This document shows, one piece after another, positions 1 through 36,500 of a stretch of 36,500 nt of DNA. Within the stretch, counting starts at the first letter, position 1, and each line of letters starts with the position of its first letter. This DNA comes from a virus: positions 1 through 36,500 of the IMG/VR virus record IMGVR_UViG_3300009103_001760. One strand, written 5' to 3'. A program made the position numbers and the translations under genes. The notes beneath the pieces are model-generated. The model was not told where the DNA came from, made no database searches, and saw nothing but the letters and a program-made list of their open reading frames with translations.

Positions 1-393
1 GAAGTCGGGCTAATTGGTTCAAGGTATCACGCAAACTATCCTGTTTTGCCGCTAGGACAACACGCTATTATGATAAATATGGATATGGTAGGAAGATTAA
101 AGGGAGAGAACCCAACCCTAAGTCTGTATAGTGGTAATCTTACTGAGGATATAACTTCTATTGTCCGTAAAACAGAAAAGAAGTATCCCTTTAATTTTAA
201 TTTCGTTCCCGCTGGAAGCAGATCAGACCATGCTCATTTCAATAGAGAAGGAATCCCCGTACTGTTCTTCCATACCGGAAGCCATCCTCAATATCACGAA
301 CCTACAGACGACGAGCATTTAATTAACTACGATGGACTAGTTGAAATAACTAAATATATCTTTGAGTTTACTAATAAGTTCATGGAAGATTGA
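1..393 (+). CDS. M28-family zinc aminopeptidase, C-terminal part (5' truncated by window edge)
   Basis: The reading frame is open from base 1, so this is the end of a longer gene. An internal TTG at 46 is not a convincing start. The fragment matches the C-terminal half of M28 metallopeptidases: EVGLIGS (family EEqGLLGS), then INMDMVGR, then SDHAHF and finally YHEPTDDEHLINY. The Asp of NMDMVGR and the His of YHEPTD are where metal ligands sit in this family. M28 enzymes remove N-terminal residues and are usually periplasmic or secreted. Any signal peptide lies outside the window. An M28 enzyme is uncommon in phages; its role here (feeding on or breaching the host envelope) is unknown. Family assignment is firm, function is inferred. 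Confidence 0.85.
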   Translation, partial: EVGLIGSRYHANYPVLPLGQHAIMINMDMVGRLKGENPTLSLYSGNLTEDITSIVRKTEKKYPFNFNFVPAGSRSDHAHFNREGIPVLFFHTGSHPQYHEPTDDEHLINYDGLVEITKYIFEFTNKFMED

Positions 394-542
394 TGAATCT
401 AAAACTTAGTAAGCATTTGTGTGTATTTTTTGCCTGTACGAATATGATGTTTCTTATGGTATTACAAAGCCCCCTAAATGGGGTAATCGGCCTCCTTATG
501 ATACTTTCTGCGTTCTTTTTAGATTATTACGACGAGGGGTAA
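393..542 (+). CDS. small single-span membrane protein
   Basis: A 49-residue ORF whose ATG overlaps the TGA of the peptidase gene and which ends just before the dehydrogenase start at 544. A purine-rich GGAAG lies about 6 nt upstream of the ATG. The protein is hydrophobic over most of its length (CVFFACTNMMFLMVLQ, then GVIGLLMILSAFFL) and ends in the acidic tail DYYDEG, so one or two membrane spans are likely. I do not recognise a family. The tight coupling on both sides supports a real gene. Confidence 0.6.
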   Translation: MNLKLSKHLCVFFACTNMMFLMVLQSPLNGVIGLLMILSAFFLDYYDEG

Positions 543-543
543 G

Positions 544-1500
544 ATGGGTATTAAAAGAGTAGGGATTATAGGTCAGGGGTTTGTAGGAACAGCATTGAAG
601 GAAGCGTTCTCTCCTCACTACGAGGTGCTAACCTACGACAAATTTAGAGACGATCTTTCTACGTGTGCTAGTGCAGAAAGCGTTGCTAATAAGTGTGGTT
701 TAGATAGCGTTATATTTGTATGTGTTCCCACCCCAATGAAATACGATGGCTCCTGCGATACCTCAATTGTAGAAGAAGTATGTGATAGTATAAGCTACGG
801 TGGCATAAGTGAAGGCTTCCCATCAAGATGGCCCGAACAATCTGAAACAATCATAGTAGTTAAGTCTACCGTACCACCGGGAACTACAAGAAAGCTACGG
901 TGGAAAGATGGTTGTAGGTCGCATAGCTTTCCAGTAGTTTTTAATCCAGAGTTCTTGGTGGAGAAAACCGCAACAGAAGATTTTAAAAATACAAAGAGGA
1001 TTATCTTAGGTGGTAGAACCAGTGACGAGCCACTATGGTTTGAGGAAGAACGGATGGGATACATGACGCATATTAACTGGGGAAACATATTAAGAGAGTT
1101 TTATCTTAAAGTATTCCCTGAAGCAGAGATAATTGAAACAGACTCAACTACTGCTGAGTTCGTTAAGTATATTACTAATTGTTTTTTAGCCACTAAAGTA
1201 TCTCTAGCTAATGAGTTTTCATTATTGTGTGACTCATACGATGTGGACTATAATAAAGTTATAGAATACGCTACTTACGATGAAAGACTGGGCAAGTCAC
1301 ACTGGGCAGTTCCCGGCCCAGATGGTAAAAGGGGATTTGGTGGTAGCTGTTTTCCAAAGGACTTAAATGCAATCATTGCGCTCGCAAAAGAACTAAGCAA
1401 TACTAATACTTTAGAAGGTGCTTGGAAAACTAATCTTAAAGTTAGGCCAGAGAAAGACTGGGAGCAGCTAAAAGGAAGAGCAGTATCAGATGACCAATGA
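544..1500 (+). CDS. UDP-glucose/GDP-mannose dehydrogenase family protein, short form
   Basis: This is an NAD-dependent nucleotide-sugar dehydrogenase, which oxidises UDP-glucose (or a related NDP-sugar) to the uronate. Visible elements are the N-terminal dinucleotide-binding GIIGQGFVG (residues 7-15), FVCVPTP, KSTVPPGTT, NPEFL, the central-helix Lys in TAEFVKYITNCF and the catalytic Cys269 in FGGSCFPKDL. At 318 residues it is about 100 shorter than typical bacterial enzymes: most of the C-terminal UDP-binding domain is missing and the protein ends soon after a DWEQLKGRA motif. The end is not obviously broken, so this may be a viral short form. The gene is 12 kb upstream of the glycan operon but could feed it. 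Its 3' end overlaps the HNH gene by 11 nt. Confidence 0.9.
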   Translation: MGIKRVGIIGQGFVGTALKEAFSPHYEVLTYDKFRDDLSTCASAESVANKCGLDSVIFVCVPTPMKYDGSCDTSIVEEVCDSISYGGISEGFPSRWPEQSETIIVVKSTVPPGTTRKLRWKDGCRSHSFPVVFNPEFLVEKTATEDFKNTKRIILGGRTSDEPLWFEEERMGYMTHINWGNILREFYLKVFPEAEIIETDSTTAEFVKYITNCFLATKVSLANEFSLLCDSYDVDYNKVIEYATYDERLGKSHWAVPGPDGKRGFGGSCFPKDLNAIIALAKELSNTNTLEGAWKTNLKVRPEKDWEQLKGRAVSDDQ

Positions 1501-2134
1501 AGAAGCGAGAGTTTATAATGTTAAAGACAAGAAGTGTACTAAGTGTAAAAAAATAAAGCCACACTCAACGGATTTTTTTTACTACAATAAAGCAAAACCT
1601 GTTTATGACATACCTGCCGGATGGGGTTATCAATGTAAGGATTGCGTTGGCAGTCGTTGTCCCCGTAGACTCTATGCGAAAGCTAGATGGGAAAAAGTCA
1701 ATCGTGAAAAAAGGTTGGTTTGTAGGCGAGCATGGAATCATAGTGAGAAAGGGATGGCATGGACAAGAAAGTATAAGAATGACAAAAGAAAAAACGACCC
1801 AGTATTTAAATATAAGCAAGCTTTTCGCAGTAGGGCGCGTGCCTTTTATAAATCTAAAGGTAAAAAAAAGAATACTAAGTCAGAAAAATTGCTAGGGTGT
1901 ACGTGGCAAGAATTACGGGATCATTTGGAAAGTCAGTTTCAGCCCGGTATGACACATGAAAATCATGGGAATGGGTGGGGAGAAAAAAGAGAATGGCATA
2001 TAGATCATATCAGACCTTTAGATAGTTTTGACTTGGATGATCCAAAAGACGAAGCTGCTGCTAATCACTATACAAATCTACAACCGTTATGGGCTAGAGA
2101 TAATATTTCCAAGAGGAATAAGTGGGATGACTAA
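1490..2134 (+). CDS. HNH endonuclease with N-terminal zinc-finger-like Cys pairs
   Basis: A 214-residue protein with the HNH nuclease core at its C-terminus: WHIDHIRPL (residues 169-177, with the DH pair at 172-173), followed by TNLQPLWARDN and a basic KRNKWDD end, the usual H-N-H spacing. The N-terminus carries two Cys pairs (CTKCKK and CKDC) that could bind zinc, and the middle is very Lys/Arg-rich, as expected for a DNA-binding protein. It starts inside the end of the dehydrogenase gene and overlaps the next small gene by 8 nt. Such nucleases in phages are often homing endonucleases. A packaging-associated HNH protein is less likely without terminase genes nearby. Confidence 0.88.
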   Translation: MTNEEARVYNVKDKKCTKCKKIKPHSTDFFYYNKAKPVYDIPAGWGYQCKDCVGSRCPRRLYAKARWEKVNREKRLVCRRAWNHSEKGMAWTRKYKNDKRKNDPVFKYKQAFRSRARAFYKSKGKKKNTKSEKLLGCTWQELRDHLESQFQPGMTHENHGNGWGEKREWHIDHIRPLDSFDLDDPKDEAAANHYTNLQPLWARDNISKRNKWDD

Positions 2135-2312
2135 AAAAAAGGGGAGAAAACCCCAAAAATATATTCCTCAAAAGGATGATGACTGGGACTTTGAGGCCGA
2201 TAAAGAACATAGGAGGATAATTTCGGAAAAAGAGAATACTATAAGAGATAAGTATAAAAAACACTGGAATTTTAAAACTAATAACTGGCAAAACGGATTT
2301 AAGGGTCACTAA
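2127..2312 (+). CDS. small charged hypothetical protein
   Basis: A 61-residue protein starting at an ATG inside the last codons of the HNH gene, with an AGGA-like purine stretch upstream. It is highly charged, Lys/Arg-rich at the N-terminus (MTKKKGRKPQKY), with a KDDDWDFEAD segment and a probable helix after it. No family recognised. The frame is also open upstream of this ATG, but the start at 2127 fits the overlapping-gene pattern of the region best. Confidence 0.55.
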   Translation: MTKKKGRKPQKYIPQKDDDWDFEADKEHRRIISEKENTIRDKYKKHWNFKTNNWQNGFKGH

Positions 2313-2313
2313 T

Positions 2314-2922
2314 ATGTTATTACGAGTTCACAAAAATAAAAATCTAAAAAATCTAGTTTGTTCTTTTGACAACCTGCCCGAAACAAATCACTTGGATGGA
2401 AAATATAGACTTCGTAGATATTCCGTAGTAAAGTGTAACGGGTCTTGTGTGGATACAGGAAACAACACATTTGTCCAAAGTAAAGAATACAACGAGTTTC
2501 AGGGAGATATGGTTCGAAAATTTGAACCTATTGAAGGACATGTTATTAATAGTAATGAGATGTTAGAAATATGTTCTGACTTTATATACTATTGCGGCCT
2601 TTCTGGAGGGTCTAACATAGACGTACATCAAATGAGGGTTGTTACTTCTGGTGATAATGATACACAAGTATCTCCCGAAGGAGTGCATCAGGATGGATAT
2701 GATTATATATGCGTAGTTGGTATATCACGACACAATATAGAAGGGGGTAATTTTCTTGCATATTTCAATAAAGATCAGGAGCCTTTTATGTCCATGCCTC
2801 TCGACAGTGGTATGGTGGTCATGCTAAACGACAAAAGTCTTTGGCATAACGCTAGTACGATTAAGTCAATTGATGGCTTTGACGGACATTTAGATAGTTT
2901 TATTTTAACTGCAAAAATATGA
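2314..2922 (+). CDS. 2-oxoglutarate/Fe(II) dioxygenase (PF10014-like)
   Basis: A 202-residue protein of the 2OG-Fe dioxygenase superfamily, closest in pattern to the family that includes free-amino-acid hydroxylases such as L-isoleucine dioxygenase. The iron-binding facial triad is visible as H125-x-D127 in GVHQDGYDY and the distal H178 in LWHNAS. The segment RHNIEGGNFLAYF lies between them, as in PF10014 members. The substrate cannot be read from the sequence: amino acid, peptide or protein are all possible. It starts two bases after the preceding gene and its end overlaps the next small ORF by 4 nt (ATGA). Confidence 0.8.
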   Translation: MLLRVHKNKNLKNLVCSFDNLPETNHLDGKYRLRRYSVVKCNGSCVDTGNNTFVQSKEYNEFQGDMVRKFEPIEGHVINSNEMLEICSDFIYYCGLSGGSNIDVHQMRVVTSGDNDTQVSPEGVHQDGYDYICVVGISRHNIEGGNFLAYFNKDQEPFMSMPLDSGMVVMLNDKSLWHNASTIKSIDGFDGHLDSFILTAKI

Positions 2923-3098
2923 ATAAAAATAGAATTTACGATATAATTGACACTGATAAAGAATGTATAGTAGAAGGAGACTTCGTTGCTCGTTCCAATG
3001 CTCAGTACAAGTTAAATATTATGATACTAGGGGGAGACAAAAGAAATCTTAAAATAGTCAATAGAGATGGCAAGTACGACTACATAAGAAAGCCATGA
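2919..3098 (+). CDS. small hypothetical protein
   Basis: A 59-residue ORF starting in an ATGA overlap with the dioxygenase gene and ending 5 nt before tRNA-Ile. The composition is soluble and mixed-charge, with a predicted beta-rich pattern (YKLNIMILGGDK, LKIVNRDGKYDYI). No family recognised. The support is translational coupling and the absence of any alternative explanation for the interval. Confidence 0.5.
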   Translation: MNKNRIYDIIDTDKECIVEGDFVARSNAQYKLNIMILGGDKRNLKIVNRDGKYDYIRKP

Positions 3099-3103
3099 CT
3101 TTT

Positions 3104-3176
3104 GGGGCTGTAGCTCAGTGGTTAGAGCGATGGTCTTATAAGCCATAGGTCGAAAGTTCAATTCTTTCCAGCCCTA
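3104..3176 (+). tRNA. tRNA-Ile (anticodon UAU)
   Basis: All four arms fold. The acceptor stem GGGGCTG/CAGCCCT has 7 pairs with one G-U, the D stem is GCTC/GAGC, the anticodon stem is ATGGT/GCCAT, and the T arm is GAAAG-TTCAATT-CTTTC. The anticodon loop CTTATAA (3135-3141) gives anticodon UAU at 3137-3139, which reads the AUA codon. The discriminator is A3176. CCA is not encoded (CTTT follows), so the host CCA-adding enzyme would be needed. Bacteria usually read AUA with a lysidine-modified CAU tRNA, so a direct UAU tRNA gives the phage an independent route to decode its frequent ATA codons. Confidence 0.93.
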
Positions 3177-3199
3177 CTTTACACTTACAGGAGAACATT

Positions 3200-3604
3200 A
3201 TGAAATACATTTACCTTAGCATTGTAGTATTAGCCAGCATAGGGCTATCTTGCTTTTTCTTTTCACAACAGACTACTGAGAGAAAGGAAGCGAAAGAGGA
3301 TATTAGTGCTATGTATTTAGAGAATGAAGAAAATATTAAGGCCATATATTCTTTATTAGCTGTTCAAAGTTCTCACATTAGGACTATAATGAATATGAAT
3401 ATCAGTAGAAGTCATTGGCAAACCCATGAGGAAAGAACGGCACAAATAGAATGTGAAGAATGTTTGGAAATATATAAGGAAATTAGAGAGCAAATTAAAA
3501 AGATAGAGGAAGAAGCAGGATTTGAAGATCCTCATAATAAGACTCTTTTGGAAAGATTAAATGGTCAAGTACAAGAACCAAAATTAAAAGACAGTAAAAA
3601 ATAG
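3200..3604 (+). CDS. membrane-anchored coiled-coil protein
   Basis: A 134-residue protein with an N-terminal hydrophobic segment (about residues 3-23), followed by a long Glu/Lys-rich region predicted to be helical or coiled coil, with ECEECLEIYKEIREQIKK as its clearest part. It resembles a signal anchor with an external helical stalk. The Cys near the end of the hydrophobic segment lacks a good lipobox because Leu is not at -3. An AGGAG site 7-9 nt before the ATG supports the start. Function unknown. Confidence 0.65.
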   Translation: MKYIYLSIVVLASIGLSCFFFSQQTTERKEAKEDISAMYLENEENIKAIYSLLAVQSSHIRTIMNMNISRSHWQTHEERTAQIECEECLEIYKEIREQIKKIEEEAGFEDPHNKTLLERLNGQVQEPKLKDSKK

Positions 3605-3652
3605 TCCTTATGGGGTATTATACTATGGGAAAACGCTTTAATTCGTAAGGAC
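3604..3652 (+). promoter_or_regulatory. possible RBS-sequestering hairpin
   Basis: GTCCTTA (3604-3610) is exactly complementary to TAAGGAC (3646-3652). The right arm contains the AAGGA ribosome-binding site of the gene starting at 3660, so pairing would hide it. The loop is long (35 nt) and the stem is only 7 bp, so this may be chance. Confidence 0.3.
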
Positions 3653-3659
3653 GCTTGAT

Positions 3660-3905
3660 ATGACCCATATTAAATTTAAAGAAATAGAAGTAGGGGAAAC
3701 TTTTTTATACAGAGGAGAAATATTCGTAAAATGTGAAACATCTGACAAAAAATCTTCCTTTGCAGTTGTAAAAACCGAACAAAAAAATGCAAATATACTT
3801 CCGCATTTGAAAGCTATGCAAAATAAGTCTAATGCTTTTACTACGGAATTAGATAGTAAATTTGGTTTCTTTGGAGGAGAATCTCTAGTGGAAAGGACAC
3901 AGTAA
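3660..3905 (+). CDS. small hypothetical phage protein
   Basis: An 81-residue soluble protein. The opening FKEIEVGETFLYRGEIFVKCE is a beta-rich pattern common in small phage and metagenomic proteins (a 'G-x-x-F-x-Y-x-G-x-x-Y-x-K' module). I know of no function for it. It has a good AAGGA site 8 nt upstream and is followed after one base by the next gene. Confidence 0.65.
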   Translation: MTHIKFKEIEVGETFLYRGEIFVKCETSDKKSSFAVVKTEQKNANILPHLKAMQNKSNAFTTELDSKFGFFGGESLVERTQ

Positions 3906-3906
3906 A

Positions 3907-4224
3907 ATGATAGGATTAGAAGCTGAGAATAAAAATACAACCCAGAAAATAGACATGGTTAGAGAACCTAGTATCGACGCCACAGAAAGAAAAGACAGGA
4001 TTAGAAGTCAAATAAAAAACTTCTTACACGATGTCGATAATATTGTTAATATTACAGTTTGCAATCTATGGGACAATAGATATAGAGCTAACGTATGGTG
4101 CAAGCATGAGTTTAAAACCGATCTTTCCGTTGTAGATATTCAAAAAATAGACTATAGCTATTTTATACATGCTTCGGAAGATGGGACAATTACAAAATCT
4201 GATCCAAAGCTAGAGAAAGAATAA
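3907..4224 (+). CDS. hypothetical protein
   Basis: A 105-residue soluble protein. The N-terminal 35 residues are charged and probably flexible. The rest (RSQIKNFLHDVDNIVNITV, then YRANVWCKHEF and SYFIHASEDG) looks like a small alpha/beta domain. No family recognised. It is packed between neighbours with 1-nt gaps, which supports a real gene in a small-gene operon. Confidence 0.6.
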   Translation: MIGLEAENKNTTQKIDMVREPSIDATERKDRIRSQIKNFLHDVDNIVNITVCNLWDNRYRANVWCKHEFKTDLSVVDIQKIDYSYFIHASEDGTITKSDPKLEKE

Positions 4225-4225
4225 T

Positions 4226-4450
4226 ATGCCAAGCCCAAGAAAAGGAGAGAATCAAACAGCTTTTATTTCTAGATGTGTGTCTAGTAAAGAATCTAAAAAT
4301 TCTTTCCCAGACCAACCTCAGAGAGTAGCTTTTTGTCATTCACAGTGGAAGAATAGGTCTAAGTCAGATAGGAGAGATGAAATTTTAAAAAATATAAAAG
4401 ATACTTTAGATAAGAAAGGTGAAGATGGCGAACAGAGAAAAGAAGAATAG
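4226..4450 (+). CDS. small phage protein with 'F-I-x-R-C ... F-P-D-Q-x-Q-R-x-A-x-C' motif
   Basis: A 74-residue protein with the pattern MPSPRKGENQTAFISRC, then FPDQPQRVAFCHSQW. I recognise this module as common in phage genomes, sometimes as the N-terminus of larger head-associated proteins and often as a stand-alone short ORF. The two Cys residues flanking the FPDQ segment are characteristic. The C-terminus is charged and helical. Biochemical function is not known to me. Its 3' end overlaps the next ORF by 26 nt. Confidence 0.7.
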   Translation: MPSPRKGENQTAFISRCVSSKESKNSFPDQPQRVAFCHSQWKNRSKSDRRDEILKNIKDTLDKKGEDGEQRKEE

Positions 4451-4577
4451 AGGAACCATGGAAAAGGGAAGAGGAGACGAGGAGCAACATAGTAATCATT
4501 ACTACACTAAGTTGAATAAAAAGAAAAGAGATTCGCATAGAAAAAAAAATAGGCTGAGCAAGCAAAAATTTTCTTGA
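4425..4577 (+). CDS. very basic 50-residue protein
   Basis: A short ORF starting with ATG inside the preceding gene after a GGTGAAG purine stretch. It encodes a strongly basic peptide rich in Lys, Arg, Asn and His (for example NKKKRDSHRKKNRL), a possible nucleic-acid-binding peptide. No family recognised. It is the last ORF before the rII promoter. The alternative is that it is non-coding AT/AG-rich sequence. Confidence 0.4.
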   Translation: MANREKKNRGTMEKGRGDEEQHSNHYYTKLNKKKRDSHRKKNRLSKQKFS

Positions 4578-4597
4578 TTTTCTCTCAAGTTTTCTGC

Positions 4598-4625
4598 TTG
4601 ACTTTCCGATATACTATGTTATGAT
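4598..4625 (+). promoter_or_regulatory. predicted sigma70-type promoter upstream of rIIA-like gene
   Basis: TTGACT (4598-4603), a 16-nt spacer and TATGAT (4620-4625) match a bacterial housekeeping promoter. It lies in the only sizeable gap of this part of the window (4578-4672), 48 nt before the rIIA-like start. The bases before the -35 (TCTGC) are identical to those before the promoter at 13696, giving a shared TCTGCTTGAC. Confidence 0.65.
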
Positions 4626-4672
4626 CGGGCATACAGTTTTTGGTTTCACCACACTTTTTGGAGATTTAAAAA

Positions 4673-6817
4673 ATGAAATTGCACAAACCAGACATCAAAA
4701 TCGAATCGCAGGGGATCAGGAGTACAACCAGATTCTCGATCCAAGCAACCCAGCAGTCCTTTAGTGTTTTGTCTAGCACTATCTATGAGGACAAGATCAA
4801 AGCACCCATTCGTGAACTTTCAACCAATGCGTATGATGCTCATGTTGAAGCAGGGTGTTCTGACAAACCTTTTGAGGTTCATCTTCCTAATGCTCTTGAT
4901 CCTGAATTTCGTGTTCGTGATTATGGCATTAGTATGTCGCATGAAAAGATTATGACTCTTTATACTACATACTTTGCTAGCGATAAGAGAGATACAAATA
5001 AATTGAATGGTTGCTTGGGCTTAGGTAGTAAGTCTCCCTTTGCTTACACAAATCAATTTTGGGTAACTGCATATGAGAACGGGAAAAAGCGACACTACGT
5101 TGCTACTGTTGACGTTGACGGACCAAGGTTTGACGAGTATCCTTCTTGTGATACTGATGAGGAAAATGGGTTTGAGGTAGGCTTCACTGTTAAGGAAGAC
5201 GACTTCAGAACATTCAAAGAAACGGCAGAAGAAATATACCAATATTTTAAGACCCAACCTAATGTGTGTGGTTCTACAGATTTTCAACATGAAGAACCAG
5301 AGCAGCATAAAGTTGCTGGTAATGGCTGGAAATACATTGGAAGCTACGGTGAGTCCAAGGCTATTATGGGAAATATCGCATACAATATTGATGAAGATTA
5401 TTTTGTCAATAAAGACTTGGATTACTGGGAAAGGCGAAATGATAAGTATTATAAGATACTGAACACAGGTATTCACATTGACTTTGAAATTGGTGAGCTT
5501 TCTATGACGGCAAGCCGAGAAGGTCTTGAGTACACCGATGAAGTTATTAAAGCCGTTAAAGACAAACTTGACTTTATTTACCAAGACATGCAGGATCAGG
5601 TAAGTAAGGAGTTCGAGTCTTGTGACTGCTTATACGATGCTAGAGTTAAGGCTGTTAAGTATGAAAATATGTTTCGCAACTTAGAGGATTTGATTATTCC
5701 TACTTGGAAAAATAGTAAGATTGCCACACATATGAATCTACACACTGATAGCGAAGTTTCAGCAAATGACTTTACTTTGCATAGGTTCCAGTACATTGGT
5801 AGACCTAAGATGAGTCGTGACCTGCATTTAGTAGAGTTTAGCAGTAAGCATAAAATATTTCTAAATGATATGGCAACGGGTGGTCATGCGGCTGTTAAGC
5901 ACTATCTTCTTAGTAATCCAGACGATATTATTTATATGTTTCAGCACATAGATAATGACAACTGGCTAACTCTGTGCGGAGAATTTGGCATAGACGAAAG
6001 CCGTATTACCAAAACTAGCCAGCTTGAGAAGCCCCCAAGGGTAAAAAGAGAAGGATCAACTGGCCCTAGAAGGGTTGACGTTGATGCTTTTGAATTTAAT
6101 AGAGAGGGTAACTCTTATAGCCATACAAATCTTTATAATGGTAGGTATTGGTCGCCCACTTCTTTGAACATAAAAGAAGGTCAAGACAATCTATACGTTG
6201 AGATACATAGGTACGAAATAGTAGACCCTGATGGATTCAGTGGTTGCTATCCTAGAGGAATCAGTCGTATTCTCAACAACTTAGAAAAGATAGGGATTTC
6301 CACCAAAAATGTTTATGCCTTCCCGTCTGCTAGAGCCAATAGAGTTAAGAATGCTAAGAATTGGGTTAATTTTTACGATTGGGCCAAAGAGAAGTTCTTA
6401 GACTATATTCAACAAAATGATATTCTAACTATCGTCGAAAATGATGCTGTTTCCAATACTATGGATATGTCAAAAGGTATCATTAAAGTGTATGACGCAA
6501 GTGATGTGCCTATACTAGATGGTTATTTTAAGAAGGTTGCAGACGCTCTGATTAAATTAAGGGATGAAGCAGCGGCCCAAGGAGACAACGTTGCCGAGCG
6601 AGTGAGAGAACTATCTACGCAACTAAGCTATAAACTTCCTAGTGCCGCTGATAGTTCTTGGAGTAAGAGGGGGGATAAGTTGAAAAAGAGGTATCCTGTC
6701 CTTGCCTTGTATGATTTGGAATGCTATCACTATCGTATTGAGAGAGAAGAAGCAACAGCATTAGTCAAATGTATTAATGACAGTGAAGTTGCGAGAATAG
6801 CAAAGAAGTTAGTTTAG
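4673..6817 (+). CDS. rIIA: rIIA-like protein (GHKL ATPase fold)
   Basis: A 714-residue protein matching phage T4 rIIA in size and N-terminal motifs. The GHKL-type ATP-binding motifs are ELSTNAYDAH (residues 48-57; the Asn-x-x-Asp-Ala helix), VRDYGISM (81-88) and GLGSKSPFAYT (116-126, the glycine lid). In T4, rIIA and rIIB act at the membrane in lysis inhibition and in exclusion by lambda rex, but their biochemistry is still poorly understood. The C-terminal half is not recognisable. An AGATTT-type leader and the ATG at 4673 follow a clear promoter, and the rIIB-like gene follows 33 nt later in the same order as in T4. Confidence 0.87.
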   Translation: MKLHKPDIKIESQGIRSTTRFSIQATQQSFSVLSSTIYEDKIKAPIRELSTNAYDAHVEAGCSDKPFEVHLPNALDPEFRVRDYGISMSHEKIMTLYTTYFASDKRDTNKLNGCLGLGSKSPFAYTNQFWVTAYENGKKRHYVATVDVDGPRFDEYPSCDTDEENGFEVGFTVKEDDFRTFKETAEEIYQYFKTQPNVCGSTDFQHEEPEQHKVAGNGWKYIGSYGESKAIMGNIAYNIDEDYFVNKDLDYWERRNDKYYKILNTGIHIDFEIGELSMTASREGLEYTDEVIKAVKDKLDFIYQDMQDQVSKEFESCDCLYDARVKAVKYENMFRNLEDLIIPTWKNSKIATHMNLHTDSEVSANDFTLHRFQYIGRPKMSRDLHLVEFSSKHKIFLNDMATGGHAAVKHYLLSNPDDIIYMFQHIDNDNWLTLCGEFGIDESRITKTSQLEKPPRVKREGSTGPRRVDVDAFEFNREGNSYSHTNLYNGRYWSPTSLNIKEGQDNLYVEIHRYEIVDPDGFSGCYPRGISRILNNLEKIGISTKNVYAFPSARANRVKNAKNWVNFYDWAKEKFLDYIQQNDILTIVENDAVSNTMDMSKGIIKVYDASDVPILDGYFKKVADALIKLRDEAAAQGDNVAERVRELSTQLSYKLPSAADSSWSKRGDKLKKRYPVLALYDLECYHYRIEREEATALVKCINDSEVARIAKKLV

Positions 6818-6850
6818 GATTTTTCACAACCAGATTTAGGAGATTTTGAA

Positions 6851-7759
6851 ATGACAGTTCCGTTTATGAAAAGTGGCAATAAGTTAAGCGTTTTGGCTAA
6901 TGGCAAGTGGTATCAGGTTACATCTGAACACCCCAAGTATGAAGAAATTTTAGAAGCTCTGCATGGTACAGAAGATAACATTGCAAAGCTCATGGATATG
7001 GAGCAGGGTGTAAGGGAGTATTTTGATGGAAGCAATGTTGAGGTAGTAGGTGGGTTTGTTAAGTACGATGGGGAGGTGGTTGATACCACTCTAACTAAGC
7101 GTATCTTAGAGTTTATGAAGCAGGGACTACCCTTTGAGCCATTGGTAAAGTTCTTCGATAATCTTATGGCAAACCCAAGTTATAGTTCTAGAAATCAACT
7201 ATATGATTTCTTGGAGCATAAGAACCTTCCCATTACAGAAGATGGGTGTTTCTTGGCTTATAAAGCTGTGAACAGTGACTACAAAGATAAGTGGTCTGGT
7301 AAGTTCGATAATAGCGTCGGTAAGGTTGTAGAAATCAACCGAGGTAAAGTAGACGATGATCGTGATAGGGGATGTTCGAGTGGCTTACACTGTGGGGCAT
7401 TAGATTATGTTCGTGACTACGGTAGCGAAGGCTCTGGCGATCACATTATGATCGTTAAGGTTAATCCTGCCGATACTGTTTCGGTCCCCTCTGATTGTCA
7501 GTTTATGAAACTCCGTACATGCAAGTATGAAGTTGTGTCGGAAGTTGAATGGAATGATGATCTGCGTAAGCCATTGTATTCGTCGCAAGGAAGTGAATAT
7601 GAGGCTCCTCACGATGACTACGATGACTACGATGATTCTTGGGATGAAGACTTTGATTATGAAGATGAGGAAGTTCATATCGAAAGTGTTTGTGAAGATG
7701 ATGCGGAAGAAACAAATACTTTATTGAAAAAGTTGATGGGTCTTTTAAGAGATAACTAA
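6851..7759 (+). CDS. rIIB: rIIB-like protein
   Basis: A 302-residue protein with the rIIB family core: a winged-helix-like N-terminal part with FMKQGLPFEPLVKFFDNL, then LYDFLEHKNLPITEDGCFLAYKAV, then GLHCGALDYVRDYG and VNPADTVSVPSDCQFMKLR, all familiar from T4 rIIB and many phage homologues. The last 60 residues form an extremely acidic Asp/Tyr/Glu tail (DDYDDYDDSWDEDFDYEDEE). It has an AGGAG site before ATG 6851. The rIIA/rIIB order and proximity support joint function. Confidence 0.87.
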   Translation: MTVPFMKSGNKLSVLANGKWYQVTSEHPKYEEILEALHGTEDNIAKLMDMEQGVREYFDGSNVEVVGGFVKYDGEVVDTTLTKRILEFMKQGLPFEPLVKFFDNLMANPSYSSRNQLYDFLEHKNLPITEDGCFLAYKAVNSDYKDKWSGKFDNSVGKVVEINRGKVDDDRDRGCSSGLHCGALDYVRDYGSEGSGDHIMIVKVNPADTVSVPSDCQFMKLRTCKYEVVSEVEWNDDLRKPLYSSQGSEYEAPHDDYDDYDDSWDEDFDYEDEEVHIESVCEDDAEETNTLLKKLMGLLRDN

Positions 7760-7782
7760 CAACTGTCTGGTTGTGATTATGT

Positions 7783-7813
7783 GGGGGCTGTAGTTGTGGT
7801 GGCTACAGTCCCC
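7783..7813 (+). terminator. predicted intrinsic terminator after rIIB
   Basis: An 11-bp stem GGGGGCTGTAG / CTACAGTCCCC (one G-U pair) closes a 9-nt loop and is followed by the T-rich ATTTGTATATT. It sits 24 nt after the rIIB-like stop and before a run of very small genes, so it probably ends the rII transcript. The U tract is imperfect, so read-through is possible. Confidence 0.7.
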
Positions 7814-7839
7814 ATTTGTATATTATTACAGAGAAATTT

Positions 7840-7935
7840 ATGCAATTTATTTTAAATATATTTTTGACACTAGCCGTACTGTTGTTTGGTGCTGCTTGGG
7901 TAGTATTAGCTCATGCCATACACAAAGATGAATAA
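7840..7935 (+). CDS. 31-residue single-span membrane peptide
   Basis: A tiny ORF whose product is almost entirely one hydrophobic segment (NIFLTLAVLLFGAAWVVLAH) followed by the short polar tail AIHKDE. It starts after CAGAG and stops 13 nt before the next gene. Short membrane peptides of this kind are common in phages as holin-like or host-modifying factors. No specific assignment is possible. Confidence 0.5.
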   Translation: MQFILNIFLTLAVLLFGAAWVVLAHAIHKDE

Positions 7936-7948
7936 GGAGACATAATAA

Positions 7949-8173
7949 ATGCCTAAATACTATGTTTGGTGCGGAGACTTGTTCTGCACAGTAGAAGAAC
8001 AAGATGCTAAGGAAGCTGCCGTAAAAGCGCTGGGGGTTTGTACTAGCGGAGAAGAAGAAGCTCTTGAACTAGACCATATGTTTAATGTTAATGAGGTTGG
8101 TTTTATAAGTCCTCCAGACGTTTCTTTTCCTACGGATAGAATAATAATTGATGCTGGGTGGGAGCTTGAATAA
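7949..8173 (+). CDS. small acidic protein of the 'MPKYY' type
   Basis: A 74-residue acidic protein. It begins MPKYYVWCGDLFCTVEEQDA and continues KEAAVKAL, a pattern shared with the protein at 29708 (MPKYYAETITHK, then EEAAKALI). Both look like one small alpha/beta module found in aquatic phages, of unknown role. AAGGAG lies 12-18 nt before the ATG. Confidence 0.7.
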   Translation: MPKYYVWCGDLFCTVEEQDAKEAAVKALGVCTSGEEEALELDHMFNVNEVGFISPPDVSFPTDRIIIDAGWELE

Positions 8174-8217
8174 TAATAAACTGGCCTTTTGATCTTAAAA
8201 GTTTCCGCCACTTAACG

Positions 8218-8243
8218 GTGTAATATAAGATAGTATATTACAC
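8218..8243. repeat. perfect 10-bp inverted repeat upstream of the secreted protease gene
   Basis: GTGTAATATA (8218-8227) and TATATTACAC (8234-8243) are exact reverse complements separated by AGATAG. The element ends 20 nt before the protease ATG at 8264. No T tract follows, so it is unlikely to be a terminator. It overlaps a candidate -10 (TATATT, 8234-8239) with a weak TTAACG -35 16 nt upstream, so an operator is the best reading. A 5'-UTR hairpin is also possible. Confidence 0.55.
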
Positions 8244-8263
8244 TATTAAGAAGGGGGAAAAAT

Positions 8264-8911
8264 ATGAGGAACTGCCTAGTTTTTTTGTTTTTTGTCTTAC
8301 TCCAAGCATCCTGCTTTGCCTCTATGGAGGATGCTTTAAATGCAACCTGTAAAATAACCACTGAGCTTGGCTCAGGAAGTGGGGTTGTTTATGGTGAAAA
8401 TGATGATTATTTCTATATTGGTACAGCAGCGCATGTTATATTAGATAATATGAAAGCCCTAAATCCAGAAGCAACCTTTTTTAATAGTGGTTTTCGTTCC
8501 CATAGAATAAAGTCAGAAATAGTTTTTTGGGAGTATAGGGTAAAAACAGCTACCGATTTTGCTATTATTAGAATTAAAAAAGAAGATTTTAAAGATTATC
8601 CACATCCAAAGCCTGTACCATTCGCTGAAAAGGACTATAATATAAATGTATCGGACGTTATAGTTTCCTATGGATGCCCAAAGGGAAGTTGGCCCACAGG
8701 ATGGAAGGGCCACGTTACTAGGACATCACAGGAAGTGCTACAGGTAAAGCCCTTTCCTTTGCAGGGTAGGAGTGGTTCTGCTGTATTTAATGAAGATGCC
8801 ACTAAAATTTTAGGTATAATCATATGGAGAAATGGAGTTTGTGTCTCCAACACTAATATTGCAAGGATGTGGGAAAGGGCGAAGAATGAGAGGTCAAGAA
8901 GTACAAGATAG
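8264..8911 (+). CDS. secreted trypsin-like serine protease
   Basis: A 215-residue protein with an N-terminal signal peptide (about residues 1-20; CLVFLFFVLLQASCFAS, which could also be read as a lipobox at LQASC) and a chymotrypsin/HtrA-type catalytic triad: His57 in TAAHV, Asp98 in TDFAII and Ser170 in GRSGSAVF. No PDZ domain is present. It resembles the small trypsin-2 group and would act outside the cytoplasm. In a phage it could attack envelope proteins or process exported phage proteins. AAGGGGG lies before the ATG. Regulation by the inverted repeat just upstream is plausible. Confidence 0.85.
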   Translation: MRNCLVFLFFVLLQASCFASMEDALNATCKITTELGSGSGVVYGENDDYFYIGTAAHVILDNMKALNPEATFFNSGFRSHRIKSEIVFWEYRVKTATDFAIIRIKKEDFKDYPHPKPVPFAEKDYNINVSDVIVSYGCPKGSWPTGWKGHVTRTSQEVLQVKPFPLQGRSGSAVFNEDATKILGIIIWRNGVCVSNTNIARMWERAKNERSRSTR

Positions 8912-9062
8912 ACTACTATCGGATTTGGACTTATTGCATCTGGCTGATGTGGTGCAGATAAAACAATTTATTCACGATTATATCGGTAGCAGACTAAAAA
9001 GTAATATCTATGAGAGCGTAAGGAGTGAGGAAGATGTTCTGGAAAAAAAAGAAATCAGCTAG
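8886..9062 (+). CDS. small hypothetical helical protein
   Basis: A 58-residue protein starting at an ATG within the end of the protease gene, preceded by GGAAAGGGCGAAG. It is predicted mostly helical (QDRLLSDLDLLHLADVVQI) with a charged C-terminus. The overlap of 26 nt with the protease and 29 nt with the next gene indicates a compact operon. No family recognised. Confidence 0.5.
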   Translation: MRGQEVQDRLLSDLDLLHLADVVQIKQFIHDYIGSRLKSNIYESVRSEEDVLEKKEIS

Positions 9063-9240
9063 GACAGAAAAATTAGAGGAGCTTTATTCAGCTGTTAAGA
9101 AAATGATGGTTTCGCTGCAAGTGAAGCACCATGCTGCTAACCAAGCGGGATATAGAACTCCTGCACATCTTCTTATTCCTCAGGTAGAGGTAGACAGAAT
9201 ATTAGAAGAAATAGAGCTTATGGAAGAGGACTCACAGTGA
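9034..9240 (+). CDS. small hypothetical helical protein
   Basis: A 68-residue protein beginning MFWKKKKSARTEKLEEL. I chose ATG 9034 because AAGGAG lies 8 nt upstream; a GTG at 9025 is closer to that site and less likely. It is predicted helical with an acidic end (RILEEIELMEEDSQ). No family recognised. Confidence 0.55.
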   Translation: MFWKKKKSARTEKLEELYSAVKKMMVSLQVKHHAANQAGYRTPAHLLIPQVEVDRILEEIELMEEDSQ

Positions 9241-9431
9241 TGATAGATTATTTTATAGAAGCAACCGATACAGATGGCAGATTGATAAAAAGAAAGATAA
9301 TTGCAAGCTCTAAAAAAGAAGCAGAGGAAATGTTTCTAACGTCCTGCCGATGGAATATTCCTGATACGAAATTCAAGAAGGTTATTATAACTACGGGCGA
9401 TATCAGAAGGAAGCTTGAGAGAAATGGCTAG
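9240..9431 (+). CDS. small hypothetical protein
   Basis: A 63-residue protein starting at the ATG that overlaps the preceding TGA by one base, with AGAGGA upstream. The pattern YFIEATDTDGRLIKRKIIA, then SSKKEAEEMF resembles the small beta-beta-alpha modules that phages use in short hypothetical ORFs. No family recognised. Confidence 0.55.
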   Translation: MIDYFIEATDTDGRLIKRKIIASSKKEAEEMFLTSCRWNIPDTKFKKVIITTGDIRRKLERNG

Positions 9432-9603
9432 CTATTTTTGTGACCATCAAAATTCCTACGGTGATCTTTGTAATAATCCACCAGAGTATGAATTAACTAG
9501 ATTTGATGGTGTAAAAATGACACTATGTAATAGATGTCTTTTTAAGGAGTATGATTCCGAGAGTGATGATGAAGTTGTTTTAGTACCATTTGGTTCGAGC
9601 TAG
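9424..9603 (+). CDS. small zinc-ribbon-like protein
   Basis: A 59-residue protein with four Cys in two groups (C-D-H near residue 6 and C19; then CNRC around residues 38-41) plus His7, consistent with binding one zinc ion. It starts at ATG 9424, 8 nt inside the previous gene. The C-terminus is acidic. This looks like a short treble-clef or ribbon protein, but the target is unknown. Confidence 0.55.
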   Translation: MASYFCDHQNSYGDLCNNPPEYELTRFDGVKMTLCNRCLFKEYDSESDDEVVLVPFGSS

Positions 9604-9665
9604 GTGTTTGTATTGTCTAACCTTTCTTCTTGTAGTAGTCTGAGCGTGATGGAGGCACTTGAGTT

Positions 9666-9953
9666 ATGGAACTTTTATACGAATTTTTCAGATTGTTTGT
9701 TTTGACATTAGCCGTGTCTTTTTGGCCCTTCCTATTTTTATTAATGGTTGTTATTGCGGGGACATGGTCCTTGGGAGAGTATACTTCCTTGGGAGAGTCT
9801 GTTAAATCGAAAAACGATAAAAGAAAAAAGATACATAACTCAGTAGACGACATACCAATCAATGTTGACCTAACTGAGTACAACGATAACCCAGTAATAG
9901 AGACATCTTTTGGTTCTGAAAGAATAGGAGAGGTTTTTACAGATGGTACATAG
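9666..9953 (+). CDS. single-span membrane protein with cytoplasmic-type tail
   Basis: A 95-residue protein with a strong hydrophobic segment at about residues 8-32 (FFRLFVLTLAVSFWPFLFLL) and then a polar, disordered tail with Lys/Arg-rich (KSKNDKRKK) and acidic parts. It starts after GGAGGC and ends 11 nt inside the actin-like gene, so the two are probably translated together. A role in anchoring or regulating that ATPase at the membrane is possible but speculative. Confidence 0.6.
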   Translation: MELLYEFFRLFVLTLAVSFWPFLFLLMVVIAGTWSLGEYTSLGESVKSKNDKRKKIHNSVDDIPINVDLTEYNDNPVIETSFGSERIGEVFTDGT

Positions 9954-11124
9954 GCCGAGAATGAATAGGCTCTCAGGCGTGCAACAACAACCATTTGAGA
10001 ACACTCCTATTGTTCAAAATCAACCAGTTAAAAAACAACCGAAAGTTTCAAAAGATAATAGAAATATAATAGTATTGGAGGAGCCGATGTCAGAAAATTT
10101 AAACAAAAGGGCCATAGGTGTGGACATAGGTACGGGCTTTATATCCTGTGCAGAGAACTCTGAAGATAAAACAACTTACAGAAAAATCAGGGATGCCTTT
10201 TTCAAATTAAATCCTTCCAAATTTTTAGAGGGGTCTACAAATGAATTTGGAGAGGACATGCTCAAAAATGCAGGGGCTTATTACGTTAAGATAGATGGAA
10301 CTCTCTATGTTCTTGGTGATGACGCATTTAAGTTTGCGAACCTGTTCCATCAGGAGTGCCTCAGACCCATGCACAAGGGAGTTTTAAATCCCAAGGAACC
10401 AGTGTCCAATTTAATGGTTTCGGAGCTTGTGAAGGCCGTTGCTGGACCTCCTAAGTCGGATGATGACGTTCTCTATTACTGCGTTCCAGCAGAACCTATT
10501 GACGCTGACTTCGATGTAGAATATCATAAGCAAATACTACACGGAGTATTTCAGGGTCTTGGGTATAAAAATATTAGTGTAATGACGGAAGGCTTAGCTG
10601 TTGTGTATTCCGAACTGGGAGACACTCAATACACTGGTATTGGCATGAGTTTTGGGGCGGGCATGTGCAATATAGTTTATTCGTTCATGGGCATGCCGGT
10701 ATTTGCATTTAGTTTAAGTAGGGGTGGAGACTGGATTGATGAACACGCAGCAAAACATACAGACGAAACACATAATGTGGTTACTTCAATCAAGGAAAAA
10801 GGTGGCTTTAGTCTATATGAAAGTTCTACCGGCATAGAAAAAGCTATTAGTGTGTACTATGAATCCCTACTGTCATATGTTGTGGAACAATTTAAACTTC
10901 TGTATGAAAAAACCCCAAAGAAAAAACTTCCTAATGTGACTATGGAAATGCCAATAGTCATAGCAGGAGGAACTTCCTTGGCTTTAGGATTTGTTGAAAG
11001 ACTTAGGGAACTTACATCTAAAGATTTCCCTATTCCAATATCGGAAATCAGACATGCTGGCAAGCCGCTTTTTGCCGTGTCTGAAGGACTATATCAGGCG
11101 GCTAAATTATCTGTGAAGGACTAA
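9943..11124 (+). CDS. actin/Hsp70-superfamily ATPase (ParM/MreB/DnaK-like fold)
   Basis: A 393-residue protein with the nucleotide-binding motifs of the actin-Hsp70 superfamily: phosphate-1 loop AIGVDIGTG (57-65), phosphate-2 loop GMSFGAGM (234-241) and adenosine motif VIAGGTS (339-345), plus the connecting segment EGLAVVYSEL. It could be a filament-forming phage actin used for DNA positioning or a chaperone-like protein. The sequence does not decide between these. The first 48 residues are Gln/Pro-rich and outside the fold. A second in-frame ATG at 10087 has a strong GGAGGAG site just upstream, so a shorter product starting MSENLNKRAIG may also be made. The 9943 start also has AGGAGAGG upstream. 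Confidence 0.8.
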   Translation: MVHRPRMNRLSGVQQQPFENTPIVQNQPVKKQPKVSKDNRNIIVLEEPMSENLNKRAIGVDIGTGFISCAENSEDKTTYRKIRDAFFKLNPSKFLEGSTNEFGEDMLKNAGAYYVKIDGTLYVLGDDAFKFANLFHQECLRPMHKGVLNPKEPVSNLMVSELVKAVAGPPKSDDDVLYYCVPAEPIDADFDVEYHKQILHGVFQGLGYKNISVMTEGLAVVYSELGDTQYTGIGMSFGAGMCNIVYSFMGMPVFAFSLSRGGDWIDEHAAKHTDETHNVVTSIKEKGGFSLYESSTGIEKAISVYYESLLSYVVEQFKLLYEKTPKKKLPNVTMEMPIVIAGGTSLALGFVERLRELTSKDFPIPISEIRHAGKPLFAVSEGLYQAAKLSVKD

Positions 11125-11126
11125 GT

Positions 11127-11276
11127 ATGGTATTCGACGATTACAGCACTTACGACTGGGGGTTTATTACAATAGTTGTGGCCTGTGTGGTCTTTGGATT
11201 ATTTAAAAAGTGTGAAGACAAGCCGTGCAGAAGGTCAAAGGGGCTGCTTGACTATCTATTCAACGATGAGGAATGA
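11127..11276 (+). CDS. 49-residue membrane protein
   Basis: A short ORF two bases after the actin-like gene. The product has a short N-terminal polar part, one hydrophobic span (WGFITIVVACVVFGLF) and a basic, Cys-containing tail (KKCEDKPCRRSK) ending in NDEE. Spacing suggests the same transcript as the ATPase. No family recognised. Confidence 0.5.
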   Translation: MVFDDYSTYDWGFITIVVACVVFGLFKKCEDKPCRRSKGLLDYLFNDEE

Positions 11277-11287
11277 GGTTATAAAAA

Positions 11288-11803
11288 ATGGCAATTGAAA
11301 CAACAGCGTCACTTAGCAGTAACGCCTCATGGCAACAGACAAGTACGGATGGTCATATTTCGTCAACAGATATTGGTAGCTTTTCATCTGATACATTTCT
11401 AGGATCAGGAACAGGTTCTTCTCAGATAAATAGCGTATGGCACGCAACAGGATCTTTAGCTGCTTATGGTACAGGAAATTTCGATCTTACGTCTCTTACG
11501 CTTCCCGTACTAGGAACCTACCTAGATCAAAGTTTTGTTGATGGAAATATTAAGGCTTTTCAAATCAACAACCTAGAAACCGAACAAGCGAGTAGTTTTA
11601 CCTTGGTTGCGACAGGGTCAAATGGCTGGTCTGAGCCTTTTGCTGGCTCTGGTAGAGTTTCTATACACCCAGAGAGTTCATTACAATTAACACACTCCAC
11701 CACAGGATGGCCTGTTAATGTAACCAACAAAGAATTTGAGCTTGTGGATGGAGGAGGCGGAGCTTCTTATGAAATCGTATTTATGGGAGCTACTGGACTA
11801 TGA
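11288..11803 (+). CDS. beta-rich probable virion protein, paralogue 1
   Basis: A 171-residue protein rich in Ser, Thr, Gly and Asn with alternating beta pattern and no signal peptide. It shares a core with the next two genes: a 'Leu-Pro ... Gly' segment (LTSLTLPVLG), an IKAFQINN strand, a TTGWPV turn and a closing ASYEIVFMG strand. This domain pattern is one I associate with phage structural proteins (fibre, decoration or tail components). It has an AATGAGG leader and ends in an ATGA overlap with paralogue 2. Confidence 0.65.
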   Translation: MAIETTASLSSNASWQQTSTDGHISSTDIGSFSSDTFLGSGTGSSQINSVWHATGSLAAYGTGNFDLTSLTLPVLGTYLDQSFVDGNIKAFQINNLETEQASSFTLVATGSNGWSEPFAGSGRVSIHPESSLQLTHSTTGWPVNVTNKEFELVDGGGGASYEIVFMGATGL

Positions 11804-12678
11804 GCTTAACCGGACTACTATCTAGTGGGTGGTCTAGGGCATTTACACCAGATACACAATCAGAAGTATTGTTTGCCTATGATTATGGGCCTAAATCTCA
11901 GGTGTCATCCCAAAACAACTTAGTGACGCAGGTAAGAAGAGGAAATTTTAATTCCCCCCTTCAAACAACATCGAGCGTCTGGTCATATTTACCCTTGGTC
12001 TATTCACCTTGGTCTGCTTCGACCGCTATTACTGGAACCTACATAAATTCAGATACGGGGTCCCCCTATTGGAGTGGTATAGAAGATAGAGGAAGCGATC
12101 TGTTAGAACTAACCCCTTCAGGTAATCCGGTCAATGATAGTCTTTTCTCATACAAAACAGACACTGGGCCAAGCTATAAAACAAAAAATAGAGTAAATCC
12201 CTATGTGAGTTTTTCAGATGGAAGTGGGCAAGCAAATTATGAAGTAAACTACGGTTGGCAATCTTCTGGAGACTTAGATTCTGGCGAGGGGGTCCTTATA
12301 AACTTTGAAAATCTACCGTTGGAGATATTTGGACAGTCCAAATCTCTTTCTTTTACCAATATCAAAAAAATAAGTATGACGAGTCAAACCATAAATAGTG
12401 AAAATAATTCTCAATTTGATACTGTTACAAGTAATATATCTGGCCTAGAGGTTGGGGGAGGGAGAGTAGCATCTCTTGGAGGTAGCAATCCTATGTTTGA
12501 CGTACTTGGTAGTGGGTGTCATCTTGGCGTAAACGGCACCATAGACATACAGAACCCAGCAACCGGCTGGCCCGTGGAAGCAGGAGCCTCAACTACGATT
12601 TCTATATACAATGCTGGCTCAGACACTTCTCACTATGAAATATCTGTTTTAGGAACCAGTGAATCTGGTGCAGTATAA
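11800..12678 (+). CDS. beta-rich probable virion protein, paralogue 2 (with N-terminal extension)
   Basis: A 292-residue protein. The C-terminal 160 residues repeat the core of its neighbours: FENLPLEIFGQSKSLSF, then NIKKISM, NPATGWPVEAG and HYEISVLGTSESGA. The N-terminal 130 residues are a Ser/Thr/Tyr/Trp-rich extension not present in paralogue 1 and could be a separate attachment or receptor-binding module. The gene overlaps both neighbours by 1-4 nt. A virion role is inferred from composition and arrangement. Confidence 0.65.
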   Translation: MSLTGLLSSGWSRAFTPDTQSEVLFAYDYGPKSQVSSQNNLVTQVRRGNFNSPLQTTSSVWSYLPLVYSPWSASTAITGTYINSDTGSPYWSGIEDRGSDLLELTPSGNPVNDSLFSYKTDTGPSYKTKNRVNPYVSFSDGSGQANYEVNYGWQSSGDLDSGEGVLINFENLPLEIFGQSKSLSFTNIKKISMTSQTINSENNSQFDTVTSNISGLEVGGGRVASLGGSNPMFDVLGSGCHLGVNGTIDIQNPATGWPVEAGASTTISIYNAGSDTSHYEISVLGTSESGAV

Positions 12679-13283
12679 TGGCAGAAAAAAAACTAACTAG
12701 CTCCGTATCAACTAACAATACGTGGACTGAAATATGGTATTCCCCAGTAGAGAACAACCCCTCTTTTTACGGTGGGGGCTTTGGGTATTCTTGGGATACA
12801 TCGTCTAGTGAGGCAAACGTAGTATGGAACTCTGGACCCCTAACAACTAACGGAAGCCACACAATAAGTTTGACGGGGCTGCCTATAAATATTTTTGGTA
12901 TGGATAAAACTATCGGACTATCTAGCGGGGACATAAAGGCTATACAGATAACTAATCATTCATCGGAGGCTATTGTTGTTGGGCTTCCTTTGCTGTATGG
13001 AGAACATGATGCTTCTGACACAGGGGTCCTTGGAATATGGAACGATGATAGTTTGGAACAGGGGTTTGACACTCATCCGGTAAAAGGTTCTTCGGGAATA
13101 CATATCGGGAGCAATGGAAATTGCTTGCTAGCTAATAAACACGGGTGGGCCGTAGACCCCAATCAAACTGATCCTAAATTTTCTGAGACAGAATTTATAA
13201 GAATAGCATCAGACAGTGATGCCACTTATGAGATAACCATATTTGGCTTTCATTCAAGCGGAGCCTTTGGAGACAAGACATGA
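12678..13283 (+). CDS. beta-rich probable virion protein, paralogue 3
   Basis: A 201-residue protein with the same core: LTGLPINIFGMDKTIGL, then DIKAIQITN, KHGWAVDP and ATYEITIFGFHSSGA. The insertion between the central strands is longer than in paralogue 1. Start and stop overlap the adjacent genes (1 nt and 4 nt). Together with 11288 and 11800 it looks like a tandem duplication that has since diverged. Confidence 0.65.
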   Translation: MAEKKLTSSVSTNNTWTEIWYSPVENNPSFYGGGFGYSWDTSSSEANVVWNSGPLTTNGSHTISLTGLPINIFGMDKTIGLSSGDIKAIQITNHSSEAIVVGLPLLYGEHDASDTGVLGIWNDDSLEQGFDTHPVKGSSGIHIGSNGNCLLANKHGWAVDPNQTDPKFSETEFIRIASDSDATYEITIFGFHSSGAFGDKT

Positions 13284-13690
13284 CGCCACAGATACTTCTA
13301 GACGCAGAGTCTAATTTCAACAATTTTATTCCTGCAATAAAAGAACTGCAAAGAACATATTATGAAAATAATGGTCATTACTGGCAAGGTCTATGGACTC
13401 ATGTTGACCCACCCTCTGACGACAACGGCGAGCAGCCAGATAACTTGGATTCCAACCCACACGATCAAGAAATAAGTTGGAATGATGTCATAGCATCTTC
13501 AGACCTTATAAGCAACGCATTCCCAGACACTATGATTTTAAGAATAAGCATAGATGTATATAGCTCCCCCTCAGAACAAGGCTATATAGTTTCTTTGCAA
13601 AAGACAGTAGAAGAAAGTCTATGGGAAAAATCAATTTGTTTGGAAGGCTCGGCTGAGACTGAAGATGACTGGCACATAACAACCCAATAG
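13280..13690 (+). CDS. hypothetical protein, probable partner of the virion-like block
   Basis: A 136-residue acidic protein. The segment YYENNGHYWQGLWTH resembles short phage hypotheticals that begin with a helix and a Tyr/Trp-rich 'YWQGL' stretch. The rest is acidic and Ser-rich. It is the last gene before the promoter at 13696 and overlaps paralogue 3 in an ATGA junction, so it belongs to the same transcript. Function unknown. Confidence 0.6.
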   Translation: MTPQILLDAESNFNNFIPAIKELQRTYYENNGHYWQGLWTHVDPPSDDNGEQPDNLDSNPHDQEISWNDVIASSDLISNAFPDTMILRISIDVYSSPSEQGYIVSLQKTVEESLWEKSICLEGSAETEDDWHITTQ

Positions 13691-13695
13691 TCTGC

Positions 13696-13724
13696 TTGAC
13701 ATGCCAGCACCTGAGTTCTATATT
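13696..13724 (+). promoter_or_regulatory. near-consensus sigma70-type promoter of the glycan operon
   Basis: TTGACA (13696-13701), a 17-nt spacer and TATATT (13719-13724) form an almost ideal housekeeping promoter in the 56-nt gap before the first gene of the long operon. The upstream TCTGC is shared with the promoter at 4598. No operator-like repeat is visible around it. It suggests direct use of the host RNA polymerase. Confidence 0.75.
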
Positions 13725-13746
13725 CTAACTGTAAGAGGACCTACAT

Positions 13747-14292
13747 ATGAATAGACTGAAAGGAATGAAGACTTATTTAGTCGGGGCGATGGACAGACTT
13801 CCAGACGCCGGTGCTGGCTGGAGGTCCGACATAACGCCCTTTCTAGAGGGCAGGGGGGTGTCTGTACTGAACCCGTGTAAAAAACCCATAGATGTTGGCG
13901 TGGAAGACGATCACGCAAGAAACCTTGTTTCTATGTACAAAAAAACCGGCCAATTCGATAAGATAAGAAAAGAATTTGGTGTCATAAGAACGGTTGATTT
14001 AAGGTGCGTAGACATCTCTGACTTTATAATAGCAAATATAGATGTAGATGTACATACTTGCGGAACGTATGAAGAAATAGCGACAGCCAACAGACAAAAA
14101 AAGCCTGTTTTAATTTGGTGTCAACAAGGCAAAAGTGAGGCACCCAATTGGTTATTTTACATGCTCCCTCATGAGCATATCTTTAGTTGCGTAGAAGATT
14201 TAAAGTTTTACTTACAGCACATCGACTCAAGTGAAGAAGTGCATCATCATAAGAGGTGGTTTTTCTTTGATGAGGAGGCTGTAGATGTATAA
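13747..14292 (+). CDS. nucleoside 2-deoxyribosyltransferase-like protein
   Basis: A 181-residue protein of the nucleoside deoxyribosyltransferase / Toll-IR-like alpha/beta fold: YLVGAMDRLPDAGAGWR at the N-terminus, the segment DLRCVDISDFIIANID in the middle, then CGTYEEIATANRQKKPVLIW with the conserved Glu of the GTxEE motif. Family members exchange bases between nucleosides or hydrolyse nucleotides; phage versions may act in nucleotide salvage. I chose ATG 13747 because GAGGA lies 8 nt upstream. It is the first gene after the promoter but is not obviously linked to glycan synthesis. Confidence 0.75.
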   Translation: MNRLKGMKTYLVGAMDRLPDAGAGWRSDITPFLEGRGVSVLNPCKKPIDVGVEDDHARNLVSMYKKTGQFDKIRKEFGVIRTVDLRCVDISDFIIANIDVDVHTCGTYEEIATANRQKKPVLIWCQQGKSEAPNWLFYMLPHEHIFSCVEDLKFYLQHIDSSEEVHHHKRWFFFDEEAVDV

Positions 14293-15013
14293 AGTAACAG
14301 TTATTACCTCTATCTTTAGGGGAAAAGAATACCTGCCTTCGTTTCTTGAGAATGTATTAGAGCAAACTGCATTTGAAGAATGTGAATGGTATCTGTTGGA
14401 TGCAGCAAGTCCGGACGATGAATTTTCAGTTATCGAACCATATCTTACTCACAAAAATATAAGATATGAAAGATTAGATTTAGACCCCGGCATATATGCC
14501 TGTTGGAATTATATGATTAATAACTCTGATAGCGAATATATAACCAATGCAAATATAGATGATAGACTGTTTCCAAACTCTATAGAAAAACATATCAAGG
14601 AACTGGACAAGAATCCTGACTATGACTTGGCATATTCAGAAAACATAATGACGTACGAACCAAATGCTCTGTACCAATATTATTTAGATGGAAACCCTTT
14701 CATATTATATCCCGGAGGACCATTTAATAGACAAGATATGCTCATTCGTAATTATCCGCACAGTCATCCCATGTGGAGAAGGTCTCTGCACGATAGATTT
14801 GGAACATTTGAAGAAAAATATAGATCGGCAGGGGACTATGAATTTTGGCTACGCTGTTTACATGGAGGGGTGAAAGATTTTTTATATATGAATGATATAT
14901 TGGGTATTTATTACCACAACCCTGTCGGTATCTCTACTAAAGAATCTTTAAGAGCCTCGACCCAGAAAGAAGAGCAAGAAATAAAATCTAAATACGTGAG
15001 TTTAGGAATTTAA
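14285..15013 (+). CDS. GT2-family glycosyltransferase
   Basis: A 242-residue GT-A fold enzyme: VTVITSIFRGKEYLPSFLEN at the N-terminus is the typical nucleotide-binding beginning, followed by EWYLLDAASPDD and NANIDDRLFPN, in which the Asp pair is the DxD-type metal site. The later segment SAGDYEFWLRC matches the acceptor-site 'ED/GDYEFWLR' motif of GT2 enzymes. It lacks membrane spans. It transfers a sugar from an NDP donor to a glycan; donor and acceptor cannot be read. GAGGAGG lies directly before the start. Confidence 0.88.
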   Translation: MYKVTVITSIFRGKEYLPSFLENVLEQTAFEECEWYLLDAASPDDEFSVIEPYLTHKNIRYERLDLDPGIYACWNYMINNSDSEYITNANIDDRLFPNSIEKHIKELDKNPDYDLAYSENIMTYEPNALYQYYLDGNPFILYPGGPFNRQDMLIRNYPHSHPMWRRSLHDRFGTFEEKYRSAGDYEFWLRCLHGGVKDFLYMNDILGIYYHNPVGISTKESLRASTQKEEQEIKSKYVSLGI

Positions 15014-15014
15014 T

Positions 15015-15953
15015 ATGCCGATGGACTTAGAAAAAATACTTAGAGACAACCGATTGTTCTGGCAATATCCAGCGTGTACAGAAAAACAATTCTATTTACA
15101 GAACAGTCATGATGAAACCTATATAGGATTTCCTTGGGCAACGGTCATTGATAAAGATATACGTGGTACCAAAGACCTCCAAAGTAAATTTAACATCGTA
15201 AAACAATTGATTGAACCCTCTATTGACAAGGATCAAGAATATTACACCTGTTGCCAAAGCATATTCTTTCGTCAACTTGCAGAGTTGCTTGAGTCCCTGA
15301 ATATTAAAAATATTTATACTACCCATAAAAAAATAGGAGAAGAAACCCTAGGCTCCATGTCTTTGTTTCCCTGCCCTCTATATGCTGTTAATGCAGAAGA
15401 CAAGACACGCAACTCGGCCTTTTTGAATAAAGACTTCAGCAAGATAGAAAGAAGTCTGCTTTTTAGTTTTATAGGTTGTTATAGGGGGGACTATCTAAGT
15501 GACATCAGGGGTAAGATATTGAGATTAAAAGATGACGATGCATACATCCGAAGCCTTGACAACTGGCACTTTGATGAAATAGTTTACACCTCTAAGCAAA
15601 ACTATGAACATGCCTACGAAGTTTCCCAAACCCACAATCAAAGGACAGAATTATATAACAAAGTATTACTAGATTCTAGATATTCTCTTTGTCCATCTGG
15701 CACGGGCCCTAATTCGATCAGATTCTGGGAGAGTTTAGCGGTGGGGTCGATACCGGTGTTACTGGCAGACACACTAGAGTTACCTAAAAATGACATGTGG
15801 GATGAAGCAATACTGAGGGTCAGAGAAAAAGATTTAGAGGCTGTTCCTGATTTGTTGAGAAGCATAAGCCAAGAAGAGGAAGAATGCAGAAGAGGCAAAT
15901 GTCTGGAACTCTATAGTTTTTATAGGAGTAATTATAAAAATGATAAGGGTTAA
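15015..15953 (+). CDS. exostosin-like (GT47-type) glycosyltransferase
   Basis: A 312-residue protein with the C-terminal exostosin signature SRYSLCPSGTGPNSIRFWE (221-239), then VGSIPVLLADTLELP, and the preceding LLFSFIGCYRG. In eukaryotes this family makes heparan sulfate; bacterial and viral members are capsule or LPS glycosyltransferases. There is no signal or transmembrane segment, so it acts in the cytoplasm. Two ATG codons (15015, 15021) are possible; AGGAA spacing favours 15015. It overlaps the next gene by 14 nt. Confidence 0.85.
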   Translation: MPMDLEKILRDNRLFWQYPACTEKQFYLQNSHDETYIGFPWATVIDKDIRGTKDLQSKFNIVKQLIEPSIDKDQEYYTCCQSIFFRQLAELLESLNIKNIYTTHKKIGEETLGSMSLFPCPLYAVNAEDKTRNSAFLNKDFSKIERSLLFSFIGCYRGDYLSDIRGKILRLKDDDAYIRSLDNWHFDEIVYTSKQNYEHAYEVSQTHNQRTELYNKVLLDSRYSLCPSGTGPNSIRFWESLAVGSIPVLLADTLELPKNDMWDEAILRVREKDLEAVPDLLRSISQEEEECRRGKCLELYSFYRSNYKNDKG

Positions 15954-16506
15954 AAAAGAGTTATCAAAATTGGTAAATGAATTTGATTTTCTGAATTGCC
16001 TTGAAACCGGTACAATAAGAACCTATACTGAAAAACATGAGAGTACTCGACACATTTCTAACTTAATCGGAGCAAAGGGTAGTCTCAAGTCAATTGATAT
16101 CGAGCAGAAATCAATTGATATCTCCAAAGATATTTGCGACAATGCCGTCAACGTAGAATGGATCTTGAGTGACTCCATTGAGTATCTCAAGAACGACGAC
16201 GATGAATATCATTTTGTGTTTTTGGACAGCGTTAATGATCCAGAGCATATATTTGAGGAATTTAAGCTTGTGTCTAAACGAATACATGTCGACGGCATAT
16301 TAATGATAGATGATGCTGGGGTTGGGTTGGACAAACAGCCCCTTAAAAATGATTGGGTCTACGCCCCCAGAAAAGCCGTACAAGTAAATGAGTTTTTATC
16401 TAGTGTAGATATTGATTATGAGATTGTTGTCGGAGGGCACGCGGGAAATCAGCTACTTCTCAAGTTAACACAGGATAATGCCCAAAAAATAAAGGAATCG
16501 TTATGA
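15940..16506 (+). CDS. class I SAM-dependent methyltransferase-like protein
   Basis: A 188-residue protein of Rossmann methyltransferase type. The SAM-binding region begins CLETGTIRTYTEKHESTRH, with SIDIEQKSID as the acidic loop after strand 2 and YHFVFLDSVND as the strand-4 motif, then GILMIDDAG. This arrangement resembles the Methyltransf_24 group, found in glycan clusters. The substrate (sugar hydroxyl or other) is unknown. It starts 11 nt after AGGAG and overlaps the next gene at ATGA. Confidence 0.75.
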   Translation: MIRVKKELSKLVNEFDFLNCLETGTIRTYTEKHESTRHISNLIGAKGSLKSIDIEQKSIDISKDICDNAVNVEWILSDSIEYLKNDDDEYHFVFLDSVNDPEHIFEEFKLVSKRIHVDGILMIDDAGVGLDKQPLKNDWVYAPRKAVQVNEFLSSVDIDYEIVVGGHAGNQLLLKLTQDNAQKIKESL

Positions 16507-17204
16507 CAACAATATTTACTTCTCATAAATTCTCGCTTAATGAGTGTCCTCCAAATTTGCAGAAAAATCTCAGCCTTTGGAGTTCTCTCAACCCATCTTA
16601 TGAGTTCAAATATTATAATGATGAAGAAATGAATAGATGGATGAAAAAAAATTCCGACAAGGAAACGCTTTCTCTGTTTAATAAACTAAACTCTGGCGCT
16701 GGAAGGGCAGATGTATTTCGTGTCTGTCATTTATACGTAGAGGGCGGCGTTTGGGCTGATGCTGATCTTCCAGCATTTGATATAAGCAAACAGCGCCCAG
16801 ATTTTCAGGAGCTTCTATCAGAAAATGAAGGAATTCTAGTTCACAACAGAAAATGCAATGAACCGAGATACACCCTTATGGCAAGCATGAAGAACAACGA
16901 TATCTTTGCAAAACTTAACCGATGTATTAATGAACAGATCAATGTCGCTATACAAACTAATTCGAAACTTGGAACTATACACATTACCGGCCCCTTTGTT
17001 TTACATAAAATGTTATGCGATCTATTGGATCTTGAAAGCATAAAGGGCCTTGCCAGAGAGTCTAAGCACCTCACCTTTGTATATATTAATGACATCGTCC
17101 CAGAGAGAGACACATATCAAGAAGAGAATGTCTATGTCGGATATGCAGAAGACTTGCGACTAATAGGCGTTACTCCTCACGGAGCCATTAGGGGAGTGGG
17201 GTAG
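16503..17204 (+). CDS. GT32-type glycosyltransferase (DxD, capsule/LPS type)
   Basis: A 233-residue enzyme with the GT32 layout: N-terminal WSSLNPSYEFKYYNDEEM, the conserved RADVFRVCHLYVEGGVWADAD segment in two parts (RADVFR at 68-73; GGVWADAD at 81-88) whose D86-A-D88 is the metal-binding DxD, then MASMKNNDIF and HITGPFVLHKML. This family transfers mannose, galactose or similar sugars in capsule and LPS synthesis. Overlaps the previous gene by 4 nt. Confidence 0.88.
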   Translation: MTTIFTSHKFSLNECPPNLQKNLSLWSSLNPSYEFKYYNDEEMNRWMKKNSDKETLSLFNKLNSGAGRADVFRVCHLYVEGGVWADADLPAFDISKQRPDFQELLSENEGILVHNRKCNEPRYTLMASMKNNDIFAKLNRCINEQINVAIQTNSKLGTIHITGPFVLHKMLCDLLDLESIKGLARESKHLTFVYINDIVPERDTYQEENVYVGYAEDLRLIGVTPHGAIRGVG

Positions 17205-17206
17205 AA

Positions 17207-17938
17207 ATGAAAACTGCAATATGTTTGGCGGGAACCGGAAGACAGATTGATTATACTTTTGATAACTTAAAAGAATACTTGATCCAAGACATAAAAAATT
17301 CAGATATCATAGTCTACATAACAAAAAATGACAATTCAGACAAGGCGAGACTATGTTTTGAAAAATTAGAAAACACTTATATACATATCGTCGAAGAAAC
17401 TCCAATTGATATTACGCCGTTTAAATTTCAATATAAATGGCCCCCAAATCCGGCGATGAACCATGCTCTCGGAAGACAGATATATCTACAAATGTTAAAA
17501 TCGAGGCTACATATTAATTATCTTATAGATCACACAGAAGAAATAACGAATAAAAAGTATGACAGAGTTATTTTTTCAAGAATGGATGTTGTATATGAAA
17601 AACCTGTCTACGATTTGATTAAAGATTTAGAACTACTTTCCAACTTGGTTTGGGTTCCAAGCTTTCACAACTGGGGAGGCTCCAATGATCGGTTTGCCGT
17701 TTCAAATAGAGAGGGCATGGAAAAATATTTTTCCCTTTATAAACACGTAGAAAAATATTGTCAGCAAGGACACATGCTACACGCTGAAAGTACCCTAAAA
17801 CATCATTTAAATAACATGGAAATGGATACTAGAAGATTTGATATTCGTTTTGCCAGATACAGACATGGAGAGCAGCACGATGATTTTAACGCCATTGCGA
17901 CACAGGGAGATTTCATTAGTCCGTTCAGAGAGGCATAA
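17207..17938 (+). CDS. putative glycosyltransferase of the 'R-M-D' capsular type
   Basis: A 243-residue protein: MKTAICLAGTGRQIDYTF at the start, DRVIFSRMDVVYEKP in the centre and NDRFAVSNREGMEKYFSLY later. This combination, with an R-x-D motif in place of DxD and a 'N-D-R/Q-F' segment, is seen in uncharacterised capsule-cluster proteins annotated as glycosyltransferases. No membrane segment. Donor and acceptor are unknown. Confidence 0.65.
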   Translation: MKTAICLAGTGRQIDYTFDNLKEYLIQDIKNSDIIVYITKNDNSDKARLCFEKLENTYIHIVEETPIDITPFKFQYKWPPNPAMNHALGRQIYLQMLKSRLHINYLIDHTEEITNKKYDRVIFSRMDVVYEKPVYDLIKDLELLSNLVWVPSFHNWGGSNDRFAVSNREGMEKYFSLYKHVEKYCQQGHMLHAESTLKHHLNNMEMDTRRFDIRFARYRHGEQHDDFNAIATQGDFISPFREA

Positions 17939-18763
17939 ATGAGATACTTAATCTTGGGATCAAGTGGGCAAGTTGGTCATGCCCTGTGTAACTATTATGA
18001 GCTAAAGGGACATATAGTAGATAGGTTTGACATAGCGTCTGACGCCAAAGAAGACCTAAGAATCGATAACGATCCCCTGCTGCATAACAAGATGAAGAAG
18101 GCCGACTTTGTTTTCTTCTTAGCTTTCGATGTTGGGGGTTCTCGATATCTTAAAAAGTATGAAAAGACTTTTAGCTTTATGCATAATAATATAAAGATAA
18201 TGTCCAACACCTTTAGCATGCTGGAGCGTACCAAGAAGCCTTTTATCTTCACTTCAACTCAAATGTCAAATATGGGACACTCATCCTATGGGTCTTTAAA
18301 AAAGATAGGCGAATGGTATACAAAAATACTAGGAGGAATAGTTGTAAAATTCTGGAATGTCTATGGTATAGAGCCAGACCTTGAAAAGTCGCATGTCATA
18401 ACAGACTTCATACTCAAGGCCAGAGACACTGGCGTTATTGATATGCTTACAGATGGTACAGAAAAGAGACAGTTTTTATATAGTGAGGATTGTTGTGAGG
18501 CTCTAGATGCGGTATGTAACAACTATGTAGACATTGACAGGGATGAGGAGATGCACATCACCACGCACGAGTGGAGCAGCATCTTAGAGGTAGCACATGA
18601 AGTAGTGAATAATTTTCCGGCAGAAATAGTGCCGGGTGAAAACAAAGATACACTACAAAAGGGAAAGGTCAATGAGGCAGATCCATATATATTAAACTTT
18701 TGGAAACCTAAAACGTCCTTAGCAGAGGGAATCAGGAGAGTGTGTGAGTATTATGAAGAATGA
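17939..18763 (+). CDS. NAD(P)-dependent epimerase/dehydratase (extended SDR)
   Basis: A 274-residue extended SDR. The nucleotide-binding motif is GSSGQVG (7-13), the catalytic candidates are Ser106 in FTSTQMS and Tyr117/Lys121 in SSYGSLKK, and the later segment GTEKRQFLYSEDCCEAL matches the 'R-x-F-x-Y-x-x-D' motif of NDP-sugar epimerases. It probably modifies an NDP-hexose (epimerisation, reduction or dehydration). The exact reaction is not readable. It lies between glycosyltransferase genes and overlaps the next gene by 11 nt. Confidence 0.85.
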   Translation: MRYLILGSSGQVGHALCNYYELKGHIVDRFDIASDAKEDLRIDNDPLLHNKMKKADFVFFLAFDVGGSRYLKKYEKTFSFMHNNIKIMSNTFSMLERTKKPFIFTSTQMSNMGHSSYGSLKKIGEWYTKILGGIVVKFWNVYGIEPDLEKSHVITDFILKARDTGVIDMLTDGTEKRQFLYSEDCCEALDAVCNNYVDIDRDEEMHITTHEWSSILEVAHEVVNNFPAEIVPGENKDTLQKGKVNEADPYILNFWKPKTSLAEGIRRVCEYYEE

Positions 18764-19382
18764 AGAAGCTTTTACAAAGATGCTGGAAATTGCCATGCGA
18801 AATGAACAAGATATTGATGAGCATCTGTTGACATTATTCTCTTTGGTAATATCAATGAAGCCCAAACATATCATTGAGCTTGGGGTGAGGACTGCACGCA
18901 GCACCTATGCTTTCCTGTTTGGCTGCCACATTGTAGGTACGAAACTCACTTCCGTCGATATAAACCAGCCACGGCCTAACCTGCACTCTCCGGAGCAGTG
19001 GAAAGAAAACTGGACTTTTATTAAAAGTGACTCTTTAGAATTTTTACAGGATAAGTTCCCATCAATTTGGGGCGATCAACCTGATCGTGGAGGCATCATA
19101 TACATAGATGATTGGCATGATGGAGAGCATGTTTCCAAAGAGCTATCGCTTATATCTGAGTATGTCGGCCCAGAAGATGTAATACTGCTACATGATTTGA
19201 TGTACGGAAACTCACAGCCACACTATAGATCTGTTGAAAATTCCCCCGGACAGTGGGATAATGGAGGGCCATATAAGGCTGTAGCAAGCTTGGATCTTGA
19301 CTGTTGGGAGTATGCTACAATACCTAGATGTCATGGAATGACAATTTTAAGAAAAAAATCAACAAAGGTAAGAAATGTCTGA
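18753..19382 (+). CDS. class I SAM methyltransferase-like protein (Methyltransf_24 type)
   Basis: A 209-residue protein: HIIELGVRTARSTYAFLFG is the SAM-binding motif, KLTSVDIN the post-strand-2 acidic residue, and GGIIYIDDWHDGEHVSKEL the strand-4/5 region with IDDxHD typical of Methyltransf_24 and cephalosporin-hydroxylase-like proteins. I take ATG 18753 (GGAGAG upstream) over an in-frame GTG at 18744. It could methylate a sugar. It overlaps the sialyltransferase-like gene by 8 nt. Confidence 0.72.
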   Translation: MKNEEAFTKMLEIAMRNEQDIDEHLLTLFSLVISMKPKHIIELGVRTARSTYAFLFGCHIVGTKLTSVDINQPRPNLHSPEQWKENWTFIKSDSLEFLQDKFPSIWGDQPDRGGIIYIDDWHDGEHVSKELSLISEYVGPEDVILLHDLMYGNSQPHYRSVENSPGQWDNGGPYKAVASLDLDCWEYATIPRCHGMTILRKKSTKVRNV

Positions 19383-20112
19383 CATATCTCTTGACAAGAA
19401 CCTGCTTTCTTTAACAGATGGGAAGCGTGTAGCCGTAGTCGGCCCTGCTCCATATCTGATTGGTTCTGGTGACGGGACTAAAATAGATGAATATGATTTA
19501 GTAGTTCGCCCTAACGCTTTCTCAGTCCCCTCAGACTTGAGGCAAGACTATGGTTCTAGAACAGACATTATGTTTCACAATTTAGGAACCCCTTGGCAAG
19601 AGGGACTAAAGGAACAAATCAAAAACGATCAAGAGTCGTTCAAAAATCTTAAAATGGTTGGATGCCTTGCAACTAAGTCACAGCATTCAGAGACGAACTT
19701 TCTTAGCTGGCCCGAGGGTCACGTTAGTAATGTTGTCAGGAACTTTAATGAAATAAATAAATATGACGTTCCTTTTTATTGGATTGGGAACAAAGACTAC
19801 AGAACACTATATAATGAAATAGGAGTCGAGCCAAATACAGGCATCATGACGATAACGGTATTGCTTCGATACCCTATTTCAGAACTCTTTGTAACTGGCT
19901 TTAGCTTTTACCTGCAAGGGAATACACACGACGCAACATACTATCAGGGATTTTTGGCAGAGGCAGACAAAAAAAAATACAGAGGGGTGTATGGGAAGAG
20001 GCATGGAGATCGTGCGAACCGTATTCAAATTGAGTTTTTCAAAACGCTGGCAAAAGAAAATTCTTCCGTTCTTAAGGCAGATAAAACGATTAAGAAACTT
20101 TTAGGTCTGTAA
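19375..20112 (+). CDS. GT29/sialyltransferase-like protein
   Basis: A 245-residue protein with a sialyltransferase-like motif series: VAVVGPAPYL (19-28), IDEYDLVVRPN (37-47), GSRTDIMFHN (60-69), PNTGIMTI (153-160) and LFVTGFSFY (171-179). The 'VVG-x-G ... D-x-V-x-R-x-N ... P-N-T-G' order is the core of GT29-related viral and bacterial proteins that use CMP-activated nonulosonic acids. The neighbouring NeuB-like and cytidylyltransferase genes would supply exactly such a donor. There is no N-terminal anchor, unlike animal enzymes. Activity is inferred; some relatives may use other donors. Confidence 0.72.
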   Translation: MSDISLDKNLLSLTDGKRVAVVGPAPYLIGSGDGTKIDEYDLVVRPNAFSVPSDLRQDYGSRTDIMFHNLGTPWQEGLKEQIKNDQESFKNLKMVGCLATKSQHSETNFLSWPEGHVSNVVRNFNEINKYDVPFYWIGNKDYRTLYNEIGVEPNTGIMTITVLLRYPISELFVTGFSFYLQGNTHDATYYQGFLAEADKKKYRGVYGKRHGDRANRIQIEFFKTLAKENSSVLKADKTIKKLLGL

Positions 20113-20867
20113 TGATCTACCCACAATTATTTAATAATGATTCAATCAAACTTCAAGGAGTGCCATATTATGTAGATTGCTACAAATTTTGGGATTTGAA
20201 TCATTGCGCCGAGTCTTTTCAAGGCAGAGATTATACGGAGTTAATCGACAGGGTGGTGTCGGGCAATCAAAGACCTTGGAATGAAAATCTCATGGCTATA
20301 GATTTTTCTGAGTACAACAATGAGTATGAAAGATATGAAAAATCCCTATCAAAAAATGTTCGTAGAGATGTCACACAGTCCAAAAGAAGAGGGTTCGTAC
20401 TAAAAAAATATGACTTCAACTCCTTTATACATGATTTTTTGGAAATCAATCACTCTCAAAAAGAGCTTAAGGGAAGTATTAATCCTTGGTATTTAAATGG
20501 TGTTGATTTTTTTACAGGGTCTGATTCAGGATGTCGTCACCTGTGGGAAGACGGTAGACATTATAGTGAGTGGTATGGAATCTTCAGGCACTTAAAACAT
20601 TATAAGCAGGGAGAAGTTAAAACAAACGAAAAGCTGTATGCATATTGCAAAGTTTTGGTGGACGGAGAGATGGCTTCCGTAGGTCTTGTTTGGGCTCACG
20701 CACAATACCTAAAGCATGGACTAATGTTCAACCTAATAATATCAATTGTAGAAAAGCTAATGCTTACTGAAAATATAAAATATTTTATTTACTATGGGGC
20801 CGGGCAATATCCTAAATGGAAAGAGCGAATGCTGTTTAAGTCAACGAAAGTAAAACTAGAACTATGA
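20112..20867 (+). CDS. FemAB/GNAT-like acyltransferase
   Basis: A 251-residue protein. The segment YEKSLSKNVRRDVTQSKRRG (about 74-93) resembles the 'R-R-x-I-x-x-S-x-x-x-G' motif that opens FemAB- and GNAT-type domains in glycan clusters, and the C-terminal half (KLYAYCKVLVDGEMASVGLVW, cited here in part; then LMFNLIISIVEKLM) looks like the GNAT beta-sheet and CoA-proximal helix. It could N- or O-acylate the aminosugar made by the aminotransferase at 21731. Similarity is weak, so function is tentative. It ends 3 nt before the tRNA-like locus. Confidence 0.5.
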   Translation: MIYPQLFNNDSIKLQGVPYYVDCYKFWDLNHCAESFQGRDYTELIDRVVSGNQRPWNENLMAIDFSEYNNEYERYEKSLSKNVRRDVTQSKRRGFVLKKYDFNSFIHDFLEINHSQKELKGSINPWYLNGVDFFTGSDSGCRHLWEDGRHYSEWYGIFRHLKHYKQGEVKTNEKLYAYCKVLVDGEMASVGLVWAHAQYLKHGLMFNLIISIVEKLMLTENIKYFIYYGAGQYPKWKERMLFKSTKVKLEL

Positions 20868-20869
20868 AT

Positions 20870-21005
20870 GGGGAAATAGTTTAAAGGGAAAACATTCAAC
20901 GTGCTATGAATTAAAAGGTGGTGGTTCAAATCCGCCTTCGTAGTTTAACTGGAAGAACAATTAATTCGCATTTGAAAGATGGAGGTTCGAGTCCTCCTTT
21001 CTCCA
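20870..21005 (+). tRNA. fused or interrupted tRNA-like locus (two D arms, two T arms, one acceptor stem)
   Basis: The outer parts form one acceptor stem: GGGGAAA (20870-20876) with TTTCTCC (20998-21004), discriminator A21005. Between them are D arm 1 (GTTT/AAAC, 20879-20893), T arm 1 (GGTGG-TTCAAAT-CCGCC, 20920-20936), D arm 2 (GTTT/GAAC, 20943-20958) and T arm 2 (GGAGG-TTCGAGT-CCTCC, 20981-20997). Only TTCGTA separates T arm 1 from D arm 2, so no inner acceptor strands exist. TTCAA (20895-20899) pairs perfectly with TTGAA (20972-20976): removing the 65 nt 20900-20964 would leave a standard 71-nt cloverleaf with loop TTCGCAT and anticodon CGC (Ala). Either two adjacent tRNA genes were fused by a deletion, or one is interrupted in its anticodon loop. 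CCA is not encoded. Confidence 0.7.
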
Positions 21006-21017
21006 CTATATTTTGTT

Positions 21018-21734
21018 ATGAAAAGTATATTTATATCAGTCAGGTCAAATTCAACAAGGCTGCCAAATAAAGCAACCGCAGATATATGTGGCAAAAAATC
21101 TATAGAGTATCTGATAGATAACCTAAAAAGGTCTCAAGAAAGCTCTGACATCGTTCTCTGCACAACAACATCCTATAAAGATGATATCTTATGCGATATA
21201 GCTAGTGATAAGGAGATAAGGTTTTTTCGAGGGTCAGAAGAAGACAAATTGCAAAGATGGCTCGGGGCCTGCAAGGAATTTAACATAGAGATGTTTGCTG
21301 AATGCGGAGGCGATGACATCTTCTGTGACTATAGGCTGATTGATCTAGTGTTAAAAGAATACGAATTATATAAGCCGGACTTTATTGACGGCAAAGATCT
21401 ATATAACGATGTGTATGGAATGACAAGAGACCTTTTAGAAAAAGTTTGCCATCAAAAGAAAGATGAGATACTGGAGACACATGAAGTGTCAGACTATATA
21501 AAAAGCAGCAAGGTTAAGTATCATAGACTCAAGAATGTAAGCGACATTTTTCAGAAAAGATACAGGCTGACGCTAGATTACAAAGAAGATTTAGATTTTT
21601 TTAGGACAGTTGTAAAAAGCTTAGACAATGAGTTTGAGCTTGAAGATATAATTGAATTGCTTGATAGCAACCCTGAAATAGCAAGTATGAATTTATTTCT
21701 AGAGGATGAATGGAGAGATAATCAAAACAAATGA
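21018..21734 (+). CDS. SpsF/NeuA-type cytidylyltransferase
   Basis: A 238-residue nucleotidyltransferase beginning MKSIFISVRSNSTRLP. The signature RSNSTRLPNKA (9-19) is the nucleotide-binding loop of the CMP-sugar synthetase / SpsF group; IVLCTTTSYKDD and FFRGSEEDKLQRW match the next SpsF segments ('T-T ... D-D' and 'R-G-S-E-x-D-x-L-x-R'). It should activate a sugar with CTP, most simply the product of the NeuB-like enzyme at 22940. An in-frame ATG at 20979 lies inside the tRNA-like T arm and is rejected. ATG 21018, 12 nt after that locus, lacks a clear Shine-Dalgarno. The 3' end overlaps the aminotransferase at ATGA. Confidence 0.82.
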   Translation: MKSIFISVRSNSTRLPNKATADICGKKSIEYLIDNLKRSQESSDIVLCTTTSYKDDILCDIASDKEIRFFRGSEEDKLQRWLGACKEFNIEMFAECGGDDIFCDYRLIDLVLKEYELYKPDFIDGKDLYNDVYGMTRDLLEKVCHQKKDEILETHEVSDYIKSSKVKYHRLKNVSDIFQKRYRLTLDYKEDLDFFRTVVKSLDNEFELEDIIELLDSNPEIASMNLFLEDEWRDNQNK

Positions 21735-22939
21735 AGTCAGATAAATACGCAGGAAATGAATTGAAGTATATACAGATGGCTCTCAATGGAGAGAGTGCTC
21801 CTAATCAAACTTGGTGCAGAACCCTAGAGCAGTCCTTTGCAAAAGCATTTGGAGCTAAATATGCTATAGCTATGAACTCAGGCACAGCAACTCTTCATGC
21901 TGCGCTTGAGGCTGTAGGCGTCTCTCATGGAGATGAGGTAATATGTCCTGCAATAACGGTTATTATGAACACGACCACTGTCTGGCAATGCAACGCCATA
22001 CCAGTTTATGCAGACATTGATCCAGAAACGCTTCTAATTGACCCAGACGATATAGAAAGAAAAATAACGGACAAAACAAAAGCTATTGTTGTTGTGTCTC
22101 TCTATGGATTACCGTGCGACATGGATAGGATTAATGAAATCTCGGCCAAATATAATATACCTGTGGTAGAAGATCACGCACAATGTTTTCTTGGTGAATA
22201 TAAAGGAGAGGTTGCAGGGGTATCGAATGCTTTTTCAAGTTGGAGCTTTGAAAGCGTAAAGCATTTAAGCTGCGGAGAAGGAGGTATATTATTGACCAAT
22301 GATGAAGATTATGCTCAACGCGCAAGAAAGGTGGGTGGTCATGGGTATAAAAATCTATCTGGGGACGGGGGTAGAATCAAGTTCAATGGAGAAACGACAG
22401 TACAAGACCCCACATATAAGAGACATGATGAGTTTGGTATAAATTACAGACTAAGCGAGTTCAGCGCAGCTATTGCCCTTGCGCAACTCGAAGATATGAA
22501 ACACAAAGTTGATAGAAGGAAGGGGGTTGCCTCTTTATTTCTAGAAGAACTAGAGGGTTGTGAGTTCTTAATACCACAGAAAGTCCCTGATAACCGAGTC
22601 CACTCGTACTACACTCTCGGATTAATATACAAACAAGAAAAAAACAAGGGACACACTTGGCAAGACTTCAGAGATAAATATGTGGAGTTTGGAGGAGATA
22701 ATTTTTATGCTGCTTGGAGCATACCATACTTTGAACCCGTTGTGTCTGAAAGAAAATATGTAGAAAGATGCCCTGATGTTTATCAAGACATATCCTACGA
22801 ACAAGGATTATGTCCTGTGGCGGAACTTATACAGCCAAAGATTATGCAGTTTAAAACTAACTACAGAGATATTAGCGTGGCCGAAGATAAGGCAAAAGCC
22901 CTTAAGAAAACCATCAATTACTTTAATGAGGAACAATAA
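21731..22939 (+). CDS. DegT/DnrJ/EryC1-family PLP sugar aminotransferase
   Basis: A 402-residue, full-length aminotransferase: NSGTATLHAAL (49-59, PLP phosphate-binding), VVEDHAQ (145-151, with the Asp that contacts the PLP ring nitrogen) and the Schiff-base Lys177 in SFESVKHLSCGEGG. The later segment FGINYRLSEFSAAIAL is also typical. Such enzymes transaminate NDP-4-keto or 3-keto sugars, as in the routes to legionaminic and pseudaminic acids and in SpsC. Placement between the cytidylyltransferase and the NeuB-like gene mirrors spore-coat and flagellar nonulosonate clusters. Confidence 0.92.
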   Translation: MKSDKYAGNELKYIQMALNGESAPNQTWCRTLEQSFAKAFGAKYAIAMNSGTATLHAALEAVGVSHGDEVICPAITVIMNTTTVWQCNAIPVYADIDPETLLIDPDDIERKITDKTKAIVVVSLYGLPCDMDRINEISAKYNIPVVEDHAQCFLGEYKGEVAGVSNAFSSWSFESVKHLSCGEGGILLTNDEDYAQRARKVGGHGYKNLSGDGGRIKFNGETTVQDPTYKRHDEFGINYRLSEFSAAIALAQLEDMKHKVDRRKGVASLFLEELEGCEFLIPQKVPDNRVHSYYTLGLIYKQEKNKGHTWQDFRDKYVEFGGDNFYAAWSIPYFEPVVSERKYVERCPDVYQDISYEQGLCPVAELIQPKIMQFKTNYRDISVAEDKAKALKKTINYFNEEQ

Positions 22940-23770
22940 ATGGTATATATCATTTCTGAGATAGGTATTAATCATAACGGGGACGAGTCTCTAGCAAAAA
23001 CCCTTATTAAAAAGTCTTATGAGGCAGGGGCCGACGCCGTCAAATTTCAAAAGCGACATATTGACTCAGTGTACACGAAAGAAGAGCTAGACAAACCCAG
23101 AGAGTCTCCTTGGGGGGCCACTAACAGAGAACAAAAAGAGGGACTAGAATTCTCTATTGAGCAATATAAAGGCTTAAAGCTTTACTCAGAATCTTTGGGG
23201 GTAGACTTCATTATGTCCTGCTGGGACACAAAAAGCGTTGATGCCGTTGAGTGTTTAGATATTCGATACCACAAGGTGGCATCTGCCCTTGTGACCGACA
23301 AAGAATTTTTAGAAAAACTAAACAAAACTAAAAAGCCTGTCATACTTTCAACCGGCATGTGTACAGAAGATGAGATTGAGGCTGCTACTAAAATTCTTAA
23401 TAGCGTGGAATATGTGCTTTGCTGCACAAGTACATACCCAACGGATGTATCGGAATTAAATCTTCGACATATAAGTACACTGCAAAAAAAGTACCCACGT
23501 TTAAAGATTGGTTTTTCTAATCATTATAATGGTCATGATGCCTGTGTAGCTGCAACCGCCCTTGGCGCAGAGTGTATCGAATTTCATATTACACACGACA
23601 GAACTGCATATGGATCAGATCAATCGGCATCTATTGAAAATGCAAAAGTTTTGGTTGATGCTATTCGTAAAGTTGGTGTCATGCTGGGGGATGGGGTAAA
23701 AAGGGTTTATGATACAGAAATACCGATATCTAAAAAATTAAGAAAGGTTTCAGATACATGTCTCGGCTAA
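22940..23770 (+). CDS. NeuB/SpsE-type nonulosonic (sialic) acid synthase, lacking SAF domain
   Basis: A 276-residue TIM-barrel enzyme that would condense phosphoenolpyruvate with an aminosugar. Family motifs are EIGINHNG (7-14), VKFQ (34-37), STGM (137-140), CTSTYP (162-167), GFSNH (191-195) and EFHITHDR (214-221). Together these contain the metal- and PEP-binding residues. Typical NeuB proteins are about 340 residues and end in an antifreeze-like SAF domain that reaches into the partner's active site. That domain is absent here, with only a short Lys/Arg-rich C-terminus. GAGGA lies 8 nt before the ATG. It overlaps the next gene by 13 nt. Confidence 0.9.
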   Translation: MVYIISEIGINHNGDESLAKTLIKKSYEAGADAVKFQKRHIDSVYTKEELDKPRESPWGATNREQKEGLEFSIEQYKGLKLYSESLGVDFIMSCWDTKSVDAVECLDIRYHKVASALVTDKEFLEKLNKTKKPVILSTGMCTEDEIEAATKILNSVEYVLCCTSTYPTDVSELNLRHISTLQKKYPRLKIGFSNHYNGHDACVAATALGAECIEFHITHDRTAYGSDQSASIENAKVLVDAIRKVGVMLGDGVKRVYDTEIPISKKLRKVSDTCLG

Positions 23771-24495
23771 TCGGTCCTATGCTTGGTAGGCTAACTAGCT
23801 TAAAGCATAGTTCGTCTGGTCAAGAATTTCCAGATAATTGGGAAAATGAGTTAAGGTGTTTAAAAAGCATTGGAGCTAGTTGTTTAGAGTGGCTGGTTGT
23901 TGATACAGAAAAAAATCCTTTATACGACAACGATCTATCAAAATATCCAATTACTTCGATTAATGTTCATGCCTTAGTTATGGAAAGATTAGGTTTTTTT
24001 GAATTGGACAAAATTTGTCTAAATGCCTGTAGGCAGGGAATTTTTCGGTTAGTTTTGCCCATGATGGAGGCTTCATCTATAAAAAGTGATAGCGAGATTG
24101 ACATATACCAAGAACTATCGAAAAAATATCCAAAGCTTTCATTCTCGTTTGAAACAGAACTGAGTGCTTCTGAAATATTACCAATTCTTAATATGTCAAA
24201 TAATTTTTTTGTGACATATGACACTGGAAATACAACATGCTATAATTTTGATCATGAAAAAGAAATACAAACTCTTAGAAATAAAATTGATAACGTTCAC
24301 CTAAAAGATAGGATACGGTCTGGAGGCCCTTCTGTTGAGCCTTTTACTGGTAATACGGATTTCAAATTAATATTTGGATGCCTAAAAAAAATACAATACA
24401 ACGGGGCTTTTATACTCGAAACATTTAGGGGTCCATCAGGAAAAGAAGTAGATACTGTTTCTCGGCACATAGAGAGATTTAAATGTTTGATTTAA
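23758..24495 (+). CDS. xylose-isomerase-like TIM-barrel sugar isomerase/epimerase
   Basis: A 245-residue protein of the sugar phosphate isomerase/epimerase group. Motifs include ETE around residue 132 (metal-ligand Glu), YDTGN (154-158), NVHLKDR (179-185) and GNTDF (198-202), followed by FILETFRG; in relatives these Glu, Asp and His residues bind a divalent metal. It would interconvert keto and aldo sugars or epimerise a sugar phosphate. Its place directly after the NeuB-like gene (13-nt overlap) suggests that it makes or recycles that enzyme's substrate. Confidence 0.8.
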   Translation: MSRLIGPMLGRLTSLKHSSSGQEFPDNWENELRCLKSIGASCLEWLVVDTEKNPLYDNDLSKYPITSINVHALVMERLGFFELDKICLNACRQGIFRLVLPMMEASSIKSDSEIDIYQELSKKYPKLSFSFETELSASEILPILNMSNNFFVTYDTGNTTCYNFDHEKEIQTLRNKIDNVHLKDRIRSGGPSVEPFTGNTDFKLIFGCLKKIQYNGAFILETFRGPSGKEVDTVSRHIERFKCLI

Positions 24496-25244
24496 CTGGT
24501 AAAACAGCGTTTATAACTGGTGGGGCAGGACTTCTAGGTAGAAAGCACGCTGAAGCTATAATTGAATTCGGAGGAACTGTCATAGTAGCTGATATAGACA
24601 TAGAGTTGGCAGAAAAGGCCTGTGAGAAACTCGGGGAATCCGCAACACCTGTTTATACAGATGTAAACTGCAAATCCTCCATTCAGGAAGCTGTTAATAA
24701 ATTTAATAAAATTGACATATTAATAAATAATGCAGCAAAAGATCCTAAGGTAGATAGCTTATCTTATGAAACTAAATTTGAAAACATGACGGAGGAGTTT
24801 TGGGCAGAGGGAATTGGAACAATATTAAATGGCACCTTCCTGTGTTCACAAGTTATAATTAATAAGATGGTAAGTACTGGCGGAGGTGTCGTATTAAATA
24901 TTGCGTCGGATTTAGGCGTCATTTCTCCAGACCAAAGAATATATGAAAAAAATAGCCCTAAGCCAATAACCTATTCAGTCGCTAAGTGGGGTGTCATAGG
25001 AATGACCAAGTATCTAGCCACATACTTTCTGGGAAAGAATATAAGAGTAAATTCGCTTTCTCCAGCGGGTGTCTATGTTGATCAACCTAAAAAATTTGTT
25101 AAAAAGATTTCTAAATTGATACCAATGGGACGCATGGCTCATGTGGACGAGTATAAAGGGGCTGTGGTTTTTATGTGCTCTGATGCAAGCTCTTACATGA
25201 ATGGAGAAAACTTGGTGGTAGACGGAGGAAGGTCTGTATGGTAA
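24483..25244 (+). CDS. short-chain dehydrogenase/reductase (classical SDR, PtmA-like context)
   Basis: A 253-residue classical SDR: TGGAGLLG (12-19) for NAD(P), NNAA (82-85), Ser142 in NIASDLG and catalytic Tyr164-x-x-x-Lys168 in TYSVAKWG. The C-terminal NGENLVVDGG is also standard. SDRs of this type (PtmA in the Campylobacter flagellar legionaminate locus) occur beside NeuB-type genes. The substrate may be a keto-sugar intermediate. It overlaps the isomerase gene by 13 nt and the next gene by 7 nt. Confidence 0.9.
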   Translation: MFDLTGKTAFITGGAGLLGRKHAEAIIEFGGTVIVADIDIELAEKACEKLGESATPVYTDVNCKSSIQEAVNKFNKIDILINNAAKDPKVDSLSYETKFENMTEEFWAEGIGTILNGTFLCSQVIINKMVSTGGGVVLNIASDLGVISPDQRIYEKNSPKPITYSVAKWGVIGMTKYLATYFLGKNIRVNSLSPAGVYVDQPKKFVKKISKLIPMGRMAHVDEYKGAVVFMCSDASSYMNGENLVVDGGRSVW

Positions 25245-26182
25245 AATGTCATGCTCTATTCACGGGGCTCTTCAGAAAAGAGGGAATGCCCCCCGAAAAA
25301 AAAGTAAGGCTCCTAAAAGAAGCGGGAGTAGAGGTTCATTGGTATACATGGAAGGGCTATGTAACCGAGGAAGCAACTTTATTAGATATAAATATAGTTG
25401 AGATAGAAGAACCTAAAGATATGCCCCACTCAGGTATTATGGGAAGGCAAAGGCAAATATTAAATGTTAAAACTGGGCTAGAAAATATACCTGAAGATGA
25501 CATTGTCTTGAAAGCTAGGTGGGACGTAGACTTCAATCAAACTACAATCGAAAATATTACAAATAAAAACTTTTTTGAACCTATAAAAAATGGGGCGATA
25601 AATAACAAGATTTGGACCGGTTTTTATAGCATACAAGAACTTTTCGGTGTGTCAGACCATATGTACGCTGGCTATCAAAGAGATTTAAATAAATTGATTC
25701 AGTATAAATATATAATAGGGGGCATTTCATCTGATCATTATATCTCTCACGATGGTATGCAATTGATGCCTGTGTTGATTGCGCATAACGAAGAGGTTTG
25801 TGAAATTATAAAGCTTAAAGATCCAGACCCTTGGTCCTTAATGTTTAAAGAATCTCATGTTAAAGACAAAAAATATATAACGACATGGGCTTATTCCTAC
25901 TATCTATTAAATAAGTATTTTAAAACAGGCCCGCAAGGAACTTGTTGCTTTACGAAAGGAGACAGAGATCCTAATAAGCCGAGATTGCCGGGGGCTGTGG
26001 TGGATTATGAAAAATTTTATGAAAATTATAAAACCATAATATCTAATGAAGGAAGACTTTGCGACTACCCTAGGTACAGGGTTTATGATGATATTTTTGT
26101 TAAGCGCCTTGTCAATGGAGAATATGCAGATAGTTTCGCTGATTCAATTTCCAGTGAAATTGAGGAAAGAGAGTGGTCATGA
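25238..26182 (+). CDS. WavE-like / capsular glycosyltransferase-like protein
   Basis: A 314-residue protein with FTGLFRKEGMPPE at the N-terminus, GIMGRQRQILNVKTGLEN, then DDIVLKARWDVDF. The 'R-Q-x-Q-I ... G-L ... V-L-K-x-R-x-D' order is that of WavE-family LPS proteins and related R-x-D glycosyltransferases; the R-W-D replaces the usual R-T-D. It shares this type of motif with the protein at 17207. GGAGGAAGG precedes the start. Role in the pathway is unknown beyond probable sugar transfer. Confidence 0.65.
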   Translation: MVKCHALFTGLFRKEGMPPEKKVRLLKEAGVEVHWYTWKGYVTEEATLLDINIVEIEEPKDMPHSGIMGRQRQILNVKTGLENIPEDDIVLKARWDVDFNQTTIENITNKNFFEPIKNGAINNKIWTGFYSIQELFGVSDHMYAGYQRDLNKLIQYKYIIGGISSDHYISHDGMQLMPVLIAHNEEVCEIIKLKDPDPWSLMFKESHVKDKKYITTWAYSYYLLNKYFKTGPQGTCCFTKGDRDPNKPRLPGAVVDYEKFYENYKTIISNEGRLCDYPRYRVYDDIFVKRLVNGEYADSFADSISSEIEEREWS

Positions 26183-27345
26183 GCAATCTTTTGGTAACAA
26201 TGTCTGGAGGAACCACCTCTGTTATAAATGCAACTTTAGCTGGAATTGTCGATGCTGCTAGGAGATCAAGTCAAATTGATAAAGTTTACGCTGGGTATCC
26301 CGGCATGTTGGGTGTTTTTAAAGAGAATTTTTTAGATTTAACTGATAGCCCTCTATATATTTTAAAAGATAGCCCCGGATCATCATCTATTGGAACAACT
26401 AGGGTGGAAATTTTTGATGATAATAAATTAAAGCACCTGTCTGAAATATTCGATAAACATAACATTAAATATTTTATTAACATAGGTGGCAATGGAACTA
26501 TCAAACAATCCAAACTAATTGCCTCTAAGATTAAAAATATTAGCATAGCCGCAGCGCCTAAAACAGTTGATAATGATTTAGGAGACTCCAGCTTTGAAAA
26601 ACTTTGGTTTACTCCGGGATTCCCAAGTTGCGTAAATTATTGGTACCATAAAATGAGAATGTTAAATAATGAAAATATGGGTGCCCACACCCACGACAAA
26701 GTTATTATCGCCCAAACATTTGGGAGAAAAACTGGGTTCATTGTTGGCGCAATGCGGATGTTTGATCCGCAAAGGGAGCTACCTTTGATATTGCTAATGC
26801 CAGAAGACCAGCAGCCTCCCAACAAAGTGATTGAAAAAATTGAAAGTCTTTTATCTAAACATGATCGTGCAATGGTAGGTATATGTGAAGGATACGAAAT
26901 ATGTAACTATGATTTTGCATACGACAAAACGGGGCAAGAGATGTATGGGTCTAGTTCTTCTAGCTCTATGCAGGAGCTAATAAATCTATGTATAAAAAAT
27001 AATATTCAAGCGAGAGGGTATAACCCCACTGTTGATCAAAGGCAAAATTTTGAATATACTTTACATTCTGATTCAAAGATATCTTATGAGATTGGAAAAG
27101 AAATTGTTCATAATTTTATGAGAGGAAGAAGCCATTTTTTACAGTCATATTCCAAGGCAGGACTTCACGATATAGAACTTAACGACATAAATAATTTTTC
27201 TAGAGTGATGAAAAATGAATGGGTTGACTGGAATAATTTTGATGTGTCTGATGAATACCTTAATTATCTAAATGAATTTATTAAAATTCAAAAACACGTA
27301 CCTATTCCGCAGCGTAAGCTTTTTGTTAAAGGAGAAGCCGTATGA
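26179..27345 (+). CDS. phosphofructokinase (PfkA)-family sugar-phosphate kinase, PPi-type motif
   Basis: A 388-residue protein with the complete PFK-A layout: MSGGTT near the N-terminus (family G-G-x-x-x-G/x), GGNGT (103-107, family GGDxS/T), PKTVDND (127-133), TPGFPS (145-150), GRKTGF (182-187) and CEGYE (236-240). PKTIDND with Lys is the pyrophosphate-dependent form, whereas ATP enzymes have PGTIDND. Asn and Gly in GGNGT are unusual. I start it at ATG 26179 (ATGA overlap, purine stretch upstream) rather than GTG 26173. In this cluster it more likely phosphorylates a pathway sugar phosphate than drives glycolysis. Confidence 0.85.
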   Translation: MSNLLVTMSGGTTSVINATLAGIVDAARRSSQIDKVYAGYPGMLGVFKENFLDLTDSPLYILKDSPGSSSIGTTRVEIFDDNKLKHLSEIFDKHNIKYFINIGGNGTIKQSKLIASKIKNISIAAAPKTVDNDLGDSSFEKLWFTPGFPSCVNYWYHKMRMLNNENMGAHTHDKVIIAQTFGRKTGFIVGAMRMFDPQRELPLILLMPEDQQPPNKVIEKIESLLSKHDRAMVGICEGYEICNYDFAYDKTGQEMYGSSSSSSMQELINLCIKNNIQARGYNPTVDQRQNFEYTLHSDSKISYEIGKEIVHNFMRGRSHFLQSYSKAGLHDIELNDINNFSRVMKNEWVDWNNFDVSDEYLNYLNEFIKIQKHVPIPQRKLFVKGEAV

Positions 27346-28112
27346 ATTGGATATTTCCAATTGCTGGGTTTGGAACTAGAACCAAGGGCCTAGGCGAACA
27401 CAAGCCTTTTATAGAAATATCTCCCGGTCTTTCTGTAATTAAGGCGTGCCTTACCGGACTCAAGTCTATGTTTAAAGATGGGGACACCTTCACCTTTATT
27501 TCAACAAAACAGCATGAAGCAGAATATGATGTAACTAATAAAATTTTCTCAATAATGTCTGATATCAAGCAGGAGCAAGTTTTTTGCGGTTTCGTGGGTA
27601 GGTGCGACACGAAAGTTTTTCTTCTCAACGAGACACCTCCGGGGCAGGCACTAACCCTTTTACAAGGACTGTCTCCTCATGAAAAAATGTGGCCAGATGA
27701 AATTGTTAGTCAGCCAAGTATTGTTGTAAACTCTGATCAGTTTGTCATGTTTGATATCAATAGTATTAAACAAGACATTCCTTCGGTGGGAGTATATTTC
27801 AACGATGGAGATAAGTCATGTTTCTTTGATATTGATTTATTCTCAGCCAAAGTTAATGAGATAAGAGAAAAGAAGAAGATAAGCTCATATGCCTCTTCGG
27901 GGGTATTTTATTTTCCTAGCATTAACGTTCTATTAGAAGCAGTGCGGTGGGGGGTTAAAAATAATGTTGTCACCAATGGAGAACTGTATTTATCTTCATG
28001 TTTAAACTACTTTTCTGAGATAAACTATTTTAAAACAGATATCAAATTTGACCTAGGAAATATTGATAATATAAGAAGGTTTAAAGATTTTTGGGAGGGC
28101 CTAGGGCAATGA
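27342..28112 (+). CDS. sugar-1-phosphate nucleotidyltransferase
   Basis: A 256-residue GT-A/NTP-transferase fold protein: IFPIAGFGTRTKGLGEHKPF carries the G-x-G-x-R ... K-P signature (9-22) that binds the NTP phosphates, and VVNSDQFVMFD is the product-side Asp motif. The rest matches NTP_transferase only loosely. It should make an NDP-sugar from a sugar 1-phosphate. The ATGA junctions to the kinase before it and the phosphatase after it suggest a three-step activation unit. Confidence 0.78.
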   Translation: MNWIFPIAGFGTRTKGLGEHKPFIEISPGLSVIKACLTGLKSMFKDGDTFTFISTKQHEAEYDVTNKIFSIMSDIKQEQVFCGFVGRCDTKVFLLNETPPGQALTLLQGLSPHEKMWPDEIVSQPSIVVNSDQFVMFDINSIKQDIPSVGVYFNDGDKSCFFDIDLFSAKVNEIREKKKISSYASSGVFYFPSINVLLEAVRWGVKNNVVTNGELYLSSCLNYFSEINYFKTDIKFDLGNIDNIRRFKDFWEGLGQ

Positions 28113-28399
28113 TAATATACGTAGACATAGATGAAACTATATGTTATTACGAGGGTGCTCGACATTACTCAGATGCAATTCCAATTAAAGAAAATATCGA
28201 TAAAATTAATCAGCTTTACGACGAAAACAATACTATAATCTATTGGACAGCCAGAGGTTCTACAACAGGAATTAACTGGAGGGACGTAACAGAGAGGCAG
28301 TTTAAAAAGTGGGGTGTTAAGCACCATGATTTAATACTGGGAAAACCGTCTTACGATCTTATTATTTGTGACAAATCCAAGAGGATAGAGGAAATATAA
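28109..28399 (+). CDS. small HAD-family phosphatase
   Basis: A 96-residue minimal HAD protein. The nucleophile motif is VDIDETIC (5-12, Asp6 and Asp8), the Thr/Ser motif YWTARGS follows, and the Lys and acidic motifs are in GKPSYDLIICDK. Members of this length are found in capsule clusters as sugar-phosphate phosphatases. Start is ATG 28109, which overlaps the previous stop (ATGA). In this context it may remove one phosphate from a bisphosphorylated sugar before nucleotidyl transfer. Confidence 0.85.
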   Translation: MIIYVDIDETICYYEGARHYSDAIPIKENIDKINQLYDENNTIIYWTARGSTTGINWRDVTERQFKKWGVKHHDLILGKPSYDLIICDKSKRIEEI

Positions 28400-29316
28400 T
28401 GAAAATACTTTTAACAGGATCTGGAGGCTTTGTCGGGCAAAACATAGTACCCGTATTATCTCAAGATCACGAAGTTTGTGGGATGAGGTCTAAGCATTGG
28501 GATTTAAGAAATCAAGAGGTTTGTACCGAATTAATTCGTGAGTGTTCTCCTGATATTATTGTTCATGCAGCAGGAACTGTCGGGGGCATAGGAGCCAATA
28601 AAGAAAATCCCGGAAGATTTATGTATGAAAATCTAATAATGGGTGCCAATCTCATTCATGAATCTATGCTACAAAATGTATCAAAATTTATACTATTGGG
28701 AACAGTATGTGCGTATCCAAAGTATGCAGAGGTACCGTTCAAAGAAGAAAACATCTGGGATGGATACCCAGAAGAAACCAACGCCCCGTATGGTATAGCT
28801 AAAAAAGCTTTGATGAAAATGCTGGAAACTTATCATGAGCAATATGGAATGAATGGAGTAAATCTCATTCCCGTGAATATGTACGGACCTCATGACCATT
28901 TCAACCTCACAAGTAGTCATGTTATTCCTGCTATTATTTTAAAAGTAAAAAGGGCGATAGACAATAAGGACAAATCTATAGAACTATGGGGAACTGGCCA
29001 AGCGTCCCGAGAATTTCTTTATGCTTCAGACTGCGCAGAAGCCATAAGACTATCTTTAGATAAGGATATTTCTCCGGAGCCAATCAATGTAGGAACAGGA
29101 AAAGAAATTAAAATTTGTAATCTTGTAGAAACAATAGCCGATATTATGGGTTTTGATGGAGAGGTAGTCTACGACACAAGCAAGCCAGACGGACAGCCTA
29201 GAAGGTGCCTAGATACGTCCAAAGCAAAAGAAATATTGGGCTTTGAGGCAAAAACAGGGCTAAGGGAAGGCCTTGAAAATACGATAAAGTGGTTTATTGA
29301 ATATGGAGTAAATTAA
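28399..29316 (+). CDS. fcl: GDP-L-fucose synthase-like epimerase/reductase
   Basis: A 305-residue extended SDR closely patterned on Fcl/WcaG: TGSGGFVG (6-13), AAGTVGGIGAN (57-67; family VGGIxAN), LGTVCAYPK (100-108; family LGSSCIYP), catalytic Tyr131 and Lys135 in APYGIAKK, then GPHDHF and SSHVIPA. Fcl converts GDP-4-keto-6-deoxymannose to GDP-L-fucose, normally after GDP-mannose dehydratase (Gmd). No gmd gene is in the window, so the host or another part of the genome would have to supply the intermediate, or the substrate differs. It is the last gene of the operon, just before the tmRNA. Confidence 0.88.
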   Translation: MKILLTGSGGFVGQNIVPVLSQDHEVCGMRSKHWDLRNQEVCTELIRECSPDIIVHAAGTVGGIGANKENPGRFMYENLIMGANLIHESMLQNVSKFILLGTVCAYPKYAEVPFKEENIWDGYPEETNAPYGIAKKALMKMLETYHEQYGMNGVNLIPVNMYGPHDHFNLTSSHVIPAIILKVKRAIDNKDKSIELWGTGQASREFLYASDCAEAIRLSLDKDISPEPINVGTGKEIKICNLVETIADIMGFDGEVVYDTSKPDGQPRRCLDTSKAKEILGFEAKTGLREGLENTIKWFIEYGVN

Positions 29317-29344
29317 AAGTTACCAATGGTGTATATACATATAT

Positions 29345-29685
29345 GGGCACGATTTGGGTTCGACTGAATATTTGCACTTTTGGCTGCATTGAGTGGTTGG
29401 TCAACAGGCCACTATAAAAGTTGACTAGTTTTAATTGTCGAAAACCAAGTTTTCGCTTTGGCCGCTTAATTGTGGCGGAGTTTCCCTAACTCACTTGACA
29501 AAATAGGGATGACTCAGATATAATCTGATAGGTATGACTACCCGATAAAATAGTCTGATGGTGCTAATAGTATCTGACTCCGATAATCGGATAGTTTTGC
29601 GAGTTGTGCGATAACAATTCGATAACAATGTAGACGCTGATTGTAACGGTATTGCAGGACGCGGGTTCGATTCCCGCCGTGTCCA
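29345..29685 (+). ncRNA. ssrA: tmRNA (ssrA) encoding proteolysis tag ...ENQVFALAA
   Basis: The tRNA-like domain is clear: 5' GGGCACG (29345-29351) pairs with 3' CGTGTCC (29678-29684), discriminator A29685, with TTCGACTG near the 5' end and the T arm GCGGG-TTCGATT-CCCGC before the 3' strand. CCA is not encoded. The tag ORF follows GTC and reads E-N-Q-V-F-A-L-A-A-stop (29440-29469), ending in the ALAA degron recognised by ClpXP; the resume codon may be GTC or GAA, or one codon earlier. The rest contains pseudoknot-like pairings such as GAGTTTCCCTA with TAGGGATGACTC. tmRNA frees stalled ribosomes and tags the nascent chain. Confidence 0.93.
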
Positions 29686-29707
29686 CTTAGTAAGGGGGGT
29701 GAGGTAG

Positions 29708-29947
29708 ATGCCTAAATATTATGCTGAAACCATAACACATAAAATAATAGTAGATAGAAAACAGCCGGAAGAGGCTGCTAAGGCTTTAATTAGCTCAAAT
29801 CCAGACATTGCATACGATGCCATGAGAGGAAACGGTGCTATGTTTATATTTGTTAGTGAAACTGGCTTTGGTGCGGAATATAGAACGGATATGATGTTTG
29901 ATATAATTGAAATGGTTTACAAGATGAACCCGAGCGGAGATAAATGA
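29708..29947 (+). CDS. small protein of the 'MPKYY' type (second copy)
   Basis: A 79-residue protein beginning MPKYYAETITHKIIVDRKQP, then EEAAKALISSNP. It is a diverged relative of the protein at 7949, sharing MPKYY and the 'x-E-A-A-x-A-L' helix. It starts after GGGGGGTGAGG, 22 nt downstream of tmRNA. Function unknown. Confidence 0.7.
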   Translation: MPKYYAETITHKIIVDRKQPEEAAKALISSNPDIAYDAMRGNGAMFIFVSETGFGAEYRTDMMFDIIEMVYKMNPSGDK

Positions 29948-30276
29948 TGATATTAAAACTGACTCCCGTGGCACAAAAAGAAATAAAAAAAGCGATTGAT
30001 GGATACGAGGGAGAAAAGGAAAAATTTCTTAGAGTAATGATAGAGGGGGGTGGGTGCTCTGGATTTTCTTATAAGATTGTAATAGACGAAGAGAAATTTG
30101 AAGATGATAATGTAATTGAGGAGGGAGATATCAAGGTGCTGGTAGATAAAAAGAGTGCCCTTTATCTAGATGGAACAACCCTTGATTACCATGAGGACAT
30201 TTCTAAGAGAGGATTTGTATTCGACAACCCTAATGCGGTGAAATCATGTGGATGCGGCTCAAGCTTTCAGGCATAA
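29944..30276 (+). CDS. A-type Fe-S cluster carrier (IscA/ErpA/HesB family)
   Basis: A 110-residue protein with the three conserved Cys of A-type carriers: Cys38 in GGGCSGF and Cys102/Cys104 in SCGCGSSF. It passes Fe-S clusters from scaffold to target enzymes. HesB/IscA-like genes are known in several aquatic phages, where they may supply clusters to phage or host enzymes during infection. A purine site lies before the tandem ATGs (29944 and 29947, Met-Met); either could be used. Overlaps its neighbours by 4 and 31 nt. Confidence 0.93.
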   Translation: MMILKLTPVAQKEIKKAIDGYEGEKEKFLRVMIEGGGCSGFSYKIVIDEEKFEDDNVIEEGDIKVLVDKKSALYLDGTTLDYHEDISKRGFVFDNPNAVKSCGCGSSFQA

Positions 30277-30578
30277 AAGAAAGATTGTTTTTTTTTCTTT
30301 TAGTATGTATAGTCACAATAGGATGCGTGGATATTTATTGGGCCGTGAAAAATAAGGACGTATTGTATGAGGCGGAGCTAAACCCACTAGGGAAACTCCT
30401 AATAGGATGGGGAGGGGTCGAATTATTTGTGTCTTTGAAAATGTTTGGCACATTTTGTTTTTATGAGATTGCTAAGTTTTTATACTTACAGAATGAAAAA
30501 ATGGCATGGACATCAATAGTGATAATATTTATTATGCACCTATTTTTATTAAATATTTTGATGGGTGGTTACAATTAG
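30246..30578 (+). CDS. small multi-span membrane protein
   Basis: A 110-residue protein with three hydrophobic segments (about 13-33, 48-72 and 83-106) and the loop LYEAELNPLGKLLI. The ELNP motif in a short three-span protein resembles DUF5658-type proteins. Its start lies 31 nt inside the Fe-S carrier gene; ATG 30246 or 30252 is possible and neither has a strong Shine-Dalgarno. Function unknown. Confidence 0.6.
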   Translation: MWMRLKLSGIKERLFFFLLVCIVTIGCVDIYWAVKNKDVLYEAELNPLGKLLIGWGGVELFVSLKMFGTFCFYEIAKFLYLQNEKMAWTSIVIIFIMHLFLLNILMGGYN

Positions 30579-30596
30579 GAAAAAGGATATGTAGAC

Positions 30597-30824
30597 ATGG
30601 AAAATAATAATGTGATAAGTGCTGTATTTGCCCATTATGAGGCTAAAAGATTAGAGGCCTTAGCTAGGTTGCAATTATATACAATGAATCCTGCGGGAGT
30701 CGGAGATCATTCTAATATAGTAGAGGAAGCTGTAAATGCCCTTGCGGATTTAGATAGCGCATCTAGCGCCATTCAAACTCTATCTAGCCTAGCTGCCCAA
30801 CCCCCTGAAGATCAAACTAACTAA
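30597..30824 (+). CDS. small acidic helical protein
   Basis: A 75-residue Ala/Leu/Glu-rich protein, predicted to be nearly all helix (FAHYEAKRLEALARLQLY, then VEEAVNALADLDSASSAIQ). AAGGA lies about 11 nt upstream. No family recognised. The following 30 nt include a CTAACTAACTAA short repeat and the GAGGGG site of the next gene. Confidence 0.55.
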   Translation: MENNNVISAVFAHYEAKRLEALARLQLYTMNPAGVGDHSNIVEEAVNALADLDSASSAIQTLSSLAAQPPEDQTN

Positions 30825-30854
30825 CTAACTAAACCCAAATGAGAGGGGATCGCC

Positions 30855-32111
30855 ATGATCGATATCATACCGTCTTCTAGAAGAGATTTTTTAAGGCTAG
30901 GAAGCATAGGGGCTGGGATGTCAGCTATTGGATTATCAGACCTAGCCTTGTCACAAGAAAATCAGGCAGAATTAAAAGACAGTTCTGTTGTGTGGGTATG
31001 GCTCGGAGGAGGACCAACACAGTTTGAAACTTTTCACGCCCCAAAAGAAGACAGTGTTCCTGATGAGTATAGATCTGTTGGGGGTGCCTTAGTAGATAAA
31101 CCAACCGGGATGGCTTTTGGTTCTCATTGGCAAGATCTTATTAAACAGGCTCCTAAGCTAAATGTTGTAGATTCTTTTACTCATGGAGACTCTTCGCATA
31201 GACAGGCTACACATTGGGTTATGACCTCTCATCGCAACAACGAACGAAGTCAAACATCTAACTCTATGTTCCCATCTCACGGGTCTATTGTGTCTGCGGT
31301 CTATGGTGCCAACCACCCCAAGAACGGAGTACCTACATACGTTAAGCAGGGTAGAATAGAAGGTGAAGATCCGGCGTGGCTGGGTGGTGCATACAAACCC
31401 TTTGATCCTTCAAATAAGGATAATCTAACACCCAGAGTAGATATGGATAGATTTACAAACAGAAATAAACTATTAAAGTCCCTTGAAGGTGTTAATATCC
31501 CCAGTGCGTCGGCGGACTCTGTTACTAAGTTCAATCAGCAGGCTTTTGATGTTATCCTCGGTACAGCTAAAGATGCCTTTGATCTTGATAAAGAAGATCT
31601 AAAAATGAAGGAAGCCTATGGCGACACTTCAATTGGCAAACAACTTCTACTGGCTAGACGATTATGTCAGTTTGGAACAAGGTTTGTGACTATAAATTAT
31701 GGTGGTTGGGATATGCATAGCAATATTGCCAACGCACTAAAGGGAAGGGTGCCTCCGCTTGATAAAGCCCTTGCTGCATTTGTTGAAGATGTACATCAGC
31801 AAGGTTTGAATGAAAAGATTCTCTTAATTGTTACGGGAGAATTTGGTAGAACTAAGTTAAATGCCAATGGCGGTCGTGATCACTGGCCTTCCATTTCTAC
31901 TATGCTTATGTCTGGTGGTAGGTATGATAGCGGCAGAGTTATTGGTAAGGCTGATAAATCCTATACCCCAAAAGAAAGTCCGTTTGGGCCTATTGACGTC
32001 GCCGCTACAATGTTCGATCACTTTGGTATTCCAGAGGGAATTCAAAAAACTGACAATGGGGGTCGTCCACGATATTTGTTAGAGGGAGAGGCGAAAGTTA
32101 TTTTATCATGA
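30855..32111 (+). CDS. DUF1501 protein with Tat signal peptide, copy 1
   Basis: A 418-residue protein of the DUF1501 family (alkaline-phosphatase/sulfatase-like superfamily), especially numerous in Planctomycetes. The N-terminus SRRDFLRLG followed by a hydrophobic stretch and a small-residue cleavage region is a twin-arginine signal, so the protein would be exported folded. Family landmarks are VWVWLGGGPTQFETF, LINYGGWDMH-type segment (here ITNYGGWDMH-like, around 272-282), GEFGRT and GGRDHWP. The enzymatic activity of DUF1501 is not established. GAGGGG precedes the ATG. It overlaps copy 2 by 4 nt. Such a protein in a phage suggests acquisition from the host. Confidence 0.9.
   Translation: MIDIIPSSRRDFLRLGSIGAGMSAIGLSDLALSQENQAELKDSSVVWVWLGGGPTQFETFHAPKEDSVPDEYRSVGGALVDKPTGMAFGSHWQDLIKQAPKLNVVDSFTHGDSSHRQATHWVMTSHRNNERSQTSNSMFPSHGSIVSAVYGANHPKNGVPTYVKQGRIEGEDPAWLGGAYKPFDPSNKDNLTPRVDMDRFTNRNKLLKSLEGVNIPSASADSVTKFNQQAFDVILGTAKDAFDLDKEDLKMKEAYGDTSIGKQLLLARRLCQFGTRFVTINYGGWDMHSNIANALKGRVPPLDKALAAFVEDVHQQGLNEKILLIVTGEFGRTKLNANGGRDHWPSISTMLMSGGRYDSGRVIGKADKSYTPKESPFGPIDVAATMFDHFGIPEGIQKTDNGGRPRYLLEGEAKVILS
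32091..32106 (+). repeat. 16-bp direct repeat, copy A
   Basis: GCGAAAGTTATTTTAT occurs here, overlapping the last codons of DUF1501 copy 1 just before the copy 2 start, and again identically at 33325-33340 just before the next small gene. The two copies bracket DUF1501 copy 2. Confidence 0.85.
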
Positions 32112-33319
32112 GAAGAAGAGGATTTATAGCGACTACAGCAGGTGTTCTCGGATTACTAAATAGCCTAGAAGCCAACCAAGATGAGCTTAAAAAGAATGGT
32201 AAGTCTGCAATTCTGCTGTGGATGGGGGGTGGGCCCTCAACCATGGATATTTGGGATCTAAAACCCGGAGCACCTACAGGAGGGCCATTTCGACCTATTA
32301 CTACTACCGGGGATGCCCAAATTAGCGAACATATGCCACTAATGGCAAAGCAAATGCATCATATGGCAATCATTCGCTCCATGAGTACCAGAGAGGCTGA
32401 CCACTCACGAGGACGATACTATATGCACACGGGATATGTTCCAAACCCTAACATGGAACATCCTAGCTATGGATCTGTATTGTCAAGTCAGTTACAAAGA
32501 GAGGAGCTAACTATTCCACAGTTCGTGTCTGTGGGTGGAGGCAGTATTGGAGCGGGGTTTTTAGGAATGAAGCACTCTCCTTTTGTTGTCAATAGCGATG
32601 GCAGAGTGAAAAATCTAGATATGAAGGTTGATGAAAGATTTTACCAGCGTGCTTTTGCGTTGGACCTGATTGAAGATAATTTTATAAAACAAAACAGGGG
32701 AAGCCTAGCCAAAGACCACAGAGATATCGTCAAGCAGGCTTTTGATGTTCTGACTAGTGAACAGATGAATGCCTTTAAAGTCGACGGGGAACCAGAGAAC
32801 ACTAAGGAGAGATATGGCAACAACAATTTCGGCAAGGGATGTTTGATGGCCCGCCGCTTAGTTGAGGCAGGAGTGCCTTTTATAGAAGTAAATCTTGGGG
32901 GATGGGACAATCATCAGAATATTTTCCCAATCCTTAAGGACAGTAAGCTGCCAATATTAGATCAGGGCATGAGTGCTCTTATTGAAGATCTCGAACTGCG
33001 AGGATTACTAAAAGACACAGCTATTATCTGGATGGGAGAATTCAGTCGAACCCCACGTATAAATGGCAACGCAGGACGAGACCACTGGGCTCGTAGCTGG
33101 AGTATCGTCGTTGGGGGAGCAGGAATGAAGGGTGGTATAGCCGTAGGAGAAACAAGTGACGATGGTACAAAAGTTGAATCAGAACCATACAGTTCTCAGG
33201 ATGTCATGGCCTCGGTTTGTAAGGCTCTTGGAATTTCCCTGCAAACTACCTTTACTAGCAATAGTGGCAGGCCAATGAAAATCGCCAATTCTGGAAAGAT
33301 TATCAAAAATTTATTTTAG
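32108..33319 (+). CDS. DUF1501 protein with Tat-like signal peptide, copy 2
   Basis: A 403-residue DUF1501 protein. The N-terminus MRRRGFIATTAGVLGLLNSL has a twin-arginine pattern with a short hydrophobic region. The core repeats the landmarks of copy 1: ILLWMGGGPSTMDIWD, NLGGWDNH, GEFSRTP and AGRDHW, with a conserved pattern of Asp/His residues that could bind metals. The two proteins differ substantially, so if they arose by duplication it is not recent, or they were acquired separately as a host pair. In planctomycetes, DUF1501 genes often lie beside DUF1549/1553 genes. None is seen here. Confidence 0.9.
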   Translation: MRRRGFIATTAGVLGLLNSLEANQDELKKNGKSAILLWMGGGPSTMDIWDLKPGAPTGGPFRPITTTGDAQISEHMPLMAKQMHHMAIIRSMSTREADHSRGRYYMHTGYVPNPNMEHPSYGSVLSSQLQREELTIPQFVSVGGGSIGAGFLGMKHSPFVVNSDGRVKNLDMKVDERFYQRAFALDLIEDNFIKQNRGSLAKDHRDIVKQAFDVLTSEQMNAFKVDGEPENTKERYGNNNFGKGCLMARRLVEAGVPFIEVNLGGWDNHQNIFPILKDSKLPILDQGMSALIEDLELRGLLKDTAIIWMGEFSRTPRINGNAGRDHWARSWSIVVGGAGMKGGIAVGETSDDGTKVESEPYSSQDVMASVCKALGISLQTTFTSNSGRPMKIANSGKIIKNLF

Positions 33320-33324
33320 GGGGA

Positions 33325-33340
33325 GCGAAAGTTATTTTAT
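33325..33340 (+). repeat. 16-bp direct repeat, copy B
   Basis: Exact second copy of the 16-mer at 32091-32106, located one base before the ATG of the 33342 gene and preceded by GGGGGA, similar to the GGGAGAG before copy A. It marks the end of the segment that contains DUF1501 copy 2. Confidence 0.85.
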
Positions 33341-33341
33341 A

Positions 33342-33509
33342 ATGAACAAATACATACAGGCTATTTTTGAATATTTTAAATCCAAGTCTCGATATTGGTA
33401 TGAAGACCCAAAAACTGGAGAGAGATATTACTATAAAAGAAAAGGTGTGTACAAAAAGAATGGGCGAATTCTTCGTCGAGTAAGAGGCTCTGACACTTCC
33501 AAAGGATAA
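33342..33509 (+). CDS. very basic 55-residue protein
   Basis: A short ORF directly after repeat copy B. The product is rich in Lys, Arg and Tyr (for example YWYEDPKTGERYYYKRKG, then KKNGRILRRVRG). This 'W-Y-D/E-D-P-x-T-G' beginning looks like a short WW-like or viral basic domain, but I do not recognise it. It could bind nucleic acid. GGGGGAGC lies upstream. Confidence 0.5.
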   Translation: MNKYIQAIFEYFKSKSRYWYEDPKTGERYYYKRKGVYKKNGRILRRVRGSDTSKG

Positions 33510-33532
33510 TTTTATAAACTAAGGAGAAAAAA

Positions 33533-33874
33533 ATGAAGTCAACAATTTTTATTATTATTATGCTGATGTCGTCAGCAGTTTACGGTCAGCAAGAACAAAA
33601 AGCTCAGGAAGAAAGCAAAGCGAAGCCTAAGAAGCCACCGATTGATGTTACTGAACTTATCTTTAATAGGATGGATTCCAATCGCAATGGTTCGCTTTCC
33701 CTAAAGGAATTTAAAGCAGCTTTTCCACGACTGCGACAAAGTTCTATTGGTAGCAGCCGAGGACGCACCCGTGGATTTGACGGCAAGACACCCAGCTTTA
33801 AGCCCGAAGGAGGTACTCGCTCAAGAGGAAGGTCTTCTCGCGGCAATCGTGGTTCTAGCAGAAGTCGAAGATAA
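33533..33874 (+). CDS. secreted EF-hand protein with Arg/Gly/Ser-rich tail
   Basis: A 113-residue protein with a signal peptide (residues 1-18, ending VYGQ), a low-complexity Lys/Glu/Pro linker, one EF-hand calcium loop DSNRNGSLSLKEF (Asp1, Asn3, Asn5, Ser7, Ser9, Glu12 positions filled) and a tail of Arg/Gly/Ser repeats (RSRGRSSRGNRGSSRSRR). Single EF-hand exported proteins with this architecture are typical of Planctomycetes. AAGGAG precedes the ATG. Role unknown, perhaps binding envelope or extracellular polymers through Ca2+. Confidence 0.82.
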   Translation: MKSTIFIIIMLMSSAVYGQQEQKAQEESKAKPKKPPIDVTELIFNRMDSNRNGSLSLKEFKAAFPRLRQSSIGSSRGRTRGFDGKTPSFKPEGGTRSRGRSSRGNRGSSRSRR

Positions 33875-33892
33875 TATCAGGAGGGGTAAACT

Positions 33893-34213
33893 ATGAAATT
33901 TTTTTTAACATTGGTAGTTTGTCTTTTTGTGGCTGGGGTCACCATGGCCCAAGAGCCTAATCCTAGACTAAAGAACTTTAGATATGGAACAGGTAAAGCT
34001 ATCTGGTGGGAAACCCCAAGAGCAGTTCCGCAGCCACGTACTCAGATGTCTTATTATCCTCCCTCGATAAGATATTATTCCCCGATGCCATACTACCATA
34101 GGCACCATCCACATTGTCGCTGCTACAATTGCTTCCATCGCAATCAGCAGATGATGATGTGGCAGTTGCAAATGAACCCAAATAAGTTTTTCTTTTTCCA
34201 ATTTAGATTTTAA
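33893..34213 (+). CDS. secreted Tyr/His/Pro-rich small protein
   Basis: A 106-residue protein with a signal peptide (residues 1-19, TLVVCLFVAGVTMAQ) and then a Tyr/Pro/His/Met-rich mature part including MPYYHRHHPHCRCYNCFHR, which has a Cys/His cluster that could bind metal. The C-terminus is very aromatic (KFFFFQFRF). AGGAGGGG precedes the ATG. No family recognised. It looks like a small structural or adhesive exported protein. Confidence 0.7.
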   Translation: MKFFLTLVVCLFVAGVTMAQEPNPRLKNFRYGTGKAIWWETPRAVPQPRTQMSYYPPSIRYYSPMPYYHRHHPHCRCYNCFHRNQQMMMWQLQMNPNKFFFFQFRF

Positions 34214-34223
34214 GAGCTTTAGT

Positions 34224-34454
34224 ATGTTTAAAAAAATAATGATATACATGGTATTTCTTTTTTTAATTTCGTCTAATGTTTTCTTGTGTTCATACATTTC
34301 AAGACTTGATAAGAAAATAGAAAGTCAAAATGAAAAAATAAAATCAACGAAACAGTCTTTAGAAGTATTGGAATCACAGGTGGGATATCTGATGATCAAG
34401 AGGATAAATGAATTTTTGTATAATAGAGAAGATAGTGCAGGGTTAAACTACTAG
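34224..34454 (+). CDS. membrane-anchored coiled-coil protein
   Basis: A 76-residue protein with one N-terminal transmembrane segment (IMIYMVFLFLISSNVFLCSY) and a following coiled coil (DKKIESQNEKIKSTKQSLEV). This resembles the small Rz-like or spanin-type topology but lacks diagnostic features, and no overlapping outer-membrane partner is seen. AAGAG lies before the start. Last gene of the exported block. Confidence 0.6.
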   Translation: MFKKIMIYMVFLFLISSNVFLCSYISRLDKKIESQNEKIKSTKQSLEVLESQVGYLMIKRINEFLYNREDSAGLNY

Positions 34455-34461
34455 AAAGTAT

Positions 34462-35154
34462 ATGAAAAAATTATTAGACGATCTTGGTCCTTGGCATTTC
34501 GATTTTGAAATAACCGATGGTATAGAAACTAATCTTTCAACTAATAGGTCAAAGATTTCATTTCGAAAACCTAAAGGGCAGTGGCTCAGGATAATGTCGG
34601 AGGTAGATATTGATGCGTCAAATTCTAATATGCTAGATTGTGGATGTAATTCTGGCGCAATGTGTTTTTTTGCTGCTAAGGATGGTTTTAATTTGTGTGT
34701 AGGGGTTGACGCCCACAAACACTGGATTGATCAGGCTGAGTTTGTTTGGGATTGTCAAAGTCAAGATATTCAAAAAAAGATAACTTTCATTAAGGAAGAT
34801 ATTCAGAACTATAAATCAGATATTGAATTTGATTTAGTGCTTTTCAATGGCATTTTTTATCATCTTGCGCACCCAATATACACGCTAGAAAAAATCACTA
34901 AAATCATTAAGCCTAATGGTTGGATAGCAATTAATACCGCCGCAGGTAAAGATAACAAGGGTAATTTAAAAGTACAAACCGAAGGTACTGCACCTATGTC
35001 TGGAATACACGGACTTTCTATACGTCCCGATGGCCCAGATGTTTTGATAACGATTTTGAGATGGCTTGGGTTTCATAAATTTAAAATATTTGATAAGTCA
35101 AATTCTGAATTGTCAGAGAGTCGCGTAGAAATAATAGCAAAAAAACTTAGGTAG
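34462..35154 (+). CDS. class I SAM-dependent methyltransferase
   Basis: A 230-residue methyltransferase. The N-terminus DLGPWHFDFEI, then the SAM motif MLDCGCNSGAMCFFAAKDGF, GVDAHKHWIDQA and LFNGIFYHLAHP form the order seen in Methyltransf_23 and DUF1698 (CmoB-like) proteins. Similar genes occur in aquatic phages beside glycosyltransferases. Substrate not readable. It starts a second sugar-related block after the exported proteins. Confidence 0.8.
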   Translation: MKKLLDDLGPWHFDFEITDGIETNLSTNRSKISFRKPKGQWLRIMSEVDIDASNSNMLDCGCNSGAMCFFAAKDGFNLCVGVDAHKHWIDQAEFVWDCQSQDIQKKITFIKEDIQNYKSDIEFDLVLFNGIFYHLAHPIYTLEKITKIIKPNGWIAINTAAGKDNKGNLKVQTEGTAPMSGIHGLSIRPDGPDVLITILRWLGFHKFKIFDKSNSELSESRVEIIAKKLR

Positions 35155-35164
35155 GAAATTTACA

Positions 35165-36232
35165 GTGGATATTAATCTAATGGCCCCAATAAATTCCTTG
35201 GGGTATGGGGTGGCCGGTCTAAATATACTAAAGCAACTCTCAAAAAAAGCGTCTGTTTCTTTTTTTCCTATAGGAAATCCCGAACTGTCTCAAGAAGACG
35301 CTGAAGTCATTAATTCCTTGGCGATTAATGCTCAAACAAAGTTCTCTGCAAAAGCCCCCTGCGTGAAAATTTGGCACCAGTTTGACATGGCTGTTCAGGT
35401 CGGAAATGGTTTAAGGTGTGGGATGCCTATATTTGAACTTGATAAATTTAAAGAAAACGAGACTCATCATCTAAATAGCTTGGATAAAATCTTTGTTTGC
35501 TCAAAGTGGGCGAAAGAAGTTGTCTTAAATAATACAAAAGTAAAAGATGTTAGTGTTTGTCCTCTTGGTGTTGACTCTGAAACATTCTACCCAAAAGATT
35601 CCAGTGCAGAAGATGATGCCACGGTATTTTTCAACTGTGGTAAGTGGGAATTTAGAAAAGGCCACGACATTTTACCTGAAATTTTCAATAAGGCTTTTGA
35701 TTCCTCTGATAACGTTAAGTTGGTAATGATGAATCATAACCCTTTCTTAAAGCCAGATCAGCAGGAAGAATGGGTGTCTATGTATAGAAATTCCAAGTTG
35801 AAAGATAAAATATTTTTTGTTGGTAGAGCCCCTCATCACAATCAAGTTGCTGACGTTATGAGATCTGTTGATTGTGGCATCTTTCCTTCTAGGGCAGAGG
35901 GGTGGAATCTAGAAGCAATAGAATTAATGTCATGTGCTAAAGATGTTATAATAACAAATTATTCGGCACACACAGAATTTTGTAACGAAGATAATTCATA
36001 TTTAATTAAAACAAATGACTTAGAAACAGCTTATGATGGCATGTGGTTTAAGGGAGATGGCAATTGGGCAAAGATGGGAGAAGATCAAGTAGATCAAGCA
36101 GTTGAGCACATGAGAGCTGTTCATAAGAAAAAGAAGGAAGAGGGAAAAATATATAATAGTCAGGGAGTAGAGACAGCACAAAAGTTTTCATGGGAAAATT
36201 CAGCCGATAAAATATTGGGAGCAATATCATAA
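35165..36232 (+). CDS. GT4-family glycosyltransferase
   Basis: A 355-residue GT-B enzyme: NSLGYGVAGLNIL near the N-terminus, VCSKWAKEVV and VCPLGVDSETFYP at the domain junction, FNCGKWEFRKGHDIL, then FPSRAEGWNLEAIELMSC, the GT4 E-x7-E motif (E-G-W-N-L-E-A-I-E). The start is GTG 35165, with AGGAA at 8-12 nt upstream; no earlier ATG gives the N-terminal beta strand. It probably transfers a sugar onto a growing glycan. A 1-nt overlap leads into the next gene. Confidence 0.88.
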   Translation: MDINLMAPINSLGYGVAGLNILKQLSKKASVSFFPIGNPELSQEDAEVINSLAINAQTKFSAKAPCVKIWHQFDMAVQVGNGLRCGMPIFELDKFKENETHHLNSLDKIFVCSKWAKEVVLNNTKVKDVSVCPLGVDSETFYPKDSSAEDDATVFFNCGKWEFRKGHDILPEIFNKAFDSSDNVKLVMMNHNPFLKPDQQEEWVSMYRNSKLKDKIFFVGRAPHHNQVADVMRSVDCGIFPSRAEGWNLEAIELMSCAKDVIITNYSAHTEFCNEDNSYLIKTNDLETAYDGMWFKGDGNWAKMGEDQVDQAVEHMRAVHKKKKEEGKIYNSQGVETAQKFSWENSADKILGAIS

Positions 36233-36500
36233 TGATAGTTGGGTTTACGTGTTCTTCCTTCGACCTATTACACACAGGTCATGTGTTGATGTTAAAGGAA
36301 TGTAAAGATAATTGTGATAAGTTAATTGTTGGTTTGCAGTCTGATCCAACTATTGATAGGCCAGAAAAAAACAAGCCCGTACAAAGTATCTTTGAAAGAT
36401 TTTTACAATTGGATGCAATCAAATATGTAGACCAAATATCTTTTTACGACACAGAGGACGACCTTCTTCAGCTTTTGAGATACGTTAGACCAGATATCAG
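36232..36500 (+). CDS. HxGH-type cytidylyltransferase (TagD/RfaE-C-like), 3' truncated by window edge
   Basis: The 89 visible residues open MIVGFTCSSFDLLHTGHV, in which HTGH (14-17) is the nucleotidyltransferase catalytic motif of glycerol-3-phosphate cytidylyltransferases and the C-terminal domain of HldE. GLQSDPTIDRPEKNKP follows, as in TagD-like enzymes. The frame is open to the last base. Substrate (glycerol phosphate, heptose phosphate or another) is undetermined. It belongs with the GT4 gene before it. Confidence 0.85.
   Translation, partial: MIVGFTCSSFDLLHTGHVLMLKECKDNCDKLIVGLQSDPTIDRPEKNKPVQSIFERFLQLDAIKYVDQISFYDTEDDLLQLLRYVRPDI

Follow-up and report, generated by a model that had tools for sequence, protein, structure and literature searches.

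A phage operon predicted to make, activate and transfer an unusual sialic-acid-like sugar

The window, by which we mean the whole stretch of DNA analysed here, is an entire IMG/VR record, a 36.5-kb fragment, and considering that it also encodes RIIA, RIIB, endonuclease VII, a tmRNA and a tRNA-Ile, we take it to be phage DNA. Distant matches to its RIIA occur in many phages but in none of ten related records, and a search of the tmRNA against phages, as a clue to the host, matched only a 30-base tail. From 19375 to 25244 runs one overlapping operon encoding a GT29 protein, an SpsF-type cytidylyltransferase, a DegT aminotransferase, a NeuB-family synthase, a TIM barrel and a PtmA-like short-chain dehydrogenase (SDR) (Table 1). 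Indeed, the six open reading frames named in an earlier, sequence-only reading (the first five of these and gene 20112) are all present where it placed them, on the same strand and overlapping or abutting, and five of its assignments hold: HMM searches return 19375 as GT29, 22940 as NeuB and 21018 as CTP_transf_3/SpsF type, 21731 is a DegT protein, and 23758, which had been read as a TIM-barrel isomerase, is xylose-isomerase-like.

Table 1. Features of the window, their positions and the evidence for their assignment
Feature	Position	Strand	Basis
Glycosyltransferases (GT2, exostosin/GT47-like, DXD-type) and methyltransferase-like gene, same operon	14285..17204	+	PF00535, PF03016, PF04488
DUF7796 protein and NAD-dependent epimerase	17207..18763	+	PF25072, PF01370; travel with GT29
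GT29-fold sialyltransferase-like glycosyltransferase, 245 aa	19375..20112	+	PF00777, fold, motifs
Gene 20112 protein, no family match	20112..20867	+	Homologues in three other phage groups
Twin tRNA-like RNA	20870..21005	+	Rfam tRNA, covariance model, compensatory changes
SpsF-type cytidylyltransferase, candidate CMP-ulosonate synthetase	21018..21734	+	PF02348
DegT/DnrJ/EryC1 PLP aminotransferase	21731..22939	+	PF01041, E 9e-76
Short NeuB-family synthase without SAF domain, 276 aa	22940..23770	+	PF03102
Xylose-isomerase-like TIM barrel, candidate sugar isomerase/epimerase	23758..24495	+	PF01261, E 6e-11
PtmA-like short-chain dehydrogenase	24483..25244	+	PF13561, E 1e-39; beyond the span of the sequence-only reading
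Small HAD-like protein, candidate phosphatase, probable accessory	28109..28399	+	DxDxT and TARG motifs

The synthase 22940 matches PF03102 over the full domain (E 2e-63), and 12 of the 16 active-site positions examined, which we take to be those of the N. meningitidis NeuB structure, are identical (E25, K53, Q55, K129, S132, S154, Y186, S213, H215, E234, H236 and D247), the four changes being T110S, N184S, F112W and N74P. It retains the metal histidines His215 and His236 and most of the residues for PEP and sugar. A SAF domain (PF08666) was found neither anywhere in the window nor in nine related viral records, and 28091, considered as a separate SAF partner, turned out to be a small HAD-like protein. 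The synthase also lies below the NeuB/PseI/LegI equivalog cut-offs (227 of 400 and 162 of 340 bits). NeuB relatives are encoded on 334 IMG/VR stretches, and one supported clade (100/92) takes in 36 of the 49 viral NeuBs sampled together with a single bacterial-bin contig. Related viral pairs give a dN/dS of about 0.06-0.07, which indicates purifying selection.

The GT29 protein scores above the PF00777 cut-off (34.4 bits against 23; E 2e-8), and its AlphaFold2 model (pLDDT 83) aligns with human ST6Gal1, ST3Gal1-type and ST8Sia3 structures at Z 13-14, compared with about 10-11 for GT42 CstI/CstII. Across six phage homologues the residues of the L sialylmotif are invariant, and an S-like motif (PNTG...GFSFY) and H210 are found. 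The L motif is clear and the S-like motif present in 19375 itself, whilst motif III was not seen and H210 is only a candidate for VS; neither motif III nor a standard VS motif is obvious. Homologues of the DUF7796 and epimerase genes lie immediately upstream of GT29 in viral loci L018 and L026.

Amongst the partner enzymes, 21018 matches PF02348 at 53.2 bits (cut-off 22.6; E 5e-14) and PDB 6oew at E 5e-21, and every match to the NCBIfam KdsB and PseF equivalogs falls far below cut-off. Position 21018 is its likely start, because the longer frame would begin at 20979, inside an RNA gene. The SDR, a part of the conserved set overlooked in the sequence-only reading, has PRK09186 and FlagModPtmA matches under cut-off.

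This gene set recurs elsewhere. SpsF adjoins DegT and NeuB in L025, L026, L205, L210, L213, L221 and L028; L026 (IMG/VR 3300030117_005808) has nearly the same order as the window, GT29-SpsF-DegT-NeuB-(SDR2)-TIM-SDR, and Marine virus AG-345-L05, classed in the Kyanoviridae and with an ORF read as psbA, has the order SDR-SpsF-DegT-NeuB-HAD. In tests that used one control gene and ignored phylogenetic kinship, viral GT29 loci contained a CMP-sugar synthetase in 20 of 26 clusters against 5 of 38 controls (p 3e-7), and the 59 viral NeuB clusters were enriched in CMP-synthetase (53, against 5 of 38 controls), aminotransferase (40, against 1), SDR (27, against none), TIM barrel (21, against none) and the small HAD-like gene (34, against 6), the last sitting immediately behind NeuB in several viral loci. 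It is this linkage to CMP-sugar synthetases that forms the basis on which we predict 19375 to transfer from a CMP-ulosonate. GT29 itself is present in 7 of the 59 NeuB loci, and considering that most are without it, we see it as one of several possible transferases. Beside viral NeuB, three classes of aminotransferase (DegT, class III and class IV) substitute for one another; they are mutually exclusive (one overlap observed, in L209, which carries two modules, and 7.8 expected; P 7e-5), and the type switches at least 10 times within the viral NeuB clade. Such exclusion and switching would be expected if amination is needed and the enzyme providing it is exchangeable.

The sequence-only reading saw in these genes a nonulosonic acid (NulO) cluster. 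What stands is a phage-borne set for the synthesis, activation and transfer of a CMP-ulosonic acid, supported by the confirmed GT29, NeuB and cytidylyltransferase and by their co-occurrence in other phages far above the control set. What does not stand is a standard NulO cluster, given the short SAF-less NeuB, the lack of a NeuC-type gene, the NCBIfam equivalog cut-offs that are not reached and the interchangeable aminotransferase classes. We think it fairly probable that the module produces an unusual 2-ulosonic (sialic-acid-like) sugar, activates it and attaches it, with the host envelope, remodelled during infection, as the most likely acceptor; the product is most likely an amino-ulosonic acid of an unusual kind, through which the host surface would be altered. 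In the reactions that we infer, NeuB would condense phosphoenolpyruvate and an aldose into a 3-deoxy-2-ulosonic acid, and the TIM-barrel isomerase, SDR and DegT would prepare or tailor the sugar, most likely by oxidation of a hydroxyl followed by transamination, a route that would account for the lack of a UDP-sugar-hydrolysing epimerase. SpsF would then join the ulosonic acid to CMP, from which the GT29-fold enzyme would move it onto an acceptor glycan, most likely an envelope polysaccharide of the host, and the benefit might be, for example, the blocking of competing phages. Alternatively, the aminotransferase and SDR could act on a different sugar made by this operon.

Could the product instead be a deaminated or phosphate-route ulosonate, akin to Kdn or Kdo? 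Here an isomerase would supply an aldose phosphate, from which NeuB would form the ulosonate phosphate; a HAD phosphatase would then dephosphorylate it and SpsF would activate the acid. The small HAD-like proteins of 34 of the 59 viral NeuB clusters, the SIS isomerases of 8 of the 59, a SIS protein in L008 and a HAD-SIS fusion adjoining a related bacterial NeuB all fit such a scheme. However, it leaves the frequent aminotransferase (40 of 59) unexplained, the window showed no SIS gene, and the HAD-like protein, which has no Pfam match, may serve another sugar; we consider this route unlikely.

Rather unlikely, too, is a standard legionaminic or pseudaminic acid pathway split between phage and host, with DegT acting as LegC/PseC on a UDP-sugar, NeuB as LegI/PseI, and the dehydratase and hydrolysing epimerase coming from the host. 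The best scores of DegT are indeed to PseC (E 8e-58) and LegC (E 4e-55), and NeuB matches NeuB_NnaB and PseI, but all fall far under the equivalog cut-offs (196 of 423 bits for DegT with PseC; 227 of 400 for NeuB), the synthase has no SAF domain, and class III and IV aminotransferases occupy the same slot elsewhere. Moreover, the NeuC-type step that the sequence-only reading had found missing is indeed absent: Epimerase_2 (PF02350, NeuC/LegG type), which 11 of 14 control genomes contain, is in neither the window nor nine related viral records, which are possibly fragments.

The same chemistry might decorate the virion or the phage DNA, as the many glycosyltransferases within one operon would allow. 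We doubt this, as no structural acceptor gene is linked, prophage genes have been shown to alter capsular nonulosonates (PMC12053666), and LPS-type clusters of marine phages have been read as host-surface changes (PMC7029224, PMC2984593); these papers and the gene content probably favour decoration of the host surface. Stuffer DNA has been raised as a possibility for cyanophage LPS clusters (PMC3037559). That the genes here are such stuffer, or host DNA in decay, and do nothing for the phage is barely credible considering the intact, overlapping ORFs, the purifying selection on related viral NeuBs, their largely viral clade and the recurring gene sets.

Phages are already known to encode changes to the surface sugars of their hosts. 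The Acinetobacter baumannii prophage genes epaA/epaB likewise change a surface nonulosonic acid and include a CTP_transf_3 domain, but they epimerise host-made pseudaminic acid, and a synthase or transferase of their own is not described (PMC12053666). The large sugar-gene sets of the T4-like cyanophages P-SSM2, S-SM2 and S-SSM7 are also thought to alter the host surface (PMC2984593, PMC3037559, in which we found neither sialic acid nor NeuB mentioned); tblastn of the window NeuB matched 3 of 50,697 phage records, and P-SSM2, S-SM2 and S-SSM7, considered as a source, gave no match. In Shewanella oneidensis, sfmABCDE similarly combines a short NeuB-domain synthase (sfmA, 290 aa) with a PtmA-like SDR (sfmC), both required for the strain, which is reported to lack several Pse enzymes, to modify its flagellin with a putative 274-Da nonulosonate (PMC3765264). 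This likeness is drawn from descriptions rather than direct homology comparison, and the system is bacterial, with a TPP enzyme, a methyltransferase and an ATP-grasp protein in place of SpsF, DegT, TIM and GT29. The canonical NulO pathways (NeuBCA, Pse, Leg) share NeuB-family condensation and CMP activation, and the phage module departs from them in the respects already given: a SAF-less NeuB, a NeuC-type gene looked for and not seen, and exchangeable aminotransferases. Bacterial GT29 sialyltransferases, 23 of which are covered in PMC5811610, resemble 19375 in that they carry GT29 sialylmotifs but lack the membrane anchor of the eukaryotic enzymes; that paper uses neither the word virus nor the word phage. 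PF00777 occurs in 8 of 398 sampled genomes of one phylum and 4 of 292 of another.

We found no report of a phage carrying its own genes to synthesise a sialic-acid-like sugar, activate it with CMP and transfer it by a GT29-type enzyme. The clade holding 36 of 49 viral NeuBs, with its exchangeable partners, suggests an ulosonic-acid pathway long kept by aquatic viruses and, if the host envelope is changed, this would bear on superinfection exclusion and grazing in plankton. The presence of GT29 genes in phages is also relevant to the proposal that eukaryotic sialyltransferases came from bacteria, and the module enzymes are small and directly testable.

Gene 20112 was read from sequence as an acyltransferase, an assignment that we could not sustain: it has no match in Pfam, PHROGs, NCBIfam or a PDB sequence search, profile comparison with Acetyltransf_6 and FemAB members also gave none, single-sequence AlphaFold failed to fold it (pLDDT 33), and a weak GNAT hint (PF00583, E 0.11) appears in one of four homologues. 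Its homologues (49, 49 and 29% in L117, L119/L120 and L209) were found solely by reading GT29 loci; a peptide-pattern scan of viral contigs found no relatives. Directly downstream of each, in these three other phage groups, lies a covarying RNA of 136-149 nt. The window copy, a structured RNA that the sequence-only reading had overlooked, has two D arms and two T arms (two tRNA elbows) on one acceptor stem, its two bodies connected by a strand-swapped helix with a UAU bulge. The Rfam tRNA model detects one body (32.6 bits), and both in L119. A simple tandem-tRNA fold, with the anticodon stem of each body paired internally, is not retained in L117 and L119 by inspection. Folded from single sequences, the RNA does not clearly outdo its shuffled versions (z -0.07 to -1.3), so the case for the twin RNA is one of covariation: the strand-swapped helix covaries, 8 positions are compensatory across 4 sequences, and the covariance model detects the L209 copy at E 2e-16. 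Perhaps, as a speculation that we hold to be a long shot, 20112 and the RNA are a paired add-on to the cassette, the RNA serving as an aminoacylated carrier with which 20112 would aminoacylate the amino-ulosonic acid or its glycan; if true, a phage would be using an RNA of its own, a tRNA form of new architecture, to decorate a sialic-acid-like sugar. All four of the divergent phage groups show the linkage of 20112 to the twin RNA, which occurs at two distinct positions of the module, and in L118 both are absent together.

We take the window, a complete IMG/VR record and a 36.5-kb fragment, to be phage DNA because it carries RIIA, RIIB, endonuclease VII, tRNA-Ile and a one-piece tmRNA. Overlapping genes, rich in sugar enzymes, extend over 13.7-29.3 kb, and the sequence-only reading had placed a nonulosonic-acid cassette there, whose central assignments hold. 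The NeuB-family synthase 22940 matches PF03102 (Pfam, E 2e-63) and, compared with N. meningitidis NeuB, keeps both metal ligands and most of the residues that contact substrate; it ends at 276 aa, with none of the SAF domain of canonical NeuB enzymes. The sialyltransferase-like 19375 scores 34 bits against Pfam GT29, and its AlphaFold2 model, built from six sequences (pLDDT 83), aligns at Z 13-14 with structures of the mammalian enzymes ST6Gal1, ST3Gal1-type, ST8Sia3 and ST6GalNAc2, versus about 10-11 for bacterial GT42 CstI/CstII. The SpsF and DegT assignments are clear, but the acyltransferase label given to 20112 found no support. The same operon encodes a phosphofructokinase-like protein (26173-27345; PPi-PFK subfamily, 201 of 273 bits), and a strong match to the actin-like Volactin family (PF25216, E 2e-76) lies elsewhere in this phage DNA, at 9943-11124.

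Module genes (window start positions) and RNA copies in the window and related loci
Feature	Position	Setting
GT29	19375	inside sugar-gene run
Gene 20112 (no family assigned)	20112	inside sugar-gene run
SpsF	21018	inside sugar-gene run
DegT	21731	inside sugar-gene run
NeuB	22940	inside sugar-gene run
TIM barrel	23758	inside sugar-gene run
SDR	24483	inside sugar-gene run
RNA, window	20870-21005	directly 3' of gene 20112
RNA, L117	9487-9622	directly 3' of 20112 homologue
RNA, L119	8402-8537	directly 3' of 20112 homologue
RNA, L209	14044-14191	directly 3' of 20112 homologue

Profiles of the module genes were run over three sets of loci, retrieved with GT29, with NeuB and with a sole control, the GDP-fucose-synthase-like gene 28399 of the same operon, counting clusters of near-identical loci; all comparisons are against this one control and carry no correction for phylogeny. 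A CMP-sugar synthetase lay within 8 kb of GT29 in 20/26 clusters versus 5/38 (p 3e-7), and NeuB did so in 7/26 versus 3/38 (p 0.04). NeuB loci carried the synthetase in 53 of 59 clusters (control 5/38), an aminotransferase in 40 (1/38), a HAD-like gene in 34 (6/38), an SDR in 27 (0/38) and a TIM barrel in 21 (0/38). Amination reads as one required step with interchangeable enzymes, because DegT, class III and class IV (AT4) aminotransferases hardly ever co-occur (overlap 1 observed, 7.8 expected) and the type switches at least 10 times inside the viral NeuB clade. The only overlap is viral contig L209, which holds two ulosonate modules back to back (5560-16822), NeuA-AT4-TIM-NeuB-SDR and SpsF-20112-RNA-DegT-NeuB.

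The module departs from the textbook pathway: as the sequence-only reading had noted, the hydrolysing epimerase step (NeuC type) is not seen, with no PF02350 (NeuC/LegG type) match in the window or nine related viral records, most of these fragments, and none of the module proteins reaches an NCBIfam equivalog cut-off. Were the phage SDR and aminotransferase to work on a free sugar or directly on the ulosonate, in the manner of KdnB/KdnA in Kdo8N synthesis, a UDP-sugar hydrolase would not be needed. The best functional lead, by analogy, is the sfm system of Shewanella oneidensis, which like the window pairs a short NeuB with a PtmA-like SDR: deletion of sfmA (NeuB) or sfmC (SDR) leaves flagellin at about unmodified mass, the modification includes a putative 274-Da nonulosonate, and the strain is reported to lack Pse enzymes (PMC3765264). 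As for the acceptor, LPS-type clusters of marine phages have been interpreted as host-surface changes (PMC7029224, PMC2984593), and alteration of capsular nonulosonates by prophage enzymes has been demonstrated (PMC12053666); by analogy we favour the host envelope, whilst the virion may be the decorated target instead.

The window NeuB query matched 3 of 50,697 GenBank phage records, and a two-motif scan, which gives a lower bound, found relatives on at least 334 IMG/VR stretches. One of the related loci (IMG/VR 3300030117_005808) has a gene order close to the window's (GT29-SpsF-DegT-NeuB-SDR2-TIM-SDR), and Marine virus AG-345-L05, classed in Kyanoviridae, carries SDR-SpsF-DegT-NeuB-HAD plus an ORF read as psbA. 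A NeuB tree built from 49 viral and 47 bacterial sequences has a single branch (support 100/92) that unites 36 viral sequences and one Pelagibacter MAG contig, the remaining viral NeuBs falling among bacterial ones; dN/dS of viral pairs is 0.063 and 0.069. That one contig in the viral clade (NZIO01000034.1, 9.2 kb, binned as Candidatus Pelagibacter) may be phage DNA assigned to the wrong bin, or may reflect a recent transfer.

L117 and L119/L120 have a homologue of 20112 at the equivalent place, and in L209 one lies close to SpsF; L118 lacks one between otherwise similar flanks. Every homologue is followed by a 136-149-nt RNA starting -14 to +30 bases from its stop, which in the window fills the 150-base gap ahead of SpsF. 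A covariance model from the window, L117, L119 and L120 recovered the L209 copy (E 2e-16); the other loci searched gave no match of comparable strength and length, the weaker, shorter ones being the length of ordinary tRNAs. In this RNA two tRNA elbows, with two D arms and two T arms, share one acceptor stem, and the anticodon strands are swapped between the bodies into a single long helix bearing a conserved UAU bulge. Compensatory changes occur at eight helix positions among four sequences, in a register that we set and that leans towards the named structure; a first alignment had counted three compensatory pairs. ARAGORN did not detect this twin-elbow RNA, and Rfam recognises only its tRNA bodies, with no family for the whole. 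Further downstream, the window's one-piece tmRNA gene (29345-29686; tag VENQVFALAA) shows hardly any similarity across the phage collection, and an adjacent pair of DUF1501 proteins lies 3' of it (30855-33319). Separately, wcaG RNA motifs (Rfam RF01761) occur at L117 2711-2806 and L119 3573-3672, on the 5' side of the GT29-SpsF module and some kilobases from it.
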